A DNA stretch of 64,000 bases, from assembly GCA_015277795.1 (NCBI GenBank), contig CP063848.1, positions 3,472,001-3,536,000 on the forward strand, read 5' to 3'. The translations under genes were made by a program, and so were the position numbers. Of the stretch, positions 1-64,000 are shown piece by piece (position 1 is the stretch's first letter; every line of letters starts with the position of its first letter). Source of the stretch: Massilia sp. UMI-21. GTDB lineage: Bacteria; Pseudomonadota; Gammaproteobacteria; Burkholderiales; Burkholderiaceae_D. The notes beneath the pieces were generated by a model. That model had not been told where the DNA came from. It saw only the letters and a list, made by a program, of their open reading frames with translations, and made no database searches.

Positions 1-3000
1 GTGACGACCGCGGTGGCGCGCGGCGACCTGTCCAAGAAGATCACCGTGGACGTGAAGGGCGAGATTCTCGAACTGAAGGACACCATCAACGTCATGGTCG
101 ACCAGCTGTCCTCGTTCGCATCCGAGGTGACCCGCGTCGCCCGTGAGGTGGGCACCGAAGGCAAGCTCGGTGGACAGGCGAACGTGTCCGGCGTGGCGGG
201 CACCTGGAAGGACCTGACCGAGAACGTCAACCAGCTGGCGGCGAACCTGACCAACCAGATGCGCGCGATCGGCGAGGTGGCGACCGCGGTGACCCGCGGC
301 GACCTGTCGCGTTCGATCCAGGTGGAAGCGCGCGGCGAGGTGTCCTACCTGAAGGACAACATCAACGAGATGATCCGCAACCTGAAGGAGACCACCCAGA
401 AGAACGCGCAGCAGGACTGGCTGAAGACCAACCTGGCGCGCTTCACGCGCCTCTTGCAGGGCCAGCGCGACCTGCAGGCCGTGACCAAGCTGATCCTGTC
501 CGAGCTGGCGCCGCTGGTGTCGGCCCACCACGGCGTGTTCTACATGATGGACTCGCAGGAGAGCGATGCACGCCTGCGCATGATCGCGTCCTACGGCTAC
601 CGTTCCAGCCGCAAGCTGCCGACCTCGTTCCTGCCGGGCGAAGGCCTGGTGGGCCAGTGCGCGCTGGAGAAGAACCGCATCTGGCTGACCGACGTGCCGC
701 GCGACTACATCGTGGTCTCGTCGGGCCTGGGCTCGGCGCCGCCGAACAACATCGTGGTGCTGCCGATCCTGTTCGAGCAGCAGGTCAAGGCGGTGATCGA
801 GATCGCCTCGCTGGATCGCTTCACCGAAACCCACCTGTCCTTCCTCGACCAGCTGATGGAATCGATCGGCGTGGTCCTGAACACGATCGAGGCGAACAGC
901 CGTACCGAGTCGCTGCTGACCCAGTCGCAGTCGCTGGCGCAGGAACTGCAGCAGACCAACCAGGAGCTGGCGGAGAAGGCGCGCCTGCTGTCCGAGCAGA
1001 ACATCGAGGTGGAACGCAAGAACCGCGAGGTGGAACAGGCCAAGCTGGCGCTGGAAGAGAAGGCGACCCAGCTGGCCCTGTCGTCCAAGTACAAGTCCGA
1101 GTTCCTGGCGAATATGTCGCACGAACTCAGGACGCCACTGAACTCGTTATTGATCCTGGCGCAGCAATTATCTGACAACCCCGAGGGCAACCTGTCGGGC
1201 AAGCAGGTGGAATTCGCCAAGACCATCCACGGTTCCGGCTCCGACCTGCTGACCCTGATCAACGACATTCTCGACCTGTCGAAGATCGAGTCCGGCACCG
1301 TCACGCTGGACGTGTCGGAGTACCGCTTCTCGAACCTGCGCAACTACGTGGACCGCACCTTCCGCCACATGGCCGAGGCCAAGCACCTCGGCTTCGAGGT
1401 GGCGCTGGCGGAGAACCTGCCGACCGCGGTGATGACCGACACCACGCGCCTGCAGCAGGTCCTGAAGAACCTGCTGTCGAACGCCTTCAAGTTCACCAGC
1501 CATGGCCAGGTGTCGCTGAGCATCAGCCTGGTGGGCAGCGGCTGGACCCACGACCACCCGAACCTGGTCCACGCCGATGCGGTGCTGGCCTTCTCGGTGC
1601 ACGATACCGGCGTCGGCATCCCGTCCGACAAGCTGCAGCTGATCTTCGAAGCCTTCCAGCAGGCCGACGGCTCGACCGCGCGCAAATACGGCGGCACCGG
1701 CCTGGGTCTGTCGATCTCGCGCGAACTGGCGCGCCTGCTGGGCGGCGAAATCCGCGTCGAGTCGACCGTCAACGTCGGCTCGACCTTCACCCTGTACCTG
1801 CCGTACAACCGGGCCGGCTTCATCAACTACGAACAGGCGCGCCAGCCGCAACCGGCCCGCCTGGCGCCGCCGGTCGTCCCGCCCCAGGTGGCCTACCAGC
1901 CCGCGCCGCAGGCAAGCGCCGACCTGTCCACGGTCGATGCGGTGGAAGCCGGTTCGCTGATCGAATACTCCTCGGTACTGGACGACCGCGGCCTGGTCAC
2001 GCCGGGCGACCCGTCGGTGCTGATCGTGGAAGACGACGAGCGCTTCGCCAAGGTGCTGCTCGACTTCGCCCGCGAAAAGAATTTCAAGGGCATCGTCACC
2101 CAGCGCGGCGATTCGGCGCTGTCGCTGGCGCGCGACTACCTGCCGTCCGCGATCCTGCTCGACATCGACCTGCCCGACATCGACGGCTTCACGGTGCTCG
2201 ACCGCCTCAAGCGCGATCCGAGCACCCGTCATATCCCGGTACACGTGATGTCCTCGCTACGCGAGCGCGAGCGCGCGCTGCGCCAGGGTGCGATCTCGTA
2301 CATCAACAAGCCGGTCAGCCGCGAAGCGCTGCAGGAAGAATTCAAGCGCATCCAGAAGTTCCTGCTGGGCGGCAAGCGTTCGCTGCTGGTGGTGGAAGAC
2401 GACATGGCCCAGCGTGAGTCGATCGTGGCCCTGATCGGCAACACCGACATCCACATGGTGACCGTGGATACCGGCGCCGCGGCGATGGAGGCGCTGGAAA
2501 GCGCGCGCTTCGACTGCATGGTGCTGGACCTGACCCTGCCGGACGTGTCGGGCTTCGACCTGCTGGATCGCATCGGCGCCAACGAGCGCCTGCGCGACCT
2601 GCCGGTGGTGATCTATACCGCCAAGGAGCTGTCGCGCAAGGAAGTCACCAAGCTCAAGCGCTATGCCAAGACCATCGTCATGAAGGACGCGCGTTCGCCG
2701 GAGCGCCTGCTGGACGAAACCGCGCTGTTCCTGCACCGTTCGCAGGCCAGCCTGCCGGAGCAGCAGCGCCGCATGCTGGAAGAAATCCACGCGCTCGACG
2801 GCGGCCTGGCCGGACGCAAGGTCCTGATCGTCGACGACGACCTGCGCAACATCTTCGCGCTGTCCACCCTGCTCGAGCGCCAGCAGATGCAGGTGCTGTT
2901 CGCCGAGAACGGCCGCGACGGCATCGAGGTGCTGGAGAAGGATCCGAGCATCGAGATCGTCCTGATGGACATCATGATGCCGGAGATGGACGGCTACGAC

Positions 3001-3177
3001 ACGATGCGGGCGATCCGACGCATTCCGAAGTTCCGTTCGCTGCCGATCATCACCCTGACCGCCAAGGCAATGAAGGGCGACCGCGACAAGTGCATCGCCG
3101 CCGGCGCCTCGGACTACATCACCAAGCCGGTCGATGTGGCCCAGCTGCTGTCGATGATGCGGGTCTGGCTCCATTGA
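1..3177 (+). CDS. Hybrid sensor histidine kinase with HAMP repeats, GAF and three receiver domains (5' partial)
   Basis: The reading frame is open from the first base, so the true N-terminus lies outside the window. The visible 1058 residues contain at least two HAMP-type repeats (about 1-130), a GAF domain (about 150-297), a coiled coil (about 310-365), a HisKA dimerisation domain with phospho-acceptor His374 in the motif SHELRTPLN, a HATPase domain (about 475-605, G boxes DTGVGIP and GGTGLGLS) and three receiver domains. The likely phospho-acceptor aspartates are Asp721, Asp843 and Asp990. This is the architecture of large cytoplasmic hybrid kinases with serial HAMP units, which run multistep phosphorelays. 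Its stop TGA overlaps the ATG of the next gene by one base, so the two are translationally coupled. The signal sensed cannot be told. Confidence 0.93.
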
Positions 3178-4073
3178 TGGCGCGGTCGATGGCGGCATCG
3201 ATGGCTGCATCGATGGAAGCGTCGGGCGCCTGCTTCGGGTTCGCCGGACCGGGCGAGCTTCAGGCGACCGAGGAACTCGAACTCGAACTGCTGCTGGAAG
3301 CCGTGTACCAGCGCTTCGGGTTCGACTTCCGTGGATATGCGCGTCCAAGGGTGCGCGAGCGGCTGCTGGCCCTGCTGCGGGCGCGCGGCCTGGGGACCAT
3401 CTCCAGCCTGCAGGAACGGGTGCTGCACGAAGCGGGCGTGGCGCAGGCCGTGGTGCGCGCGCTGGCGGTGCCGAAGGCAGCGCTGTTCGACCTGCCCGAG
3501 GACGCGCGCCGCCTGCGCAGCGCGCTCGGCGACAGCCTGCGTCCGACCGCCCTGCCCAAGGTCTGGCTGGCCGAGCCGGCCGGCGTGGCCGAAGCCTGGA
3601 CGCTGGCGATCGTGCTGGCGGAAGAAAAGCTGTATGGCCGCACCGAGGTGTTCGCAACCCTGGCCAGCGACGAGTTGCTGTTCGAAGCGCGCAGCGCCAG
3701 CTTGCCGGCGGACGGCTTGCTGCACGCGCAGGCCCGGTACGAGGCCAGCGGCGGCAGCGGCCGGCTCAGCGACTACTTCGAGGTGGCGGGCGGCGAAGCG
3801 CGCCTGCTGCCGCGCCTGCGCGAGCGCATCACCTGGGCCCAATACAGCCTGGTGACGGACGCCTCGTTCCAGGAGTTCCACGGCATCGTCTGCCGTCAAG
3901 CCCTGCCCGACTTCGGGCCGGTGCTGCGCCAGCGCGTGCTGCGCCTGTTCCGCGACAGCCTGTCCTTGTTCGGGGTGCTGGGCCTGGACCGCGAGCTGGG
4001 CGCCACCGATGTGGCGGCCGGCGATTACCAGGCCTTGTTCGCGGATGGCGGCTGGTACAAGCGCATCCGCTAG
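3177..4073 (+). CDS. Degenerate CheR-like protein coupled to the hybrid kinase
   Basis: The ATG at 3177 overlaps the kinase stop codon (TGATG), giving a 298-residue protein. The N-terminus ([16 protein letters not shown]) is encoded by a short tandem repeat. An N-terminal helical CheR-like domain (about 30-100) is followed by a Rossmann-like region and a C-terminal YFEV...LLPRLRERITWAQYSLV segment typical of CheR methyltransferases. The SAM-binding glycine motif that CheR proteins carry before the helix EEAYSLA is replaced by AEPAGVAEAWTLA. Methyltransferase activity is therefore doubtful, and the protein may have become a partner or adaptor of the kinase. The family call comes from motif layout only. 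Confidence 0.75.
   Translation: MARSMAASMAASMEASGACFGFAGPGELQATEELELELLLEAVYQRFGFDFRGYARPRVRERLLALLRARGLGTISSLQERVLHEAGVAQAVVRALAVPKAALFDLPEDARRLRSALGDSLRPTALPKVWLAEPAGVAEAWTLAIVLAEEKLYGRTEVFATLASDELLFEARSASLPADGLLHAQARYEASGGSGRLSDYFEVAGGEARLLPRLRERITWAQYSLVTDASFQEFHGIVCRQALPDFGPVLRQRVLRLFRDSLSLFGVLGLDRELGATDVAAGDYQALFADGGWYKRIR
3180..3221 (+). repeat. Short tandem repeat at the 5' end of the CheR-like gene
   Basis: The unit GCATCGATGG and close variants recur at about 12-base spacing and encode repeated Ser-Met-Ala-Ala. Because ATG is within the unit, several alternative in-frame starts exist. The choice of 3177 rests on the TGATG overlap with the upstream gene. Confidence 0.6.
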
Positions 4074-4097
4074 GCTGGGGGGGGCGAGCGGGCGCCC

Positions 4098-4703
4098 CTA
4101 GCGCTGCGCGATGCGGTCGCGCCACGCCTGCAGGTGCGGCATCCCTTCCTCCGCGGGCCGGAATTTCAGCAGGCCGCGGGCAAACTCCAGCGCGCAGAAG
4201 GCCGTGATGTCGGCAATCGTGAAGCGCGCGCCAGCGACATAAGGCTGCCTGGCCAGCTCCCCGTCCAGCCAGCGCGCCGTGGCGCGCATCTTCAGGCCCT
4301 GCGCCGCGCCGAAGTCCGGAAACTGCGGCTGCTCCAGCACCGCCAACCCGGGATGGGTATGGCGCACGCACAGCGCGGTTTCCAGCATCAGGTGCAGTTC
4401 CATGCGGCGGTCGGCCATCTCGATGAAGGCGCGCTCGGTGGCGTCGACGCCCATCAGGTTCGGCTCCGGGTGCAGGCCTTCGAGGTAGGTGCAGATCGCC
4501 CGGGTTTCGCTGAGCGCGCGGCCGTCGTCGAGCACCAGCACCGGCACCCGCGCCAGCGGGTTGAGGGCCAGGAAGTCCTCGCTGCGATGGACGCCGGCAT
4601 TCAGGTCGATGTCGACCAGTTCGATGCCGTCGATGCCTTTCGCGGCCATGAACATCGCGACGCGCCGCGGGTTCGGCGCACGGGGGCTGGTATAGAGACG
4701 CAT
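4098..4703 (-). CDS. Glutathione S-transferase family protein
   Basis: A 201-residue protein with the two-domain GST layout: a thioredoxin-like N-domain (1-78) with the cis-proline region ARVPVLVLDDG and the glutathione-binding turn SETRAICTYLE, then an all-helical C-domain containing the conserved FTIADI motif near residue 160. GSTs conjugate glutathione to electrophiles in the cytosol or serve as thiol reductases. The active-site region near residue 6 (SPRAPN) suggests a serine-type or atypical GST. It lies between the kinase gene pair and glpD, facing the former tail to tail. Substrate unknown. Confidence 0.9.
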   Translation of the reverse strand: MRLYTSPRAPNPRRVAMFMAAKGIDGIELVDIDLNAGVHRSEDFLALNPLARVPVLVLDDGRALSETRAICTYLEGLHPEPNLMGVDATERAFIEMADRRMELHLMLETALCVRHTHPGLAVLEQPQFPDFGAAQGLKMRATARWLDGELARQPYVAGARFTIADITAFCALEFARGLLKFRPAEEGMPHLQAWRDRIAQR

Positions 4704-4746
4704 TGCTATCCTTCGATCATGAAGAAGGACCCATCATAGCCGGTTT

Positions 4747-6318
4747 TCAGGCCGGCTCGGTCAGCGCCACCGGTCCGGCCCGGGGATGCGCGGCCGCCAT
4801 CCAGGCCGCGACCGCGTCCACGCAGCCCGGCGGCAGGTGCAAACCGAGCTTGGTCCGCCGCCACAACACGTCTTCGGCGCAAGCGGCCCACTCGTGCCGC
4901 ATCAGGTAGCGCAGCTCGGCGGCAAACAGACCGGGCGCGACCTCTTCGCCCAGGTCCTCGATGCGCGCGGCGCCCGCCAGCAAGATCTCGACCCGGGTGC
5001 CGTAGGCACGCGCCCAGCGTAGTGCCAGGCTGGCCGGAAGCCACGGGTGGCGGCGTTCGAGCGCCGCCACCCAGCGGTCGAACTCGCGCACACCGCGGCT
5101 GTCAGGCGTACTGCCGAACAGGTCGCCGCCAGGCAGCACGGCCCGCGCCGTCCACCCCGGCTCCGCCCGGCCGAGCCTGCCGGCGATCCAGGCGCCCGCT
5201 TCCTCGGCCAGCCTGCGGTAGGTGGTGATCTTGCCGCCGAAGACGGACAGCAGCGGCGCGCCCGCCGTGTCGTGGCCGAGCAGGTAGTCGCGCGTGGCGG
5301 CGCTGGCGCTGGCCGCCGCGTCTTCGAGTAGCGGCCGCACCCCGGAATAGCTCCACACCACGTCCGCGGGCCCGAGTTGCCGCCGGAAGTAGCGGTTGGC
5401 GAGTTCGCACAGGTAAGCCGTCTCGGTGGCGGCGATCGCGACCTCGTCCGGGTCGCCCTGGAACTCGACGTCGGTGGTCCCGATGAGCGTGAACACGCCC
5501 TCGTAGGGCATCGCGAACACGATGCGGCCATCGGGGTGCTGGAAGATGTAGGCGTAGGGGTGGTCGAACAGGCGCGGCACCACGATGTGGCTGCCCTTCA
5601 CCAGGCGCAGCCGCCGCCCGGGCGCCTGGCCGGTGGCGAGATGGGACACGCGTGCCGCCCACGGACCGGCTGCGTTGACCAGCAGGCGCGCCTTCACGCG
5701 CCGGCTGCGCTCGCCGTGCACCAGGGTCGCCATCCAATGGTCCGGATGGCGTTCGAAGGCCGTGCAGCGCGTGTGGGTGAGTACGGTGGCGCCGCGCTCG
5801 TGCGCGTCGAGCGCGTTGAGCACCACCAGGCGGGCGTCGTCGACCCAGCCGTCGGAGTAGACGAAGCCGCGCGTAAAGGCCGGCTTGAGCGGGCCGCCGG
5901 CAAGGTGCCCGGCCAGTTCGACCGCGCTGGATGCGGGCAGGAAGGCGCGTGGCGCCAGGCGGTCGTAGAGGAACAGGCCGGCGCGGATCATCCAGGCCGG
6001 GCGCTGGGCGCCGTCGTGCGGCATCACGAAGCGCAGCGGATGCATGATGTGCGGCGCGCTGCACAGCAGCACCTCACGCTCGGCCAGCGCCTTGCGCACC
6101 AGGCCGAATGCGCGGTGTTCGAGGTAGCGCAGGCCTCCGTGAATCAGCTTGCTCGAGGCCGAGGACGTATGCGCGCCAAGGTCGTCCTTGTCGCACAGGA
6201 GCACCCGCAGGCCGCGCCCGGCCAGGTCGCGGGCGATGCCCGCGCCATTGATGCCGCCGCCCACGACCAGCACCTCGCATTCCAGCAGGCCGTCTGCCGT
6301 TCGATCCGCATCGCTCAT
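4747..6318 (-). CDS. glpD: Aerobic glycerol-3-phosphate dehydrogenase
   Basis: A 523-residue flavoprotein that oxidises sn-glycerol 3-phosphate to dihydroxyacetone phosphate at the inner membrane and passes electrons to quinone. The N-terminal dinucleotide fold has the FAD motif VVGGGINGAGIARDLAGRG, followed by SSASSKLIHGGLRYLE, a family hallmark. The C-terminal part has the DAO_C-type segment with YGTRVEILL. The start was set at the ATG at 6318, where GGAGG stands a few bases upstream; the open frame runs further upstream without family sequence. It is divergent from the disrupted HD gene. Length fits the family. Confidence 0.95.
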   Translation of the reverse strand: MSDADRTADGLLECEVLVVGGGINGAGIARDLAGRGLRVLLCDKDDLGAHTSSASSKLIHGGLRYLEHRAFGLVRKALAEREVLLCSAPHIMHPLRFVMPHDGAQRPAWMIRAGLFLYDRLAPRAFLPASSAVELAGHLAGGPLKPAFTRGFVYSDGWVDDARLVVLNALDAHERGATVLTHTRCTAFERHPDHWMATLVHGERSRRVKARLLVNAAGPWAARVSHLATGQAPGRRLRLVKGSHIVVPRLFDHPYAYIFQHPDGRIVFAMPYEGVFTLIGTTDVEFQGDPDEVAIAATETAYLCELANRYFRRQLGPADVVWSYSGVRPLLEDAAASASAATRDYLLGHDTAGAPLLSVFGGKITTYRRLAEEAGAWIAGRLGRAEPGWTARAVLPGGDLFGSTPDSRGVREFDRWVAALERRHPWLPASLALRWARAYGTRVEILLAGAARIEDLGEEVAPGLFAAELRYLMRHEWAACAEDVLWRRTKLGLHLPPGCVDAVAAWMAAAHPRAGPVALTEPA

Positions 6319-6439
6319 GTCACCTCCTGTGCGCGGGACGGGCCCGCCTGGCCGGCCCAGTGTAGGGACCTGCCGGCGGAGCGTCTTTGCCTGCATCAAT
6401 TATGCTGAGAATGCCGCCGTCCGTGTGTAAAATCGCCGC

Positions 6440-6607
6440 ATGCACAACTCATCGAGCGCCGCGGCGCGCGCCTGGGTCCGCATGCCTTCCGGTAAGCGCC
6501 TGGACCTGCTCAACCCAACCCCCTTCGACTGGGACGATGCCGACCTGGCGCTGGGCCTGGCGCGCACCTACCGCTGGGGCGGCCATTCGGCATGGCCGCT
6601 GTTATAG
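6440..6607 (+). pseudogene. HD-domain phosphohydrolase, 5' fragment (disrupted by the island)
   Basis: The ATG at 6440 opens a frame of 55 codons ending in a TAG at 6605-6607, which belongs to the island. The first 54 residues carry MPSGKRLDLL and RWGGHSAWPL, the N-terminal hallmarks of an HD phosphohydrolase. They align with residues 18-57 of the intact island-borne copy at 15899-16459. Joining 6440-6602 to 63491-63963 gives an uninterrupted frame of 212 codons (211 residues) with the HD ligands His59, an LLHDAEE motif and a distal Asp in QADRLA. The break falls at codon 55, four codons before His59, so the fragment cannot be active. Confidence 0.9.
6596..6602. repeat. Left att core repeat of the island
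   Basis: CCGCTGT occurs here and again at 63484-63490. The sequence to the left is HD-gene coding sequence, and the sequence to the right turns abruptly AT-rich. Removing everything from 6603 to 63490 restores the HD reading frame, which fixes this as the crossover region within the length of the repeat. Confidence 0.88.
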
Positions 6608-6942
6608 GCCCAAACTTATCTATAATAATTACGAAATTTTGTCATCAGGTGCTCGTTCGAGTCACTTGCTTGGAGAGATTGTTTTCTCCGGTCAACGACG
6701 TTCTACCCTACAATAAACGTAACATTAACAATTCTTCACGCGGCTGTTTGTCCGTGTTGACTAGTAGCGCCCACTGCCGTCTACAACCTGTGACCTCGTA
6801 CCCTCAATGAAAAGCTAACAAAGGCGCTGAACCGCGCTAGCCCCGTATTTCTTACCACGTGCAAAGTAGTACACAGCCGCCTTAGCAAAGGATCACCGGC
6901 AAGGTTTTGTGTTAAAAATATTAACCGCAACAGGAGGTCGAA
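6608..6942. other. AT-rich left end of the island, no gene seen
   Basis: This 335-bp stretch lies between the HD-gene fragment and the first recombinase gene. It is much more AT-rich than the host DNA and contains runs such as TATAATAATTACGAAATTTTG. It probably holds the recombinase arm-binding sites and the promoter of the recombination operon. TGTTATAGG at 6600-6608 resembles TGTTATGGG at 63454-63462 near the other end. No convincing coding frame was found. Confidence 0.5.
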
Positions 6943-8472
6943 ATGAAGCACGTGCGTGTCTGGGCCAAAGTGAAATTAGACGCTAGTGGAAGTTCCATCC
7001 GCCTTCCGGTGCTTGTCATAATGGCTTCAGAAAAAATAAGCGTCTTGGAGCCGCTACTTAACTATTTTCTTTCTCGCCACAACGAGCGTAGCCATTCTTG
7101 GATGATCAAGCTTTGCCAGATTGTTGGGCAGCTTATCGATTACATCAACGCCAACCCTCAGGTTCTAAAGCCAGTTGATCTTTTTCGTGGTTTTATCAAT
7201 GCTCAATACAACGGCACCATCAGCGAAAAAGGAGAGGACCCAAGCTTTCTGTGCTGGTTCTCATCTAATGCAAGAACAGTAAATCCAAAGCTACGTATGC
7301 TCGAGGAATTTTCTGACTGGATGGTGCGAAAAAACTATATTCCTAGCTCGCTAAATCCGTGGACCGCCGCTACTGCTTCAGAGCAGCGGTTCGCGTGGAT
7401 TGCGTGGTATCGTCAAAACCAATTTTCTTTCTTGGGTCACTTAGGAATCGCCGGCAAGAAGTCCCCCGAGTTAGCCAAGGCCAGAGATATTAAATTGAGG
7501 CGGCAGCCCTTGGGCAAGGCTAACGCCGCGAAAGCATTTCCGACAGATTTTGAAGCTGCTCTATTCCGCGACGGCTTTGTGCGACACGGCAAGGAAAACC
7601 AATCAGACATACTGGAAAAATTTGATTGGCGGGGAATCTGCATTGCAATGTTGCTCATGTATGGGGCAAGAAGGTTATCGGAACCATTCCAACTCTGGAC
7701 TGGCGACGTAATGGAGAACCCCACGCGGCCAGGCGAAGCCCTGGTTCGCATCTATCATCCAGTAGAAGGACAAGCGCCAGAGAATCCAAAGATCAACGGC
7801 CGAAGGGCTGCTAACCGTCAGGCATACCTTCAAACTTTTTATCCAAGATATGTGCCTCGGAACTGGGCTCACGGCAACTACCATGCAGGATTCAAAGGGC
7901 GCTCTTTTACCGACCAAAAAGCACAGTACCTTCATGTTCACTGGCTCCCCTCTAATATGGCTGAATCGTTTTTGTATGCCTATCACAATTATATGGAGCA
8001 ACGCGCACTCCTTGGTATTGATAGTTCACGCCATCCATTTGCTTTTGTATCGCACAAAGGCAAACATAAAGGTGAACCGTACACGATCAGTTCCTTTTCT
8101 GCAGCTTGGAAGCGCGCGGTGACACGCATTGGGCTACCTCACGCGAAACTTTACGGAACTACTCCACACGGGGGCAGGCACAGTGTTGGAATACGTGCTA
8201 ATAGAGCTGGCATCAATAGATACGACGCGAGAGAAATGTTTGGACATAGCTCATTGGAGTCGCAAGACGTCTACAGGGTTCCCACAACAGAGCACGTTAC
8301 TGAATCGCTAGATGCTGCAACACAAAGAATTTTGAATGAAGAAATCCTCACGGCCGGCGTCAACACGACAGCGAACAGCCAAATTAATCTGATCGACGTT
8401 TGGGAAGATTCGATGCAGCATAATCGCACCCAAATGATGAGTGTTTTACAACGAAAAAATATAGGAAAATAA
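6943..8472 (+). CDS. gmtY: Tyrosine recombinase, GmtY/GinA-like
   Basis: A 509-residue integrase-like protein starting at an ATG behind a good AGGAGG. The C-terminal half has the tyrosine recombinase residues: Arg in YGARRLSEP (243/244), His409-x-x-Arg412 in TPHGGRHS, His435 in MFGHSS and the nucleophile candidate Tyr444 in SQDVYRV. The N-terminal half is a probable core-DNA-binding helical domain. It is the first gene of an operon with the next recombinase gene 1 bp downstream. The layout fits GmtY of gamma-mobile-trio islands or the first integrase of GInts. AT-rich codon use sets it apart from the host genes. It is apparently intact, but its partner gene is broken. Confidence 0.88.
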   Translation: MKHVRVWAKVKLDASGSSIRLPVLVIMASEKISVLEPLLNYFLSRHNERSHSWMIKLCQIVGQLIDYINANPQVLKPVDLFRGFINAQYNGTISEKGEDPSFLCWFSSNARTVNPKLRMLEEFSDWMVRKNYIPSSLNPWTAATASEQRFAWIAWYRQNQFSFLGHLGIAGKKSPELAKARDIKLRRQPLGKANAAKAFPTDFEAALFRDGFVRHGKENQSDILEKFDWRGICIAMLLMYGARRLSEPFQLWTGDVMENPTRPGEALVRIYHPVEGQAPENPKINGRRAANRQAYLQTFYPRYVPRNWAHGNYHAGFKGRSFTDQKAQYLHVHWLPSNMAESFLYAYHNYMEQRALLGIDSSRHPFAFVSHKGKHKGEPYTISSFSAAWKRAVTRIGLPHAKLYGTTPHGGRHSVGIRANRAGINRYDAREMFGHSSLESQDVYRVPTTEHVTESLDAATQRILNEEILTAGVNTTANSQINLIDVWEDSMQHNRTQMMSVLQRKNIGK

Positions 8473-8473
8473 G

Positions 8474-9910
8474 TTGACTGAACAACGCAGCGAATCCACG
8501 TCCCTTTCCGAGCATACTCATCCTGATGTGGTATTCGAAGGCTTAATTAAAAAAATCAAGAATAATAATAACCGATCCAGTCAATATGCTGTTCGCGCCA
8601 TCGAATGGCTCGAGATCCTAAATTCCGTGTGTCGCGAACTGTTTGAAGCTGGGTCTAAAGATTTTTCAAAAAGAAACGTCTCTCATCACTGCGCCCCATG
8701 TGGCGGCCCGATCCTCACAGATCAATCGATATATAAGCCGCGCCATCGCGAACTTATAAAGGCATGGGCCAAATATGCCGGTGGGACGACACGGGATGAG
8801 AAAACATCTGTAAAAAAAGTCAGCGTGACAGAAACGTCCCTGGAAAATGACAGACGTGCGATTTTCGCGCATCCGGACGAAACGCACGCGGATCTGTTGA
8901 GTAAGATGTTAGCTAACCCAAATTCGAAAGAACCAGTAATCGTAAAGGCTATCCTGCGTCTCAATATCCTGCATGACGTCTGTAAAAAACAATATGCAAT
9001 GGGTAGCAGAGATTTTTCGATGCGCAGCCTTGGTGCTATTTCGGCTCCCTTAGGGGGACCGACTTTTCAGGATAAGTCAATCTACCGGCCGACAAGTCGT
9101 ACTTTAATTGAATCGTGGGCTCAGTTCGCTAATGGGTACACGCGAACGCCGCCTCAACTGTTGAGAGAGCAGGATCGAAAAGAGACGGTTGACTATATCG
9201 AAAATTACTTTCAACGTACCGATCGGTTGCCAAGTTATGAAATGATCAAGAAGGAAGGGATGAAAAAATTTCTTGGCCCTGGAAAATCTCAGAGTGCACA
9301 GACAAACCGCATCATTAGCTCGATGGAACTATGGCGCCAAAGTTGGACAAAGAATGTATCGCCGGAGGTGAGCGCTGTATGTGATCAGCTTTTCGTACGA
9401 CTAGAAAAGATTCCAACCGTTCAGGAAGTTCAAGGGATTCTTGACGTCACTCATCCAAAAGAAGACAGCGCGCTCTTTACAGAAGTCGACTGTTGGCGGA
9501 GGTACCGTTTCGCTATGGACATGTGGATTTTCGCGCCAACCACTGACGAGACGTGTTTTTTATGGCTGGTACTTCACCCGGAACTGGGGCAGTGGCGTGA
9601 ACTCGTGGTCGCCTACCTAAACTCGCGACCAACACACCGAAAAAATTTGAACTTGGCCTTACACGCTTTTTTTTCAAAATATCTGCTAGACGGTAATTTA
9701 AAGCTCACGCCGAAGTCTTTCCTGGCTGAAGATTATCTGCCTCCCGATTTTTCTGACTATTCCACAAAAGAGCCTGGAACTGTAGGCAGAAAACACGAAC
9801 GCGCCGCGATTAATGCTTTCATTGATTACGTACTTGACCGAGGAAGCGATTTCATCGATATTGATGCTCACGGCCACCGAGTACGCAAAGCACAGTACAG
9901 GAACAATTGA
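8474..9910 (+). pseudogene. gmtZ: Large recombinase GmtZ-like, 5' part (cut by IS3-family element)
   Basis: The frame starts at a TTG at 8474, one base after the stop of the previous gene, and encodes 478 residues before reading into the IS3-family element, whose first bases supply the stop TGA. Joining base 9908 to 12386, with one CAATT target copy removed, continues in frame into the ORF at 12451, giving an ancestral protein of 1376 residues. Residues about 45-104 and 160-226 are two copies of one domain, with motifs GSKDFS / GSRDFS, a CGGP or LGGP turn and a RELIKAWAKYA / RTLIESWAQFA helix. The same domain forms the N-terminal half of the GmtX-like protein at 15071. This fragment lacks the catalytic domain. 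Confidence 0.8.
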
Positions 9911-9977
9911 GATAGCCCCCTGATTCACCAGACACGGTCGGTGCGGTATCCTTACGGATAGGAATACGACTGTGAAT

Positions 9978-10367
9978 ATGACTAGGAACAACCAAACCAT
10001 CGAAGTAGTGACAGTGTCCGAGGAGCGGCGCCGTCGCTGGTCAGTGCAGGAGAAAGCTGCACTGGTCAAGGAAACGTACGAGCTGGGGATGAGCGTATCG
10101 CTGGTCGCTCGCAAGCACGGCATCAGTGCCAGCCAGCTGTTCAATTGGCGCAAGCTGGAACGCGCGGGCGCCCTGGTGGCCGTCCAGTCAGGCGAGTCGG
10201 TGGTGCCGGCAAGCGAACTGGCTGCCGCGCGCGCCCAGATCGCACAACTGCAGCGCATGCTCGGCAAGAAGACGATGGAGGCGGAAATCCTGCGCGAAGC
10301 GGTCGAGGTAGCGCGCGAAAAAAAGTGGATTGCGCGCTCACCCTTATTGGACAAGGACGGCCAGTGA
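9978..10367 (+). CDS. IS3-family transposase OrfA
   Basis: A 129-residue helix-turn-helix protein (start at the ATG at 9978; a GTG at 9972 is an alternative). It has the HTH_8/HTH_21-like motif [19 protein letters not shown] followed by a leucine-zipper-like helix ([26 protein letters not shown]), typical of OrfA proteins that bind the IS ends. Its 3' end overlaps orfB in the -1 frame. Confidence 0.9.
10319..10325 (+). promoter_or_regulatory. Slippery heptamer for programmed -1 frameshift, OrfA to OrfAB
   Basis: A_AAA_AAG lies in phase with orfA (GAA AAA AAG) inside a run of seven A. A -1 shift here joins OrfA to the frame of orfB, as is established for IS3-family elements, giving the fused OrfAB transposase. 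Confidence 0.85.
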
Positions 10368-11266
10368 AGCCGGTCTGCGCTGTCCTTGGTGTAGCGCGCT
10401 CGAACGTGATTGATCGCCTTGCGCGTCCTGCGGACTGGATCGACGGTCGCACCTTGATCAGGCTTAACCCGGTTGCTGACGCGATGATTGCGGACGCCGT
10501 ACGTGCCGAGATCACGGCATTGCCGACTTACGGCTATCGCCGCGCCGGCGCCCTGGTGAACCGCACGCGCAGCCTGATGGGCCTGCGGCCCGTCAATCAC
10601 AAGCGCATGTACCGTGTGATGAAAGCAGAGGGTTTGCTGCTGCCAAAGTCGCCCAAGCGCCGGGACAGCGGCCGCGCTCATGATGGCAAGGTAGCCGTCG
10701 AGGAATCGAACCAGCGCTGGTGTTCGGACGGCTTCGAGATCGCCTGCGACAACGGCGATGTCGTGACGGGCGTATTCATGAAGGATTGCTGTGACCGCGA
10801 GATCATCGCCTGGCGTGCCTGGATTGGCCGCGGCCTGCCAGGAGAACCGGTGCGCGACATGATGATCGAGGCGGTAGAGGCACGCTTCGGAAGCACAAAC
10901 GAGCGGGCGATTACGCTTGAATTCTTGAGCGACAACGGCGGCGCTTTCCGGGCAATTGAAACGCACGCCTTGGCACATGAACTGGGCATCAAGCCGGTGC
11001 ACACGCCTGTCAACAGCCCGCAATCGAACGGCATGGCCGAGAGCTTCGTGAACACGTTTAAACGCGATTACGTCGGCGACATGGACCGGCGTGACGGCGC
11101 CGTCGTGCTGGCCCAGCTGCCCGACGCCTTCAGGCATTTCAACGAGGTGCATCCTCACTCGGCGCTGCGCTATAAATCGCCGCGCATGTTTAGAAAAGAG
11201 CGACCGCGTCAGGCTCTGGAAACTGACGCTAACTGTCGAGTCCCGTTTGATCATAAACGCGTTTAA
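10364..11266 (+). CDS. IS3-family transposase OrfB (catalytic DDE), C-terminus extended by IS481 insertion
   Basis: It starts at a GTG at 10364 or is made as an OrfAB fusion. It is an rve integrase-core protein with the HTH_21 segment [15 protein letters not shown] and DDE motifs around [23 protein letters not shown] and [19 protein letters not shown]. The native end can be reconstructed: bases 11228-11233 (GCTAAC, a copy of the IS481 target duplication) followed by TAAG at 12341 give ...ETDAN-stop. The IS481 insertion removed this stop, so the present frame runs ten residues into the IS481 end ([10 protein letters not shown]). All catalytic motifs remain, so the protein may still work. Confidence 0.88.
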
Positions 11267-12206
11267 CGAATAACTCCGGCCGCTTTTGTTGCCATTCCTT
11301 GAGAGCGAGGATGGGGGTTTTACTGCCGATGGCGCGTTGTGGAATGTGGTGGTTGTACAGCTTCAGATAGTTCAGCAAAGTGGCCTGCAGATCGGCCCGG
11401 CTATCGAAACGGGTCTGCTGCAGCAATTCGTTGATGCGCCCGTTGAAGCGCTCGACCATGCCATTGGTTTGCGGATGGCGTGGCGGCGCCAGGCGATGTT
11501 CTGCAGGCAGGGCTGCGCAGGCGACGTCGAATGCGTGTTTGCCGCTGGGCTTCTTGTCCTTGGTGGTGAAACGGTCGGTGAATTGCGAGCCGTTGTCGGT
11601 CAGGATTTTGCTGATCTTGATCGGCGAAGCCAACTTCAAACGGCGCAGAAAATCGACGCTACTTTTCTCCGTCATGTCGCTGTAGATGTGCATGAAGACC
11701 CAGCGCGTGGCGCGATCGATAGCGACGAACAGATAGCGGCGTGAGGTCTCGTCCGGCATCTGCGGCAGGTACTTGATATCGATGTGGATGAAGCCGGGTT
11801 CGTAGTCCTTGAAGGTCTTCTTCGGCGTGATCTTCTCTCCCTCTGCCGTCGCAATCAAGTCCGTCAGGCGCGACATGCCTTCACGCTTTAGCAGGCGCGC
11901 AATGCCCGCGCGCGAGACGGCCGGATTGATGTACTGCTTGGTAATGAACAGAAGATCGTCGAGCGGCAGGTAGAGTGACTGGCGCAGAGACAGAACAATG
12001 GCTTCCTGGGCCTGGCTCAAGGTTGTATGCAGTGTGTGAGCGCGGTGCGAGCGATCGTGTACGTCATCGCGTCCAAGCCACTTCTGTGCAGTGGCTCGCG
12101 TGATGTTGAAAACCTTGGCAGCTTCTCTGGAAGACAGGCCCGAATCCTTGATCTCCTGGCGGATCTTCGGTGTGGTACGGGCCTGTGGATGAATGCGTGA
12201 ACTCAT
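11229..12206 (-). CDS. IS481-family transposase
   Basis: A 325-residue DDE transposase with an N-terminal helix-turn-helix (SSREAAKVFNITRATAQKWL) and an rve core with FIHIDIKYLPQMPD (first Asp), ILTDNGSQF (second Asp) and HRLAPPRHPQTNGMVERFNG (Glu). Its stop codon reaches a few bases beyond the IS end into the flanking target copy. It appears intact. Confidence 0.93.
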   Translation of the reverse strand: MSSRIHPQARTTPKIRQEIKDSGLSSREAAKVFNITRATAQKWLGRDDVHDRSHRAHTLHTTLSQAQEAIVLSLRQSLYLPLDDLLFITKQYINPAVSRAGIARLLKREGMSRLTDLIATAEGEKITPKKTFKDYEPGFIHIDIKYLPQMPDETSRRYLFVAIDRATRWVFMHIYSDMTEKSSVDFLRRLKLASPIKISKILTDNGSQFTDRFTTKDKKPSGKHAFDVACAALPAEHRLAPPRHPQTNGMVERFNGRINELLQQTRFDSRADLQATLLNYLKLYNHHIPQRAIGSKTPILALKEWQQKRPELFVKRVYDQTGLDS

Positions 12207-12334
12207 GCTGCCAACTGCTCCTGGTGCGATTGAATGCCGGGACTGCTGAACCCAGCAATCAAGTCGCCCAGCATAGCTTTTGCACGAAACAAAGGCCAGC
12301 TACGGCGAGGAATATGATCGCACGATACTGAACA
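11234..12334 (-). mobile_element. IS481-family insertion sequence, complete, nested in the IS3 element
   Basis: The ends are TGTCGAGTCCCGTTTGATCA on the left and TGTTCAGTATCGTGCGATCA on the right (reverse complement), an imperfect inverted repeat of about 25 bp sharing TGT, AGT, CG and GATCATA. A 6-bp direct repeat GCTAAC flanks the element (11228-11233 and 12335-12340). It is 1101 bp with one transposase gene. Because it lies inside another IS, it is the younger insertion. Confidence 0.88.
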
Positions 12335-12387
12335 GCTAACTAAGCATCAGGCTGTGTCCGGGAATAGCGGGGCAAGATCACAATTTC

Positions 12388-15081
12388 TCTAACACAAATT
12401 CCACGACTCCTATTAAGCGCTCTAACAATACCGTCAACCGCAGGGTTGCCGTGGGCGCACTTCAGGATCTCCAGCTATCTTATCTTACGCAGCTAAATCC
12501 GAATTTTGAGCAATGGCGGGTGTATGCGGTCGGCTGGCTGGCGTCTACAAAAGTAAATTTAGGCGCCGCCAAAAGCGCAATCAGGGAAATCTTTGTTGAC
12601 TACATTGCGGCTGAGCGTCTTCCTTCTGACCCATCAACATTACTTTCTTCTGAATGGCAGCGCGAAAATCCCATTCCGTCCTATCGCGAAACGGCGCTTA
12701 AAACAATAGGAAGCAGACACGCGCGCGCGCACTTCGTTAAAGCTAATGAGTTTATCGATTATGTGCTGGAAAATTATTATTCTGCTGAAGACGACTACGG
12801 GCGACGAATTGTATCTGGGGACTTCCGAAACTTCCTTATCGAACAAAGCGCCGACATCCCGTCTGGGAAAGGCCAGGGTGCACACTCGAATAAAGAAGTC
12901 CTTCCCAGCCGATACATTAGATACATCCGTGACCTCATATGCCCAACTGAAGCGAAGAACTTTAGCGATTTGCTCTGGGCACAAGATGCAGTTTCGAATG
13001 GTGACTGGTTTCAAGTTACGTCCGAAAAAATCGACAAGGATGACCCAGATTGCGTATGGCGGATTCGGACTATCTTCGCCAAAGGAGCGCGCAAGCAACT
13101 GACAAAGTCTAAACGAGTTTACGAAATTTGGTATCCCGGGCGTACGATTGCCATGCTACTTAAACTGGAACTCCCACTCCGCACTTATCAGGTGAGGATG
13201 CTGGATAGTGGTGAGGCCGACACTTGGTGGTTTGAGGGAAGTACATGCGCCAGGAACGCGAGAGATGAACCGGTTTATTGTGCTGGACAGTTCCGAAAAA
13301 ATGATTCTGATATGGCCTCCCATGTCGGTAATATGGAAAGACACGCAGGCGTATTTCGTCGCATGCCCGACAGCATTTCCGGAAAGGTTTTCGCGGGGTT
13401 ATTTATAAACACGAACAAGACTCAAGATAGGGGCCAGGAACAGTGGGATCGTGGCTACGTAGTACCTTGGCAACACGGAAAAGTTCTGTATTGGTGCGAG
13501 CGTTTGCGAGATTGGCAAAGAAAATATAATCCAATTAGCGAACCGGTTCATTGCTCAGTCTTGCCAGACAAGGTACTTGGACCGAAAACTGAGTTGCAAA
13601 AACAACAGATGGGAAGCATGTGTTTTCTCTTCCGGGATCCTTGTGCTGCCCAGGCTAAGCGGGGATGGCCAATTGCGAATGGGAAGTTAGTGGTCTTGTG
13701 GACCAAGATTCTAGAAGAACTCGAAGATATTTGCGCAAAGAACGGGCATTCCGCTGTCGATGGTTCGCGGCTACGTTTTATACACAAGGACGATGCAGAG
13801 CGGAACTGTGGCTTATATTCTTTGCATTCACTTCGCGTTTCGCTGATTACACATCTTGCGACCGAGGGCGGTGTTGAGATGCAGATTTTGTCCGAATGTA
13901 TTGCCGGACATGCGCGTATTCTAATGACTCTTTATTACAAAAAATCTGGTATTGCGTATGTTAGCGACGTTATGGAAAGTGCGTCAGAGCGAATTAGGGA
14001 TGAAACGACAGAACAGAGAAATTGGATTCGCTGGGTAAAAGATGCAAGTCTCAGACAACTTGAAGTGAACTCTGCAGTCGTAGATGTGTCAGTAACGCAA
14101 GCTATAAAGGAAGCTTTCAACCAAGGAGGCTCGTCGTTAATCAGGACGAATCTTGGATTATGTGCAAAAGGTGGAATGGGATGCAGTAACGGAGGGAAAG
14201 TCATTGATGAGGATACAGGGGCCGTCACCTATGGCCCCACTCCTGGCTATCCTCAACAGAAAAATTGTGTAAGGTGCAGGTGGTTTATGACAGGCCCCGC
14301 TTTCCTTCAAGCTCTCGTTCACCATTGGAATCTTCTTCACTTCAATCTAGGGGACTCAGGCCGTCGTTATTTAGAGATGTCCTCTGAAATCACGTCGCTT
14401 GAGGCGGCGATGCTTGAATGCCAAAAATTGAATATGACGTTTGAGCATCATGCAAGATTGGAACAGCTTCGGCACTCATTAAGTGCCATTTATGACGGGA
14501 ACGAGAAGATCGCTGAAGACTCTTTGGCCACGATGAAGCTAATTGTACGATGCAAACACATCATCGATGCGGCAGCTGATCCTGATAGCGATGTGGTCCT
14601 TCTCGCAGTGGGAGGTATGGATGAGGTTAAAATTAATGTTAGCGAATGCTCTGAATTAGAGCAGATTTTGACAGTGGCTGTTGGCTCAACCGTCTATGTC
14701 GATGAGGATGCTCAAAAAGCTGTGCTCAAAGCCGGCAACGCCTTTGATCGGATGTTAATGATGAACGGCAAGGAACCTGTTTTTTTCAAGCTGAGTGAAA
14801 AAGAATTACCATCAGTCGTTCTACACATGACAAGTCTGCTCCAGGCATATACAGGCAGCACTGGAGGAGCTGTACCTTTTATTGAAGGCATAGAACGACT
14901 TTCTGCCCTCGGCTTGAACGGAGAAAGCAACGAAATCGTCAAGCTCGCAGCTGCAGGAAAATCGTTCAACTTGAACTCTATCAAGCCGAGTAAGGTAATA
15001 TCTATCACTTTCGGGGATAGTGCGCCCCTGCCCCGGCCATTACGGACTGCAGTAATGCGAGGAAAAAACAATGGGAAATGA
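12388..15081 (+). pseudogene. gmtZ: Large recombinase GmtZ-like, 3' part with tyrosine recombinase domain
   Basis: This is the continuation of the frame that starts at 8474; in its present form it could start only at a GTG such as 12451 (876 residues). It contains the catalytic signature: His459-x-x-Arg462 in YSLHSLRVS, His487 in IAGHAR and a Tyr495/Tyr496 pair in LMTLYYKK. An earlier Arg in PLRTYQVRMLDSGEADTW is a candidate first arginine. A Cys cluster (GLCAKGGMGC ... NCVRCRWFMTGP, around 14158-14295) suggests a zinc site. The overall layout resembles GmtZ-type large integrases. The 3' end overlaps the next gene by 11 bp. Whether the GTG-started product is made or works is unknown. Confidence 0.8.
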
Positions 15082-15745
15082 TGTTACTCTCAATCCGGAA
15101 GAGGTGTTGCAACAGTTGAAAGCGGGGGCGAAGTCAAAGCGCACAATAGACTCATTGGAAATCATCCATCTGGTCTGCAAAGAACAGTTCAACCGCAAAA
15201 GTTACAACTATAGCTACAGTATGATTGGTACATTGTCGGGGGAGCGCGGCGGGCCTACGGCCCAACCCATCCGTAATGCTACTGGCGCGGCTTATCGCAC
15301 ACTTATCGATACCTGGGCGCGGTTTTCAGATTCGGGAGCGCGCACCATGCCCCCGCAGCGGCCTTCTAATCTGCAAAATGATGTACTCTCGTTGATAAAT
15401 GATTCAGTGGCACGGATTCTGGTACAAAAATATATTTCAGAAAACACCAAGCTTCGGAACGAGAATCAGTTGCTGAAAGTCGCTGCCAAGGACAGAGTTG
15501 TAATCGATCTTTCTGGAACCCAAGGTGGATGTAGCTGTACATTCGATGCGTTCGCCTCAAAGAATCTTCTTTTAGAACAGGAAATTTTCGCATTGAAGAG
15601 TGCAATCAGTGCAGAAACGATGCAAAGGAACGGTTGGGCGGGCGATGCAAACAGTGGGGCCGTGAAAAAAGGTCCGCTAACCATATTTAGTCCTGGCTTC
15701 ATAACCGGCATCGCCAAAATTCTGAATGAATTTTGTGAAAATTGA
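15071..15745 (+). CDS. gmtX: Small helical protein of the recombinase trio, GmtX/GinD-like
   Basis: A 224-residue protein whose ATG lies 11 bp inside the end of the upstream recombinase gene, behind GAGGA. Residues about 24-92 form the domain HLVCKEQF...YSYSMIGTLS...GGPTAQPIRNATGAAYRTLIDTWARF, typical of GmtX of gamma-mobile-trio islands. The same domain occurs twice at the start of the gene at 8474. Residues about 115-145 look like a short coiled coil (ENTKLRNENQLLKVA). In GInt islands a small helical protein in this position is needed for integration and excision. Its biochemical role is not known from the sequence. Confidence 0.78.
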   Translation: MGNDVTLNPEEVLQQLKAGAKSKRTIDSLEIIHLVCKEQFNRKSYNYSYSMIGTLSGERGGPTAQPIRNATGAAYRTLIDTWARFSDSGARTMPPQRPSNLQNDVLSLINDSVARILVQKYISENTKLRNENQLLKVAAKDRVVIDLSGTQGGCSCTFDAFASKNLLLEQEIFALKSAISAETMQRNGWAGDANSGAVKKGPLTIFSPGFITGIAKILNEFCEN

Positions 15746-15898
15746 ACAAACCACTCTGCAGTCAGCTTCTGCGCGATGGCTGCCTAATAAGTGTCGACCG
15801 TCGTTGGAAAGTTGCGCAGAGTTCCAACTTGCGAATGCGCAAAACCGGCCGCCGCGCCCGGAATGGATGGTTTTGTGCAGCTGACTGATTGTTTTGAC

Positions 15899-16459
15899 TT
15901 AAACAACTTGTGCGAGATGCTTTAACTCATCAAATCGCCTGAGAAATAAACTGTAGGCACGATCCGGACCGACTGGAACAATCTTGACCGCATGGGCTTC
16001 CGGAAGATGGCCCCACTCAACCCACGCTGGCGGAAGCAAGTCTCGCAGCTCAGTGGCCATGCTTATGAGATCAGCGTGTTTTACTGCAGGATGTTCATCG
16101 TTGAATCCGAATCGGCGGCGTAGTGCATCTTTCACGGGCTTAAGGTGTGATTTGACGTAGTCACGACCTAACATTACCTTTACAGGCGATGGCCAGTCCC
16201 CGAGAAACTCTTCGCAGTCGTGCATCAGCGCAGCATATGCCAGAGGCTCTGGTACGAGATGGGATACCATAACTGAATGTTCGGCGACTGAATACCATGG
16301 TCTTGCAGCCCCCCCCCACCGGGGTTGCGATGCAAGACATAAGGCGATGTCAGTAATCGGTAAACCAGTTGCGTCTGGAGCGAGCAAGTCAAGGACATAG
16401 CCTGATGGTAGCAAAATAGATGTGCGTCCATCTGGTTTATCTAAGAGTTCAAGTTGCAT
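15899..16459 (-). CDS. HD-domain phosphohydrolase, island-borne relative of the disrupted host gene
   Basis: A 186-residue complete HD protein. Likely metal ligands are His61 (SVAEHS), His80-Asp81 (LMHDCEE) and Asp130 (VKHADLIS). HD proteins of this kind hydrolyse nucleotides or other phosphate esters in the cytosol. It aligns across its length with the host gene split by the island: LPSGYVLDLLAP against MPSGKRLDLLNP, RWGGAARPWYSVAEHS against RWGGHSAWPLSVAQHS, and LMHDCEEFLG against LLHDAEEGLLG. Codon use is AT-richer than in the host gene, and the att core CCGCTGT is absent at the corresponding codons. It follows the recombinase module tail to tail, which suggests a replacement for the lost host function. 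A run of nine G lies in codons 48-51. Confidence 0.88.
   Translation of the reverse strand: MQLELLDKPDGRTSILLPSGYVLDLLAPDATGLPITDIALCLASQPRWGGAARPWYSVAEHSVMVSHLVPEPLAYAALMHDCEEFLGDWPSPVKVMLGRDYVKSHLKPVKDALRRRFGFNDEHPAVKHADLISMATELRDLLPPAWVEWGHLPEAHAVKIVPVGPDRAYSLFLRRFDELKHLAQVV
16309..16317 (-). repeat. G9 homopolymer inside the island HD gene
   Basis: Nine consecutive C on the plus strand (G on the coding strand) fall in the conserved Trp-Gly-Gly-Ala region. One-base slippage would frameshift the protein before all its metal ligands. Confidence 0.75.
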
Positions 16460-16618
16460 AATTCAACGTTTCGGTGTGACGATCACGATGCCATTGCTAG
16501 GATCCTGTAGAGAAATTATGCTCGATGGTTCCGCTGCCCTGGTTCTGCTGTCATCCTACATCGTCCTGGTATGGTCGAACTAAAAAGTTTCGTGTAAGGC
16601 GATAGGGACAGTGTGGTC

Positions 16619-16638
16619 ACCCTTCTGTATAGAAGGGT
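16619..16638. terminator. Perfect hairpin downstream of czcA
   Basis: ACCCTTCT-GTAT-AGAAGGGT is a perfect 8-bp stem with a 4-base loop, about 20 bp past the czcA stop codon. No T-run follows on the minus strand, so it is not a textbook intrinsic terminator. It may block 3' exonucleases or act as an operator. Confidence 0.45.
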
Positions 16639-16656
16639 TGAGACGACGGTTAATCG

Positions 16657-19600
16657 CTAAGCCATCTTGTTCTTCTCCGCCTTACAGTGCATTGTGTAGT
16701 ACATCAACGGCAGCAACAACAGGGTAAGCGCGGTCGACGACAGGACGCCGCCGATGACCACGGTTGCCAACGGCCGCTGGACTTCGGCACCGGTCCCGGT
16801 CGCGATTGCCATCGGCACGAACCCAAGCGATGCAACAAGCGCCGTCATCAGGACCGGACGCAGCCTCGTCACTGCTCCTTCATTCACAGCGTCGATCAGC
16901 GGCCGTCCTTCATCCCGCAGGTTGCGGATAAAGGAGATCATCACCAGGCCGTTCAGCACCGCCACACCCGAAAGCGCGATGAAACCCACGGCGGCGGAGA
17001 TCGACATCGGAATGTCACGCAGCCAGAGCGCGAAAATGCCGCCGGTAAGTGCGAACGGTATGCCTGTAAAGACGAGCAGGCCATCCTTCACGGTGTTGAA
17101 CATGACAAACAGCAAGGCAAAGACCAGCATGAGCGACGCGGGTATGACGACCTGAAGCCGCTTGGCTGCCGCCTGCAGGTTTTCGAACTGTCCGCCCCAC
17201 GTCGTCCAGTAACCGGTCGGCACTTTCACGTCTGCCTGGATGCGCTGCTGCGCGTCTGCGACGAACGAACCGATATCACGGCCACGCACATTCGCCGTGA
17301 CAACAACGCGACGCTTGCCCTGCTCCCGGCTCATCTGGTTGGGGCCGGGCGCCATCTCGAACGACGCGATCTCCCCGAGCGTGATGAAGTGCTGCGCACC
17401 TTCGGCAGTTCCCGCCGGCAGTGGAACCGGAAGCCGCTTCAAGGCGTCGATATCGCTACGCACCGCCTCGGGCAGTCGCACCACGATGTCGAAGCGCCGA
17501 TCCCCCTCGAACAGCGTGCCTGCTTCACGACCGGCGGTTGCCGTCGCAATCATGTCCTGCACGTCGGCAATGTTCAGGCCCATCCTCGCGGCCCGCTCCC
17601 GGTCGACCCGGATCTGGAGCATCGGCAGGCCGGTGGTCTGCTCGACCGCAACTTCGCTGGCACCCGGAACTTTCTCAAGAACTTCGCCGATACGGGCAGC
17701 CGTCGTGTTGAGGGTATCGAGGTCGTCGCCGAACACCTTTACCGCGACGTCACTGCGCACTCCTGAAATGAGCTCGTTGACCCTGAGCTGGATCGGCTGG
17801 CTGAACTCGTAACTATTGCCCGGCAGGGTTTCGACCGTTTCCTGGATGGCTGCGAGGAGCTCGTCGCGCGTCTTCTTCGGCCTGGGCCACTCGCTCTCAG
17901 GTTTGAGCATGATGTAGCCGTCTGCGACGCTTGGCGGCATCGGGTCGGAGGCAACCTCCGCGGTGCCGATGCGGGCAAATACGCGCGCAATTTCCGGAAA
18001 CTTCTTCATCAAGGTGGTTTCGATCTGCTGCTGCATCTTGACCGACTGCGTCAGGCTCGTCCCCGGCACCCGCACGGTCAGCACGGCGAGATCGCCCTCG
18101 TTCATAGTGGGTACGAACTCCGTTCCGAGCCTGGTCGCCAGCAGTGCCGAGAGGGCGAGCACGATGCCGGCGAAGGCCAGGGCAACCGGCCTGTTCGCCA
18201 TCACATACCGCAGGGCCGGCTCGTAATAGCGCCGCGCTGCGTGCATCAGGCGGCTTTCCTTTTCCTCGATATGCTTGTTCATGAACAGGGCAACGGCTGC
18301 AGGAACGAAGGTAACCGAGAGGATCATCGCGCCCAACAGGGCGACCACCACCGTGAACGCCATCGGATGGAACATTTTCCCTTCGATGCCCGTGAGCACG
18401 AAGATCGGGAGATAGACAATCATGATGATCAACTGGCCAAACAGCAGCGGACGCCTGGCTTCCTGCGCAGCCAGGAATACCTCATCGAACCGCTCCTGCA
18501 TGGTCAGGGTGCGGCCGTGACGCGCCTGCGCGTGGGCGAGGCGCCGGACGCAGTTCTCGACGATGACGACCGCGCCGTCGACGATGATGCCGAAGTCGAG
18601 TGCACCCAGGCTGAGCAGGTTCGCGCTGATGTTGTTGCCCACCATGCCGGAGAAGGTGAACAGCATCGAGAGCGGAATGACCATCGCGGTCAGGAGCGCC
18701 GCTCGCATATTCCCAAGGAACAGGAAGAGCACTGCGATCACCAGCACGGCCCCTTCGAGCAGATTGTTCTTGACCGTATTGATTGCTTTCTCGACCAGGA
18801 CAGTGCGGTCGTACACCGTGACGGCCCTGACCCCGGGCGGCAGGGTGCGATTGATCTCGGCCATCTTCTTGTCGACCGCGGTCGATACCGCCCGGCTGTT
18901 CTCGCCGATCAGCATGAACACGGTCCCCAGCACGACCTCCTGTCCGTTCTCGGTGGCGGCACCGGTGCGCAGCTCGCGGCCGATCGACACCTCGGCCACG
19001 TCGCGCACCCGCACCGGCGTGCCGTGGCTGCTCGACACGACGACGCTTCCGAGATCGGCGATCGATTCGACCTGGCCTGGCGCGCGGATCAGGTATTGCT
19101 CCCCTGCCCGTTCGATGTATCCGGCGCCGACGTTGCTGTTGTTGCGTTCCAGCGCAGTGACGACGTCCGCAAGGCTCAAGCCGTACGACGACAGGAGGTT
19201 GGGGTTGGGCGCGACCAGGAACTCCTTGTTGAAGCCGCCGATGGAATTGATCTCGGTGACGCCCGGCACGTTGCGCAGCTGTGGTTTGATGATCCAGTCC
19301 TGCACTTCGCGCAGGTCCGTTGGCGTATAGGGCGAGCCATCCGCCTTCTTCGCTCCTGGAACGGTCTCGACAGTCCAGAGGTAGATTTCACTCAGTCCCG
19401 TGGCGATCGGCCCCATCTCGGGGGTGACGCCGGCTGGCAGTTCCTCGCGTGCGTCCTGCAGCCGCTGGCTGACCAGCTGGCGGGCGAAGTGGATGTCGGT
19501 GCCGTCCTTGAAGACGACGGTCACTTGCGACAGGCCGTAGCGCGACAGTGAGCGGAACGACTCGAGTTGCGGCAATCCCGACATCAGGGACTCGATTGGG

Positions 19601-19800
19601 AACGTGATGCGCTGCTCCGTCTCGAGCGGCGAAAAGCCCGGAGCGGCCGTATTGATCTGCACCTGCACGTTGGTCACGTCCGGTACGGCATCGATGGGGA
19701 GTCGCTGGTAGTTGTAGACACCGGCCACCGCCATGACCAGGACGAGGAACATGACGATCCAGCGGTGCTCGATGGAAGCACGAATAATTCGATTAAACAT
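16657..19800 (-). CDS. czcA: Heavy-metal RND efflux pump, inner-membrane subunit (Zn/Cd/Co type)
   Basis: A 1047-residue RND protein with 12 membrane segments and two large periplasmic loops. It drives proton-coupled export of divalent cations through CzcB and CzcC. The TM4 proton-relay motif DFGIIVDGAVVIVEN is the HME1 signature of Zn/Cd/Co pumps and differs from the [13 protein letters not shown] of the Cu pump at 52213. N-terminal RASIEHRWIVMFLVL is the first membrane helix. It is the last gene of the cadA-czcICBA operon, 15 bp after czcB. Length is normal. Confidence 0.95.
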   Translation of the reverse strand: MFNRIIRASIEHRWIVMFLVLVMAVAGVYNYQRLPIDAVPDVTNVQVQINTAAPGFSPLETEQRITFPIESLMSGLPQLESFRSLSRYGLSQVTVVFKDGTDIHFARQLVSQRLQDAREELPAGVTPEMGPIATGLSEIYLWTVETVPGAKKADGSPYTPTDLREVQDWIIKPQLRNVPGVTEINSIGGFNKEFLVAPNPNLLSSYGLSLADVVTALERNNSNVGAGYIERAGEQYLIRAPGQVESIADLGSVVVSSSHGTPVRVRDVAEVSIGRELRTGAATENGQEVVLGTVFMLIGENSRAVSTAVDKKMAEINRTLPPGVRAVTVYDRTVLVEKAINTVKNNLLEGAVLVIAVLFLFLGNMRAALLTAMVIPLSMLFTFSGMVGNNISANLLSLGALDFGIIVDGAVVIVENCVRRLAHAQARHGRTLTMQERFDEVFLAAQEARRPLLFGQLIIMIVYLPIFVLTGIEGKMFHPMAFTVVVALLGAMILSVTFVPAAVALFMNKHIEEKESRLMHAARRYYEPALRYVMANRPVALAFAGIVLALSALLATRLGTEFVPTMNEGDLAVLTVRVPGTSLTQSVKMQQQIETTLMKKFPEIARVFARIGTAEVASDPMPPSVADGYIMLKPESEWPRPKKTRDELLAAIQETVETLPGNSYEFSQPIQLRVNELISGVRSDVAVKVFGDDLDTLNTTAARIGEVLEKVPGASEVAVEQTTGLPMLQIRVDRERAARMGLNIADVQDMIATATAGREAGTLFEGDRRFDIVVRLPEAVRSDIDALKRLPVPLPAGTAEGAQHFITLGEIASFEMAPGPNQMSREQGKRRVVVTANVRGRDIGSFVADAQQRIQADVKVPTGYWTTWGGQFENLQAAAKRLQVVIPASLMLVFALLFVMFNTVKDGLLVFTGIPFALTGGIFALWLRDIPMSISAAVGFIALSGVAVLNGLVMISFIRNLRDEGRPLIDAVNEGAVTRLRPVLMTALVASLGFVPMAIATGTGAEVQRPLATVVIGGVLSSTALTLLLLPLMYYTMHCKAEKNKMA

Positions 19801-19815
19801 GGTCGTGGTCCCCGT

Positions 19816-21084
19816 TCAATGCTCGTGCTCGGCGTCGCCCTTGGCTTGCTCGGCCTTGATGGCGAAGCTGCCAGCGCCGGCGTACTGCTCACCCGCCTTC
19901 ATGCCTTTGATAATCTCGACCAGGCGCCCGTCCGAGCGGCCAACCGACACGGGCTGGGCCATGAAGCCCTCGCCCACGCGCTTGAACACGACCTGGCGTC
20001 CCTCGACCGTCTGGAGCGCCTCCTTGGCGACAGCCACAGGCACCTCCGCCGAGCCGGTGACGATGTCCACATTGACAAAGAGTCCCGGCCGCCACGCGGT
20101 CTTTGGATTGTCCAGGACGACCCGGGCCTTGGCCGAGCGCGACTCTTCGCCAATCAGGCTGCTGACGAAACTGACCTTGCCTGGCGCCGTCGTGCTTGAC
20201 GCGACCGAGCGGATGACCGCTTCGGTACCGACGCGAACGATTTCCAGGTCCTTGGCCGGCACGACGACGTCAGCCCACACGGTCGACAGGTCCGACACGG
20301 TGAAGATGCGCGTGTCAGCGCCGACGACTTCGCCCTGGGCCACATGCTTTTCCACGATCGTCCCGCCAAACGGTGCACGCACCTGCAGGCGGTTGCTTGC
20401 CCAGGAAACGCCACCTGCGCTGCCGCCCTGACCGCCGAGTGCCGCCAGTTTCTGCCGTGCGCCCTGCAGGGCGATTTCAGCTTCTCTCAGATCGCTTTCC
20501 GCCTTGAGATAGTCCTGGCGGGCGGAGATCTTCTCCTCCCAAAGCGTCTTTTCCGATGCGTACACGCTGCGCGCGTAGGTGACGCGTTTCTCGGCCGCAG
20601 CCAGATCCGCACGCTGACCGGCGATATCGGCACTGGCGATGAGGACGAGGACATCGCCTTTTCTGACGTTCTGGCCCAGCGTTGCGGCAACCCGCTCCAC
20701 CGCACCAGGCGCACGTGCAGTGACGTGGGCGGTGCGATCCTCGTTGAGGGCGATCTGGCCAGGCATCCGGATGAAAGTGTCGAGATGCGCCGCGGCCGCG
20801 GTCTGCATCGTGATGCCGGCGAGCTTGATCTGGTCGTCCGTGAAACGGATCGCGCCTTCGCCTTCCTGCTGCTCACTGTGCTTTTCGCCGGCATGTTCGT
20901 CGCCCTTACCCGCGTCTCCTTCCCCTTTTGCCTCCTTGTGTTCGTCTTTTTCGCCGTGCTCGGCGACCTCGCTGTGTTCAGCCTCTTGTGCGCCGCCATT
21001 GCGGCCCTTGAATACGACGAACCCGCCAAACGCGATGGCCAGGGCCACCATGATCGCGATGACCTGCAACTGATTCTTGTTCAT
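19816..21084 (-). CDS. czcB: RND efflux periplasmic adaptor (membrane fusion protein)
   Basis: A 422-residue periplasmic adaptor anchored by an N-terminal membrane helix (LQVIAIMVALAIAFGGFVVF). A linker very rich in His, Glu and Lys (about 32-75, e.g. EHGEKDEHKEAKGEGD) probably binds or buffers metal. It is followed by the barrel-sandwich, alpha-hairpin and beta-barrel domains, with RAPFGGTIVEKHVAQGEVV as the lipoyl-like half. It bridges CzcA and CzcC. The start at 21084 has AGGAGC upstream and overlaps the end of czcC by 4 bp. Confidence 0.94.
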   Translation of the reverse strand: MNKNQLQVIAIMVALAIAFGGFVVFKGRNGGAQEAEHSEVAEHGEKDEHKEAKGEGDAGKGDEHAGEKHSEQQEGEGAIRFTDDQIKLAGITMQTAAAAHLDTFIRMPGQIALNEDRTAHVTARAPGAVERVAATLGQNVRKGDVLVLIASADIAGQRADLAAAEKRVTYARSVYASEKTLWEEKISARQDYLKAESDLREAEIALQGARQKLAALGGQGGSAGGVSWASNRLQVRAPFGGTIVEKHVAQGEVVGADTRIFTVSDLSTVWADVVVPAKDLEIVRVGTEAVIRSVASSTTAPGKVSFVSSLIGEESRSAKARVVLDNPKTAWRPGLFVNVDIVTGSAEVPVAVAKEALQTVEGRQVVFKRVGEGFMAQPVSVGRSDGRLVEIIKGMKAGEQYAGAGSFAIKAEQAKGDAEHEH

Positions 21085-22367
21085 TGTTGCTCCTGTGCCT
21101 GGGTGGTGCCGCTGAGCGGGCCTGTCGCGCCGACGAGTCGATCGATCTCGGCCGATGCCCGGTAGCTCTCCGCCACCGCCAGCAGATATTGGTTTTTCGA
21201 TTGGAACAGGGTGCGCTGCGCGTCGAGCACTTCCAGGAAGCTGAATTTGCCAAGCTCGAACCCGCGGCTGGCGGCCTGGTAGGTACTCTCGGCTCCGGGA
21301 AGCATGTCCGTCGAGATCAAGGCCGCTTCCTCGAGGGCCACAGCCATGCGCGCATGGGCGTCGTACAGCTCGGCGCGCAGGCGCAGTGATTCGGCCGCCA
21401 GCTCGTCGCGCGCCTTGTCGGTGCGGCGCAAGGATTCAAGCAGGCTGCCCTGGTTACGGTTGAACAATGGCAGCGGGACCGACAATCCCACCACGGTCTG
21501 CCTGTGGCCATCCTCACGCTTGGTGCCTACCGCGACCGTTACATCCGGCATGCGTCTTGTACGCTCGACGTCGACCACGGCCTGGCGGTGCTCGATAAGT
21601 GCGCGTGCACGCTCTACGCCAGGCGCACGCTCTAGCTGCGCGAGCAGCGCCGGCAACGCTGCAAGGCGCGGCAGCTCGATCGCATCCGGGCGCGCAACTT
21701 CGATGTTGTGCGGGTCTTCGCCTACCATTGCCGCCAGCTTGCCCTTGGCGCGCGCAAGCTCGCGCCTGGCCTGCACCGCGTCGATGCGCACGCTTGCCTG
21801 TGCGACCCTGGCCCGGGTCTCCTCGACCGGCGACACCTTCCCCGCGAGAACCCGTTTGCCGGCCACGTCGGTCGCCTTCGCGGCGATCGACGCAATCTCG
21901 TCGGCCAGGCGGCTGCGCTCCATTGCTGCGACCACTTCGTAAAAGGCCGCGATGGTCTCGCCGCGCACGCGCGCGCGAACAGCGCCGGCATCCAGGGAGG
22001 CAACATGCTGCTCGCGCTCGGCCGCACGAATGCGTGACGAACGTTTGCCGCCAAGTTCGAGTGGAATATTCACCTGGACCGTCGAAGTACGGTTCGGCTC
22101 GTCGGAACCTTCACGCAACAGTTCAAGTTCTGGATTGGGAATGATCCCTGCCTGCTTCACTGCACCTGCCTGTGCAGCCACTTCGTTGAGTGCGGCGCGG
22201 ATCTCCGGATGCACCCGCATCGCTCGCTCCACGGCCGCGTCAACCGTCAGCGGGATTGTCGCGATTTGCCTCGATTCAGTTGGAGCGGCAGCTCCCGGCT
22301 GGGCTTGCGCAAGGAACGGCACACAGCCCATCCCCGCTATCGCAAGCGATAGAATTGCTTTCTTCAT
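21081..22367 (-). CDS. czcC: RND efflux outer-membrane factor (TolC family)
   Basis: A 428-residue outer-membrane channel protein. The signal peptide MKKAILSLAIAGMGCVPFLAQA supports the ATG at 22367, which has GGAG upstream; an in-frame ATG at 22391 is less likely. It shows the repeated long-helix pattern of TolC-family OEP domains. It completes the Czc tripartite pump, carrying metal from the periplasm across the outer membrane. Confidence 0.92.
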   Translation of the reverse strand: MKKAILSLAIAGMGCVPFLAQAQPGAAAPTESRQIATIPLTVDAAVERAMRVHPEIRAALNEVAAQAGAVKQAGIIPNPELELLREGSDEPNRTSTVQVNIPLELGGKRSSRIRAAEREQHVASLDAGAVRARVRGETIAAFYEVVAAMERSRLADEIASIAAKATDVAGKRVLAGKVSPVEETRARVAQASVRIDAVQARRELARAKGKLAAMVGEDPHNIEVARPDAIELPRLAALPALLAQLERAPGVERARALIEHRQAVVDVERTRRMPDVTVAVGTKREDGHRQTVVGLSVPLPLFNRNQGSLLESLRRTDKARDELAAESLRLRAELYDAHARMAVALEEAALISTDMLPGAESTYQAASRGFELGKFSFLEVLDAQRTLFQSKNQYLLAVAESYRASAEIDRLVGATGPLSGTTQAQEQQ

Positions 22368-22456
22368 TTTTTCTCCGAACAAGGTTTCCATTCGGCGTCG
22401 ACGTATCCGTACCGCCCGTTAGGTCGAGCGTTCCGGATTCGAGCGAATCCGCAGTG

Positions 22457-22816
22457 TCAAGCGCGGAATGACCAGTCGGGCCGGGGAATCAAGTCGGGGA
22501 TGTGCGAAGAATAGCGGGAAGATTCAGTCCGGATGTGAGTGCTCAGGCCTGGCTGCGCCAACGCGGGGGCGGCGGGCGCAATCGCATTCGATGGGACGTG
22601 ATGGCAATACTCGCAGTCGGTATCAGCCTGGACCTTCTTTGTCTCGTGCTTGCCGTCGTCCGTGGTTTCGTCGTCCCTGGTTTCGTCGTGCTTGTGTACG
22701 TGGTGACCGAAGTGGGGAGCGGCCGCTTCCTCGTGCGCGCAATACGTACCTGCAATCGCCCAGGAGAACTGGAGCGGCAGGAGCACGAGCAGGAAAATCA
22801 GGAAGTAGCGTTTCAT
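22457..22816 (-). CDS. czcI: CzcI-like small exported protein
   Basis: A 119-residue protein with a signal peptide (MKRYFLIFLLVLLPLQFSWA) and a His/Asp-rich middle (HFGHHVHKHDETRDDE) with Cys-x-x-Cys-His-His. These are the features of CzcI, a small periplasmic protein at the head of czcCBA operons thought to influence regulation or metal sensing. Its ATG at 22816 overlaps the stop of the upstream ATPase gene, so it is translated from the same operon. Confidence 0.82.
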   Translation of the reverse strand: MKRYFLIFLLVLLPLQFSWAIAGTYCAHEEAAAPHFGHHVHKHDETRDDETTDDGKHETKKVQADTDCEYCHHVPSNAIAPAAPALAQPGLSTHIRTESSRYSSHIPDLIPRPDWSFRA

Positions 22817-25239
22817 CAGGTTTTTGGGCGCAGCAAGCGCAGGCCATTGAAGACAACAAGCAAGCTCGCGCCCATGTCGGCGAACACAGCCATCCATAGT
22901 GTAGCCGAACCGGCAATGGCCAGCAGGAGAAACACGGCCTTGATCGCCAGCGCAGCAAAGATATTCTGCTTGAGGATCGAGCTCACCTGTTTGCTCAGGC
23001 GAATGAACTGAGGGATCTTGCGTAAATCGTCATCCATCAGTGCGACGTCGGCCGTCTCGATAGCGGTATCGGTACCGGCCGCGCCCATCGCGAAGCCGAT
23101 GTTTGCTTTGGCCAGCGCCGGGGCATCGTTGATCCCGTCACCGACCATGCCAACAACCCCGTGCCGCGCGATCTCTTCATCGACCGCCGCCAGCTTGTCC
23201 TCCGGCAGCAGGTTGCCTCGGGCATCATCGATGCCGACCTGGCGGGCGATGGCGGCCGCGGTGACTCTGTTGTCGCCTGTGAGCATGACGGTACGAACGC
23301 CTAGCTTGTGAAGCTGGACAATCGCTTCACGGCTGGTTTCACGAATGGTATCGGCCACACCAATGATCAAGAGCGGCGCCGCCTCGTCACATAACACCAC
23401 TGCGGTCTTGCCCTCGCCTTCGAGTTTCGCGAGCACCGCCTCGGTTGCGTCGTTGCAGATACCTAGCTCCTCCACCAGCCGGTGGTTGCCTAGGTAGTAC
23501 CACTTGCCGTCGATTTTGCCTTTCGTGCCACGGCCAGTCAGCGCTTCGAAGTCTGTTACGGTCGACACTGGGGCAGAACCTGCCTGATCCGACCAGTGGC
23601 GGCTCACCGCGGTCGACACCGGGTGGTCCGAGCGGTCGGCTAGCGATGCCGCCAGTTGCAGCGCGCTGCCCGCATCCCCCCGCAGCGCGGATACATCGGT
23701 CACGACTGGTTTGCCCTGCGTGATGGTGCCGGTCTTGTCCAGTGCCAGCGAACGCACTTTGCCGCCCTCTTCAAGATAGACGCCACCCTTGATCAGGATT
23801 CCCATTCTGGCTGCGGCGGCAAGGCCGCTCACGACCGTCACCGGGGTCGAAATCACGAGTGCGCAGGGACAGGCGATCACGAGCAGTACGAGCGCCTTGT
23901 AGATCCATGGCATCCACTCCGCCCCCAACACTAGCGGCGGGAAGATGGCGACCGCAAGTGCCAGCGCGAACACGATCGGCGTATAGACCTTGGAGAACTT
24001 GTCGACAAAGCGCTGGGTAGGTGCGCGGCTGCCCTGCGCCTCTTCGACTGCGCGGATGATGCGCGAGAGCGTCGAATTGCTGTGGGCAGCCGTGACACGG
24101 TATTCGAACGACCCGGTCTCGTTGACCGTGCCGGCGAACACCATGTCGCCCACTGATTTCGAAACCGGAATGCTTTCGCCCGTGATCGAGGCCTGGTTCA
24201 CCGCAGATTGACCGGTCGTCAGCGTACCATCCAGGGCAATCCTTTCTCCGGGCCCAACGCGCGCAGTGGTGCCAACCGTGACGCTTGCGGCTTCGCGTTC
24301 GGCCCAGGTACCGTCCTCCAGGCGCACGTGTGCGGTGTCCGGCGTCAGGGCAACCAGGCCCTGGATTGCGTTTCTTGCCCTGTCGAGCGAACGCGCCTCG
24401 ATCAATTCGGCAAGCGCAAACAGGACCATGACCATCGCCGCTTCCGGCCATTGGCCGATCAGTACCGCCCCGGTGACGGCAATCGACATCAAGGCGTTGA
24501 TGTTGAGGTTGCGGTTTTTGAGCGCTATCCAGCCCTTCTTGTAGACGCCTAGGCCGGAAGCGGCGATGGCGGCCACCGCCAGGAGAATGACCGGCACCGA
24601 ATTTTCCACGCCGGTGCTCCAGGCGACGAGCTCGGCGCCGATAGCCGCGGCCAGGCCGAGTAAAAGGCTTATGAACTGCTTTTTCTGGGTCGGCGGCGCC
24701 GTCGTCGCAGCACGCTCGCCCGTCGCATTTGCAACTGTCGTCGCCTGCATCCCGATCGACTCCAGGGCTTTTTCGATCTGGGAAACAGGGCCACTGTGCC
24801 AGACAGCCAGGCGTCGCTGTACCAGGTTGAACTCCAGCTTCTCGACTCGGGGTACGCCGGCGAGCTTGCTGCGAATGAGGGCTTCCTCGGTCGGGCAATC
24901 CATGTTCTCGATCCGGAACACGGTATGTGCGGCATTCACCCCGACGACGACGTCGCCCTCGACGACCGGCTCCATGCCAACGGACCGAATGGCGGCGATG
25001 ATGGGAGCCGGATCAGGCAGACTGTGCGAGACCCGCAGCTTCCGCTGAACGAGATTGAAGTCCAGCTGCCCGACGCCGGCCACCCGGCCCAGCGCCTGGC
25101 GCAGCAGCCCCTCTTCGGTTGGGCAGTCCATCTGCGCAATGCTCAGCTCGAGTGCGCTTGTGCCCATGGCCACACTCGCGGCGGCCGGACGCACCGCGCC
25201 CGACTTTGCGCAACAGGACTTGCTCTGGCATTCCGACAT
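22816..25239 (-). CDS. cadA: Zn/Cd/Pb-exporting P1B-type ATPase
   Basis: An 807-residue ATPase that pumps Zn, Cd or Pb ions out of the cytosol. It begins MSECQSKSCCAKSG (Cys-rich) at 25239 behind GGGGGAT. Two HMA-like domains each carry MDCPTEE, with CxxE rather than the usual CxxC. It has the CPCALVIS transport motif, the DKTGTIT phosphorylation site, [10 protein letters not shown], a Lys in TM7 (ALAIKAVFLLLA) and an Asp in TM8 (FADMGASLLVV). These last residues mark the Zn/Cd/Pb class (P1B-2). It is the first gene of an operon continuing into czcICBA, with a CadR-type operator upstream. Confidence 0.94.
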   Translation of the reverse strand: MSECQSKSCCAKSGAVRPAAASVAMGTSALELSIAQMDCPTEEGLLRQALGRVAGVGQLDFNLVQRKLRVSHSLPDPAPIIAAIRSVGMEPVVEGDVVVGVNAAHTVFRIENMDCPTEEALIRSKLAGVPRVEKLEFNLVQRRLAVWHSGPVSQIEKALESIGMQATTVANATGERAATTAPPTQKKQFISLLLGLAAAIGAELVAWSTGVENSVPVILLAVAAIAASGLGVYKKGWIALKNRNLNINALMSIAVTGAVLIGQWPEAAMVMVLFALAELIEARSLDRARNAIQGLVALTPDTAHVRLEDGTWAEREAASVTVGTTARVGPGERIALDGTLTTGQSAVNQASITGESIPVSKSVGDMVFAGTVNETGSFEYRVTAAHSNSTLSRIIRAVEEAQGSRAPTQRFVDKFSKVYTPIVFALALAVAIFPPLVLGAEWMPWIYKALVLLVIACPCALVISTPVTVVSGLAAAARMGILIKGGVYLEEGGKVRSLALDKTGTITQGKPVVTDVSALRGDAGSALQLAASLADRSDHPVSTAVSRHWSDQAGSAPVSTVTDFEALTGRGTKGKIDGKWYYLGNHRLVEELGICNDATEAVLAKLEGEGKTAVVLCDEAAPLLIIGVADTIRETSREAIVQLHKLGVRTVMLTGDNRVTAAAIARQVGIDDARGNLLPEDKLAAVDEEIARHGVVGMVGDGINDAPALAKANIGFAMGAAGTDTAIETADVALMDDDLRKIPQFIRLSKQVSSILKQNIFAALAIKAVFLLLAIAGSATLWMAVFADMGASLLVVFNGLRLLRPKT

Positions 25240-25271
25240 GTCGATCCCCCTGCAAACTGTGTATAGTTCGC

Positions 25272-25302
25272 ATTTAAAACCCTGTAGCTGGTGCAGGGTC
25301 AA
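25272..25302 (-). promoter_or_regulatory. CadR/MerR-type operator-promoter of cadA-czcICBA
   Basis: The dyad ACCCTG-N9-CAGGGT (25279-25299) lies between a -35 TTGACC (25302-25297, minus strand) and a -10 TTAAAT (25277-25272) separated by 19 bp. The over-long spacer with a centred dyad is the hallmark of promoters activated by MerR-family metal sensors. The divergent cadR gene starts about 30 bp away. Confidence 0.85.
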
Positions 25303-25332
25303 GCGTTTAGCGACCGAAACAGGACAATCTCG

Positions 25333-25761
25333 ATGAAAATTGGTGAACTCGCGGAGCGATCCGGCTGCCTGGTGGAGACCATCCGCTATTACGAGCGAGT
25401 CGGTCTGCTTATGCCGCCTGAGCGCGCATCGAATAATTACCGGACCTATAACGAACGGCACAGCGAGCGTCTGCTGTTCATACGTCATTGCCGGGCGCTG
25501 GACATGACTTTGGATGAAATCCGGACCTTGCTCGACTTTCGGGACGACCCGGAAGTCGAGTGTGTCGGGGTGAACGACCTCCTTGACAAGCACATCGGTC
25601 ACGTCGTCGAGCGGATCCAGGCGCTGACGGCCCTGGAAGCGCAGTTGCGCGAGCTGAGGGGCCGCTGTGTAGTCGCTGATACGACGAGCTCATGCGCAAT
25701 CTTGCGTGCGCTCGGCACCGAGAGCAGCTGTGAAGTCTCGGCGCACCGGATTCATGGTTAG
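25333..25761 (+). CDS. cadR: Cd/Pb-responsive MerR-family regulator
   Basis: A 142-residue MerR-type activator starting at MKIGELAERSGCLVETIRYYE, the classic N-terminal winged helix-turn-helix. A dimerisation helix and a C-terminal Cys-containing metal-binding loop follow, with CVG near residue 77 and later Cys in RGRCVVADTTSSC. CadR/PbrR proteins bind Cd, Pb or Zn and untwist a 19-bp-spaced promoter. The operator for the divergent ATPase-czc operon lies immediately upstream. It is the only dedicated metal sensor gene recognised in the island. Confidence 0.9.
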   Translation: MKIGELAERSGCLVETIRYYERVGLLMPPERASNNYRTYNERHSERLLFIRHCRALDMTLDEIRTLLDFRDDPEVECVGVNDLLDKHIGHVVERIQALTALEAQLRELRGRCVVADTTSSCAILRALGTESSCEVSAHRIHG

Positions 25762-25855
25762 ACATGCCGGCATGTTCTACTGACCATGGATGAATCCTCA
25801 AGCATATGTGGTCGACAGTTGAGTTTCGCCCCTGGGTCAGGTATAGTCCCGCCGT

Positions 25856-25963
25856 CCTTTGGGAACAGCCTTCTTCCGCCCTGGAAGTTCCCGTATCAAC
25901 ATACTCGGCGCAGTCGCCGTGGTACGGGCAGCCGTTTCGGTTGGCAAGACCATTGGCATACCT
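25856..25963 (+). ncRNA. yybP-ykoY-type manganese riboswitch upstream of mntP
   Basis: The leader contains the conserved elements of the yybP-ykoY Mn-sensing aptamer in order: TTTGGGAACAGCC, then CGTATCAACATACTCG (near-identical to the mntP leader of enteric bacteria), then GTGGTACGGG, and finally GGCAAGACC. Conserved stems can be drawn around these. It ends about 60 bp before the mntP start. In this family Mn binding raises expression of the exporter downstream. The exact ends are estimated. Confidence 0.85.
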
Positions 25964-26021
25964 GCGCGCCACGTCGGGCCGCGCAGCTATGCCTTTGCGT
26001 TAGCCCGACCTGAAAGTACTC

Positions 26022-26594
26022 ATGAATTCCGCTGCTATCGCTGCCCTCGCCCTCGCCATGTCCACCGACGCTTTCGCGGCCGCCGTCGGCAAGGGGGCTG
26101 CGCTCCAACGCGTACAAATCAAGGAAGCCCTCCGGACCGGCCTCATTTTCGGCGTGATCGAATGCCTGACTCCCGTGGCCGGCTGGGCCCTCGGGACGGT
26201 GGCGGCGCCCTACGTGTCCGCTTGGGACCACTGGATCGCCTTCGTCCTGCTTCTGGTGTTGGGTTTGAAAATGGTCCGCGAGGGCCTGTCGGCGCCCGAG
26301 GCAGAAGAAACCAGGCCTGAGTCGCACACATTCTGGGTGCTGGCGATTACCGGTTTCGCCACCAGCATCGATGCCATGGCAGTCGGCGTCGGCCTGGCCT
26401 TCATCGATGCCAATATCTGGATTGTCGCTTCGGCGATCGGTCTAGCAACCTTTACGATGGTCACGATCGGCGTCATGGTCGGTCGCGGCATCGGATCGGT
26501 GATCGGCAAGCGCGCGGAGCTGCTTGGCGGCCTGGTGCTGATCGTTGTTGGCTCGCTTATCCTTTACGAACACCTCACCAAGGCAGTCGGATAA
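26022..26594 (+). CDS. mntP: Manganese exporter MntP
   Basis: A 190-residue six-helix inner-membrane protein with the family motifs [18 protein letters not shown] in TM1 and [17 protein letters not shown] in the second half, whose aspartates are needed for Mn export in this family. It exports excess Mn2+. The ribosome binding site is weak (GAAAG), consistent with control by the riboswitch just upstream. It is not co-directional with its metal-resistance neighbours and forms its own unit. Confidence 0.94.
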
Positions 26595-27060
26595 TTTGGT
26601 CGATGATCAGGCGGCCGCGACGGTCGACATGCATCTCCCTGACCTTCGCCAGACGAGCCAGGCGCCGGCGCCTGTGGCGCTCCGGACCACGGGTCCCTGG
26701 AACTCGTGTCGCATCCGGAGCCCTGCTTACCTCTTGGCTCGCGCCCGTTTCTTGCTTCTTCGGCCTGCGGATTCCGCGCGTGCAATCTGACGCCTCCGTT
26801 GCCGCCGCCGCTGCACTTCCCAATACACGACACAGCCGAGCGCGACGAGGGCAAAAATGGCGCCGACAAAGGCGACAAGGTCGAGCGTTTCACGTGTGAC
26901 GACAACATTCATGGTCTATGTGCGAAGAATAAGATGAGCCCCGCAGCGCAGTTCGTCACGAACAAAGCAAGAGCAGCCTGCAATCGCGAAGAGCTTCTGT
27001 TTGCGGAGCCACGCATTTTCGCATACCTCGGGGACAGACCAGAGACCTGCCCTGCCAGAC
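26595..27060. other. Mostly non-coding stretch between mntP and the copper ATPase
   Basis: A 466-bp region. The only plausible gene is the 61-codon minus-strand frame described separately (26727-26912). The rest shows no convincing codon pattern, repeat or promoter. Confidence 0.4.
26727..26912 (-). CDS. Possible small membrane protein
   Basis: A 61-codon frame with one predicted membrane helix (LVAFVGAIFALVALGCVVYW) followed by an Arg/Lys-rich tail (VQRRRQRRRQIARAES). The helix plus basic tail looks like a real single-span protein, but no good ribosome binding site is visible and the family is not recognised. It lies downstream of, and in the same direction as, the copper ATPase gene. Confidence 0.35.
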   Translation of the reverse strand: MNVVVTRETLDLVAFVGAIFALVALGCVVYWEVQRRRQRRRQIARAESAGRRSKKRARAKR

Positions 27061-29487
27061 TTATCCTGTTTCCTTCGTTCCGCCAGCCGTCCCACGCAAC
27101 CGCAATGCGTTCCCGATCACCGATACTGAACTGAGGCTCATCGCCAGGGCGGCGATCATCGGCGACAGCAGTTGCCCGGTGAAAGGATAAAGAACGCCCG
27201 CGGCGAGCGGAATCCCAAGCGCGTTGTAGACGAATGCAAAGCCGAGGTTCTGCCGCATGTTGCGCACGGTCTCGAGCGACAGCAGGCGGGAGCTTGCAAT
27301 CGTCCTCAGGTCGCCTTTGATCAGGGTAACGTGCGCAGAGTTGATGGCGACATCCGTACCCGTCCCCATTGCGATGCCGACGTTGGCTTTCGCCAGCGCA
27401 GGTGCGTCGTTAATGCCATCGCCAGCCATTGCCACCACCCGTCCCTGCTGCTGCAGTCGCTCTACCAGGGCCAGTTTATCCCGAGGCTTGACCTCGCCAT
27501 GGACCTCAGCGATTCCCAGCTTCGCCGCGACTGCTTTCGCAGTGGTGACACCGTCACCGGTTGCCATCACGACCGTCATTCCCGCGTCACGAAGCGTTGC
27601 CAAAGCTTCGGGAGTAGTCTGCTTGATTGGGTCGGACACGGCGATGAGTCCGACGAGCTTGCCTTGCAACGCCAGATACATGACGCTTGCGCCCACTTGC
27701 CGAAGGTCTTCCGCGGCAGGCTGCAAGGGTCGCCAATCGACCTTCTCGATATCCATGAGTGCCGTATTGCCCAGGGCTACCTGCTGCCCCTTCAACTTTC
27801 CTCGCACGCCAATACCGCTTGAGGACTCGAAGGTTTCAGGCTTGTCCAAGGCGAGGTTGCGCCGGCGGGCCTCGGCGACGATCGCATGGGCCAGCGGATG
27901 TTCGCTACCCTGGTCGATACTGGCTGCAACCTGAAGAACATCTTCCTCCTGGAATCCGGCGGCAGGAATGGCGCGGTCAAAGGCTGGCTTGCCTTCCGTG
28001 AGCGTGCCTGTCTTGTCGACGATGATGGTATCGACCTTGCGCATCGCTTCGATCGCTGCGGCATCCCGGAACAGGACCCCCTGGGTAGCAGCACGGCCTG
28101 TCGCCGCCATGATCGACATCGGCGTCGCCAGGCCGAGCGCACAGGGACACGCGATGATCAGGACCGCGACGGCATTGACGAATCCGTAGACCCAGCTGGG
28201 TTCGGGCCCGAATAGACCCCAACCGAACAAGGTAAGCAGTGCGATAACGACGACCACGACCACGAAATAGCCGGCCACGACGTCCGCCAGCCGCTGCATG
28301 GGGGCCCGGGAGCGCTGAGCCTGAGCCACCATTTGAACAATCTGGGAGAGCATCGTCTGCGATCCTACTCGTTCGGAGCGAATGATCAGGCTGCCGCTGG
28401 CATTGATCGTCGCACCGATGACCTTGTCCCCCGGCCGCTTCGTCACCGGTAGCGGTTCGCCGGTAAGCATCGCTTCGTCCACCGCGCTTTCGCCCTCGAC
28501 AACGGTGCCGTCGGCCGGCACCTTCTCGCCAGGCCGCACGCGCAGCAGGTCGCCGATATGGACATGCGAAAGCTCGACATCCTCCTCGGTTCCGTCCGCT
28601 CGTATACGGCGGGCTGTTTTAGGCGCGAGGCCAAGCAGGGATTTGATGGCTGCCGAGGTCTGTGAGCGGGCGCGCAGCTCCAGGATCTGGCCTAGCAGGG
28701 TCAACGATACGATCACTGCGGCCGCCTCGTAGTAGACGCCAATACGGCCGTGCTCGGCGAACGTCGCAGGGAACAATCCGGGCGCGAGGGTCGCGACGAC
28801 GCTGTACCCGTAGGCGGCGCTCACTCCGAGACTGATCAGAGTCCACATGTTGGGGCTGCGGTTCCTGATCGACTGGGCACCGCGCAGGAAGAATGGCCCC
28901 CCGGCCCAAAGCACGACCGGTGTACTGAGGACGAGCTCAATCCAGCTTTGATACGCCAGGCCACCGCTGAAGATGCGGTGCCCTGCCATGGCAAGCAGGG
29001 TGACTGTGATCGTCAACGGCAAGGTCCAGCGAAACCGGCGCCGGAAGTCGGCGAGCTCCGGATGATCTTCGTCCTCAAGCGTCGGCATCATGGGCTCCAA
29101 CGCCATACCGCACTTCGGGCAGTTTCCGGGCGTGGGCTGTTGGATCTCGGGGTGCATCGGGCAGGTATAGATCGTTCCCGCAGGTGCTTCAGCAGGCACA
29201 GGCGTGTCATTTTCCTGCAGATAGGCTGCCGGGTTGGCGCGGAATTTGTCCATACACTTCGGGCTACAGAAGTGATAAACGCTACCCTCGTGCTCGATCC
29301 GCCGATCTTCCTTATCCGCCACTTTCATCCCGCATACCGGGTCGGTGTGTGGTTTCTCAGCTAACACGGACGCCAGGTCGCCCGATGCATCACCTGACTT
29401 CATTGTCCCGGCCGTGTGTCCAGAACGGGAATGGTGACCATGGTTTCCGTGCTGGTGGTCAGGATGCTTATGCAACTCGTGTTTCAT
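27061..29487 (-). CDS. Copper-exporting P1B-type ATPase with YHS and heavy-metal-binding domains
   Basis: An 808-residue ATPase for export of cytosolic Cu+ (or Ag+). It starts at the ATG at 29487 with a His-rich stretch ([19 protein letters not shown]), then a YHS domain ([12 protein letters not shown]...[10 protein letters not shown]), then a small metal-binding domain with [10 protein letters not shown] and [11 protein letters not shown], and no classical HMA domain. It has [10 protein letters not shown] in TM6, [19 protein letters not shown], Tyr-Asn in TM7 ([13 protein letters not shown]) and [12 protein letters not shown] in TM8, the Cu+ class (P1B-1) hallmarks. It resembles the SilP/CopF-like subgroup. 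A CueR-type promoter precedes it. Confidence 0.93.
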
Positions 29488-29624
29488 AGTGGCTCCGACA
29501 AAGATACAGGTATGTTCTTCGCGCCAAATAACCCTGGGCCCAGGTGGTCTCGTCTGGTCGCTCCGTCGCACAATCAAGGGAACCTTGGATCTCTGCCGAC
29601 GTCCCATGACCGTACACAGAACTC

Positions 29625-29655
29625 AATGTAGACCTTCCCATGGTGGAAAGGTCAA
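29625..29655 (-). promoter_or_regulatory. CueR-type operator-promoter of the copper ATPase gene
   Basis: On the minus strand a -35 TTGACC and a -10 TACATT are separated by 19 bp. A near-dyad, ACCTTCC (29632-29638) and GAAAGGT (29646-29652), spans the spacer. This matches the arrangement and half-site sequence of CueR-controlled copA promoters. No cueR gene lies nearby, so control would come from elsewhere in the genome. Confidence 0.75.
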
Positions 29656-29765
29656 GCGTGCAAACGCGTCATCCGGCCGTCCCGGGACCATGCATGGCCG
29701 GCCGCCGAGACCTGACACCGAACAGGCTGGAAGGCTTGCCCTAACCGTTCCAGCCCGCATGGACC

Positions 29766-30488
29766 TTAGAGCTCGTTATGCTTGCGCTTGTCCCCGTTCA
29801 TTGGAACGAAGCCGCAGTCGGAATACTGCTTGCACAGCTTTTCCCGCATGTCATTGATCCCGTTCTTCTGAACGATCACGATGTTCTCGCAGTACCGGCG
29901 TAATCCGTCATGATCAAGATCGCTCTTGACCATGCAGTGCACACTCGGCGCCAGTGCACTGAAGTGGTGGCTGCTGAAAGACCGCAGGAAGGCCTGGTTG
30001 AACTGCGCGCCGGCAGGCGTGGCCTCCAGGCTGGCAATCATCCGACGTCCCTCGGCCGTGAGCTGGGGATGATAGTGGACGCCATACCATTCCCGTAAAA
30101 AGTGCTGGGCACGGCCTATTTCCTCCCGCTGTACGCGGTTTCCCATGCGCGCCATCGACCTGATTTCGTCATCGCTCGCCTTGGGCGGAGTCGCGCTGAA
30201 CCCGGGTGTCGGCGATGTGCCTTCTTGCGGGGCAACGACCTGCGCATCGCGCATCGGATCAGTACCAGAAGCGAGCTCGGTCATGCGTAGCGCCGAATAG
30301 TGATGGTTGATGATGAATACCAGGTAGTTTCTCTCGAACTGTGCGGTGTTGCCCCTGCCTGGCCCGTCGGCATGTGCGAGGCCAGCGCTGGCGACCAGCG
30401 CGCTCAGACCTAGTGCAGTGTTGCGGATCACTGCCCGGGATTGACGAAAGACAGTGATGCGGTTCAGTTTCTTGGCTGCGGTTTCCAT
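29766..30488 (-). CDS. Exported DUF305-like protein with two His-His motifs
   Basis: A 240-residue protein behind AAGGAGCG with an N-terminal signal sequence (about 20-41). Two segments resemble the DUF305 motif, FERNYLVFIINHHYSALRMTELA near 52-74 and FNQAFLRSFSSHHFSALAP near 158-176, so the protein may be a duplicated, diverged form. DUF305 proteins are four-helix periplasmic proteins often found in copper gene clusters, probably metal binders. The C-terminal part has three Cys. Confidence 0.72.
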   Translation of the reverse strand: METAAKKLNRITVFRQSRAVIRNTALGLSALVASAGLAHADGPGRGNTAQFERNYLVFIINHHYSALRMTELASGTDPMRDAQVVAPQEGTSPTPGFSATPPKASDDEIRSMARMGNRVQREEIGRAQHFLREWYGVHYHPQLTAEGRRMIASLEATPAGAQFNQAFLRSFSSHHFSALAPSVHCMVKSDLDHDGLRRYCENIVIVQKNGINDMREKLCKQYSDCGFVPMNGDKRKHNEL

Positions 30489-30687
30489 GTTTCGCTCCTT
30501 AGATGAGTATCAATGGGCTTGCGTGCAAGAACGTGGGCCACGTCGACGGCGTCCCCTGAGCGATGGCGCCAATGCCCGCGCGCGAGAATGCGGGCTTGTT
30601 GGGTCATCGGGCAGGGGATTGCGCTCGTGGCGGCGATGCCCGTCCCCGGTCCCACGGCAGATCCGGAGTCGATAAGGCGCCGTCGAA

Positions 30688-31029
30688 TCAGGCTCGAGGG
30701 GGCGGGTGAAGAACTGCGGGAACGTGGCTGGAAAACTCGGCCCGTAGAGAAAGCCAATTCTCCGGTGGGATGGGTGGGCTGCTAAATAACGGCAAGACGG
30801 TAACGGGAGCGTACGCCACGGCTGCGTCGGAACAGCAAAGCCGCTCGCCGTGGCAACAACTGCCATCTTCGGTTTCAGCGACCTCACCCGCCATTTCAGC
30901 ACAATCGCCGGTTCCGGCTCCAATCTCGACTGTCATCGTGTGGCACGTGACGGCTGCGGTCGCATACCCGTGGTAGGTGACCATCAGACACAACGTGCAC
31001 CAGACAATTTTGCGTAGGAGCGCGGCCAT
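30688..31029 (-). CDS. Small exported Cys-rich protein of a copper cluster
   Basis: A 113-residue protein with an N-terminal hydrophobic signal (VWCTLCLMVTYHGYATAA) and a Cys-rich middle (TCHTM, DCAEM, SCCHGERLCC). The C-terminal segment FSSHVPAVLHPPPRA is a tail seen in small exported proteins of heavy-metal operons. It is probably a periplasmic or membrane-anchored metal-binding protein. It runs in the same direction as the DUF305-like gene at 29766. Family not firmly recognised. Confidence 0.65.
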   Translation of the reverse strand: MAALLRKIVWCTLCLMVTYHGYATAAVTCHTMTVEIGAGTGDCAEMAGEVAETEDGSCCHGERLCCSDAAVAYAPVTVLPLFSSPPIPPENWLSLRAEFSSHVPAVLHPPPRA

Positions 31030-31170
31030 GCAAAAACTCTAACTCCTTCGCACGACGCTCCGCTACACGATACGAATGGGCAAACGCTCCACGGTATGTT
31101 CCTCCGGCTGAATCGGGGCACCGACGTGATGCACTTTCGGCACCCGGCACCCTGGAGCTACTACCGCTAC

Positions 31171-31584
31171 TTACTTTTTTGGCGGATGGTATTTGGTCAT
31201 CCACTGATCGAGCTTCTGGATCTCTTTGGTTTGATCAGAAATGATTTTTTTTGCCATCTGCTGCATCTGCGGATCCTTGCCGTTCTTTAATTGTGCTTTC
31301 GCCATATCGATGCCGGCCTGATGATGAGACCGCATCATCATTGCAAAATCGTGGTCGGGATTGCCCGTCATCGGCATGGTCGACATTTTCTGATGCATGT
31401 CCTGCATGGTCTTCATCATTTCCTGATGGGACATGTTCCCTTGCTGCGACGCTGTGGCAGAGGCAGATCCATGCTGGGCATGCTGGTCATGCTGTCCGGA
31501 CTGGGCGAATGTGCTTCCCGCAGCGCCAAGAGTCAGCGCAACTGCCGCCGCAACCATAGCAATACGTGCCTGTACTTTTTTCAT
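31171..31584 (-). CDS. Periplasmic DUF305 protein
   Basis: A 137-residue exported protein. The start at 31584 follows GGAG and gives a clean signal peptide (ending FAQ). A His/Met-rich linker (QHDQHAQHG, MQDMHQKMSTMPM) precedes the DUF305 core with DFAMMMRSHHQAGIDMAKAQL, whose His-His and Met residues are candidate copper ligands, and ends IQKLDQWMTKYHPPKK. It is divergent from the copper operon that starts at 31823. Confidence 0.88.
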   Translation of the reverse strand: MKKVQARIAMVAAAVALTLGAAGSTFAQSGQHDQHAQHGSASATASQQGNMSHQEMMKTMQDMHQKMSTMPMTGNPDHDFAMMMRSHHQAGIDMAKAQLKNGKDPQMQQMAKKIISDQTKEIQKLDQWMTKYHPPKK

Positions 31585-31783
31585 CCTGATCTCCTTGTTC
31601 AAATTGAACATCGTGCCGCAGCAATAGACAAATGCAGCACGTCCGTGCTGATTCTGTGAGGATTCAATACGCGTCTGCTGTGCGCTAGCGCACCCTATGT
31701 TGACATTGGTGCATCTGCATCTTTGGTGCGTTCGACGGTGATCCTGACTGCGTACATGCACACTTTACTCAGCCTTAAGCCCA

Positions 31784-31812
31784 TTACTGGCCGAAAATTG
31801 TCGTGCTATACT
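31784..31812 (+). promoter_or_regulatory. Promoter of the plus-strand copper operon
   Basis: TTACTG and TATACT are separated by exactly 17 bp, and TG stands one base before the -10 box (extended -10). The first gene starts 11 bp after it, so the transcript leader would be very short, or the first gene may begin at a later codon. Confidence 0.6.
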
Positions 31813-31822
31813 CCGCTAGACC

Positions 31823-32251
31823 ATGACCCGCACTCTCAAGACATTCCTGCTCTGGCTGTTGATTGCCGTGCTACCGCTCAACGCGGTTGCTGGCAGCCTT
31901 GGCATGTCTTGCTCGCCGGTTCATCAGCAGTTGCAAGAACCGACTGTCACCGGTGTGCTTCACCAGAAAGACATGACTGATGCACATGCTCAGCATGGCA
32001 CAGAGCATGCAGGCCATGCGGTTGACTCGACGGCTGCAGCCGCTTCGCTCGCCCCAGATGTCGAGAAGCAACCACACACTTCCTGCGGTGCGTGTTCGGC
32101 TTTCTGCCTCGGCGCAGCCGCACCACCTTCAACCGATCTCGCTGTTCCTTCCTTCAACGGCTCCGACGTCGTTCTCCCTTCGCCTGCCGCGTTTGCCGTG
32201 GGCTTCATCCAGGACGGCCCCCAGCGCCCTCCCCGGCACCAATCCGCTTAA
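31823..32251 (+). CDS. Small exported Cys/His-rich protein at the head of the copper operon
   Basis: A 142-residue protein with a signal peptide (MTRTLKTFLLWLLIAVLPLNAVA). A His-rich segment (DAHAQHGTEHAGHA) and a Cys motif HTSCGACSAFCLGAA are followed by a C-terminal FIQDGPQRPPRHQSA. The layout resembles DUF2946/CzcI-like small periplasmic proteins that stand first in metal operons. Similar proteins are encoded at 51069 and 59705. Probable periplasmic copper binder; function not established. Confidence 0.7.
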   Translation: MTRTLKTFLLWLLIAVLPLNAVAGSLGMSCSPVHQQLQEPTVTGVLHQKDMTDAHAQHGTEHAGHAVDSTAAAASLAPDVEKQPHTSCGACSAFCLGAAAPPSTDLAVPSFNGSDVVLPSPAAFAVGFIQDGPQRPPRHQSA

Positions 32252-32353
32252 TCGAAACAAGAGCTGACCCGGCTGTTTGCAGCCGCCGGCGTTGCGCCTC
32301 TTGAGCATCAGCGCGTGCGTACGCACGCCCGTTTCCGATTTTGAGGATTGAAC

Positions 32354-32722
32354 ATGAAACTCAAGCTTTGGGCTGCCACTATTGGCGCCCTGCTGGCTGT
32401 GCCTGTTTCCGCACTGGCCCAGCAATCCCTGCACGCGCCTGACCCGGCAGATCCACGCGTTGCCGTTCCGCCTGCACTGTACGAATCCGCCTTCACGAGC
32501 GCTTCCCTGCCTAAACCGGAACAGAGCGATGTTACGCCCGACAAGGTCTGGCGAGCCGCAAACGACACCGTAGCTGGAGGCCCGGGGCATGCCGGGCATG
32601 GCGCCGCGCACGAGACCAACCCTGCGCCAGCCAGCAGCCACGCACACGCCGGACATGCGGCGCCGGCACCCGCTGCGAAGCCAGCCGTTCAGCCTGCTGC
32701 CGACCACAGCAAACATCACTAA
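32354..32722 (+). CDS. Periplasmic His-rich protein of the copper operon
   Basis: A 122-residue exported protein (signal MKLKLWAATIGALLAVPVSALA) starting at the ATG at 32354 rather than the TTG at 32348. The mature part ends in Ala/His/Pro-rich sequence (GHAGHGAAHETN, SHAHAGHAAPAP, ADHSKHH), which looks like a flexible copper-binding tail. It lies 13 bp before the outer-membrane factor gene. No named family recognised. Confidence 0.7.
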   Translation: MKLKLWAATIGALLAVPVSALAQQSLHAPDPADPRVAVPPALYESAFTSASLPKPEQSDVTPDKVWRAANDTVAGGPGHAGHGAAHETNPAPASSHAHAGHAAPAPAAKPAVQPAADHSKHH

Positions 32723-32734
32723 GCCAAGGCACCA

Positions 32735-34150
32735 ATGACAATAAAGCCACCAATTCCTTCACTGCGTGCCATTGCTGCAGGCGTTGCGGTCCTTGTTCTG
32801 AGCGGTTGCGCTACCTTCTCGAAGGACGGCGGCCTCGACGCAGTCTCGGCTTTGACGGCCGAGCGCACAGGCCAGGACATCCGTCTCTCGAAAGCAACTG
32901 GCGAGAGCGAGCCTGCGCAGGCTGAGCTTGCTGAAATGCTGAAGCAGCCACTGTCGGCCGACAGTGCCGTACGTATCGCCCTTCTCAACAATCGGGGCCT
33001 GCGTGCCTCGCTCGCCAACCTGGGTGTAGCCGAGGCCGACCTCGTGCAGGCGGGCCGCATGAGCAACCCAAGCTTCAGTTTTGGGCGCATGTCGGGCGGC
33101 GGAGAGACCGAGATCGAGCGCAGCGTCATGATCGACCTGGTCGGCCTGGTCACCATTCCACTGCGCCGGGATATCGAATCGCGCCGCTTCCAAAGCGCCA
33201 AGCTCGTTGCGGCGACTGAAGCGGTTCGTCTGGCTGCCGACACACGCAAGGCTTACTTCAACGCCGTGGCGGCTGTGCAGGCGGCGCGGTATGCGGAACA
33301 GGTCCGCGACGCAGCCCAGGCAAGTGCCGAACTGGCGCAGCGCATGGCCAAGGTCGGAAACCTCAGCGCCCTCGACCAGGCACGCGAGCAAGCCTTCTCC
33401 GCCGAGTCAACAGCGCAGCTCGCTCGAGCCCGCCACAATGCAACGGCCGCGCGCGAGCAGCTCACGCGGCTGATGGGCGTCTGGGGAACCAACACGGCTT
33501 ATCAGCTCCCGGACAAGCTTCCGGAACTGCCGGCAGCTCCGCGCGATGCCACCAATATCGAGGCAACCGCAATGCAGCAGCGTCTCGACGTGCGCCTGGC
33601 AAAGCTGGACACGGAGGCGACCGCGCGCGCGCTGGGGCTGACGAAAGCCACGGGATTCGTGAACGTCCTCGACGCCGGCTACGTCAACTCGAGCAAGTCG
33701 GGCTCCCCGCGCGAGAACGGCTACGAGATCGAACTGGCCCTGCCCCTCTTCGACTGGGGTGGCGCGCGCACCGCCAAGGCCGAGGCGCTCTACATGCAGT
33801 CGGTGCACCGCACAGCGGATACCGCCACCGTCGCCCGCTCGCAGGTGCGCGAAGCCTATTCGGCCTACCGGACCACCTACGACGTCGCCAGGCACTATCG
33901 CGACGAAGTCGTCCCACTCCAGAAAAAGATCTCCGAAGAGACCCTGCTCCGCTACAACGGCATGCTGATGAGTGTCTTCGAGCTGCTGGCCGACGCACGC
34001 GCCCAGATTACCGGCGTGAACGCTGCCATCGAAGCGCAGCGCGACTACTGGATCGCCGAAACCGATCTGCAGGCTGCCATCAGCGGAAGCGGAGGCTCTT
34101 CCGTCTCACTGGCATCAAGCTCTTCTGCCGAAGCAGCCCCGGAACATTAA
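32735..34150 (+). CDS. TolC-family outer-membrane lipoprotein of the copper operon
   Basis: A 471-residue outer-membrane factor with a lipobox (VLVLSGC, Cys about 24) and two OEP repeats, including NRGLRASLANLGVAEADLVQAGRM and the C-terminal LRYNGMLMSVFELLADAR. Such proteins form the exit duct for periplasmic substrates. No RND or adaptor gene stands beside it. In copper clusters of this type it is found beside a multicopper oxidase and may serve another inner-membrane pump or copper sequestration at the envelope. Confidence 0.88.
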   Translation: MTIKPPIPSLRAIAAGVAVLVLSGCATFSKDGGLDAVSALTAERTGQDIRLSKATGESEPAQAELAEMLKQPLSADSAVRIALLNNRGLRASLANLGVAEADLVQAGRMSNPSFSFGRMSGGGETEIERSVMIDLVGLVTIPLRRDIESRRFQSAKLVAATEAVRLAADTRKAYFNAVAAVQAARYAEQVRDAAQASAELAQRMAKVGNLSALDQAREQAFSAESTAQLARARHNATAAREQLTRLMGVWGTNTAYQLPDKLPELPAAPRDATNIEATAMQQRLDVRLAKLDTEATARALGLTKATGFVNVLDAGYVNSSKSGSPRENGYEIELALPLFDWGGARTAKAEALYMQSVHRTADTATVARSQVREAYSAYRTTYDVARHYRDEVVPLQKKISEETLLRYNGMLMSVFELLADARAQITGVNAAIEAQRDYWIAETDLQAAISGSGGSSVSLASSSSAEAAPEH

Positions 34151-34166
34151 ACAAGGAATTAGCAAT

Positions 34167-35558
34167 ATGAGTTCTCGTAGAGATTTCTTCACCGGTGCCG
34201 CGGCGCTGGTCGGTGCCGGGCTGGTAAGCCGTGCAGGCGCCGCCACGCTGCCGGAGGCGCCGATCATGACCACCGCTGCGACGCAGCCACCGCTGCTGCC
34301 TCCTAACGGCCGCCCGTACAACCCGGTTGTCACCCTGAACGGCTGGTCGCTCCCCTGGCGCATGAACAATGGCGTCAAGGAGTTCCACTTGATTGCCGAG
34401 CCGGTGGTGCGTGAAATCGCCCCTGGCATGAAAGCCAATCTGTGGGGCTACAACGGCCAAAGCCCGGGGCCGACCATCGAGGTGGTCGAGGGCGACCGCG
34501 TCCGTATTTTTGTCACCAACCGCCTGCCGGAGCATACGAGCATCCACTGGCATGGCCAGCGCCTGCCGAACGGCATGGACGGGGTCACCGGCCTGAACCA
34601 GCCTGGTATCCAGCCCGGCAAGACCTTTGTCTACGAGTTCGTGGCACGGCGTCCTGGCACCTTCATGTACCACCCGCATGCGGACGAGATGGTGCAGATG
34701 GCGATGGGGATGATGGGGTTCTGGGTAACCCACCCGAAGAATCCGAAGCACCACGCGGTGGACCGGGACTTCGTGTTCCTGCTGAATGCCTACGACATCG
34801 AGCCCGGCAGCTATACGCCACGGGTCAACGAGATGCTCGACTTTAATATCTGGACCTTCAACAGCCGCGTCTTCCCGGGCATCGACACGATGAACGTCCG
34901 CCAGGGCGACCGCGTGCGCATCCGCACGGGCAACCTGACGATGACGAACCACCCGATCCACCTGCACGGCCACGAGTTCGAGGTGACCGGCACCGACGGC
35001 GGCTGGACGCGGCCCGAGTCGCGCTGGCCCGAGGTCACGACCGACGTCGCGGTAGGCCAGATGCGCGCCATCGAATTCGTTGCGGACGAGCCGGGCGACT
35101 GGGCATTCCACTGCCACAAGTCGCACCACACGATGAACGCCATGGGCCACGACGTCCCGACCCTGATCGGTGTCGACCATCGTGGAGTCGCCGAGAAGAT
35201 CACCAAGCTTATCCCCGACTACATGGTCATGGGCGACAAAGGCGGTTCGATGGGCGACATGGAGATGCCGATCCCGGAAAACACCTTGCCGATGATGACT
35301 GGCCAGGGTCCGTTCGGCGGCGTCGAGATGGGCGGCATGTTCACGGTCCTGAAGGTTCGCAAGGACCAGAAACCGGGCGACTATCGGGATCCGGGCTGGT
35401 ACAAGCATCCCTCGGGCACGGTTGCCTACGAGTGGAAGGGAGAACCGCCGGCTGCCGTGCGCAGCCAGACGGCCGGCGGCCAGGCCATGCCCGCCGTGAA
35501 GCCGGCGGACATCGAGGTAACCGTTCGTAAGCCGACTGGCCACCAGGGTCATCACTAA
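34167..35558 (+). CDS. Multicopper oxidase, Tat-exported
   Basis: A 463-residue periplasmic oxidase with a twin-arginine signal (SSRRDFFTGAAALVGAG). All four copper-ligand motifs are visible: HWHGQRLPNGMDG, YHPHADEM, HPIHLHGHEF and HCHKSHHTMNAMG. It probably oxidises Cu+ to less toxic Cu2+ or oxidises organic substrates. A Met-rich C-terminal region (MGDKGGSMGDMEMP...LPMMTGQ) may bind Cu+. It is shorter than, and separate from, the CopA oxidase at 48956. It lies in the operon between the outer-membrane factor and the DUF411 gene. Confidence 0.92.
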   Translation: MSSRRDFFTGAAALVGAGLVSRAGAATLPEAPIMTTAATQPPLLPPNGRPYNPVVTLNGWSLPWRMNNGVKEFHLIAEPVVREIAPGMKANLWGYNGQSPGPTIEVVEGDRVRIFVTNRLPEHTSIHWHGQRLPNGMDGVTGLNQPGIQPGKTFVYEFVARRPGTFMYHPHADEMVQMAMGMMGFWVTHPKNPKHHAVDRDFVFLLNAYDIEPGSYTPRVNEMLDFNIWTFNSRVFPGIDTMNVRQGDRVRIRTGNLTMTNHPIHLHGHEFEVTGTDGGWTRPESRWPEVTTDVAVGQMRAIEFVADEPGDWAFHCHKSHHTMNAMGHDVPTLIGVDHRGVAEKITKLIPDYMVMGDKGGSMGDMEMPIPENTLPMMTGQGPFGGVEMGGMFTVLKVRKDQKPGDYRDPGWYKHPSGTVAYEWKGEPPAAVRSQTAGGQAMPAVKPADIEVTVRKPTGHQGHH

Positions 35559-35620
35559 GCAAAATACGACATCAACTCAGGTACCACTCGGGTACCGACC
35601 AGGTACGAAAGGACTGTCTC

Positions 35621-36064
35621 ATGAAGCGACGATTATTCAGCCAGGTTGCACTCGCAGCTGCATTATTCACGCCCGTATTTGCGATGGCTGCCGCCCCCAT
35701 CATCGAGGTGTTCAAGACCGAATCATGCGGGTGCTGCGGCGCCTGGGTCGAGCACCTGAAAGCGAATGGCTTCGCCACGCGTGTCGTCAATGTCGAGAAC
35801 CCGTCCGATTACCGGGAACGTGGCGGCATTCCGGACAAACTCGGCTCCTGCCACACCGGCATGGTCCAGGGCTACGCCATCGAAGGGCACGTTCCTGCAA
35901 GTGACATCAAGCGGCTGCTCGCACAGAAACCAAAGGCCAAGGGTCTGGCCGTTCCTGCGATGCCGCTTGGCTCGCCCGGAATGGAAGGCCCGCGCAAGGA
36001 TCCGTATGACGTCCTGCTGGTACAGGCCAATGGTCAAACGAAGGTCTTCAAGCACTACAACTAA
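35621..36064 (+). CDS. DUF411 periplasmic metal-binding protein
   Basis: A 147-residue exported protein with a signal peptide ending MAAA and the DUF411 signature EVFKTESCGCCGAWVEHL, followed by LGSCHTGMVQGYAIEGHVP. The Cys-x-Cys-Cys and later Cys-His are candidate copper ligands. DUF411 proteins are common in cop and cus clusters. The gene follows the oxidase after a 62-bp gap that holds three near-copies of a GGTAC-containing unit. Confidence 0.9.
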   Translation: MKRRLFSQVALAAALFTPVFAMAAAPIIEVFKTESCGCCGAWVEHLKANGFATRVVNVENPSDYRERGGIPDKLGSCHTGMVQGYAIEGHVPASDIKRLLAQKPKAKGLAVPAMPLGSPGMEGPRKDPYDVLLVQANGQTKVFKHYN

Positions 36065-36094
36065 AACTAACTACAACCCAAGAAAGGAATCACC

Positions 36095-36457
36095 ATGAAC
36101 GCAATTTCGAAACTGGTCATTGCTATCGCAATGACCGCAACGGCCTCCATCGCGACCGCCCAGCAAGGCGCGCACAGCGGCCACGGTTCCCACGATGCGC
36201 ATGCCGCACATGCTGGTCACCAGGCCGCGGCGCCTGCCGAGCTGACCGATGGCGAAGTCAAGAAGGTCGACAAGGAAACCGGGAAGATCACGCTGCGTCA
36301 CGGCGAGCTGAAAAACCTCAACATGGCGGCGATGACCATGGTCTTCCGCGTCAAGGACCCTTCCATGCTCGACCAGGTAAAGGTCGGCAGCAAGGTCAAG
36401 TTTGCAGCCGACCGGGTGAACGGCGCCGTAACGATCGTTCAGCTTCAGGCTCCCTGA
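36095..36457 (+). CDS. CusF-like periplasmic copper-binding protein
   Basis: A 120-residue exported protein with a His-rich linker (HSGHGSHDAHAAHAGH) and a CusF-type OB-fold (KKVDKETGKITLRHGELKNL). The Cu-binding Met pair is present in NMAAMTMVF, but the tryptophan that caps the copper in CusF (LNW) is Asn-Met here, so the site differs. It is a probable periplasmic Cu chaperone in the copper operon. Confidence 0.85.
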   Translation: MNAISKLVIAIAMTATASIATAQQGAHSGHGSHDAHAAHAGHQAAAPAELTDGEVKKVDKETGKITLRHGELKNLNMAAMTMVFRVKDPSMLDQVKVGSKVKFAADRVNGAVTIVQLQAP

Positions 36458-36522
36458 TAAGCAGGCCCATTGATCGGGTCCTGCGTGTCAGCACACGCGC
36501 AGGGCCTTAACAGGAGAATCAA

Positions 36523-36888
36523 ATGAAAGCAAAAAACCTGTTTGTGTCTATCGTGGCTGCAGCCGGATGCGTATTGGGCGCCTCGGCGCTTGCGCATACG
36601 AAGCTGGAGTCCTCCATGCCACAAGCAAATGCCGTGGTCGCCACGGCCCCCACCCAGGTGCGCCTGCAGTTCAGCGATCCGCTCGAGCTACCGTTCAGCA
36701 AGGTCAAGCTGATAGACGAAAAGGGTGCTGTCGTCGAGGCGTCTAAGATTGCGGCTGATGGCGCCAATCCCAAAGCCCTGGTTGCCACCGTCCCTGCCCT
36801 GCGCTCGGGAGCTTATCGCGTCCAGTGGAGCACCGTCACGCGCGATGGCCACAAGGTCAAAGGCGAGTTTGCCTTCCGGGTAAAGTGA
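36523..36888 (+). CDS. copC: Periplasmic copper-binding protein CopC
   Basis: A 121-residue protein with a signal peptide ending ALA, then HTKLESSMPQANAVV, where the new N-terminal His is the expected Cu2+ ligand. The C-terminal VQWSTVTRDGHKVKGEFAFRV carries the conserved Asp and His. Immunoglobulin-like CopC proteins hand copper to CopD. A short intercistronic hairpin (CCTGCGTGT against ACACGCGCAGG) precedes it at about 36481-36504. It is followed by copD with a 1-bp gap. Confidence 0.93.
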   Translation: MKAKNLFVSIVAAAGCVLGASALAHTKLESSMPQANAVVATAPTQVRLQFSDPLELPFSKVKLIDEKGAVVEASKIAADGANPKALVATVPALRSGAYRVQWSTVTRDGHKVKGEFAFRVK

Positions 36889-36889
36889 C

Positions 36890-37831
36890 GTGGAGTCAGA
36901 CATTGCACTGGCCCAGCGGCTCGCAACGGTCGTCCTGAACCTGTCGGTGTCCATACTCGTCGGCGCCGGCGCCGCAACACTCTGGCTTCGCAGAGCGAGC
37001 TCGCCCTGGGCGGCCGGCATGGTGCCTCGCCTGCACAGGGCGATGCTTGCCTGTTTCGCGACAGCGACGGTGTCCTATATTGCGGTGCTCTGGCTCGAGG
37101 CAGCGTCGATGGCGGAGGTGCCGGTAGCAGAGGCATTCCCTGCCGTTCAGTCCGTTATCACGGCAACGCACTACGGCTACGCCTGGATGCTCGGCGCCGC
37201 AGCGCTGATCGTCGCCTGGGTCACGGCTGCAGTACGACCGGGCGCCCTGGGCCTTGGGCCGGCCTCCGTGCTACGGCTCGCCGCGCTGGGACTGTTCCTG
37301 TACAGCCGCAGCATCGTCAGCCACGCCGGCGCCGCAGGAGATTTCACCTGGGCAGTCGCCGTCGATTGGGTACACCTCGTCCTGATCAGCGTTTGGGTAG
37401 GCGAAGTGATCGTCGCCGGCCTGATTACCCTGCGCCGGGAGCCCGCGCCCGGACAGGAGAACCGTATTGAATGCGCACGCTACATCGAGGCGCTTTCGAC
37501 CTCGGCAACTGTCGCGCTGGTCGGTATCTTTGTTACCGGCGCCCTGAGCGCGTGGCGGGGAGTTGGAAGTCCAGACCAGGTCTTCGGCAACCCCTATGGA
37601 ACCATGTTGCTCATCAAGGTCGGGCTGGTCCTTTGCGCGGCGGCGCTTGGCGGCATGAACCGCTTCGTCGTCATGCCTGCGCTACTCGCCCGGCTGTGCG
37701 GCACCCGGGCACCTGAACCAGGCGCCACCCGCAGGTTTGCACTTGTCCTGCAAGTCGAGGCGATCATCCTGCTGGCCGTTATTGTCGCGGCCGCCATCTT
37801 GAGCTCTACTCCCCCCCCAACGGCGTCGTAA
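36890..37831 (+). CDS. copD: Copper resistance inner-membrane protein CopD
   Basis: A 313-residue protein with about eight membrane helices, starting at a GTG one base after the copC stop. Conserved family features include WVHLVLISVWVGE, a heme/copper-site-like His in a membrane helix, and GGMNRFVVMPALL near the end. CopD is thought to move copper across the inner membrane with CopC. The gene ends near a run of eight C. Confidence 0.9.
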   Translation: MESDIALAQRLATVVLNLSVSILVGAGAATLWLRRASSPWAAGMVPRLHRAMLACFATATVSYIAVLWLEAASMAEVPVAEAFPAVQSVITATHYGYAWMLGAAALIVAWVTAAVRPGALGLGPASVLRLAALGLFLYSRSIVSHAGAAGDFTWAVAVDWVHLVLISVWVGEVIVAGLITLRREPAPGQENRIECARYIEALSTSATVALVGIFVTGALSAWRGVGSPDQVFGNPYGTMLLIKVGLVLCAAALGGMNRFVVMPALLARLCGTRAPEPGATRRFALVLQVEAIILLAVIVAAAILSSTPPPTAS

Positions 37832-37857
37832 GACACCTTCAACCACAAGGAATAGCA

Positions 37858-38301
37858 ATGAGAATCCAATCCACGGCCGGAGTCCTGCTCGCAACAGCAC
37901 TATTCGCAACATCTGCTGGCAGTCTTGCAGCGACGCCGAAAGAGACCCTTGCGGCCTTCCATGCGGCCCTTGCCAGTGGCGACAAGGCAAAGGCAACCAG
38001 CCTGCTCGCACCTGAGGTCGCGATCTACGAGGCTGGTCATGTGGAACGCTCGCGTGAGGAATATGCCGGCCACCACCTCGGTGGCGATATGGAGTTCGCG
38101 AAGAGCGCGACCCGCAAGGTGTTGAAGCAGACCGAACGCATCGATGGCAAGACGGCGATCGTGTGGGAAGAAACCGAAACAACGGGAACTGCCCGCGGAA
38201 AGCCGGTTCACGTGTTTGGCACGGAGACGGCAGTCCTCGAGAAGAATGGGGATCACTGGACGATTGTTCACGTCCACTGGTCGTCACGTAAGGCGAAGTA
38301 G
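37858..38301 (+). CDS. Exported NTF2-like (SnoaL/DUF4440) protein
   Basis: A 147-residue protein with a signal peptide ending SLA and an NTF2-fold domain (ETLAAFHAALASGDKAKATSLLAPEVAIYE...VWEETETTGTARGKPVHVFGTETAVL...WTIVHVHWSS). Such proteins often close copper operons of this type; their role is unknown. It is the last gene of the operon before IS66 debris. Confidence 0.85.
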   Translation: MRIQSTAGVLLATALFATSAGSLAATPKETLAAFHAALASGDKAKATSLLAPEVAIYEAGHVERSREEYAGHHLGGDMEFAKSATRKVLKQTERIDGKTAIVWEETETTGTARGKPVHVFGTETAVLEKNGDHWTIVHVHWSSRKAK

Positions 38302-38463
38302 TCGGCGCCCGAGCGACCGTGGATTCTACGCCTGGCTTGGCGTCTCGACGCTGGCAGCTTATGGAAGGGATACCATGCCAAGCTGTCCGCCAGGCGTCGT
38401 GTCGCTTGGAGTAACGCGGAAATGAATGTGTAGACCTGCCGTGGTCCGCGTAAACTTCGACAC

Positions 38464-39760
38464 ATGCTCAACGCCGTCTTCCTGCCCGACGATATCGCTG
38501 CCTTGCAAGCCATGCTGCGGGCGAGCGAAGTCCGGGCGGCACAAAGCGTAGCGCGTGCGGCGCATCTGGGCGCCGAGCTGTCGACGCGCACCGCCGAGAT
38601 CGAGCATCTGAAGCTGGTGCTGGCCAAGCTGCGGCGGCAACTTGAAACACCTGGGCGAAGACGTGTCGACGCAGCTTGCATACGTGCCAGCCGGCTTCCG
38701 CGTAATTCGCCATGTACGTCCCACACTGGCCTGCCGGGCCATCGAGTGCGGCCTGGCCGGCCCTGGCTTGCTGACCCACGTGCTGGTGGCGTAGTTTGCC
38801 GACCATCTGCCACTGTACCGCCAAGGCGTGATCTACGCCTCGCGAAGGGGTCGAGCTCGAACGCAGCCTATTGGCCAGCCGGGTCGGCGCCGCTGGCACG
38901 CTGCTGTGTCCCCTGGTCGATGCACTGCGCCGCCACGTCTTCGCCGCAACGAAACTGCATGCTGACACGCCGCTGCCGGTGCTCGCTCCGGGCAACGGCA
39001 AGACCCGCACGGCGCGCCTGTAACCCTATGTGCGCGACGACCGTACCAGCGGCGATGCTGACCCGCCAGCGGTGTGGTTCGCTTACTCGCCCGGCCGCAA
39101 GGAAGAGCATCCGCAAGGTCACCTGGCCGATTCCACGGCGTGCTCCAGGCCGATGCCTATACCGGCTTCAATGCCGTGTACGACACTGGCCGCGTCCGCG
39201 AAGCTGCGTGCTGGGCACACGCACGCCGCAAATTTATGACTCGCACGTGGCACGGCTGAGATCGCTCATCACCGAGGCGCTGCGCCGGATCGGCGAGCTG
39301 ATGCCGTCGAGGAGAATACCCGAGACAAGCCGCCGGACGAACGACGTGCCGCACGCCAGTTGCACGCGAAACCGCTGCTCGACCACCTGGAACGCTGGCT
39401 GCACGTCACACTCTCCACGCTGTCGGATAAATCCGATACGGCAGCGACAATCCTCTATGCCCTCAAGCTCTGGCCGGCGCTAACCCGGTATGTCGACGGT
39501 GGCCACATCGAGATCGACAACTCGGCCGCCGAGCGGGCGCTACGCGTGTCGCGCTGGCCGGCGCAACTTCCTGTTTGCCGACGCCGACAGCGGCGGCGAA
39601 CGCGCCGCTGCCATATATGGGCTGATTGGTACGTCCAAGCTGAACGGGATCGACCCCGAAGCCTGGGTGCGTCATGTGCTGACGCATATCGCCGATCATC
39701 CTGCCAATCGGGTCGGCGACTTCCTGCCCTGGAACTGCGTCGCCATGCCCGCCGGCTGCC
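38464..39760 (+). pseudogene. IS66-family transposase (TnpC) remnant, frameshifted
   Basis: The N-terminal IS66 pattern is LPDDIAALQAMLRASEVR with a coiled coil and EIEHLKLVLAKLRRQ. Later frames carry fragments of the catalytic part, including KPLLDHLERWLHVTLSTLSD, GGHIEIDNSAAERALR and the C-terminal FADADSGGERAAAIYGLIGTSKLNGIDPEAW...FLPWN. These lie in different frames with stops between, so the transposase is dead. No clean ends were identified. Confidence 0.85.
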
Positions 39761-40125
39761 CTCCGCTTCCCAGCGGCGTAGAAAGCCTCATCGCAATTTT
39801 GCTCTCGATGCTCGAGACGGCGCTTAGAGGACGATTATGCACAATGCGCAAGACGCAAAATGTCATTCGCGAACAGTGCGGCCTGGGTGCAGAAGTTCTG
39901 TTAAGGTTGCCATTACCGCAACAGTGTGCAGTGCGCGGCCCCGATGCCTGTTTTCTGAACAGGCGCCGCGCTTCGGACGGCAGCCGATACTGTGCGGGGA
40001 AGCGGACACGCATCCGCGACCTCAAGGCATTCCACAACTTCGATATGACCAGATGCGACGGTCTGGACGTATGGGCGCGCCTGCTATTGGTTCGACCTCC
40101 CAAGAAAATTGCCTAGGAGAGAAGA
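39761..40125. other. Stretch without a recognised gene
   Basis: This 365-bp stretch between the IS66 remnant and the cytochrome gene has open frames on the plus strand, but none shows family motifs, a good ribosome site or consistent codon use. It may be further IS66-linked debris or the promoter region of the cytochrome gene. Confidence 0.4.
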
Positions 40126-40746
40126 ATGAAAGCTTCTGGTAAGGAAATTTTGACGACTTCCCTTGTCACAATCGCAGTCCTGGTCGTTGTTGCTGCCGCC
40201 GTCCTATGGTCGGGTGCCTATAGTTTTGCAGCAGACGTGCGCCACTCAAGGCCAGTGCTTTCCATGATCGAGTTTGCCCGCGATCGTTCAATAAGCGTCC
40301 GTGCCGATGACATCAAGGTGCCGCCACTTGGAGAGCAGGAGCTGGTCACCAAGGGGGCGGGTAATTATGAGGCGATGTGTGCGCAGTGTCACCAAGCACC
40401 GGGAAAAGGGCCTACGGAACTCAGTCGGGGCCTATATCCGTCGCCGCCTAACTTGGTGCGCCATCCCGTCGAGCCGGCCGCTGCGTTCTGGATCATCAAG
40501 CATGGTATCAAGGCGTCCGGCATGCCGGCATGGGGAAAAAGCATGCAGGACCGCGATATCTGGAGCCTGGTGGCCTTCTTGCAGAGGCTTCCGTCGATGG
40601 ACCAGGCTGCGTATCGTAAGCTTGTCAAGCAAAGCGGTGGGCATTCGCATGGAAGCGCGTCGAGCGCTCGGCGCGACGACGGTTCGGCGATGCAAGGTGC
40701 CGGACATGGGCCGAATGAACAGAGCGAAGGCGTGCATGCGCATTAA
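40126..40746 (+). CDS. Membrane-anchored c-type cytochrome
   Basis: A 206-residue protein with one N-terminal membrane helix (TTSLVTIAVLVVVAAAVLW) and a class I cytochrome c domain: heme motif CAQCH near residue 86, then PPNLVRHP and the axial-Met motif IKASGMPAWG. The His-rich C-terminal tail (GGHSHGSAS, VHAH) may bind metal. It probably passes electrons in the periplasm, perhaps to or from copper oxidases. It is followed by a GC-rich tandem repeat and a DUF305 gene. Confidence 0.88.
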   Translation: MKASGKEILTTSLVTIAVLVVVAAAVLWSGAYSFAADVRHSRPVLSMIEFARDRSISVRADDIKVPPLGEQELVTKGAGNYEAMCAQCHQAPGKGPTELSRGLYPSPPNLVRHPVEPAAAFWIIKHGIKASGMPAWGKSMQDRDIWSLVAFLQRLPSMDQAAYRKLVKQSGGHSHGSASSARRDDGSAMQGAGHGPNEQSEGVHAH

Positions 40747-40764
40747 ACGACGCGGCATCGAGCT

Positions 40765-40795
40765 GGCCGGGCCCGGCCCGGCCCGGCCCGGCCGC
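40765..40795. repeat. Tandem GCCCG repeat between cytochrome and DUF305 genes
   Basis: About five units of the 5-bp sequence CCCGG/GCCCG occur in a row in the 93-bp gap between two co-directional genes. It could pair on itself and affect downstream expression. Confidence 0.6.
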
Positions 40796-40839
40796 CAGGA
40801 TTACAGCAAATCAGGATCACATTGACATCAGGAGGCTTT

Positions 40840-41403
40840 ATGGACAAGCAAGGGCACGATATGCACATGGGAATGGGTTGGGGAAAATTTGCGGCAATGA
40901 TCGTCACCTCAGTGGTCATCATGTTCTTCCTGATGTATCAGCTGGTGTACGTGTTCGATCATGTCTTTTTCGCCGTCAACCGGCTGGTCGCGTCTCTGGT
41001 GATGGGCTGTGTCATGACCGTCGTGATGCTGGGTTTTATGTGGTCGATGTACAAAGGCACACGTACCAAAATCACGGTCGTGGTGGCGGCGGCTATCGCA
41101 GGCATTGCATTGCTTGCTGCGAATCGGGGCCAGGTTTTCATCGATGATGTGAAGTTCATGAAGTCGATGATTCCCCACCATTCGATTGCCATCAACAACG
41201 CTCGCAAGGCAAGCATCAGCGACCCGCGCGTGCGCAAGCTGGCGGACAGCATCATTGCTTCCCAAGTCAGGGAGATCGCTGAAATGAAATTGCTCATCCA
41301 GGATATCGAGAGCAAGGGAAAGCGTGGCAACACCGTGCTGCCCGCCCGCTCCACCGAGCTGACACCCGACATGGAGCGGCAAATCAGGGAAGATGTGCAA
41401 TAG
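40840..41403 (+). CDS. Membrane-bound DUF305 protein
   Basis: A 187-residue protein starting at the ATG at 40840 behind AGGAGG. Three membrane helices lie between about 15 and 95 ([57 protein letters not shown]). A C-terminal DUF305 domain has [19 protein letters not shown] and [13 protein letters not shown]. The Met/His-rich N-terminus ([15 protein letters not shown]) and the His-His pair suggest metal binding. Probably co-transcribed with the cytochrome. Confidence 0.87.
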
Positions 41404-41457
41404 GGCGCAGGCGTTAATGCAGGTCCGGCCAGATGGCAGGTTTGTCAGATCAGCGCG

Positions 41458-41556
41458 ACACCACTGCTCGACGATCTGGATCGATGGCTGGGCGCCTCAC
41501 TCAAGTAATTCTCGCGCAAGTCCGATTCCGCCGCACCGCTCCACTATTTCATGTGA
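41458..41556 (+). pseudogene. Short IS66 TnpC fragment
   Basis: One frame reads TPLLDDLDRWLGASLK-stop-FSRKSDSAAPLHYF, clearly related to KPLLDHLERWLHVTLS...DKSDTAATILYAL in the IS66 remnant at 38464-39760. It is a degraded second IS66 copy. The rest of 41557-41708 holds nothing recognisable. Confidence 0.7.
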
Positions 41557-41708
41557 CGCCCCCTCGGTTCAAGTGGTTGCTCGCCACATCCACTTTGGCG
41601 CATGGATGCCGTTACCGGTGGGGGCGTCCATCCTATTGCTCTTAAGCCGTTGTGTCCCTATTGGGGATGATGCGACGGTTTTAAGGTAGGCACAGTCAAC
41701 ACGAACAC

Positions 41709-43511
41709 TCAAATTTTGAAGTCGTCGTAGGCCACTCGTGCGTCTTCAACGCCTAGTCCTCGAAGCATTTCACGAGTCGCAGAAAGCATCGCCGGCGGAC
41801 CGCAGACATAAAATTCCAGCGAATCTACAGTCGGGTGCGTGCGCAAAAGACCCGTCAGCACCGCCTCGTGCACTAGTCCAATCTGGATGCCAGGCTCGTC
41901 GCTTTCTCCCGACAACACCAGATTCCAATCGAAGTTCGGATACTTCAAAGCGAACTCCCGCATCTCTTCGACATAAGGAGCATCGCGGCGGCTGCGTGCG
42001 CCGTACCAGAAGTGCAGTGGCTCCGTTGCGCCCTTTGCCAGCAGCTCATGGATCATTGCGCGCAACGGCGCCATGCCGGCACCACCACCAATGAACACCT
42101 TCTCGCGCGCGCCTTCCTTGAGGGCGAAGTCACCAAACGGGCCGCTGAAACGCAATTCATCGCCAACCTTCAACGTGTACATGTAGCCTGATCCCCTGCC
42201 CGGCTTCGGACCAGGTACGAAACGGACCAGGAAAGTCAGTTGCCCGTCGCAGCGTTCGAGCGGCACTGCCACCGAATACGAACGGCGAACCGGCGCATCG
42301 TTCGCGAGCGCTGCCAGAGTGCCCACTGTCCGCCAGTCCTCATGATGGTCCTCGGGAATCTCGAGATGGGTGGCATCGCGCTCATACACGGGAACATGGA
42401 CCTGGACGTATGAGCCTGGACGACACGCTACAGGTTCATTCGGACGCACCGTTATCTCACGCAGGAAGGGTGACAGGGGTTTGACGCTGGTGACAACCCC
42501 TGCCCGCTCGTCGGCCAGGGCCGTGGCGTCCCCAACGTCGATGTCGAGGCTGCGCTTCACTGGCAGGTTGCAGGCCAGACGGTAACCCGCCTCGAGCTTA
42601 GCGGGCGACAGCAGCGCGCGGTCGGCGTCTGTCGGTGCGGGTACATTTCCGACGCACCGGACTTCGCACAGGCCACAGCTTTGTCCGCCGCCGCAATTGG
42701 ACGGCAACTGCAGGCCGGAACGGGCAAGCGCCTGGAACACCGTGTCGCCCTGTACAGCATCGATCGAACGCTGCGGCCTCCCGCTAGTGTCGACCAGGTT
42801 CACGGTCCGGCTTCGACGCCAGCGGCTGGGGATGAACTCTGCCAGGCGGACGCTCACGAACAGCAGCCATACGCCCGTCAAGGCCATCCACAAGCCGCCG
42901 ATCGCGCTCGCGACCAGCAAGGGGTTGTTGAAGTTCGTCCGCTCGCTGTAATCCATGATATGGAGCATCCAGAACAAGTCGAAGAGGCGCCAGGTACTAT
43001 TCCGATGTTCGAGCACGGCGCCCGACTTGCTCGACACATAGACCGACGTCTCGTCGGCATCATCGAAGTCGATGCGCCAGACCGGTTCCTTGTGCTTGCG
43101 GGCTTCCAGCGTGTAGGAAAAAAGCCGAGGCGCGCCGGCTTTGCCGGGGCCGGAGTAAGACGCCCGCGCGATCTTTGCGGCGAGCTGCGCGTCGACCACG
43201 ATGGCGGCTCCGTCGCTCGCGCTCACCAGCCAGCTGCGCTTGTCGTTTTGCAGGCGGTAGACAGGCTGGTCGAGCACCCAGCCCGAACTGATGGTCATGA
43301 TGCTTTCTTTTGTGTCGGCCACCACCGCGTCCGTGCTCATGACATCGCGCGGCCATGCCGGCGGCGCCGGCGGCTTGACGCGAAACTCGCGTCCGGCAAC
43401 CTTCTCCGAGTCGAGCACGCTCATCATGGCCCCGCTGGCCGTCCATAGCGCGAACTGAATCGCCAGGATCAGACCCACCCACTTGTGAAGGCGTCGCATC
43501 CAGTGGCTCAT
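41709..43511 (-). CDS. PepSY membrane protein fused to ferredoxin and FAD/NAD reductase
   Basis: A 600-residue protein starting at MSHWMRRLHKWVGLILAIQ. The first part is a PepSY_TM unit with several helices (HIMDYSERTNFNNPLL...WMALTGVWLLF). Then comes a plant-type 2Fe-2S ferredoxin (CGGGQSCGLCEVRC...RLAC), an FAD-binding domain (RRSYSVAVP) and an NAD-binding domain (FIGGGAGMAPLRAMI, ending YVCGPPAMLSATREML). It should move electrons from NADH via flavin and iron-sulfur into the membrane, probably to reduce metal ions or siderophore/metal complexes. It overlaps the upstream PepSY gene by 4 bp. Confidence 0.9.
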   Translation of the reverse strand: MSHWMRRLHKWVGLILAIQFALWTASGAMMSVLDSEKVAGREFRVKPPAPPAWPRDVMSTDAVVADTKESIMTISSGWVLDQPVYRLQNDKRSWLVSASDGAAIVVDAQLAAKIARASYSGPGKAGAPRLFSYTLEARKHKEPVWRIDFDDADETSVYVSSKSGAVLEHRNSTWRLFDLFWMLHIMDYSERTNFNNPLLVASAIGGLWMALTGVWLLFVSVRLAEFIPSRWRRSRTVNLVDTSGRPQRSIDAVQGDTVFQALARSGLQLPSNCGGGQSCGLCEVRCVGNVPAPTDADRALLSPAKLEAGYRLACNLPVKRSLDIDVGDATALADERAGVVTSVKPLSPFLREITVRPNEPVACRPGSYVQVHVPVYERDATHLEIPEDHHEDWRTVGTLAALANDAPVRRSYSVAVPLERCDGQLTFLVRFVPGPKPGRGSGYMYTLKVGDELRFSGPFGDFALKEGAREKVFIGGGAGMAPLRAMIHELLAKGATEPLHFWYGARSRRDAPYVEEMREFALKYPNFDWNLVLSGESDEPGIQIGLVHEAVLTGLLRTHPTVDSLEFYVCGPPAMLSATREMLRGLGVEDARVAYDDFKI

Positions 43512-44200
43512 ACCGCCTTCCTTCGCGTGAAACTGTAGAAGAGCAGCCAGGCTCCGCTCAGTGCGAACGCCAGCCCGGAGATCGAGGCGACGCGCAGGAG
43601 CGTGTTGTTCACGTTCTCGCGTTCTTCGTAATCCATGATGTGGAACATCCACAGGAAATCGAACCACCTCCAGAGTTCATGGCGCCGCGCGACGAGGTCG
43701 CCGGTAAAAGGCGAAAAGTACAGCGTCGTCTTACCCGGCTCGTCGTAATGGACCGCCCACAGGGGCACAGGTCGTGCACCGACTTCCTGAGGTGCTTTGG
43801 TGACCCACTCGACGCCCCGGATGCTGCCTTCGCCGACATAGGCCGCATCGGCGAGCGCGACGACGTCCTCGCGGCCGAGAGGGCTGAGCTTTTTGCCGTC
43901 GGCGGCGTCCACCAGGGTGGTCTGCTGGCCCTGTTTGATTTCGTAGGCTTCCTTCCCGAGCAGGCTCTTCATGCGGAGGGAGGTAATGCCGGGGTAGCGC
44001 TCGTGCAGGCGTGCCTGGGTGATGCGGGTGGCCGACGGGTTGAGCCGTTCGGTGGGCACATGCGCTAGATGGTCGCCGTGGACGACCTCGAGAGGGACGA
44101 CGACCATGTACAGGCCGCTGATCATCCAGAGCAGTGCCTGCACCCCAATGACAAGTCCGATCCATTTATGAGCGCGTCGCACCCAGAAGGCTATTTGCAT
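43508..44200 (-). CDS. PepSY-associated membrane protein
   Basis: A 230-residue protein with an N-terminal helix in RRAHKWIGLVIGVQALLWMISGLYMVV, a periplasmic PepSY-like region, and a C-terminal helix (LRVASISGLAFALSGAWLLFYSF) preceded by FHIMDYEERENVNNTLL. The same motif recurs in the PepSY part of the next gene, with which it overlaps by 4 bp. It is probably a subunit of a membrane reductase. It stands between the TonB receptor and the reductase in one operon. Confidence 0.85.
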   Translation of the reverse strand: MQIAFWVRRAHKWIGLVIGVQALLWMISGLYMVVVPLEVVHGDHLAHVPTERLNPSATRITQARLHERYPGITSLRMKSLLGKEAYEIKQGQQTTLVDAADGKKLSPLGREDVVALADAAYVGEGSIRGVEWVTKAPQEVGARPVPLWAVHYDEPGKTTLYFSPFTGDLVARRHELWRWFDFLWMFHIMDYEERENVNNTLLRVASISGLAFALSGAWLLFYSFTRRKAV

Positions 44201-44303
44201 AGTGTTCGTGTTTGAGTTGTGTTACCCGGCAGGGCAGACTGTCCACCGCGCGGCCGCCGCGCATTATGCACGCGCAGCGGCCTGCCTTGCTATTACCTGA
44301 TGC

Positions 44304-47012
44304 CTAAAACTTGTAGCCGAGGCGAACGTGCCAGCGGCGACCGAGCAGGTCGTAGGTCATCGTGTCGGTGTTCCCGTCTGTCCAGCTCTGGATATACGGG
44401 GGGCGCTTGTCGAACAGGTTGTCGATGCCGACCGAGAGTGCAACCGCCTTGTTGAAAGCATATTTCAGGCTGGCGTTGTGGTAGGCGATGCTCGGCGCGC
44501 GGGAGCCGATATCGCTTGGCGCGGCATTGATGTCCTCCGCATTGCCGATGTACTGGACCGTATAAGACCCAGACCATGGGCCGTTCGACGTGGTCAAGGA
44601 CGCTGTCGACCGCCATTTAGCGTAGCTGCCGCGGCCGCCCGTGATCTTGCCGGCATACTCGATGACCTCACCGCCAGGGAACGGCGTCACGTCGAACTCG
44701 CTGAGACGGGAAACATCCGCCGTGACCGACGACGACCACCCGAACAGGTTGAAGTCATACATGGCACCAAGGTCGATCCCGGCGACGCGCTGCTGCGCCG
44801 CGTTCTCGGGCTGCGACGACAGGAAGTTGATTTCACCCGTGCGTGGATCGCGCGTAAAGCTCTGCGGCCCGCAGAAGATGTGTGCCAGCCCCGGCGAGTT
44901 GTAGCAGACCGAGAGTTTGGTCGAGCCGGGGACCGTTTCGATCGCGTTATTGATCTTGATGTTGAAATAGTCGAGCGTTAGCGTCAACGCCTTCGACGGC
45001 GTCCAGACGGCGCCGACGGTGAACGTGTCCGCCTCTTCCGGTTTCAGGTTCTGGTTGCCGCCGCCTGTCGTCAGAATGGACGGTCCGAATTGCCGGAATC
45101 CGGCAGGCAGGCCAGACGCCTGGCAGTTCTTGTAGACCGCGGAGTTCGCATCTAACGTATTCCAGTTGTTGCATGGATCGGTCGTCGTCAGGTTACCCTC
45201 GGAGACACCGCCGAACAGTTCAGGGACATTCGGCACGCGAAATGCGGTCGACCGGTTGGCGCGCATTTTCAACGTCGGGATGACCTGCCAGTCGAGACCG
45301 AGCTTGTAGGTGGCCTGCGACCCGAACAGGCTGTAGTCGGAGTACCGCGCCGCGGCGTTCAGGGTCAGGGAATCGACCAGGGGCAGCTTGGCCAGCAAGG
45401 GGACGGCCAGCTCTGCGAAGACCTCGCGCGCGCTGTACTCGCCGGCGATCGCATCCTGGGCAGGCGTATTGGCGGCGCCCGACACGATCAGGGCGTCCGG
45501 GTCACGCCATCCGCGCTCCTGCCGGTACTCGAAGCCGGATGCAAAACCGACAGCCCCCGCTGGCAACGAGAACACCTCGCCACTGATGCTTGCATTGAAG
45601 CTCTTCTGGTCGTTCCCACCATGGTCGCGGGTCGTAAAGTGGATGTATTCGAGCACCGCTGGGCTGAGGTTGCCGTAGCCAAGATAGTTGCCGCATGGGG
45701 CTGCGGCCGGCCCCCTGCCGCAGGTTGCGGCGTTGAGCGTCGCATCGACACGATCGAGGTTGATAATGTTCGTCATGCCGTCAACGCCGGTGTTTCGTCC
45801 CCAGTTGAGGGATGCCGACCAGTCCCATTTTTCCCCGATCTCACCCTTCAGTCCGGCGAGCACCCGGAAGGTGTTCGTCTCCTGGAAGAAGTAGCGGGGG
45901 CCGACTTCTGCCACGCGGCGCCGCTCGAGTGTCAGGTTTTGACCGGTGGGATTGGTAGGATGGCCTGCAGCGATTTCAATCGGCCGGTAAACGCCAATCG
46001 CACCGGGCGTTGCAAGCTGCCTGGACTGGCGGTTGGTGAACATGAGCTCAGTGAACAGGTCGACCTTGTCGTTCAAGCGCACATTGCCGAAGGCGCTGGC
46101 GCCGACGCGCTTGATCGGGTTGACTGCATTGAGGAAGGGGTTGCTGTTATAGGCGTGCCTGGCCGCGCTGTAGGTCTCGAAACCGCGCGGATTGCCGCTC
46201 GGGTCCTGGTTGAAATTCACCCGGCGGCCATCCGCCAGCCGCGCGCGTCCGCCGATAGTGGACGAGCTGCCCGAGCACACCAGTTCGCCCTCGTCTTCGA
46301 AGAGCGAGCAAGGCGCGCGCGAGGCAAGGTTGACCGCTTCGCTCTCGGAATAGTTCAGGGATGCCATCAGCGAACCGCGCTCGCTCCTGGTGCCCCAGAC
46401 GATGTCCGCCGACTTCTCGGCGCCGTCGCCGCGCTCGGTCTTCCCGTAACGGACCGACGCTTCGACGCCGTCCATCGCCTTCTTGGTAATGATATTGACG
46501 ACGCCGGCAACCGCATCGGCACCGTAGATGGCCGATGCGCCGTCCTTCAGCACCTCGATCCGTTCGATCATCGCGACGGGAATCATGTTCAGGTCGACCG
46601 AGCTGTTCGCACCCGTTCCGCCTGACACGACGCGGCGACCGTTCAGGAGCACGAGGGTGCGGTCGATCCCAAGGCCGCGCAGGTTGACCTGGGTGGTGCC
46701 GTAGCCGTTGCTGGTCCAGTAGGCGCTGGTCTGGCTGCCCGCCGTGCCGGCAGAGGACGGAAGTCGCTGCAAAAGTGTTTCGATCGAGATTGCACCGGAG
46801 CGCTGGATGGTTTCCGCATCGATCACGGTGACCGGACCAACGCCGGAGACTTGTTCTTGTCGCAGGTTGATACGGCTCCCGGTAACCTGAACGCGCTGCA
46901 TTCCTGCCGGTTCAGCGGTTTCGCCTGTGGCTGGCTGTTGTGCATATGCGCTCTGCTGCAGAACAATCAGTGCAAGCGCGGCAGTCGTTCTTGGGACGTA
47001 CTTGTAAGCCAT
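44304..47012 (-). CDS. TonB-dependent outer-membrane receptor
   Basis: A 902-residue receptor with a signal peptide ending AYA, a plug domain (VTVIDAETIQRSGAISIETLLQ, GLGIDRTLVLLNGRR, IERIEVLKDGASAIYGADAVAG) and a C-terminal 22-strand barrel ending WHVRLGYKF. The start at 47012 has GGAGG upstream. Such receptors import metal chelates or other scarce ligands with TonB energy. The two PepSY/reductase genes downstream suggest a metal-complex import and reduction system. The substrate is unknown; no Fur box was identified. Confidence 0.9.
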   Translation of the reverse strand: MAYKYVPRTTAALALIVLQQSAYAQQPATGETAEPAGMQRVQVTGSRINLRQEQVSGVGPVTVIDAETIQRSGAISIETLLQRLPSSAGTAGSQTSAYWTSNGYGTTQVNLRGLGIDRTLVLLNGRRVVSGGTGANSSVDLNMIPVAMIERIEVLKDGASAIYGADAVAGVVNIITKKAMDGVEASVRYGKTERGDGAEKSADIVWGTRSERGSLMASLNYSESEAVNLASRAPCSLFEDEGELVCSGSSSTIGGRARLADGRRVNFNQDPSGNPRGFETYSAARHAYNSNPFLNAVNPIKRVGASAFGNVRLNDKVDLFTELMFTNRQSRQLATPGAIGVYRPIEIAAGHPTNPTGQNLTLERRRVAEVGPRYFFQETNTFRVLAGLKGEIGEKWDWSASLNWGRNTGVDGMTNIINLDRVDATLNAATCGRGPAAAPCGNYLGYGNLSPAVLEYIHFTTRDHGGNDQKSFNASISGEVFSLPAGAVGFASGFEYRQERGWRDPDALIVSGAANTPAQDAIAGEYSAREVFAELAVPLLAKLPLVDSLTLNAAARYSDYSLFGSQATYKLGLDWQVIPTLKMRANRSTAFRVPNVPELFGGVSEGNLTTTDPCNNWNTLDANSAVYKNCQASGLPAGFRQFGPSILTTGGGNQNLKPEEADTFTVGAVWTPSKALTLTLDYFNIKINNAIETVPGSTKLSVCYNSPGLAHIFCGPQSFTRDPRTGEINFLSSQPENAAQQRVAGIDLGAMYDFNLFGWSSSVTADVSRLSEFDVTPFPGGEVIEYAGKITGGRGSYAKWRSTASLTTSNGPWSGSYTVQYIGNAEDINAAPSDIGSRAPSIAYHNASLKYAFNKAVALSVGIDNLFDKRPPYIQSWTDGNTDTMTYDLLGRRWHVRLGYKF

Positions 47013-47122
47013 TTACCCTCCGGGTTTATTTTTGTAGGAGCTACTGAACTGAAGCCGACACATTTCCGAGGCTGCGGGACCAAGCCGGAGCCGGAGACCC
47101 GACAGCCAACCTGTCTATACAT

Positions 47123-47166
47123 ATTGCCACCTTTCCAATGTAGCCAGAAGTCTACACGTTGGCAAT
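47123..47166. promoter_or_regulatory. Nested inverted repeats upstream of the TonB-receptor operon
   Basis: ATTGCCA (47123-47129) pairs with TGGCAAT (47160-47166), and inside them TGTAG pairs with CTACA across 8 bp. The element lies in the 290-bp gap upstream of the receptor gene and downstream of the copper storage protein gene. It could be an operator or an RNA structure. No match to a known site is claimed. Confidence 0.45.
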
Positions 47167-47302
47167 AAAAATGTGTTTTTACAACACCGGGCCATATAAG
47201 ATTCTTTTGCGCGCAAAAAGGCCGACGCATATTCGCGTCATGCATAAGTGTGAAGAAGTGCTAAACGACTGCCCAGAACAGCGGCAGTCGCCTCGATTCA
47301 AC

Positions 47303-47632
47303 TCAAGCGGATGCCATCTGACGGCACTCGGCGGCACACTTGCGGCATGCGGCAGCGCATTCCTGGCAATGCTGCATTTGATGCTTGCCGCACTCTTCCG
47401 CACACATGTCACAAAGCGACGCGCATGCCTCGCAGATAAGCTTTGCAGCTTCGCTGCCCCTTGCCATCATTGCCGCAGCCAACCGGCACAGTTGCGCGCA
47501 ATCGATGTCCAGGGCGATACAACGCGCCATCATCTTTACGTCATCCTCCTGCAGACACGCTGCCGCACACATGTCGCATGCGTTAGCACAATCGTTGCAC
47601 GCTTCAATACAGCTCTCGTAGTGTTTATGCAT
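47303..47632 (-). CDS. Cys-rich four-helix copper storage protein (Csp-like, cytosolic)
   Basis: A 109-residue protein with 19 cysteines spaced as CxxxC and CxxC along four helices (e.g. CIEACNDCANACDMCAAAC, CEACASLCDMCAEEC, CQECAAACRKCAAEC). This is the pattern of Csp/DUF326 proteins, in which inward-facing Cys bind many Cu+ ions. No signal peptide is visible, so it resembles the cytosolic Csp3 type. It stands immediately downstream of copAB in the same direction. Confidence 0.9.
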   Translation of the reverse strand: MHKHYESCIEACNDCANACDMCAAACLQEDDVKMMARCIALDIDCAQLCRLAAAMMARGSEAAKLICEACASLCDMCAEECGKHQMQHCQECAAACRKCAAECRQMASA

Positions 47633-47717
47633 GATGCTCTCCTAAAAAAAGTTGGTTTCAGTGTCGCCCACAGGACATCCCTTTCCCTGGGCTGCTAACG
47701 CCTCACCCTATATAGAC

Positions 47718-48959
47718 TCAAAACCACAGCCGCAGTCCAGCTACTGCCTGCGTCTGGCTACGTTGGCCGCCGCGCAAACGCGTGTAGTCGGCGGTTTCTC
47801 CGAACTGCCGGCCCCAGGTAACACCGATGTAAGGCGCAAATTTGCGCGTTATTTCGTACCGAAGTCGCAGTCCGAAGCCGAGATCGGAAAGGCCTTTTCC
47901 AGTGCCCCGCTCGGGATCGGCCCGGCTGTACAGGTTTGCACCCAACTCTGGTTCGAGAATCACCTTGGAAGTGAATAAGATCTCGTACTTCACCGCAAAG
48001 CGCGCCGCAAGCTCGCCTCCGGACCGCCAGTACGCTGTCGCCTCGGTCTCGAACCAGTACGGCGCGAGGCCCTGCACCCCGAAGGCGAGCCAGTCCCTTC
48101 CGCCGCCTTCGCCGGCGTCGTGCCGTATGCCCAGCTGGGTGCTCCAGAACGGCGCGAATGCGCGGTCCCAGAGCAGTTCGGTACGGGCCGCTTCGAGCGC
48201 CCCGCCGCGGCGCTCGCCTTCGAGCTTCACCCAAGCCTTGTTGTAGTCGTTGCCGTACCACGCCTCGACTTCCAGGTTTTGGCCGCGTTCGCCATCGCCT
48301 TTCGCCACCTCAGCCTTGTCGACCAGCACTTTCCCGAACGGGGCGTTGTCGTGCATCTCGTGGTTGCCGAAATTGGCGTGCCGCGCCCCTTCGTTGTATG
48401 CGTTCGGATCGCGCGCATCTGGAGGAGGCTTACCTCCCTGCATCGGTCCCATCATCATGCCGTGCCCACCCATGGGCGCAGCATTCGCCGCTGGAGCCGG
48501 TTGCCCAGTCTGGCCAGCACTGGCACCGTGCCCCATCGCCGAGTGATCCATGCCAGGCATGTGGACGGGGGCGGCACTGGGCTTGGCGGCCGGCGCACTT
48601 TGTGGCTGCGTACCGTGGCCTGCATGCCCGGTATCGTGTGTTTGGGGCTCCACTTTCTGGACTGAGGTTGTCGACTGCGGCGCCGGGGCCGGGCTCCCGT
48701 GGCCGGAGTGACCAGCTTCTACGGCTTTTGGTGACGCCGGGGCGGTCGGCGCCTGCTGCGATGGCGTTGCACTCGATTGCGCCGGCGGTGCGTGCCCCAT
48801 CTTCGAATGGTCCATCGTCGACATGTCCTGTCCTGTGACAGGCCGGGACGGCTGGTGGTGTTGTCCCGATGGCGGCGTAGTCTGCGCCATTGCATTCGCT
48901 GACAGTAGACCAGCCAGGATAAGGACGGCGGGCATTGACTTCATCGTAGGCGTCCTCAT
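47718..48959 (-). CDS. copB: Copper resistance protein B, outer membrane
   Basis: A 413-residue protein; the ATG at 48959 overlaps the copA stop and is preceded by GGGAGG. The signal peptide (ending AMA) is followed by a long Met/His-rich region (MSTMDHSKMGHA, HMPGMDHSAMGH, GGHGMMMGPMQGG) that binds copper, then the CopB beta-barrel domain (HDNAPFGKVLVDK...ELLWDRAFAPFW...YIGVTWGRQFG). The C-terminal Phe is typical of outer-membrane proteins. It works with CopA in periplasmic copper sequestration. Confidence 0.93.
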   Translation of the reverse strand: MRTPTMKSMPAVLILAGLLSANAMAQTTPPSGQHHQPSRPVTGQDMSTMDHSKMGHAPPAQSSATPSQQAPTAPASPKAVEAGHSGHGSPAPAPQSTTSVQKVEPQTHDTGHAGHGTQPQSAPAAKPSAAPVHMPGMDHSAMGHGASAGQTGQPAPAANAAPMGGHGMMMGPMQGGKPPPDARDPNAYNEGARHANFGNHEMHDNAPFGKVLVDKAEVAKGDGERGQNLEVEAWYGNDYNKAWVKLEGERRGGALEAARTELLWDRAFAPFWSTQLGIRHDAGEGGGRDWLAFGVQGLAPYWFETEATAYWRSGGELAARFAVKYEILFTSKVILEPELGANLYSRADPERGTGKGLSDLGFGLRLRYEITRKFAPYIGVTWGRQFGETADYTRLRGGQRSQTQAVAGLRLWF

Positions 48960-50821
48960 GATACGACCACCTCCCTGAACATTCCGGCTTCCATGTGGTA
49001 CATCAGGTGACAGTGGAAGGCCCAGTGGCCACGTGCGTCGGCCGTGACGCGGTAAGCGATCCGTTGGGCCGGCTGCACGTTGATCGTGTGCTTCCGGACC
49101 TGGAACTCGCCGTTTTCGGACTCCAGGTCGCTCCACATGCCATGCAGATGAATCGGATGATTCATCATCGTGTCGTTGACGAGGACGATGCGCAGCCGTT
49201 CGCCATACCGGAAATGGATCGGCAGAGCCTCGGAGAATTTCTGGCCGTCGAACGACCACATGAACCGCTCCATGTTGCCGGTAAGGTGAAGCTCGATCTC
49301 GCGTGTCGGCTCCCGTGGATCGACCGTCCCGCCTATCGTCCGCAAGTCTGCATAGGTCAGGACACGGCGGCCATTTCCGCGCAGGTTGACGCCCGGATCA
49401 TCGAGGTTGGTGCGCGGCATATCGACGTGCATGTCGACGCCTGGTCCGTACTCGGTGCGCGCATGGGTCACCTTGGGAGGCTGGGCAGGCTTGGCCGGCG
49501 AGGACATCTGCGCGTGCGCGGCATGAGTGTCGGCTGGAGCAGCGGCTTGCTGCGTATGCCCCTGATGGGCTGACGCGGCGGCCACACCCGCAGGGGATGG
49601 TGCGCCGCCGCCCGCCGGCTGTGCACCATCCCCGTGTCCGCCATGATCACCACCATGCATGCCAGACATGGCCATAGCGCCCATCATGTCCGTCATGGTC
49701 AGCCACTGTGCTTCGTCCACGGCGGGAACAGGCGCCTGCATGCCTGCTCGTGGCGCAAGCGTCGCGCGCACGAATCCCGAACGTCCTATCGACTGGGCGA
49801 ACACCGTGTACGCCTTTTCTTCGCTCGGTTCGACAATGACATCGTAGGTTTCCGCGACCGAGATGCGTATCTCGTCTACGGTGACGGGCTCCACATCCTG
49901 GCCATCGGCAGAGACGACCGTCATCTTGAGGCCCGGGATACGTAGGTCGAAGATGGTTGTCGCCGCGCCGTTGATCAAACGCAGGCGGACCTTCTCGCCC
50001 GGGCGGAACAGGCCAGTCCAGTTCATCTCCGCCGTGGCGCCGTTGATCAGGTACCGAAGCGCTCCGCTGATGTTCCTGCTTGCCGTCACATCGCTGAAGT
50101 CGTTGGGCATCATGCGCATCTGGTTCCACATCTTGCGCTTGTCGACCGCTGCGGAAAACCCCATCGTTTGCACGTCACGCACGAATTCGCCGAAGGTCGG
50201 CTGCTTGTTGTTGAAGAAGTCGCTCATCTTCTTCAGGTTCGCCAGCACACGCTCGGGCTTCTCGTCGGTCCAGTCCGAAAGCATCACCACGTAGTCGCGG
50301 TCTGCAGCTACGCGCTCCCCTCCCTTCGGGATCACGACGATCGGACCGTACAGGCCGGTCTGCTCCTGGAACGCGGAATGACTGTGGTACCAATAGGTGC
50401 CGCTCTGCTTGACGTCAAAGCGGTACGTGAACGTTTGGCCGGGCTCGATGCCGGCGAAACTCAGTCCCGGCACACCATCCATCTCGGCTGGGAGGAGGAT
50501 GCCGTGCCAGTGGATCGAACTGACCGTGGGCAAGCGGTTGGTGACCCGGATGGTCACGGTGTCGCCCTCGTTCCAGTAGAGCGTCGGGGCCGGAAGCTGG
50601 CCATTGACCACGGTGGCAATGCGGTCGGCGCCGGTAAAGTTGACGGCTGCCGGCCCGATCTCCAGGTCGAAATTGCTGCCGCGCAGGGCCCGGCGGTCCT
50701 CCTGCGCAGCGAACAGTGCACCCGGACTCAAGCCTGCAAGCCCAGCCACAGCACCAAGGCCCTGCAGGAAGCGGCGGCGCCAACTGCTGACGCCCGCTTC
50801 AGATACATCTACATACTTCAT
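48956..50821 (-). CDS. copA: Copper resistance multicopper oxidase CopA
   Basis: A 621-residue periplasmic oxidase with a twin-arginine signal (SSWRRRFLQGLGAVAGLAG). Its copper motifs are SSIHWHGILLP, YWYHSHSAFQEQ, HPIHLHGMWSD and HCHLMYHMEAGMF. A Met/His-rich insert (MSGMHGGDHGGHGDG and following) lies near residues 385-440. It oxidises Cu+ and binds copper in the periplasm. It is the first gene of copAB, with an AGGAGG-like site upstream of 50821. It is distinct from the shorter oxidase at 34167. Confidence 0.94.
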   Translation of the reverse strand: MKYVDVSEAGVSSWRRRFLQGLGAVAGLAGLSPGALFAAQEDRRALRGSNFDLEIGPAAVNFTGADRIATVVNGQLPAPTLYWNEGDTVTIRVTNRLPTVSSIHWHGILLPAEMDGVPGLSFAGIEPGQTFTYRFDVKQSGTYWYHSHSAFQEQTGLYGPIVVIPKGGERVAADRDYVVMLSDWTDEKPERVLANLKKMSDFFNNKQPTFGEFVRDVQTMGFSAAVDKRKMWNQMRMMPNDFSDVTASRNISGALRYLINGATAEMNWTGLFRPGEKVRLRLINGAATTIFDLRIPGLKMTVVSADGQDVEPVTVDEIRISVAETYDVIVEPSEEKAYTVFAQSIGRSGFVRATLAPRAGMQAPVPAVDEAQWLTMTDMMGAMAMSGMHGGDHGGHGDGAQPAGGGAPSPAGVAAASAHQGHTQQAAAPADTHAAHAQMSSPAKPAQPPKVTHARTEYGPGVDMHVDMPRTNLDDPGVNLRGNGRRVLTYADLRTIGGTVDPREPTREIELHLTGNMERFMWSFDGQKFSEALPIHFRYGERLRIVLVNDTMMNHPIHLHGMWSDLESENGEFQVRKHTINVQPAQRIAYRVTADARGHWAFHCHLMYHMEAGMFREVVVS

Positions 50822-51068
50822 ATGGTCCTCCGATACGAATTGAAAGTTCTGGCGAAGACAGGCTGTGCAGCGGGTGCCAGACCAATGCCTACGCTCCCGG
50901 CGCGTGCGCAGGCCAGGCTCGCAGCCGACTCGGCAGGCACCGCGCGCTGCTGGTGGAACAAAGCCGCAGGGCCGCGCGCCGCCCTATGGGTCAAGGACGC
51001 ACAGGCGCGCAGCAAGGGCTGAGCAGCAGGTTCAGGAAACGTTCGCCGGCACTAGCCGCGAAGAGTCG

Positions 51069-51518
51069 TCACGCCGCGGTTGGCGTGAGAAGACGAGGTG
51101 GGCGTTCGATGCGGGCGGGGATATGCCCGGTAAAAGAGGATGGGGAGAGTTGCTGAAGTCCGTTGGCCGGTTCTTCCACTGCGGTCACAAGGGCCACGGG
51201 GGGCGGCGCGCATGCGCCAATGCTGCAGCCCGCGCAGGTACCACAACTGGACCGCTCATGCGCATCCGTGCTTGTAGACGCGCAGTCTCCATCAGGTGAA
51301 GAAGCGCCCTGCGCCGCCGCGGCGACATGTTCGTGAGTGACCGCCTGACTGCCGGCGTCTGCGGCGGCAACCGCCAATGGCGCACCCGGCTCGGTACTGG
51401 AGACGACTGAAGCATGGTGAGACATGCCGCACGCGAACCTCGCTACTCCCGCAATGCCCTGCACTGGTAAGGAAACGATTAGTAGGCACAAGAAAAATGA
51501 TCGTAGCCTGCTGCACAT
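51069..51518 (-). CDS. Small exported Cys-rich protein upstream of copAB
   Basis: A 149-residue protein if started at MCSRLRSFFLCLLIVSLPVQG, which gives a proper signal peptide; an upstream ATG at 51554 is possible. The mature part has a Cys cluster (SSCGTCAGCSIGACAPPP) and ends in IPARIERPPRLLTPTAA. It shares its layout with the small proteins at 31823 and 59705 (DUF2946-like group). Presumed periplasmic metal binder, perhaps in one transcript with copAB. Confidence 0.68.
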   Translation of the reverse strand: MCSRLRSFFLCLLIVSLPVQGIAGVARFACGMSHHASVVSSTEPGAPLAVAAADAGSQAVTHEHVAAAAQGASSPDGDCASTSTDAHERSSCGTCAGCSIGACAPPPVALVTAVEEPANGLQQLSPSSFTGHIPARIERPPRLLTPTAA

Positions 51519-51728
51519 ATGGTCAATGTAGCATGCTTGCAGCGACAAGCGCACACACTAGAAAGTTGAAACGAACTTGATGCAGACACCCGGCTCTGTA
51601 CGGTGCTGCGCGCAGCGCGGCAGATTGTCATGTCCGGACGCGATGACATGCCAGAGCCGCGACCGCGGCTGCCCCAGCTTGTCACTGCGCTCGATGACTT
51701 GGTACGAGCATGAACGGTCGTACGCGCG

Positions 51729-52154
51729 TTATTTGACAGATGAGATGATGTAGTTCGACCCTTGCTGGGTGAACTCCACGTCAACCTTCTTGCCGACTGC
51801 CAGCTTTTGGAGCAATGACTTGTCCTTGACGCCGAAGCTCATCGTCATTGGCGGCCAGTTGAGCGTCTTGACCTGGTCATGTGCAAGCGTCACTTTGCCG
51901 TTGGCCTGATCCAGCGCCTTCACTACGCCTGACGTTTTATGCACTGCCCCTTTTTTGGGCGTACCTTGCGCTTTGCTATCGGACGTTTTCTCCTTCATCA
52001 TGTCCTTACATGCCGACATATCCATGCCCTTCATATCCTTCATGTCCATGCAGCCTTGTTTCATGTCCATACCCTTCATATCACCTGCCTGGCCGAAGGC
52101 AGCGCCAGAAATGGTCAATGCAGCGATAAGGGACAGTGGGGCAAAACGTTTCAT
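51729..52154 (-). CDS. cusF: CusF-like periplasmic copper chaperone with Met-rich N-terminus
   Basis: A 141-residue exported protein (signal MKRFAPLSLIAALTISGAAFG). Met-rich repeats (MKGMDMKQGCMDMKDMKG) precede a CusF domain with the full Cu+ site: LNWPPMTMSF supplies the Trp and two Met. It ferries Cu+ or Ag+ to the Cus pump. It is the last gene after cusA. Confidence 0.92.
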   Translation of the reverse strand: MKRFAPLSLIAALTISGAAFGQAGDMKGMDMKQGCMDMKDMKGMDMSACKDMMKEKTSDSKAQGTPKKGAVHKTSGVVKALDQANGKVTLAHDQVKTLNWPPMTMSFGVKDKSLLQKLAVGKKVDVEFTQQGSNYIISSVK

Positions 52155-52212
52155 GAGATTCTCCTCAAGGTGGGTAAAGCAGAGTTTTTCGTCCGTGACC
52201 GGACGACATCGT

Positions 52213-55200
52213 TCATGTGCTTTCATAACTGACCTCGTTGCGTGAAGGTTTCGGGATATCCTCTTGTCGCAGCTCCCGACGGCGCATCAGCATATAAACA
52301 ACCGGAACCACAAACATCGACAGCAAGGGCGCGGACAGCATCCCGCCGACCATTGGCGCCGCAATCCGCTGCATGATTTCAGAACCGGTGCCATGGGCGA
52401 TCATGATGGGCACCAGACCCGCGATGATTACCGCGACAGTCATGGCCTTTGGCCTCACGCGTTGAACCGCTCCCTCCTGAATGGCATCCAACAGATTAGC
52501 TTCAGATGACTTCCCGGCAGCCAGGCGGGCTTCCCAGGCATGCTTCAGGTAGAGCAGCATGATCACCCCGAACTCGGCCGCTACGCCGGCAAGTGCAATG
52601 AAGCCGACCGCGCTGGCGACCGACAGGTGGTGTCCGAGCATCCAGAGAAGCCAGATACCGCCGGCAAGTGCGAACGGCAAGGTGGCCATGATCAGGATCG
52701 CCTCGTCGAAGCGCTTGAATGTCAGGTAGAGGAGAATGAAGATCACCAGGAGCGTCGCCGGCACCACAATCTTGAGCTTCGCACTGGCGCGTTCCAGGTA
52801 TTCAAACTGACCTGACCAGGAGATCGAGTAACCCGGCTGCAGCTTGAGCTCCTTTGCGACTGCCTGCTGCATGTCGCGTACCACCGAATTCATGTCGCGT
52901 CCCCGGATGTCGACGTATACCCAGCCGGACAGGCGTGCGTTTTCACTCCTGAGCATGGGTGGGCCGTCATTGATGCGAATTGCCGCCACATCACCCAGGC
53001 GAATCTGTGCCCCGCGTGGCGTCAGGACGGGCAATTGCCGCAGGTTTTCGAGTGAATCGCGGATCTCGCGCGGATAACGAACGTTGATCGGGAAACGCTG
53101 CAGGCCTTCGACAGTCTCCCCGATGTTGTCGCCCCCAATTGCTGCCGACACGACGCTCTGCACGTCGGCGATATTTAGGCCGTACCGGGCTGCCTCGTCG
53201 CGGTTGATGTCGACGTCGACATAACGTCCGCCGTTGAGACGTTCAGCGAGTGCCGAAGACACGCCGGGCACCGTCTTGACGATCCGTTCGATTTCTCCAG
53301 CAACGCGATCGATCTCCTGCAGGCTGGTACCGGCTACCTTGACGCCGACCGGGCTCTTGATGCCGGTGGCCAGCATGTCGATGCGATTTCGGATGGGTGG
53401 CACCCAGATGTTGGAGAGTCCGGGCACCTTGACCACGCGGTCGAGTTCCTCGACCAGCTTATCCGTGGTCATTCCCGGCCGCCATTGATCCCTGGGCTTG
53501 AACTGGATCGTGGTCTCGAACATCTCCAGTGGCGCAGGATCTGTTGCCGTCTCGGCCCGTCCCGCCTTTCCGAAGACGCTTTGCACTTCCGGTACCGTTT
53601 TGATCAGGCGGTCGGTCTGCTGGAGCAGTTGCGACACCTTGCCCGCCGATAGCCCTGGTAGCGCCGAGGGCATGTACAGAATGTCGCCTTCGTCGAGAGG
53701 CGGCATGAATTCTCCGCCAAGTCGGGTCATCGGCCAGATAGTGATGGCCACAATCACGGCGGCAGCGACCAGCGTCGCCTTGGGAAAGCGCAGTACGCCA
53801 TCGAGCAGGGGCCGGTAGACGGCGATCAGGAAGCGATTCAGCGGATTTTTGTGCTCCTCGGGAATACGCCCGCGGATCAGGTAACCCATCAATACCGGAA
53901 TCAAGGTCACGGCCAGCCCTGCAGCCGCTGCCATGGAGTAGGTCTTCGTGAACGCAAGCGGCGAAAACAGGCGTCCTTCCTGCGCCTCCAGTGTGAACAC
54001 CGGAATAAACGACAGCACGATGATCAGCAGCGAGAAGAACAGCGCTGGACCGACTTCCGCTGCGGCGTCTCCGATCACCCGCCAGCGAGCCTCTCCTTCC
54101 AGCTTCGCTCCCGGATGGGCATGATTCCATGCTTCGATATGCTTGTGCGCGTTCTCGATCATGACCACGGCGGCGTCCACCATCGCCCCGACCGCGATCG
54201 CGATACCGCCCAGCGACATGATGTTCGCGTTCACCCCCTGGTAGTGCATGACGATGAAGGCGACCAGAATACCGATCGGCAGTGTGACGATCGCGACCAG
54301 CGCCGAGCGCAGATGAAAGAGGAAGATTGCGCACACAATCGCAACGACGACAAATTCCTCGACCAGCTTGTCGCGCAGATTGTCTACCGCCCCCCTGATC
54401 AGGTGCGATCGGTCGTAAGTGGGAACGATCTCCACTCCAGGCGGCAGACCTGGCTTGAGGGCCGCCAGTTTGGCTTTCACCGCATCGATGGTTTCCAGTG
54501 CATTTTTCCCTGAGCGCATGACGATGATGCCGCCTGCAACCTCGCCTTCGCCGTTGAGCTCGGAGATGCCGCGTCGCATTTCCGGACCCAGCTGGATTCG
54601 CGCGACGTCACCGAGCCGCACAGGAATACCAGCTTCGGAGGTCGTCAGGGGAATCTTGCGGAAGTCGTCGAGCGATTGGAGATAACCGCTCGAACGTACC
54701 ATGTATTCGGCTTCGCCCAGCTCGAGCACCGAACCGCCGGCTTCCTGATTGGCTTTCTGCACCGCCTCGATGACCATGTTATGCGTGATGTTGTAGGCCC
54801 GCAGCTTGGCAGGATCGAGCACGATCTGATACTGCCGCACCATGCCACCCAGGCTTGCGACCTCTGACACGTTGGGTACGGTCTTCAATTCGTACTTGAG
54901 GAACCAGTCCTGGAGGGCACGAAGCTGCGAGAGGTCCATCTTGCCGCTGCGGTCGACCAGCGCATATTCATAGACCCATCCGACGCCGCTCGCGTCCGGT
55001 CCGAGTGCGGGCTTCGCTTGCGTCGGAAGCCGGGACTGGACCTGGTTCAGGTATTCCAGCACGCGCGAACGTGCCCAGTACGGATCGGTCCCGTCCTCGA
55101 ACAGGATGTAGACGAAGGAGTCGCCGAAGAACGAATAACCGCGCACGGTCTTCGCCCCGGGAACCGACAGCATGGTGGTCGTCAGTGGATAGGTGACCTG

Positions 55201-55389
55201 GTTCTCGACGATCTGCGGCGCCTGGCCGGGCCAGGTCGTGCGGATGATGACCTGCACGTCGGACAGGTCAGGAAGCGCGTCGAGCGGCGTGCGCTGAAGG
55301 GACCAGATGCCCCATGCGGTCATGCCTGCCGTAGCCAGAAGCACCAGGAAACGGTTGGCAATCGACCAGCGGATCAGTCGGGCGATCAT
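52213..55389 (-). CDS. cusA: Cu/Ag RND efflux pump CusA
   Basis: A 1058-residue inner-membrane RND protein. The TM4 motif [16 protein letters not shown] is the Cu/Ag (HME4) signature. The N-terminus ([19 protein letters not shown]) is the first helix. The periplasmic methionines that guide Cu+ were not individually mapped. It overlaps the cusB 3' end by 4 bp. Its adaptor gene cusB is cut by an IS element, so the pump may lack a working partner. Confidence 0.95.
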
Positions 55390-56477
55390 TTCCGGCCTTT
55401 CTTCGCCCCGGGCGTCCGGGTGATGTTGATGATCTCGTACTCGCCTTCACCGCTTTGCCGGAACTCGAACGTCACCGAGTCTCCGACAGCGAACTTGCCC
55501 GGCCATCCGCTGGCAGGCGCCTTGAAGCCCATTGTCATCGGTGGCCATTGCAGGCTTGGAATCGGCCCGTGCGAGAGCACGATTTCGTCCTTGTCGACGC
55601 TCTCGACCTTACCTTCGCCGCGATGGCGTATTGCACCCGTACCGGTATCTGCCGGTCGGGGTTGCGCGGCCTGCGGGGCTTGCGCAGTTGTCGGCGGCTC
55701 GGCCAGGCGTGTCGCGGTGCCCCGCAGGCTTGCTTCCGAATCGATCAGGAACTGGCCTGAGACCACCACTTTTTGTCCTGCCTCGAGCCCACGGCGGATC
55801 TCGGTCTTGCCATCGTCCTCGCTGCCAGGCTCGACCTCCACCGGCGTGAACTTGCCCTCCCCGAGGGCCACCATCACGACGCTGCGCTGTCCCGTCTCAA
55901 TGACTGCTTCGGTCGGTACCAGCAGCGTGTCCATGCCCGCGGCCGGCGTGAAGCGCACCGTCGCGAACATGCCCGGCACGAGCCGCTGCCCCGGGTTCTC
56001 CAGCTCGATTCGCGCGCGCAGGGTCCGGGTTGCCGGATCCACTTCCGGCAGGATCGCGCTCACCCGGCCTTTCAGCACCGTGCCGGGCGAGGATGGGGTG
56101 CGCGCCTCTACGAGGGTGCCGGGGCGCACCTGCGCCGCGGCCGCTTCCGGCACTTCCGCGTTGACCCAGACGGTGCCCAGTCCATTGATCCGAAACATCG
56201 GTGCGCCGACGGCGACCGTCGTTCCCTCCCGTACCGACAGCTCGGACACGACGCCGCCGACCGGGGCGCTGATCGTCACGCGCGGCTGCACCTTCCCGCC
56301 GACGTCGACAGCCCGGATCTGGGCGTCGGTCATTCCTGCAAGGCGCATGCGCTGCCGGGCGCCATCCAACAGGCCATCAAGGCCGTTCCCGGGCATGCGC
56401 TTCACCGCCAGGAATTCCTCCTGCGCCGCGACCCAGTCCGGCACATACACCGCCGCCAGCGGCTCGCCCTTTTTTAC
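55386..56477 (-). pseudogene. cusB: cusB, 3' part (membrane fusion protein with fused CusF domain), cut by ISL3 element
   Basis: This part begins at VKKGEPLAAVYVPDW and carries the alpha-hairpin, lipoyl and barrel parts of a Cus-type adaptor. It ends in a fused CusF domain with SLQWPPMTMGF. Joining 58298-57811 to 56469-55386 gives an unbroken 523-residue CusB, so the ISL3 insertion caused the break without loss of bases. In its present state an ATG inside the IS (56573) could start a product with about 34 IS-encoded residues, but it would lack the export signal. Confidence 0.9.
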
Positions 56478-57810
56478 GGTTCTTCGCGGGAAATGGGGGA
56501 AGACGGTATTGACTGGCTGAGCGGGAGGTGGTGGCGGAGGTCTGATGTTGGTAGATTGATAGTCGCCAAACAAATCAGTCTGTCAAACCACCGCCATGCT
56601 CAATGCTATGTCGTCTGTCTCATTTTGGGAAGGCCATATTGTCGACACCGTCCAGGAACAAGAAGACGGGTCGCTGTTAATCGTTCTCGACACCTGCCCG
56701 GCAAGTGATGCCGTGTGCGGAGCGTGCCTCCAGCCTTGTGCCCTGGTGCATGAACGCCGAAGGCGTAAGGTGCGCGATCGTGACGTTCTGGACAAGCGCG
56801 TCTGGCTCGATGTGCCGGTTCGGCGGCTGGACTGTCATCACTGCAATGCACGGGTGGCCGAGCACATTGTTTGGCTTGACCGGGGAGCTCGCATTACGCA
56901 CCGCGTGCGCCTTTGGGTCGAGGCGTTGGCGCAGCTGCTCCCGATAGCCCATGTGGCCCGACTGACCGGCCTGCACTGGCACACCATCAAGGACATCGAT
57001 CATCGGCGGCTGAAACACCTGCATGGTGACTTCTCGGCAGAAGGCGTTCAGCGCTTGGTCATGGACGAATTCGCGCTGCACAAAGGCCACCGCTATGCCA
57101 CTGTGGCCTTGGATGCCGAGCGAATGCGGGTGCTGTGGGTTGGAGAGGGTAATAGCCGGGAAGCGATCCGACCATTCTTCGAGCTGCTGGGAGAGCAAGG
57201 CTGTCAGCGAATCGAAGCCGTAGCCATGGACATGAACACGGCGATGGACCTCGAAGTTCGCCAGCAATGCCCGAACGCGGAAGTCGTCTACGACCTGTTT
57301 CACGTGGTGGCCCGCTTCGGCCGCGAAGTGGTAGACCGGGTTCGCGTCGACCAAGCCAATGCCTTGCGTGCCGAATCAAAGGCCCGCAAGGTCATCAAGC
57401 GTAGCCGCTGGCTGTTACTGCGCAACCGCGACAACCTGAAAGCCGAACAGGCCGTCAAACTGGAGGAGCTGCTGGCTGCCAACCAGCCTTTGGCGACGGT
57501 CTACCTGCTCAAGACCGAGTTGAAGGAAATCTGGTATGCCCCATCGGTCCGGGAAGGTGCTCGTCGATGGAAAACCTGGCTCAAACTCGCCCTTCAAAGC
57601 CAAATCGCTCCGGTAATCCAATTCGCCAAACGTTTGGCCAAATACCGGCGCGGCATCCTGGCTTCGGCCATCTATCCGATGAGCTCATCGATCCTGGAAG
57701 GCGTCAACAACCGCATCAAGGTCATCAAGCGCATGGCCTACGGATTTCGGGATGCATCTTATTTCTTCCTGAAAATCAAGGATGCGTTCCCCGGCAAAGC
57801 GCGATGAACC
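56478..57810 (+). mobile_element. ISL3-family insertion sequence in cusB
   Basis: The ends are GGTTCTTCGCGGGAAATGGG on the left and GGTTCATCGCGCTTTGCCGG on the right (reverse complement), matching ISL3-type termini that start GG-TTCTTC. An 8-bp duplication TTTTTTAC flanks it (56470-56477 and 57811-57818), the length normal for the family. It is 1333 bp with one intact transposase gene, oriented opposite to cusB. Confidence 0.92.
56596..57807 (+). CDS. ISL3-family transposase
   Basis: A 403-residue transposase with an N-terminal zinc finger (CPASDAVCGACLQPC ... CHHCNARV) and the DDE_Tnp_ISL3 core: VMDEFALHKGHRYATVALD, AMDMNTAMDLEV, VYDLFHVVARFGREVVD and the C-terminal SSILEGVNNRIKVIKRMAYGFRDASYFFLKI. 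It is full length and probably active. Confidence 0.95.
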   Translation: MLNAMSSVSFWEGHIVDTVQEQEDGSLLIVLDTCPASDAVCGACLQPCALVHERRRRKVRDRDVLDKRVWLDVPVRRLDCHHCNARVAEHIVWLDRGARITHRVRLWVEALAQLLPIAHVARLTGLHWHTIKDIDHRRLKHLHGDFSAEGVQRLVMDEFALHKGHRYATVALDAERMRVLWVGEGNSREAIRPFFELLGEQGCQRIEAVAMDMNTAMDLEVRQQCPNAEVVYDLFHVVARFGREVVDRVRVDQANALRAESKARKVIKRSRWLLLRNRDNLKAEQAVKLEELLAANQPLATVYLLKTELKEIWYAPSVREGARRWKTWLKLALQSQIAPVIQFAKRLAKYRRGILASAIYPMSSSILEGVNNRIKVIKRMAYGFRDASYFFLKIKDAFPGKAR

Positions 57811-58298
57811 TTTTTTACTGGGTCGAGCGGCGCACGCACGAACAGCCGCTCGACGAAGCCGGCGCTGCGCGCCTGCACCAGCGCGACGTCGCGCTCGTTC
57901 CAGGCAACGGTGCCGACCGCTTCGACGCTAATCGCCAGCTTGCCCCGCGTGACTTCGGCGGTGCGGATCCCGAGATTCTGTTGCACCACTGGGCTGATCG
58001 AGACCTTGCCCTCGTCCGCGGGCGCATCGGCGTATACGGGAACGAGCTGCATGTCCATGAAAGGAGACTTGCCTGGCTTGTCGAATTTCTGCCCCGGCAC
58101 CATCGGGTCATGCCAGTACAGCACCTTCCTTCCGGTCGCCGGATCGAGCGCGCCCGCGCCCGCACCTTCCTGCGCCGCCGGGGCTGCGCCGGCCGCGGCT
58201 TCCATTCCCTTGTTCATCCCAAGGCGATAGACGCCATACCCCCCTGCCCCGACGACGAGCACCGCCAGTAGGGCAATGGACATGGTTTTCCTGTTCAT
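57811..58298 (-). pseudogene. cusB: cusB, 5' part, cut by ISL3 element
   Basis: This part has the N-terminal 160 or so residues of CusB: a membrane anchor (SIALLAVLVVGAGGYGVYRLG), the metal-binding segment YWHDPMVPGQKFDKPGKSPF-MDMQLVPVYAD and the start of the barrel. The frame then runs into the ISL3 element and stops at 57759 after about 17 foreign residues. The 5' end overlaps the upstream outer-membrane factor gene by 4 bp. Confidence 0.9.
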
Positions 58299-59629
58299 TG
58301 CTGCCTCCCGTCGGTACCCGGGTTAGCATTGTGTTGTCTGCCCGCAGGGACCAGGAACCGGAGCTGTGCCCAGAGACGGCCGGTGTCCGCCTCCAGCTCC
58401 AGCACCTGCAAACGCGCATCGAGTTCACTGCGCCGCGCCGCGAGGACGTCGGCGAGCGACATCTTGCCTCCGCGGTATTGCGCGACAGCTGATGTGGTCC
58501 GTGACCGTGCCAGCGGAAGCAGGTCCTGCTCCAGTCGCGCCTGACGCTCCCGGTTGCTCTGCCACTCATTGAGCATGGCCCCCACCTCGGCTACGTGCGC
58601 GCGCAGCGCATCCTCGCTTTCGGCCTTCGCCTGCTCGAGCTGTGCCAGCCGTGCCGATACTTCCCTGTCCTGCCGGTTACTTTGATTCCACTGCAAGGGA
58701 ACGGACAAACCGACAGACAGCATGTTCGAGTACGCGTGTCCGCGCTGCTGGAATGCGACTTCGACGCTCCAGTCTGGCTTTTTGTCGGCCCGTGCCAGCG
58801 CCGCCTCGGTTGCCGCAATGTCTTCCTGCTTGCGCAGGACGGCGATTTCCGGATGATGGCCGAGCTGGGTCTCCAGCGTCCCCGGATCGAGCGGAACGGC
58901 GTCAAGCACCGGCTTGCCTTCAAGGGGGAGCTGCGCGGCCTCGCCGATCCAGCGCGCGAGCGCCAGTTTGGCGTTGGCGACGCGCCGTCCCAGCTCGCGG
59001 GCGCGATCAGCCAGGGCCACCGCTTCGCCGCGGGCGGTGAAAATGTCGGCTTGTGCGCCGCGTCCGCCACGGTATGCAGCCTCGGCCGCCGCGACCTCCT
59101 GGCCCGCCTGCTGTTCCTGTTCGGCGACCAGCCCTGCCATCGCCTCAGCGTAATAGCGTTCCAGCCAGGCCACCGCCGTGTCGCGTTCGATCGCGGCGGC
59201 GGCCGCAGTCTTTTCCGCCGATGTCTTGTCGGCTTCGCGCTCAAAGCGCTCTGCGCGCAAGCGCCGCTTGTCGGCGCGCGTCAGGTCTTGCATGAGGCCG
59301 ATGCGGCGCTGGGTCATGAAATCGCGCGTCGTGCTGAAGCGGTCCGGTCCTTCGACCGGTACATTGTCGACGCCGACCTTCAGGACCGGGTCGGGCAATC
59401 GCTCGGCAGCGGCCGCCTGTTCTCGCGATGCAAGGACGGCGTAGTCCTTGGCGGCAAGAAGGCGGGAGCGTTCTACAGCGCGAAGCTGCGCTTCCTGCAG
59501 TGTCAGCGGACTGTCGGCCGCGCCGGCACCGCCGCACAATGTGGAGATCAATGAGGCAAGGACGAGCCGTGCGCCCCATCGACAGGCGCGATGTCGCGCC
59601 AGCACGGACGCGGTGTATGGGATAAACAT
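58295..59629 (-). CDS. cusC: Cus outer-membrane factor (TolC family)
   Basis: A 444-residue protein starting at MFIPYTASVLARHRACRW (59629) behind GGAGG, with a signal region ending GAGAAD. The OEP helix repeats are visible (LTLQEAQLRAVERSRLL..., AYRGGRGAQADIFTARGEAVAL, YRGGKMSLADVLAARRSELDARLQVLELEADTGRLW). It is the outer-membrane duct of the Cus system. It precedes cusB with a 4-bp overlap. Confidence 0.88.
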   Translation of the reverse strand: MFIPYTASVLARHRACRWGARLVLASLISTLCGGAGAADSPLTLQEAQLRAVERSRLLAAKDYAVLASREQAAAAERLPDPVLKVGVDNVPVEGPDRFSTTRDFMTQRRIGLMQDLTRADKRRLRAERFEREADKTSAEKTAAAAAIERDTAVAWLERYYAEAMAGLVAEQEQQAGQEVAAAEAAYRGGRGAQADIFTARGEAVALADRARELGRRVANAKLALARWIGEAAQLPLEGKPVLDAVPLDPGTLETQLGHHPEIAVLRKQEDIAATEAALARADKKPDWSVEVAFQQRGHAYSNMLSVGLSVPLQWNQSNRQDREVSARLAQLEQAKAESEDALRAHVAEVGAMLNEWQSNRERQARLEQDLLPLARSRTTSAVAQYRGGKMSLADVLAARRSELDARLQVLELEADTGRLWAQLRFLVPAGRQHNANPGTDGRQQ

Positions 59630-59704
59630 GAAACCTCCAGAGATGCAATGCACAACATCGCAGTGCGCGCAGCACAGCGACAACAGATTTGGCAAGCAGG
59701 AGGA

Positions 59705-60127
59705 TCAGATACGGAAACAGCAGTGGCGGATCGACAGGGGCGGTGACGTCGTTCGCGTCAGGAAAGGAGGATTTGCGGAGGTGGAGTCTGGTCGGTAAGC
59801 GACGTCCAGCGGCAGCAGCGGCAAGCCGAAACCGACGGCCAGGAACGGTTGCAGCGGCGGCACACCTGGCTTGTCGAGCGATTGGCTGTCCGCCTGGTGG
59901 TAGGCGTCGCAAAGGCTGGGCTGCACCGGGTCCATCTCGTGGCAGGGCGGCATCTCGTCTGGCGGCGCGTAGGCCGACATGAGCGCGAATGTACCGGTAA
60001 CCGCGCTTTTGTGCTCCACGCTCAGCGCCGGGCAGGCATAGGCCGCCACAGCAAGCTGCATGAACAGGATGCTGAACAGGGTGATCGCCGCGGCGACGAA
60101 CCGCGATGGACGGGAGAGGCGCTTCAT
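59705..60127 (-). CDS. Small exported Cys/His protein, first gene of the cus operon
   Basis: A 140-residue protein with a signal peptide (VAAAITLFSILFMQLAVAAYA) and scattered Cys/His/Met (MPPCHEMDPVQPSLCDAYHQ), ending in SANPPFLTRTTSPPLSIRHCCFRI. Similar small proteins precede cus-type operons in related bacteria. It may be a periplasmic copper binder. A strong promoter with a perfect inverted repeat lies directly upstream. Confidence 0.7.
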   Translation of the reverse strand: MKRLSRPSRFVAAAITLFSILFMQLAVAAYACPALSVEHKSAVTGTFALMSAYAPPDEMPPCHEMDPVQPSLCDAYHQADSQSLDKPGVPPLQPFLAVGFGLPLLPLDVAYRPDSTSANPPFLTRTTSPPLSIRHCCFRI

Positions 60128-60138
60128 GAATAGGCGCG

Positions 60139-60180
60139 ATGCTACAAGTGGCGTCCGTTGTTGTCAACGCCGCCACTTGT
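60139..60180 (-). promoter_or_regulatory. cus operon promoter overlapped by a 10-bp perfect inverted repeat
   Basis: On the minus strand TTGACA (60167-60162) and TAGCAT (60144-60139) are separated by 17 bp, close to consensus. ACAAGTGGCG (60144-60153) and its exact reverse complement CGCCACTTGT (60171-60180) flank the -35 region. The dyad is a good candidate operator for a copper-responsive regulator, probably encoded elsewhere. The transcript would start close to the first gene (ATG at 60127). Confidence 0.72.
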
Positions 60181-60221
60181 CCCTGCAGTTCCCTGCCCTG
60201 GCTATGCGGCGGCGCCGGAAA

Positions 60222-61415
60222 TCAAACCCGGACCGGGCGGCTCCGGAATCGTAACGTCGTCTTCATCCATTCCCGGACCTGATAGGTCCTGGCTTCAAAC
60301 GGCAGGTGAAACAAGAAGGCGCCGACGACGAGCCCAACATACAGGAGCAGATACACCAACAAATGCAGCGGCCGGTTAGGATCGAGCTTGGCGTTGCCAA
60401 AGACGGGCGATGCAAGGTGCAGCATCGCTGCCATCAGTGGAATGTGCAGGACATACAGCGTAAACGAGAACTCCGAAAAGAATCGCCCGACGCGGTTGAC
60501 CCACTCGTTAGCTCGCGTACGTGCCCACGTGACTTGCATGCTCGACAGAAACAGCACGAAGACCATGCTGAATAACAGGTACTGGACAAAGCTGTCCACA
60601 CTGATATCGCTCTTCCCTTTCAGGCGAATGACGACCGCCGCGCCGATGACTCCAAGGAAGTAGGCCCAGCGCAGGAACGAGCCGCATTCGATCCGCACGC
60701 GCGAGAACGCTGCGCCCAGCAGCCAGATTGAGAAGTACAGCAGGATCGCGCTGTTCAGCAAATGCACGATAGCGGCGACCGCCACCAGGATCAGGAAGCG
60801 GTGCAATATGGAACGCGTACGGAACAGCATCACCAGCAGCGGGAACAGTACGTAGTACCCGGTCTCGTTGGACAGGCTCCACAGCGGAAAATTACCTCCG
60901 AACTCAGGCACCAGAACATTCTGCAGTCCCAGCAGGTTTCCGATCAATGCAGTGACCGAGTACGCATTGTCGGGTGCGAACGACAGCTTTGATGGGTCGA
61001 GTACGCTTGTGGCCAGGCCGAACAGCAACATGACGCCAAAGGTCGGTATCAGCACGATTCATAACCGGGTAACCCGGTCTATTGCGTAATTTGACATGGC
61101 GTTATCGGTGTTGAGGCGGTTGAGCAGGCTGCCCCCGACCAGCCAGCCGCTGAGAACGAAGAACACGATCACCGCCAGATAAGCGAACCCGCTGGCGAAG
61201 GCAAGCGCCTGGAAGGCTAGCGAAGGGTCCTGGACGGTGCTGAAGCCGGGGTAGACCTGAGCGCGCAGGTGCGCGGCCGCGACCTGTAGCGCGGCAGCTC
61301 CCCGGAGAAGCGAGATGAGCATGGAATGCCACTGGTCTTCGGAAAGGTTTGAGCGTTGGAGCAAGGTGATCTTTGGCACGGATGGGCCTTTGGGAAAGGT
61401 CGAGGTTCCTCGCAT
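60222..61415 (-). pseudogene. Acyltransferase-3 family membrane protein with an in-frame stop
   Basis: Two frames in the same phase (61415-61059 and 61055-60222) together encode one multi-helix acyltransferase of about 395 residues. The first has LLRGAAALQVAAAHLRAQVYPGF and FFVLSGWLVGG, the usual start of the family, and ends DRVTRL-TGA. The second resumes IVLIPTFGVMLLFGL. The TGA at 61059-61061 stands where Trp (TGG) is expected (RLWIVLIP), so a single substitution made the break. Such enzymes acylate surface sugars. It is not an obvious part of the metal cargo. Confidence 0.82.
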
Positions 61416-61549
61416 CCTAAATCGCAGGGAAACTTACCTACCTGATAACGAACAAGCTCAGCGGATTGGGCTGTTCTGAAATCGGCGTCCACGATACCGC
61501 TGCGCAATGGCTGGCTTCTGCAGCATTGAGGTCAACGAGTTGGTTTCGA

Positions 61550-61810
61550 CTAAGACAAAAGGACTTTGGCCTCAGTTAGCTCAACCAAACGGCTTGGGGC
61601 TACCCCGAGTGCAGCTGCGAACCTAAAAATCATCCGAATAGTTGGCTGGTTCACACCTCGCTCAACCATGCTAACAAAAGAGCGATCAACTCCAGCTGCA
61701 AGGGCCAGCTGTTCTTGCGTTAGGCCCGCTTCTGTACGAACTACTCGCAGTACTTTTCCAAATGCTAGCCCAGGATCCAACAGAGATCTCCCAACAAAGG
61801 GAGAAAGCAT
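61550..61810 (-). CDS. XRE-family helix-turn-helix regulator
   Basis: An 86-residue DNA-binding protein with a single HTH_3 domain (GKVLRVVRTEAGLTQEQLAL-AAGVDRSFVSMVERGVNQPT). It lies near the right end of the island and is divergent from the unknown gene at 61915, so it may control that gene or the island itself. No operator was identified. Confidence 0.88.
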   Translation of the reverse strand: MLSPFVGRSLLDPGLAFGKVLRVVRTEAGLTQEQLALAAGVDRSFVSMVERGVNQPTIRMIFRFAAALGVAPSRLVELTEAKVLLS

Positions 61811-61914
61811 GTCCTTCCGGCATCACTTAGTCTTCGGAGTATACTCAGAATTTACATCTTGACTCATCAAAGTTTCACGGAGGAAATTTTTTCCAGTCCG
61901 AAAATTAGACACTT

Positions 61915-63096
61915 ATGACCATTGTCCGATCGCCACTTCTTTGTTTTTTTACCAATGATGACTTCATCAACGAATTATGCCTAGCTTACTGGTCTTTGAA
62001 CGAGCACGGAAAATGGTGTTCAAGCTTCGCCCAGTTAACAATGCAGACCCGAAAGAGCCGAGCAGCTCTGCATTCCCTCATAAAAGAAAACAGCTCTGCT
62101 TATATGCTTTATTTACGTTGCGAAGAATGCACAAACCCTATACATGTCACCAGTCGCACGGATTTTGAATCAGTGAAGCGAGTAGCAAAAAGAAATAGGC
62201 ATTATCGCTGCGACAACTGCATTAATAGGCGAGCAGCAGGGCAAAACAAGCCGCCGGAGTTGCCCCCCGATCAGGTATCAGAAGCGCCTTCTCAAAACGT
62301 TCGTACTGTCATTGATTATGATCAGCTAAATTACACTAACGCATTTCTTCTATACAGCCTCCTCTCGGCCGCTGGCGAGCAATGGAACAAGAATACGATA
62401 GCTCCCATCAGTGCCCAAATCGGAACGCTAGCACCAACACCAAGTCTTACGACTGAAATATATCTCCACCTGCACAGCGAAAAAATAATCATCCCATCTC
62501 CGTCAAGCTGTAATCGTCCGTTTCCTAATATCGGAGATAACAGCTATCTCACGTTTCTACCCAATGACGTAACATGGATACTGGCCCTTGACGAACGCAA
62601 AATGACCCCGGCATCTTTAATGAACGCTCTCGAACTGATCATAGGAAAATTCGATCCTCCATCTGCTTCGGCCCTTTGGTACCTGATTGCAGAGGCGGAG
62701 TGTGAACGCTACTTCGGTGAACTTTGTGACCGCTACAGATTTAAAAGGCAAATGCTATACACAGAGAAGGTAGCCGGAGCAATTAGATACTGTCTAGATC
62801 GGCTTTCACTGCCTCAGGTATGGAATATTCTATGGTGCACAATGCGAACGGTTGCAGCATTAGTTCAGGAAGGAACTTATTCTCACCCCCATGTCTACAA
62901 CATGATTTCAACAATAGTCATGCGTGATGTCGATCGCCGGATAGCAAATAGCCAACAAATTCGCCCGTGGGGCAGGCTACAACCACACAGAGAATCAGTA
63001 ATTACCAGCGTCCTTTTCGACAACGTCTTTCATACCGGCACGGCAGCTTTTGAACAAGTGAACGGTAAGAATTCATCTGTGTACCGGCGGCCGTAG
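61915..63096 (+). CDS. Unknown AT-rich gene at the 3' end of the island
   Basis: A 393-residue protein of no recognised family. The N-terminal 40 residues (LCLAYWSLNEHGKWCSSFAQLTMQTRKSRAALHSL) could form a helical DNA-binding unit. Two Cys pairs, YLRCEECTNP and YRCDNCINR (about residues 69-104), look like a zinc ribbon. The central and C-terminal parts are helical. Codon use is AT-rich like the recombinase module rather than the cargo, so it may be a structural part of the island. The ribosome site is poor (GGAGG lies about 36 bp upstream). Confidence 0.72.
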   Translation: MTIVRSPLLCFFTNDDFINELCLAYWSLNEHGKWCSSFAQLTMQTRKSRAALHSLIKENSSAYMLYLRCEECTNPIHVTSRTDFESVKRVAKRNRHYRCDNCINRRAAGQNKPPELPPDQVSEAPSQNVRTVIDYDQLNYTNAFLLYSLLSAAGEQWNKNTIAPISAQIGTLAPTPSLTTEIYLHLHSEKIIIPSPSSCNRPFPNIGDNSYLTFLPNDVTWILALDERKMTPASLMNALELIIGKFDPPSASALWYLIAEAECERYFGELCDRYRFKRQMLYTEKVAGAIRYCLDRLSLPQVWNILWCTMRTVAALVQEGTYSHPHVYNMISTIVMRDVDRRIANSQQIRPWGRLQPHRESVITSVLFDNVFHTGTAAFEQVNGKNSSVYRRP

Positions 63097-63483
63097 AGCG
63101 CCATCCCGAACTTAGCTAATTCTAATGTCGAGCCAAAAGCACTAAAAATAGATTCAGCGTCACCAATACTCGGCACGCTTGCGATACTTGCAACATTTAG
63201 ACCACGTTTCGGCAAGTGGCTTGTAGTTCATAACGGAGTTTGCTCAGTGCTGGCTCAAGCGTGACAATGCCCAGGAAGATCAAGCTGACGTGCCCTGGAA
63301 GATTTCAACCTACGCATATGCGCGCAATACGACCTTGTAGGTGTTGCGTTTTAACAACGCCAGTGCGGCGCGTGCTGCCAACGTGAAATGTTATACGAAA
63401 TATTAAACATAACAATTTTGGCACCCAGGTTCGCCATAGGAGGCCGCGCGATTTGTTATGGGGTTTGTGGGGGATATTAAATC
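63097..63483. other. AT-rich right end of the island, no gene seen
   Basis: A 387-bp stretch between the last island gene and the right core repeat. It holds an 8-bp inverted repeat, CATAACAA (63408-63415) and TTGTTATG (63453-63460), about 25-75 bp from the junction, a position suited to recombinase binding. No coding frame is convincing. Confidence 0.55.
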
Positions 63484-63490
63484 CCGCTGT
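63484..63490. repeat. Right att core repeat of the island
   Basis: CCGCTGT, identical to 6596-6602. To the left is AT-rich island DNA (GGGATATTAAATC), and to the right HD-gene coding sequence continues with Ser-Val-Ala-Gln-His-Ser. Confidence 0.88.
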
Positions 63491-63963
63491 CGGTCGCCCA
63501 GCATTCGCTCACCGTCATGCTGCTGCGGCGCGCGCTCGCGCCCAGGCCCACGCCGGTACAGGAACTGCGCGAACTGCTGCACGACGCCGAGGAAGGCCTG
63601 CTCGGCTTCGACGCCATCTCGGTGATCAAGCCCTTCCTGGGCGAGGGTTTTCGCGCGCTGACCCGGCGACTGGAGCAGATGGTCTTCGTGCGCTACGGCC
63701 TGCCGGCATGGACCGAGAAGGAACACCGGCTGCACAAGCAGGCCGACCGGCTGGCGGCGGCGAGCGAGGCGGTGCACGTGACCGGCTGGACGCGCGAGGA
63801 AGTGCGGCGCACGCTGAAGATCCGCGCCCCGGTGCTGGACCAGGATCCCCTGGTCACCTGCTTCGGCTGCGCGCCGTGGGAGCCCTGGCCGCCCGGGCTG
63901 GCCGCGCAACGCTTCCTGGCCGAACTCGAACGGCTCAAGGCAGAGGCGGGACATGGCGCTTGA
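63491..63963 (+). pseudogene. HD-domain phosphohydrolase, 3' fragment (disrupted by the island)
   Basis: This part continues the 5' fragment at 6440-6602 in frame. It begins (S)VAQHSLTVMLLRRAL, then has LLHDAEEGLLGFD and HKQADRLAAASEAVHV, which supply the HD metal ligands, and ends EAGHGA-TGA. An in-frame ATG at 63517 is the first possible start, but it lies after the first ligand His. Expression from there would give an inactive product. Confidence 0.9.
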
Positions 63964-64000
63964 CACCGCGTCCCCTCCCGCACGCAGGCTTGCGTGGTTG
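63953..64000 (+). CDS. Start of a further gene, cut by the window edge
   Basis: An ATG at 63953 overlaps the end of the HD gene by 11 bp and opens a frame MALDTASPPARRLAWL that runs off the window. The overlap suggests that the HD gene and this gene formed an operon now separated from their promoter by the island. Too short to identify. Confidence 0.4.
   Translation, partial: MALDTASPPARRLAWL

Follow-up and report, generated by a model that had tools for sequence, protein, structure and literature searches.

A 56.9-kb Gamma-Mobile-Trio (GMT) island in the genome of Massilia sp. UMI-21 cuts a host HD-domain gene (H1) in two and carries an intact, diverged homologue (H2), which we read as a replacement gene for H1 and as part of a recurrent strategy that opens core protein-coding genes to GMT islands as landing sites (probability just under 0.8). 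In common descriptions, integrating islands spare their hosts by landing in tRNA genes or at the ends of genes. Bringing along a spare of the broken gene looks like a recurrent habit of GMT islands; if so, core protein-coding genes would become usable as landing sites, one could guess where an island lands from what it carries, and part of the horizontal transfer of core genes would be a by-product of the islands' mobility. We lean slightly towards a broader view of how GMT islands evolve as a class, in which each lineage couples the specificity of its recombinase to a foreign replacement gene that lacks the att sequence, the carried core gene predicting the landing site and diverged core genes (greB, gdh, srkA and others) spreading between species as the cost of landing safely.

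A comparable strategy has been published for the recA mobile element (RME), an island inside recA that carries an intact recA in Vibrio cholerae S24 (PMC4405046) and also in V. parahaemolyticus 090-96 (PMC4334540). Its recA copy is 23-24% divergent and is found at the opposite end from the integrase (PMC4405046, PMC4334540); the copy was shown to be functional, and the authors' rationale is that it spares the host (PMC4405046). Like the island studied here, RME lands in a core gene and carries an intact diverged copy of it, but its target is recA rather than H1, and in the V. parahaemolyticus element the genes tabulated beside the cut recA are laid out differently (PMC4334540). In Clostridium difficile, an insert that breaks thymidylate synthase likewise brings its own version of that gene, reported to be more active (Knetsch 2011, cited in PMC4405046); this insert measures 4.2 kb. 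GInts (PMC5385486) and strand-biased circularizing elements (PMC10214605) resemble GMT islands in having several tyrosine recombinases and in integrating inside protein-coding genes or at their ends. For GInts, the authors proposed that the target is spared by 3' end replacement and an outward promoter (PMC5385486); both kinds of element differ in that the accounts consulted do not mention a replacement copy (PMC5385486, PMC10214605).

GMT islands (Mahata et al. 2024) have been presented as armouries of T6SS toxins and antiphage systems (PMC12039261, PMC12715929). The literature searched, which stops short of the main GMT description (Mahata et al. 2024), yielded no replacement copy in such an island. 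The original prediction knew of no description of the pairing of an island with a copy of its target for GMT or GInt islands. As a strategy it is already in print for the Vibrio recA island, with the same rationale (PMC4405046); its recurrence among GMT islands was not found in print. What we describe is a variant of a known strategy (RME) on a known kind of element (GMT).

A GMT island within a host HD-domain gene

The window, the whole 64,000-bp stretch that was analysed, comprises positions 3472001-3536000 of G000:C1 (G000 being the Massilia sp. UMI-21 genome), and the island lies between the two parts of H1 (Table 1). H1 breaks off after ...TGGCCGCTG at 6601 and picks up with CCGCTGTCG at 63484; joining the flanks by script gave a single open frame of 211 codons, or 213 codons if the tandem CCGCTG of the orthologues is retained. 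With both H1 parts located, the insertion falls inside the coding region of a core gene, as in target-replacing islands of the RME type. Many H1 orthologues have CCGCTGCCGCTGTC at the junction place (17 sites printed, with some base variation), so the 7-bp CCGCTGT repeat need not be a target duplication, and we rejected it as proof of one. We also rejected an apparently broken H1 in the genome G062, where the neighbouring G3PDH and UvrD genes are frame-shifted as well and a sequence error is therefore likelier.

Table 1. Features of the window (positions counted from its first nucleotide)
Feature	Position	Strand	Basis
H1 N-terminal part, interrupted host HD gene	6440..6601	+	sequence and joined frame
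Left-junction CCGCTGT	6596..6602	.	sequence read
GMT island, 56,882 bp, between both H1 parts	6602..63483	.	junctions read
gmtY, recombinase	6943..8472	+	NCBIfam NF040693, 415 bits, cut-off 340
GmtX-like fragment, joined to GmtZ in one 1400-aa ORF in G020	8474..9910	+	
Insertion sequences: IS3-like ORF pair (ORF reading) and IS481-family transposase (11229-12206, -)	9972..12206	.	
gmtZ, integrase	12451..15081	+	NCBIfam NF047926, 765 bits, cut-off 600
gmtX	15071..15745	+	NCBIfam NF040692, 178 bits, cut-off 40
H2, intact island HD gene, 186 aa, proposed H1 replacement	15899..16459	-	ORF, homology, selection, tree
Upstream region of H2, about 150 bp, alike in the three islands	16460..16615	-	alignment; limit judged by eye
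Right-junction CCGCTGT; probably second of two native CCGCTG units, not a duplication	63484..63490	.	
H1 C-terminal part, up to stop codon	63484..63963	+	86-90% identical orthologues in relatives

GmtY, GmtZ and GmtX all exceed their NCBIfam cut-offs, as in GMT islands. The module is interrupted in the window, where insertion sequences lie between 8474-9910 and 12451-15081, two stretches that together correspond to the single 1400-aa ORF of the related island in G020. With its module split by insertion sequences, the window island may not move by itself and may be an immobile copy, even though its GmtZ covers the model in full. Beyond the module, the ORFs at 16657-31761 and 32735-59695 read as two RND efflux systems, P-type ATPases, multicopper oxidases and outer-membrane factors; the cargo would, by this ORF reading, be metal resistance, unlike that of GMT armouries as described in the sources cited above.

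The island HD gene and its counterparts

H2 and gmtX lie tail to tail, 153 bp apart. The intact HD protein had been predicted to be of the same family as the split host gene, and three comparisons agree on this: BLASTP (E=4e-5, 32% over 94 aa), profile-profile comparison (probability 97.4, E=1.5e-11, 33% identity over 175 columns) and a shared match to PHROG 318/8467 (deoxyribonucleoside 5'-monophosphatase; E=7e-42 and 1e-33 for H2, 2e-14 and 2e-8 for the H1 C-terminal part). The homology of H1 and H2 is beyond chance, and all the motifs predicted to be common to them (LPSG/MPSG, RWGG, S-V-A-E/Q-H-S, HD and AD) are present in both; the island carries an intact diverged homologue of its target, as target-replacing islands of the RME type do. 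Since H1 and H2 are only 33% identical, equal function is not certain. H2 also matches the solved protein 2gz4 (E=1.5e-9) and scores 16.0 bits against the YfbR-like 5'-deoxynucleotidase model (Pfam PF12917), below its gathering cut-off of 25.9.

At the junction, host H1 reads CCGCTGT and island H2 reads TGGTATT, bearing out the expectation that the island copy differs at the att site; the recombinase of the island should therefore not target H2. The further idea that the copy is a recoded host gene fails, for H2 is a homologue from another lineage that is different at the att core anyway. A prophage-type origin of H2 was considered and rejected: nine relatives at about 35-44% identity group apart from it, in a group with support of only 85/85 and long branches, one member of which lies in phage surroundings by ORF reading. 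A promoter and terminator scan around H2 matched no sigma-70-like promoter upstream of the gene and found no terminator.

A scan of the named genomes for H2 gave 28 loci. GMT islands account for two of these, L095 of Massilia arenae GEM5 (G020) and L096 of a Paucimonas MAG (G184), each with the H1 N-terminal part and G3PDH beyond gmtY and with H2 beyond gmtX. The left junction falls at the identical H1 nucleotide in all three islands (window, G020 and G184), and the right junction was observed in the window and G020. H2 adjoins gmtX in each of the three GMT islands found in H1, whereas the genes past it differ; upstream, the likeness of the three islands stops beyond about 150 bp, as read by eye from the alignment. 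The presence of the HD gene next to gmtX whenever the target is an HD gene (3/3 islands in the sample), and its absence where the target differs (H2 was not found in the sequence examined at the other 24 of 27 GMT-type loci), are both as anticipated. The sample holds no H1-targeted island without H2, and the 26 other H2 loci in the named genomes, five of which adjoin UvrD as H1 does, have no gmt gene in the flanks examined; neither of the two observations named as refuting the prediction turned up in this sample.

Of the module proteins, H2 is conserved best, at 93.0% identity to the window in G020 and 86.9% in G184, compared with 71.5 and 55.9% for gmtX, 82.9 and 64.2% for gmtZ and 76.8 and 68.2% for gmtY. 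It is under purifying selection, with a dN/dS of about 0.05 (0.052, 0.054 and 0.107 for the three pairs), a ratio no lower than those of gmtZ (0.054) and gmtY (0.044) for the pair G000-G020. In the tree, the three island copies form one clade (100/98) inside the H2 genes (100/99), with weakly supported placement beside Oxalobacteraceae genes (81/53). Third-position G+C is 0.45-0.50 in the island copies and 0.46 in gmtZ, unlike the native H2 of Massilia sp. TS11 (0.81) and H1 (0.88). These sequence data suggest that H2 was captured once and has long resided in the island; the three HD islands are relatives and do not count as independent cases.

Within the genus, an H2-type gene (>70% identity) was found in 3 of 62 genomes: the window genome, G020 and TS11 (G030). 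H1 is split in the first two and has no match in TS11, the sole genome without a match to the H1 C-terminal part among the 37 genus genomes searched. There, H2 (L071, 9367-9972) has G3PDH on one side and UvrD on the other and adjoins a response-regulator gene; in relatives, this is the H1 locus. TS11 has an island-type HD gene at the native H1 locus and may therefore lack the landing site of the island. H2 adjoins UvrD in four further Massilia species. Four genus genomes have gmtX over the cut-off: H2 is present in the two whose H1 holds an island, and in G017 and G065 H1 matches are present and H2 was not found. No second intact H1 or H2 was found in the window genome. H1 and H2 appear mutually exclusive in the genus, three cases in 62 genomes being a small number. 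Outside GMT islands, H2-like genes at 79-81% identity occur on Azospirillum replicons.

Target copies across 27 GMT-type loci

GmtY exceeded its cut-off in 14 of 392 genomes of the family and, among the matches listed at E<=1e-80, in 3/369 (class), 3/233 (another family), 1/2 and 5/399 (order). G000 or others recur among these counts, the net being 25 chromosomal loci and two plasmids. Omitted from the count were gmtY matches below the cut-off in G772, G344, G015, G217 and a second G431 piece, together with G065 (no gmtY found) and G017 and G015 (outside the copy test). The 27 loci divide into 10 with a copy of their own interrupted gene, 2 with a target and no copy, 2 with a copy outside a split gene and 13 with no target recognised.

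The ten intact, diverged copies belong to six families, named by Pfam and NCBIfam. The HD family is the target in G000, G020 and G184. SrkA kinase is split at residue 227/228 in G419, whose 351-aa copy is 55% and 72% identical to the halves; in G262, an intact SrkA copy adjoins the C-terminal half on another contig. The PA0069 radical SAM gene is split near residue 108 in G408 and G441; each island has a 391-aa copy, whose identities to the halves are 47/53% and 38/57%, respectively. In G214, the halves of glutamate dehydrogenase are 66/65% identical to a 427-aa copy behind gmtX; in G431, a TMEM175 copy (69%) lies directly behind gmtX, the other end being off the contig; and in G567, a 159-aa GreB copy (51/53%) lies directly behind gmtX. 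Both target halves were located in 8/10 of these loci, and only one in G184 and G431 because of contig ends. The copy sits directly behind gmtX for HD, TMEM175, glutamate dehydrogenase and GreB, and just inside the far end for SrkA and PA0069. When translated, the six kinds of copy contained no internal stop.

As a control, ten target fragments were compared with the ORFs of 19 islands. Own pairs matched in 8/10, the misses being G262 (copy on another contig) and G452 (none), and pairs sharing a target matched in 5/6; pairs with different targets matched in 2/174, both involving the srkA copy in G267, indicating that target and copy are specifically paired in these sequences. A six-frame test (<=3.6 kb of flank) also gave matches within large families (efflux pumps, GGDEF domains, response regulators and FAD enzymes, by ORF reading), and two own pairs among these matches, one in G426 and a second own pair for G408, were not counted; it missed the HD pairs, in which the H1 N-terminal part is short.

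HD genes of the H2 kind do travel, with homologues in 192 phage records (all <60% identity) and matches in 136 plasmid records, and H2 could be cargo like any other, perhaps a defence enzyme that depletes nucleotides, whose family is that of the target by chance. We regard this as very improbable, as it would need the same coincidence in six families against a control in which mismatched pairs so rarely match, and, in the sequence examined at the GMT loci, H2 was found just in the three islands in H1. The arrangement is also found in islands splitting srkA, the PA0069 radical SAM gene, glutamate dehydrogenase, TMEM175 and greB, and we therefore favour a recurrent strategy of target replacement. 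The GMT recombinases would insert the island at one nucleotide inside H1 and so break it, while the island would bring the diverged homologue H2 with its own conserved upstream region, leaving the cell with an HD phosphohydrolase of the H1 kind. The copy would take over the lost function, making insertion cost little, and this would be the reason that it is kept; the altered att sequence would prevent self-integration. The evidence bearing on this takeover is indirect, namely the selection on H2 and its presence at the H1 locus of TS11.

Sequence does not tell apart a gain for the host and a gain for the island, and the copy might mainly serve the latter, either because an internal deletion would cost the host a needed function or as a guard against self-integration, with host rescue as a by-product. 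H2 does lack the target-site core, and the copies lie with the mobility functions, adjoining gmtX or just inside the far end. We nevertheless consider this unlikely as the main explanation, because any cargo without an att sequence would avoid self-integration, which gives no account of why a homologue of the target is carried in six families.

Unpaired targets and copies, and loci with no target recognised

That the element supplies a copy of the gene it targets proved to be a wider pattern than predicted, extending to ten islands and six families, but it is not universal: in G1146a, the two halves of a split sbp share a contig, and the stretch that separates them holds no copy. The G1146 loci L207-L209 represent this island splitting sbp without a copy. 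In G452, the island abuts the 3' end of tdk (thymidine kinase), whose domain is nearly complete, and a copy was not found in the sequence examined. The resulting 10/12 is not usable as a frequency, because targets were often recognised through the copy.

Two loci show the reverse. In G267 (L153; L228), a GMT island holds an srkA copy while native srkA is intact on another contig, and in G142 (L213), a GMT remnant, an extra sbp lies behind gmtX, next to an intact native sbp. Such copies, facing no split target, would suit the view that the copy is a relic or recombination by-product without a function in the life of the island. That view is hardly credible given that H2 is intact in three islands with a dN/dS of 0.05-0.11 and that all six kinds of copy are free of internal stops, and we retain the reading of the copy as a replacement gene.

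No interrupted gene was recognised in 13 of the 27 loci (G426, G443, G454, G821, three in G1048, G1053, G1219, G1157, G1146b and two plasmids), some of which are cut by contig ends. The left flanks of these loci were read as ORF lists, and a tRNA scan of 16 stretches gave one tRNA-Asn, near G1219. The two plasmid loci with a left flank gave no copy-test match at E<=1e-6 and were also screened with the known target genes; a third plasmid GMT record starts close to gmtY and was left out of the copy test. Alignment of gmtZ against viral contigs gave 42 stretches that fitted a pattern, none of which was confirmed. At L189, L190, L193, L196 and L198 (in G821, G1048 and G1053), gmtY-like genes lie beside genes that read as MobA-type relaxases, possibly another GMT subtype. 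At L040 (G017:C44), two tandem GmtZ-like genes, each over the GmtZ cut-off, are followed by a GmtX-like gene.
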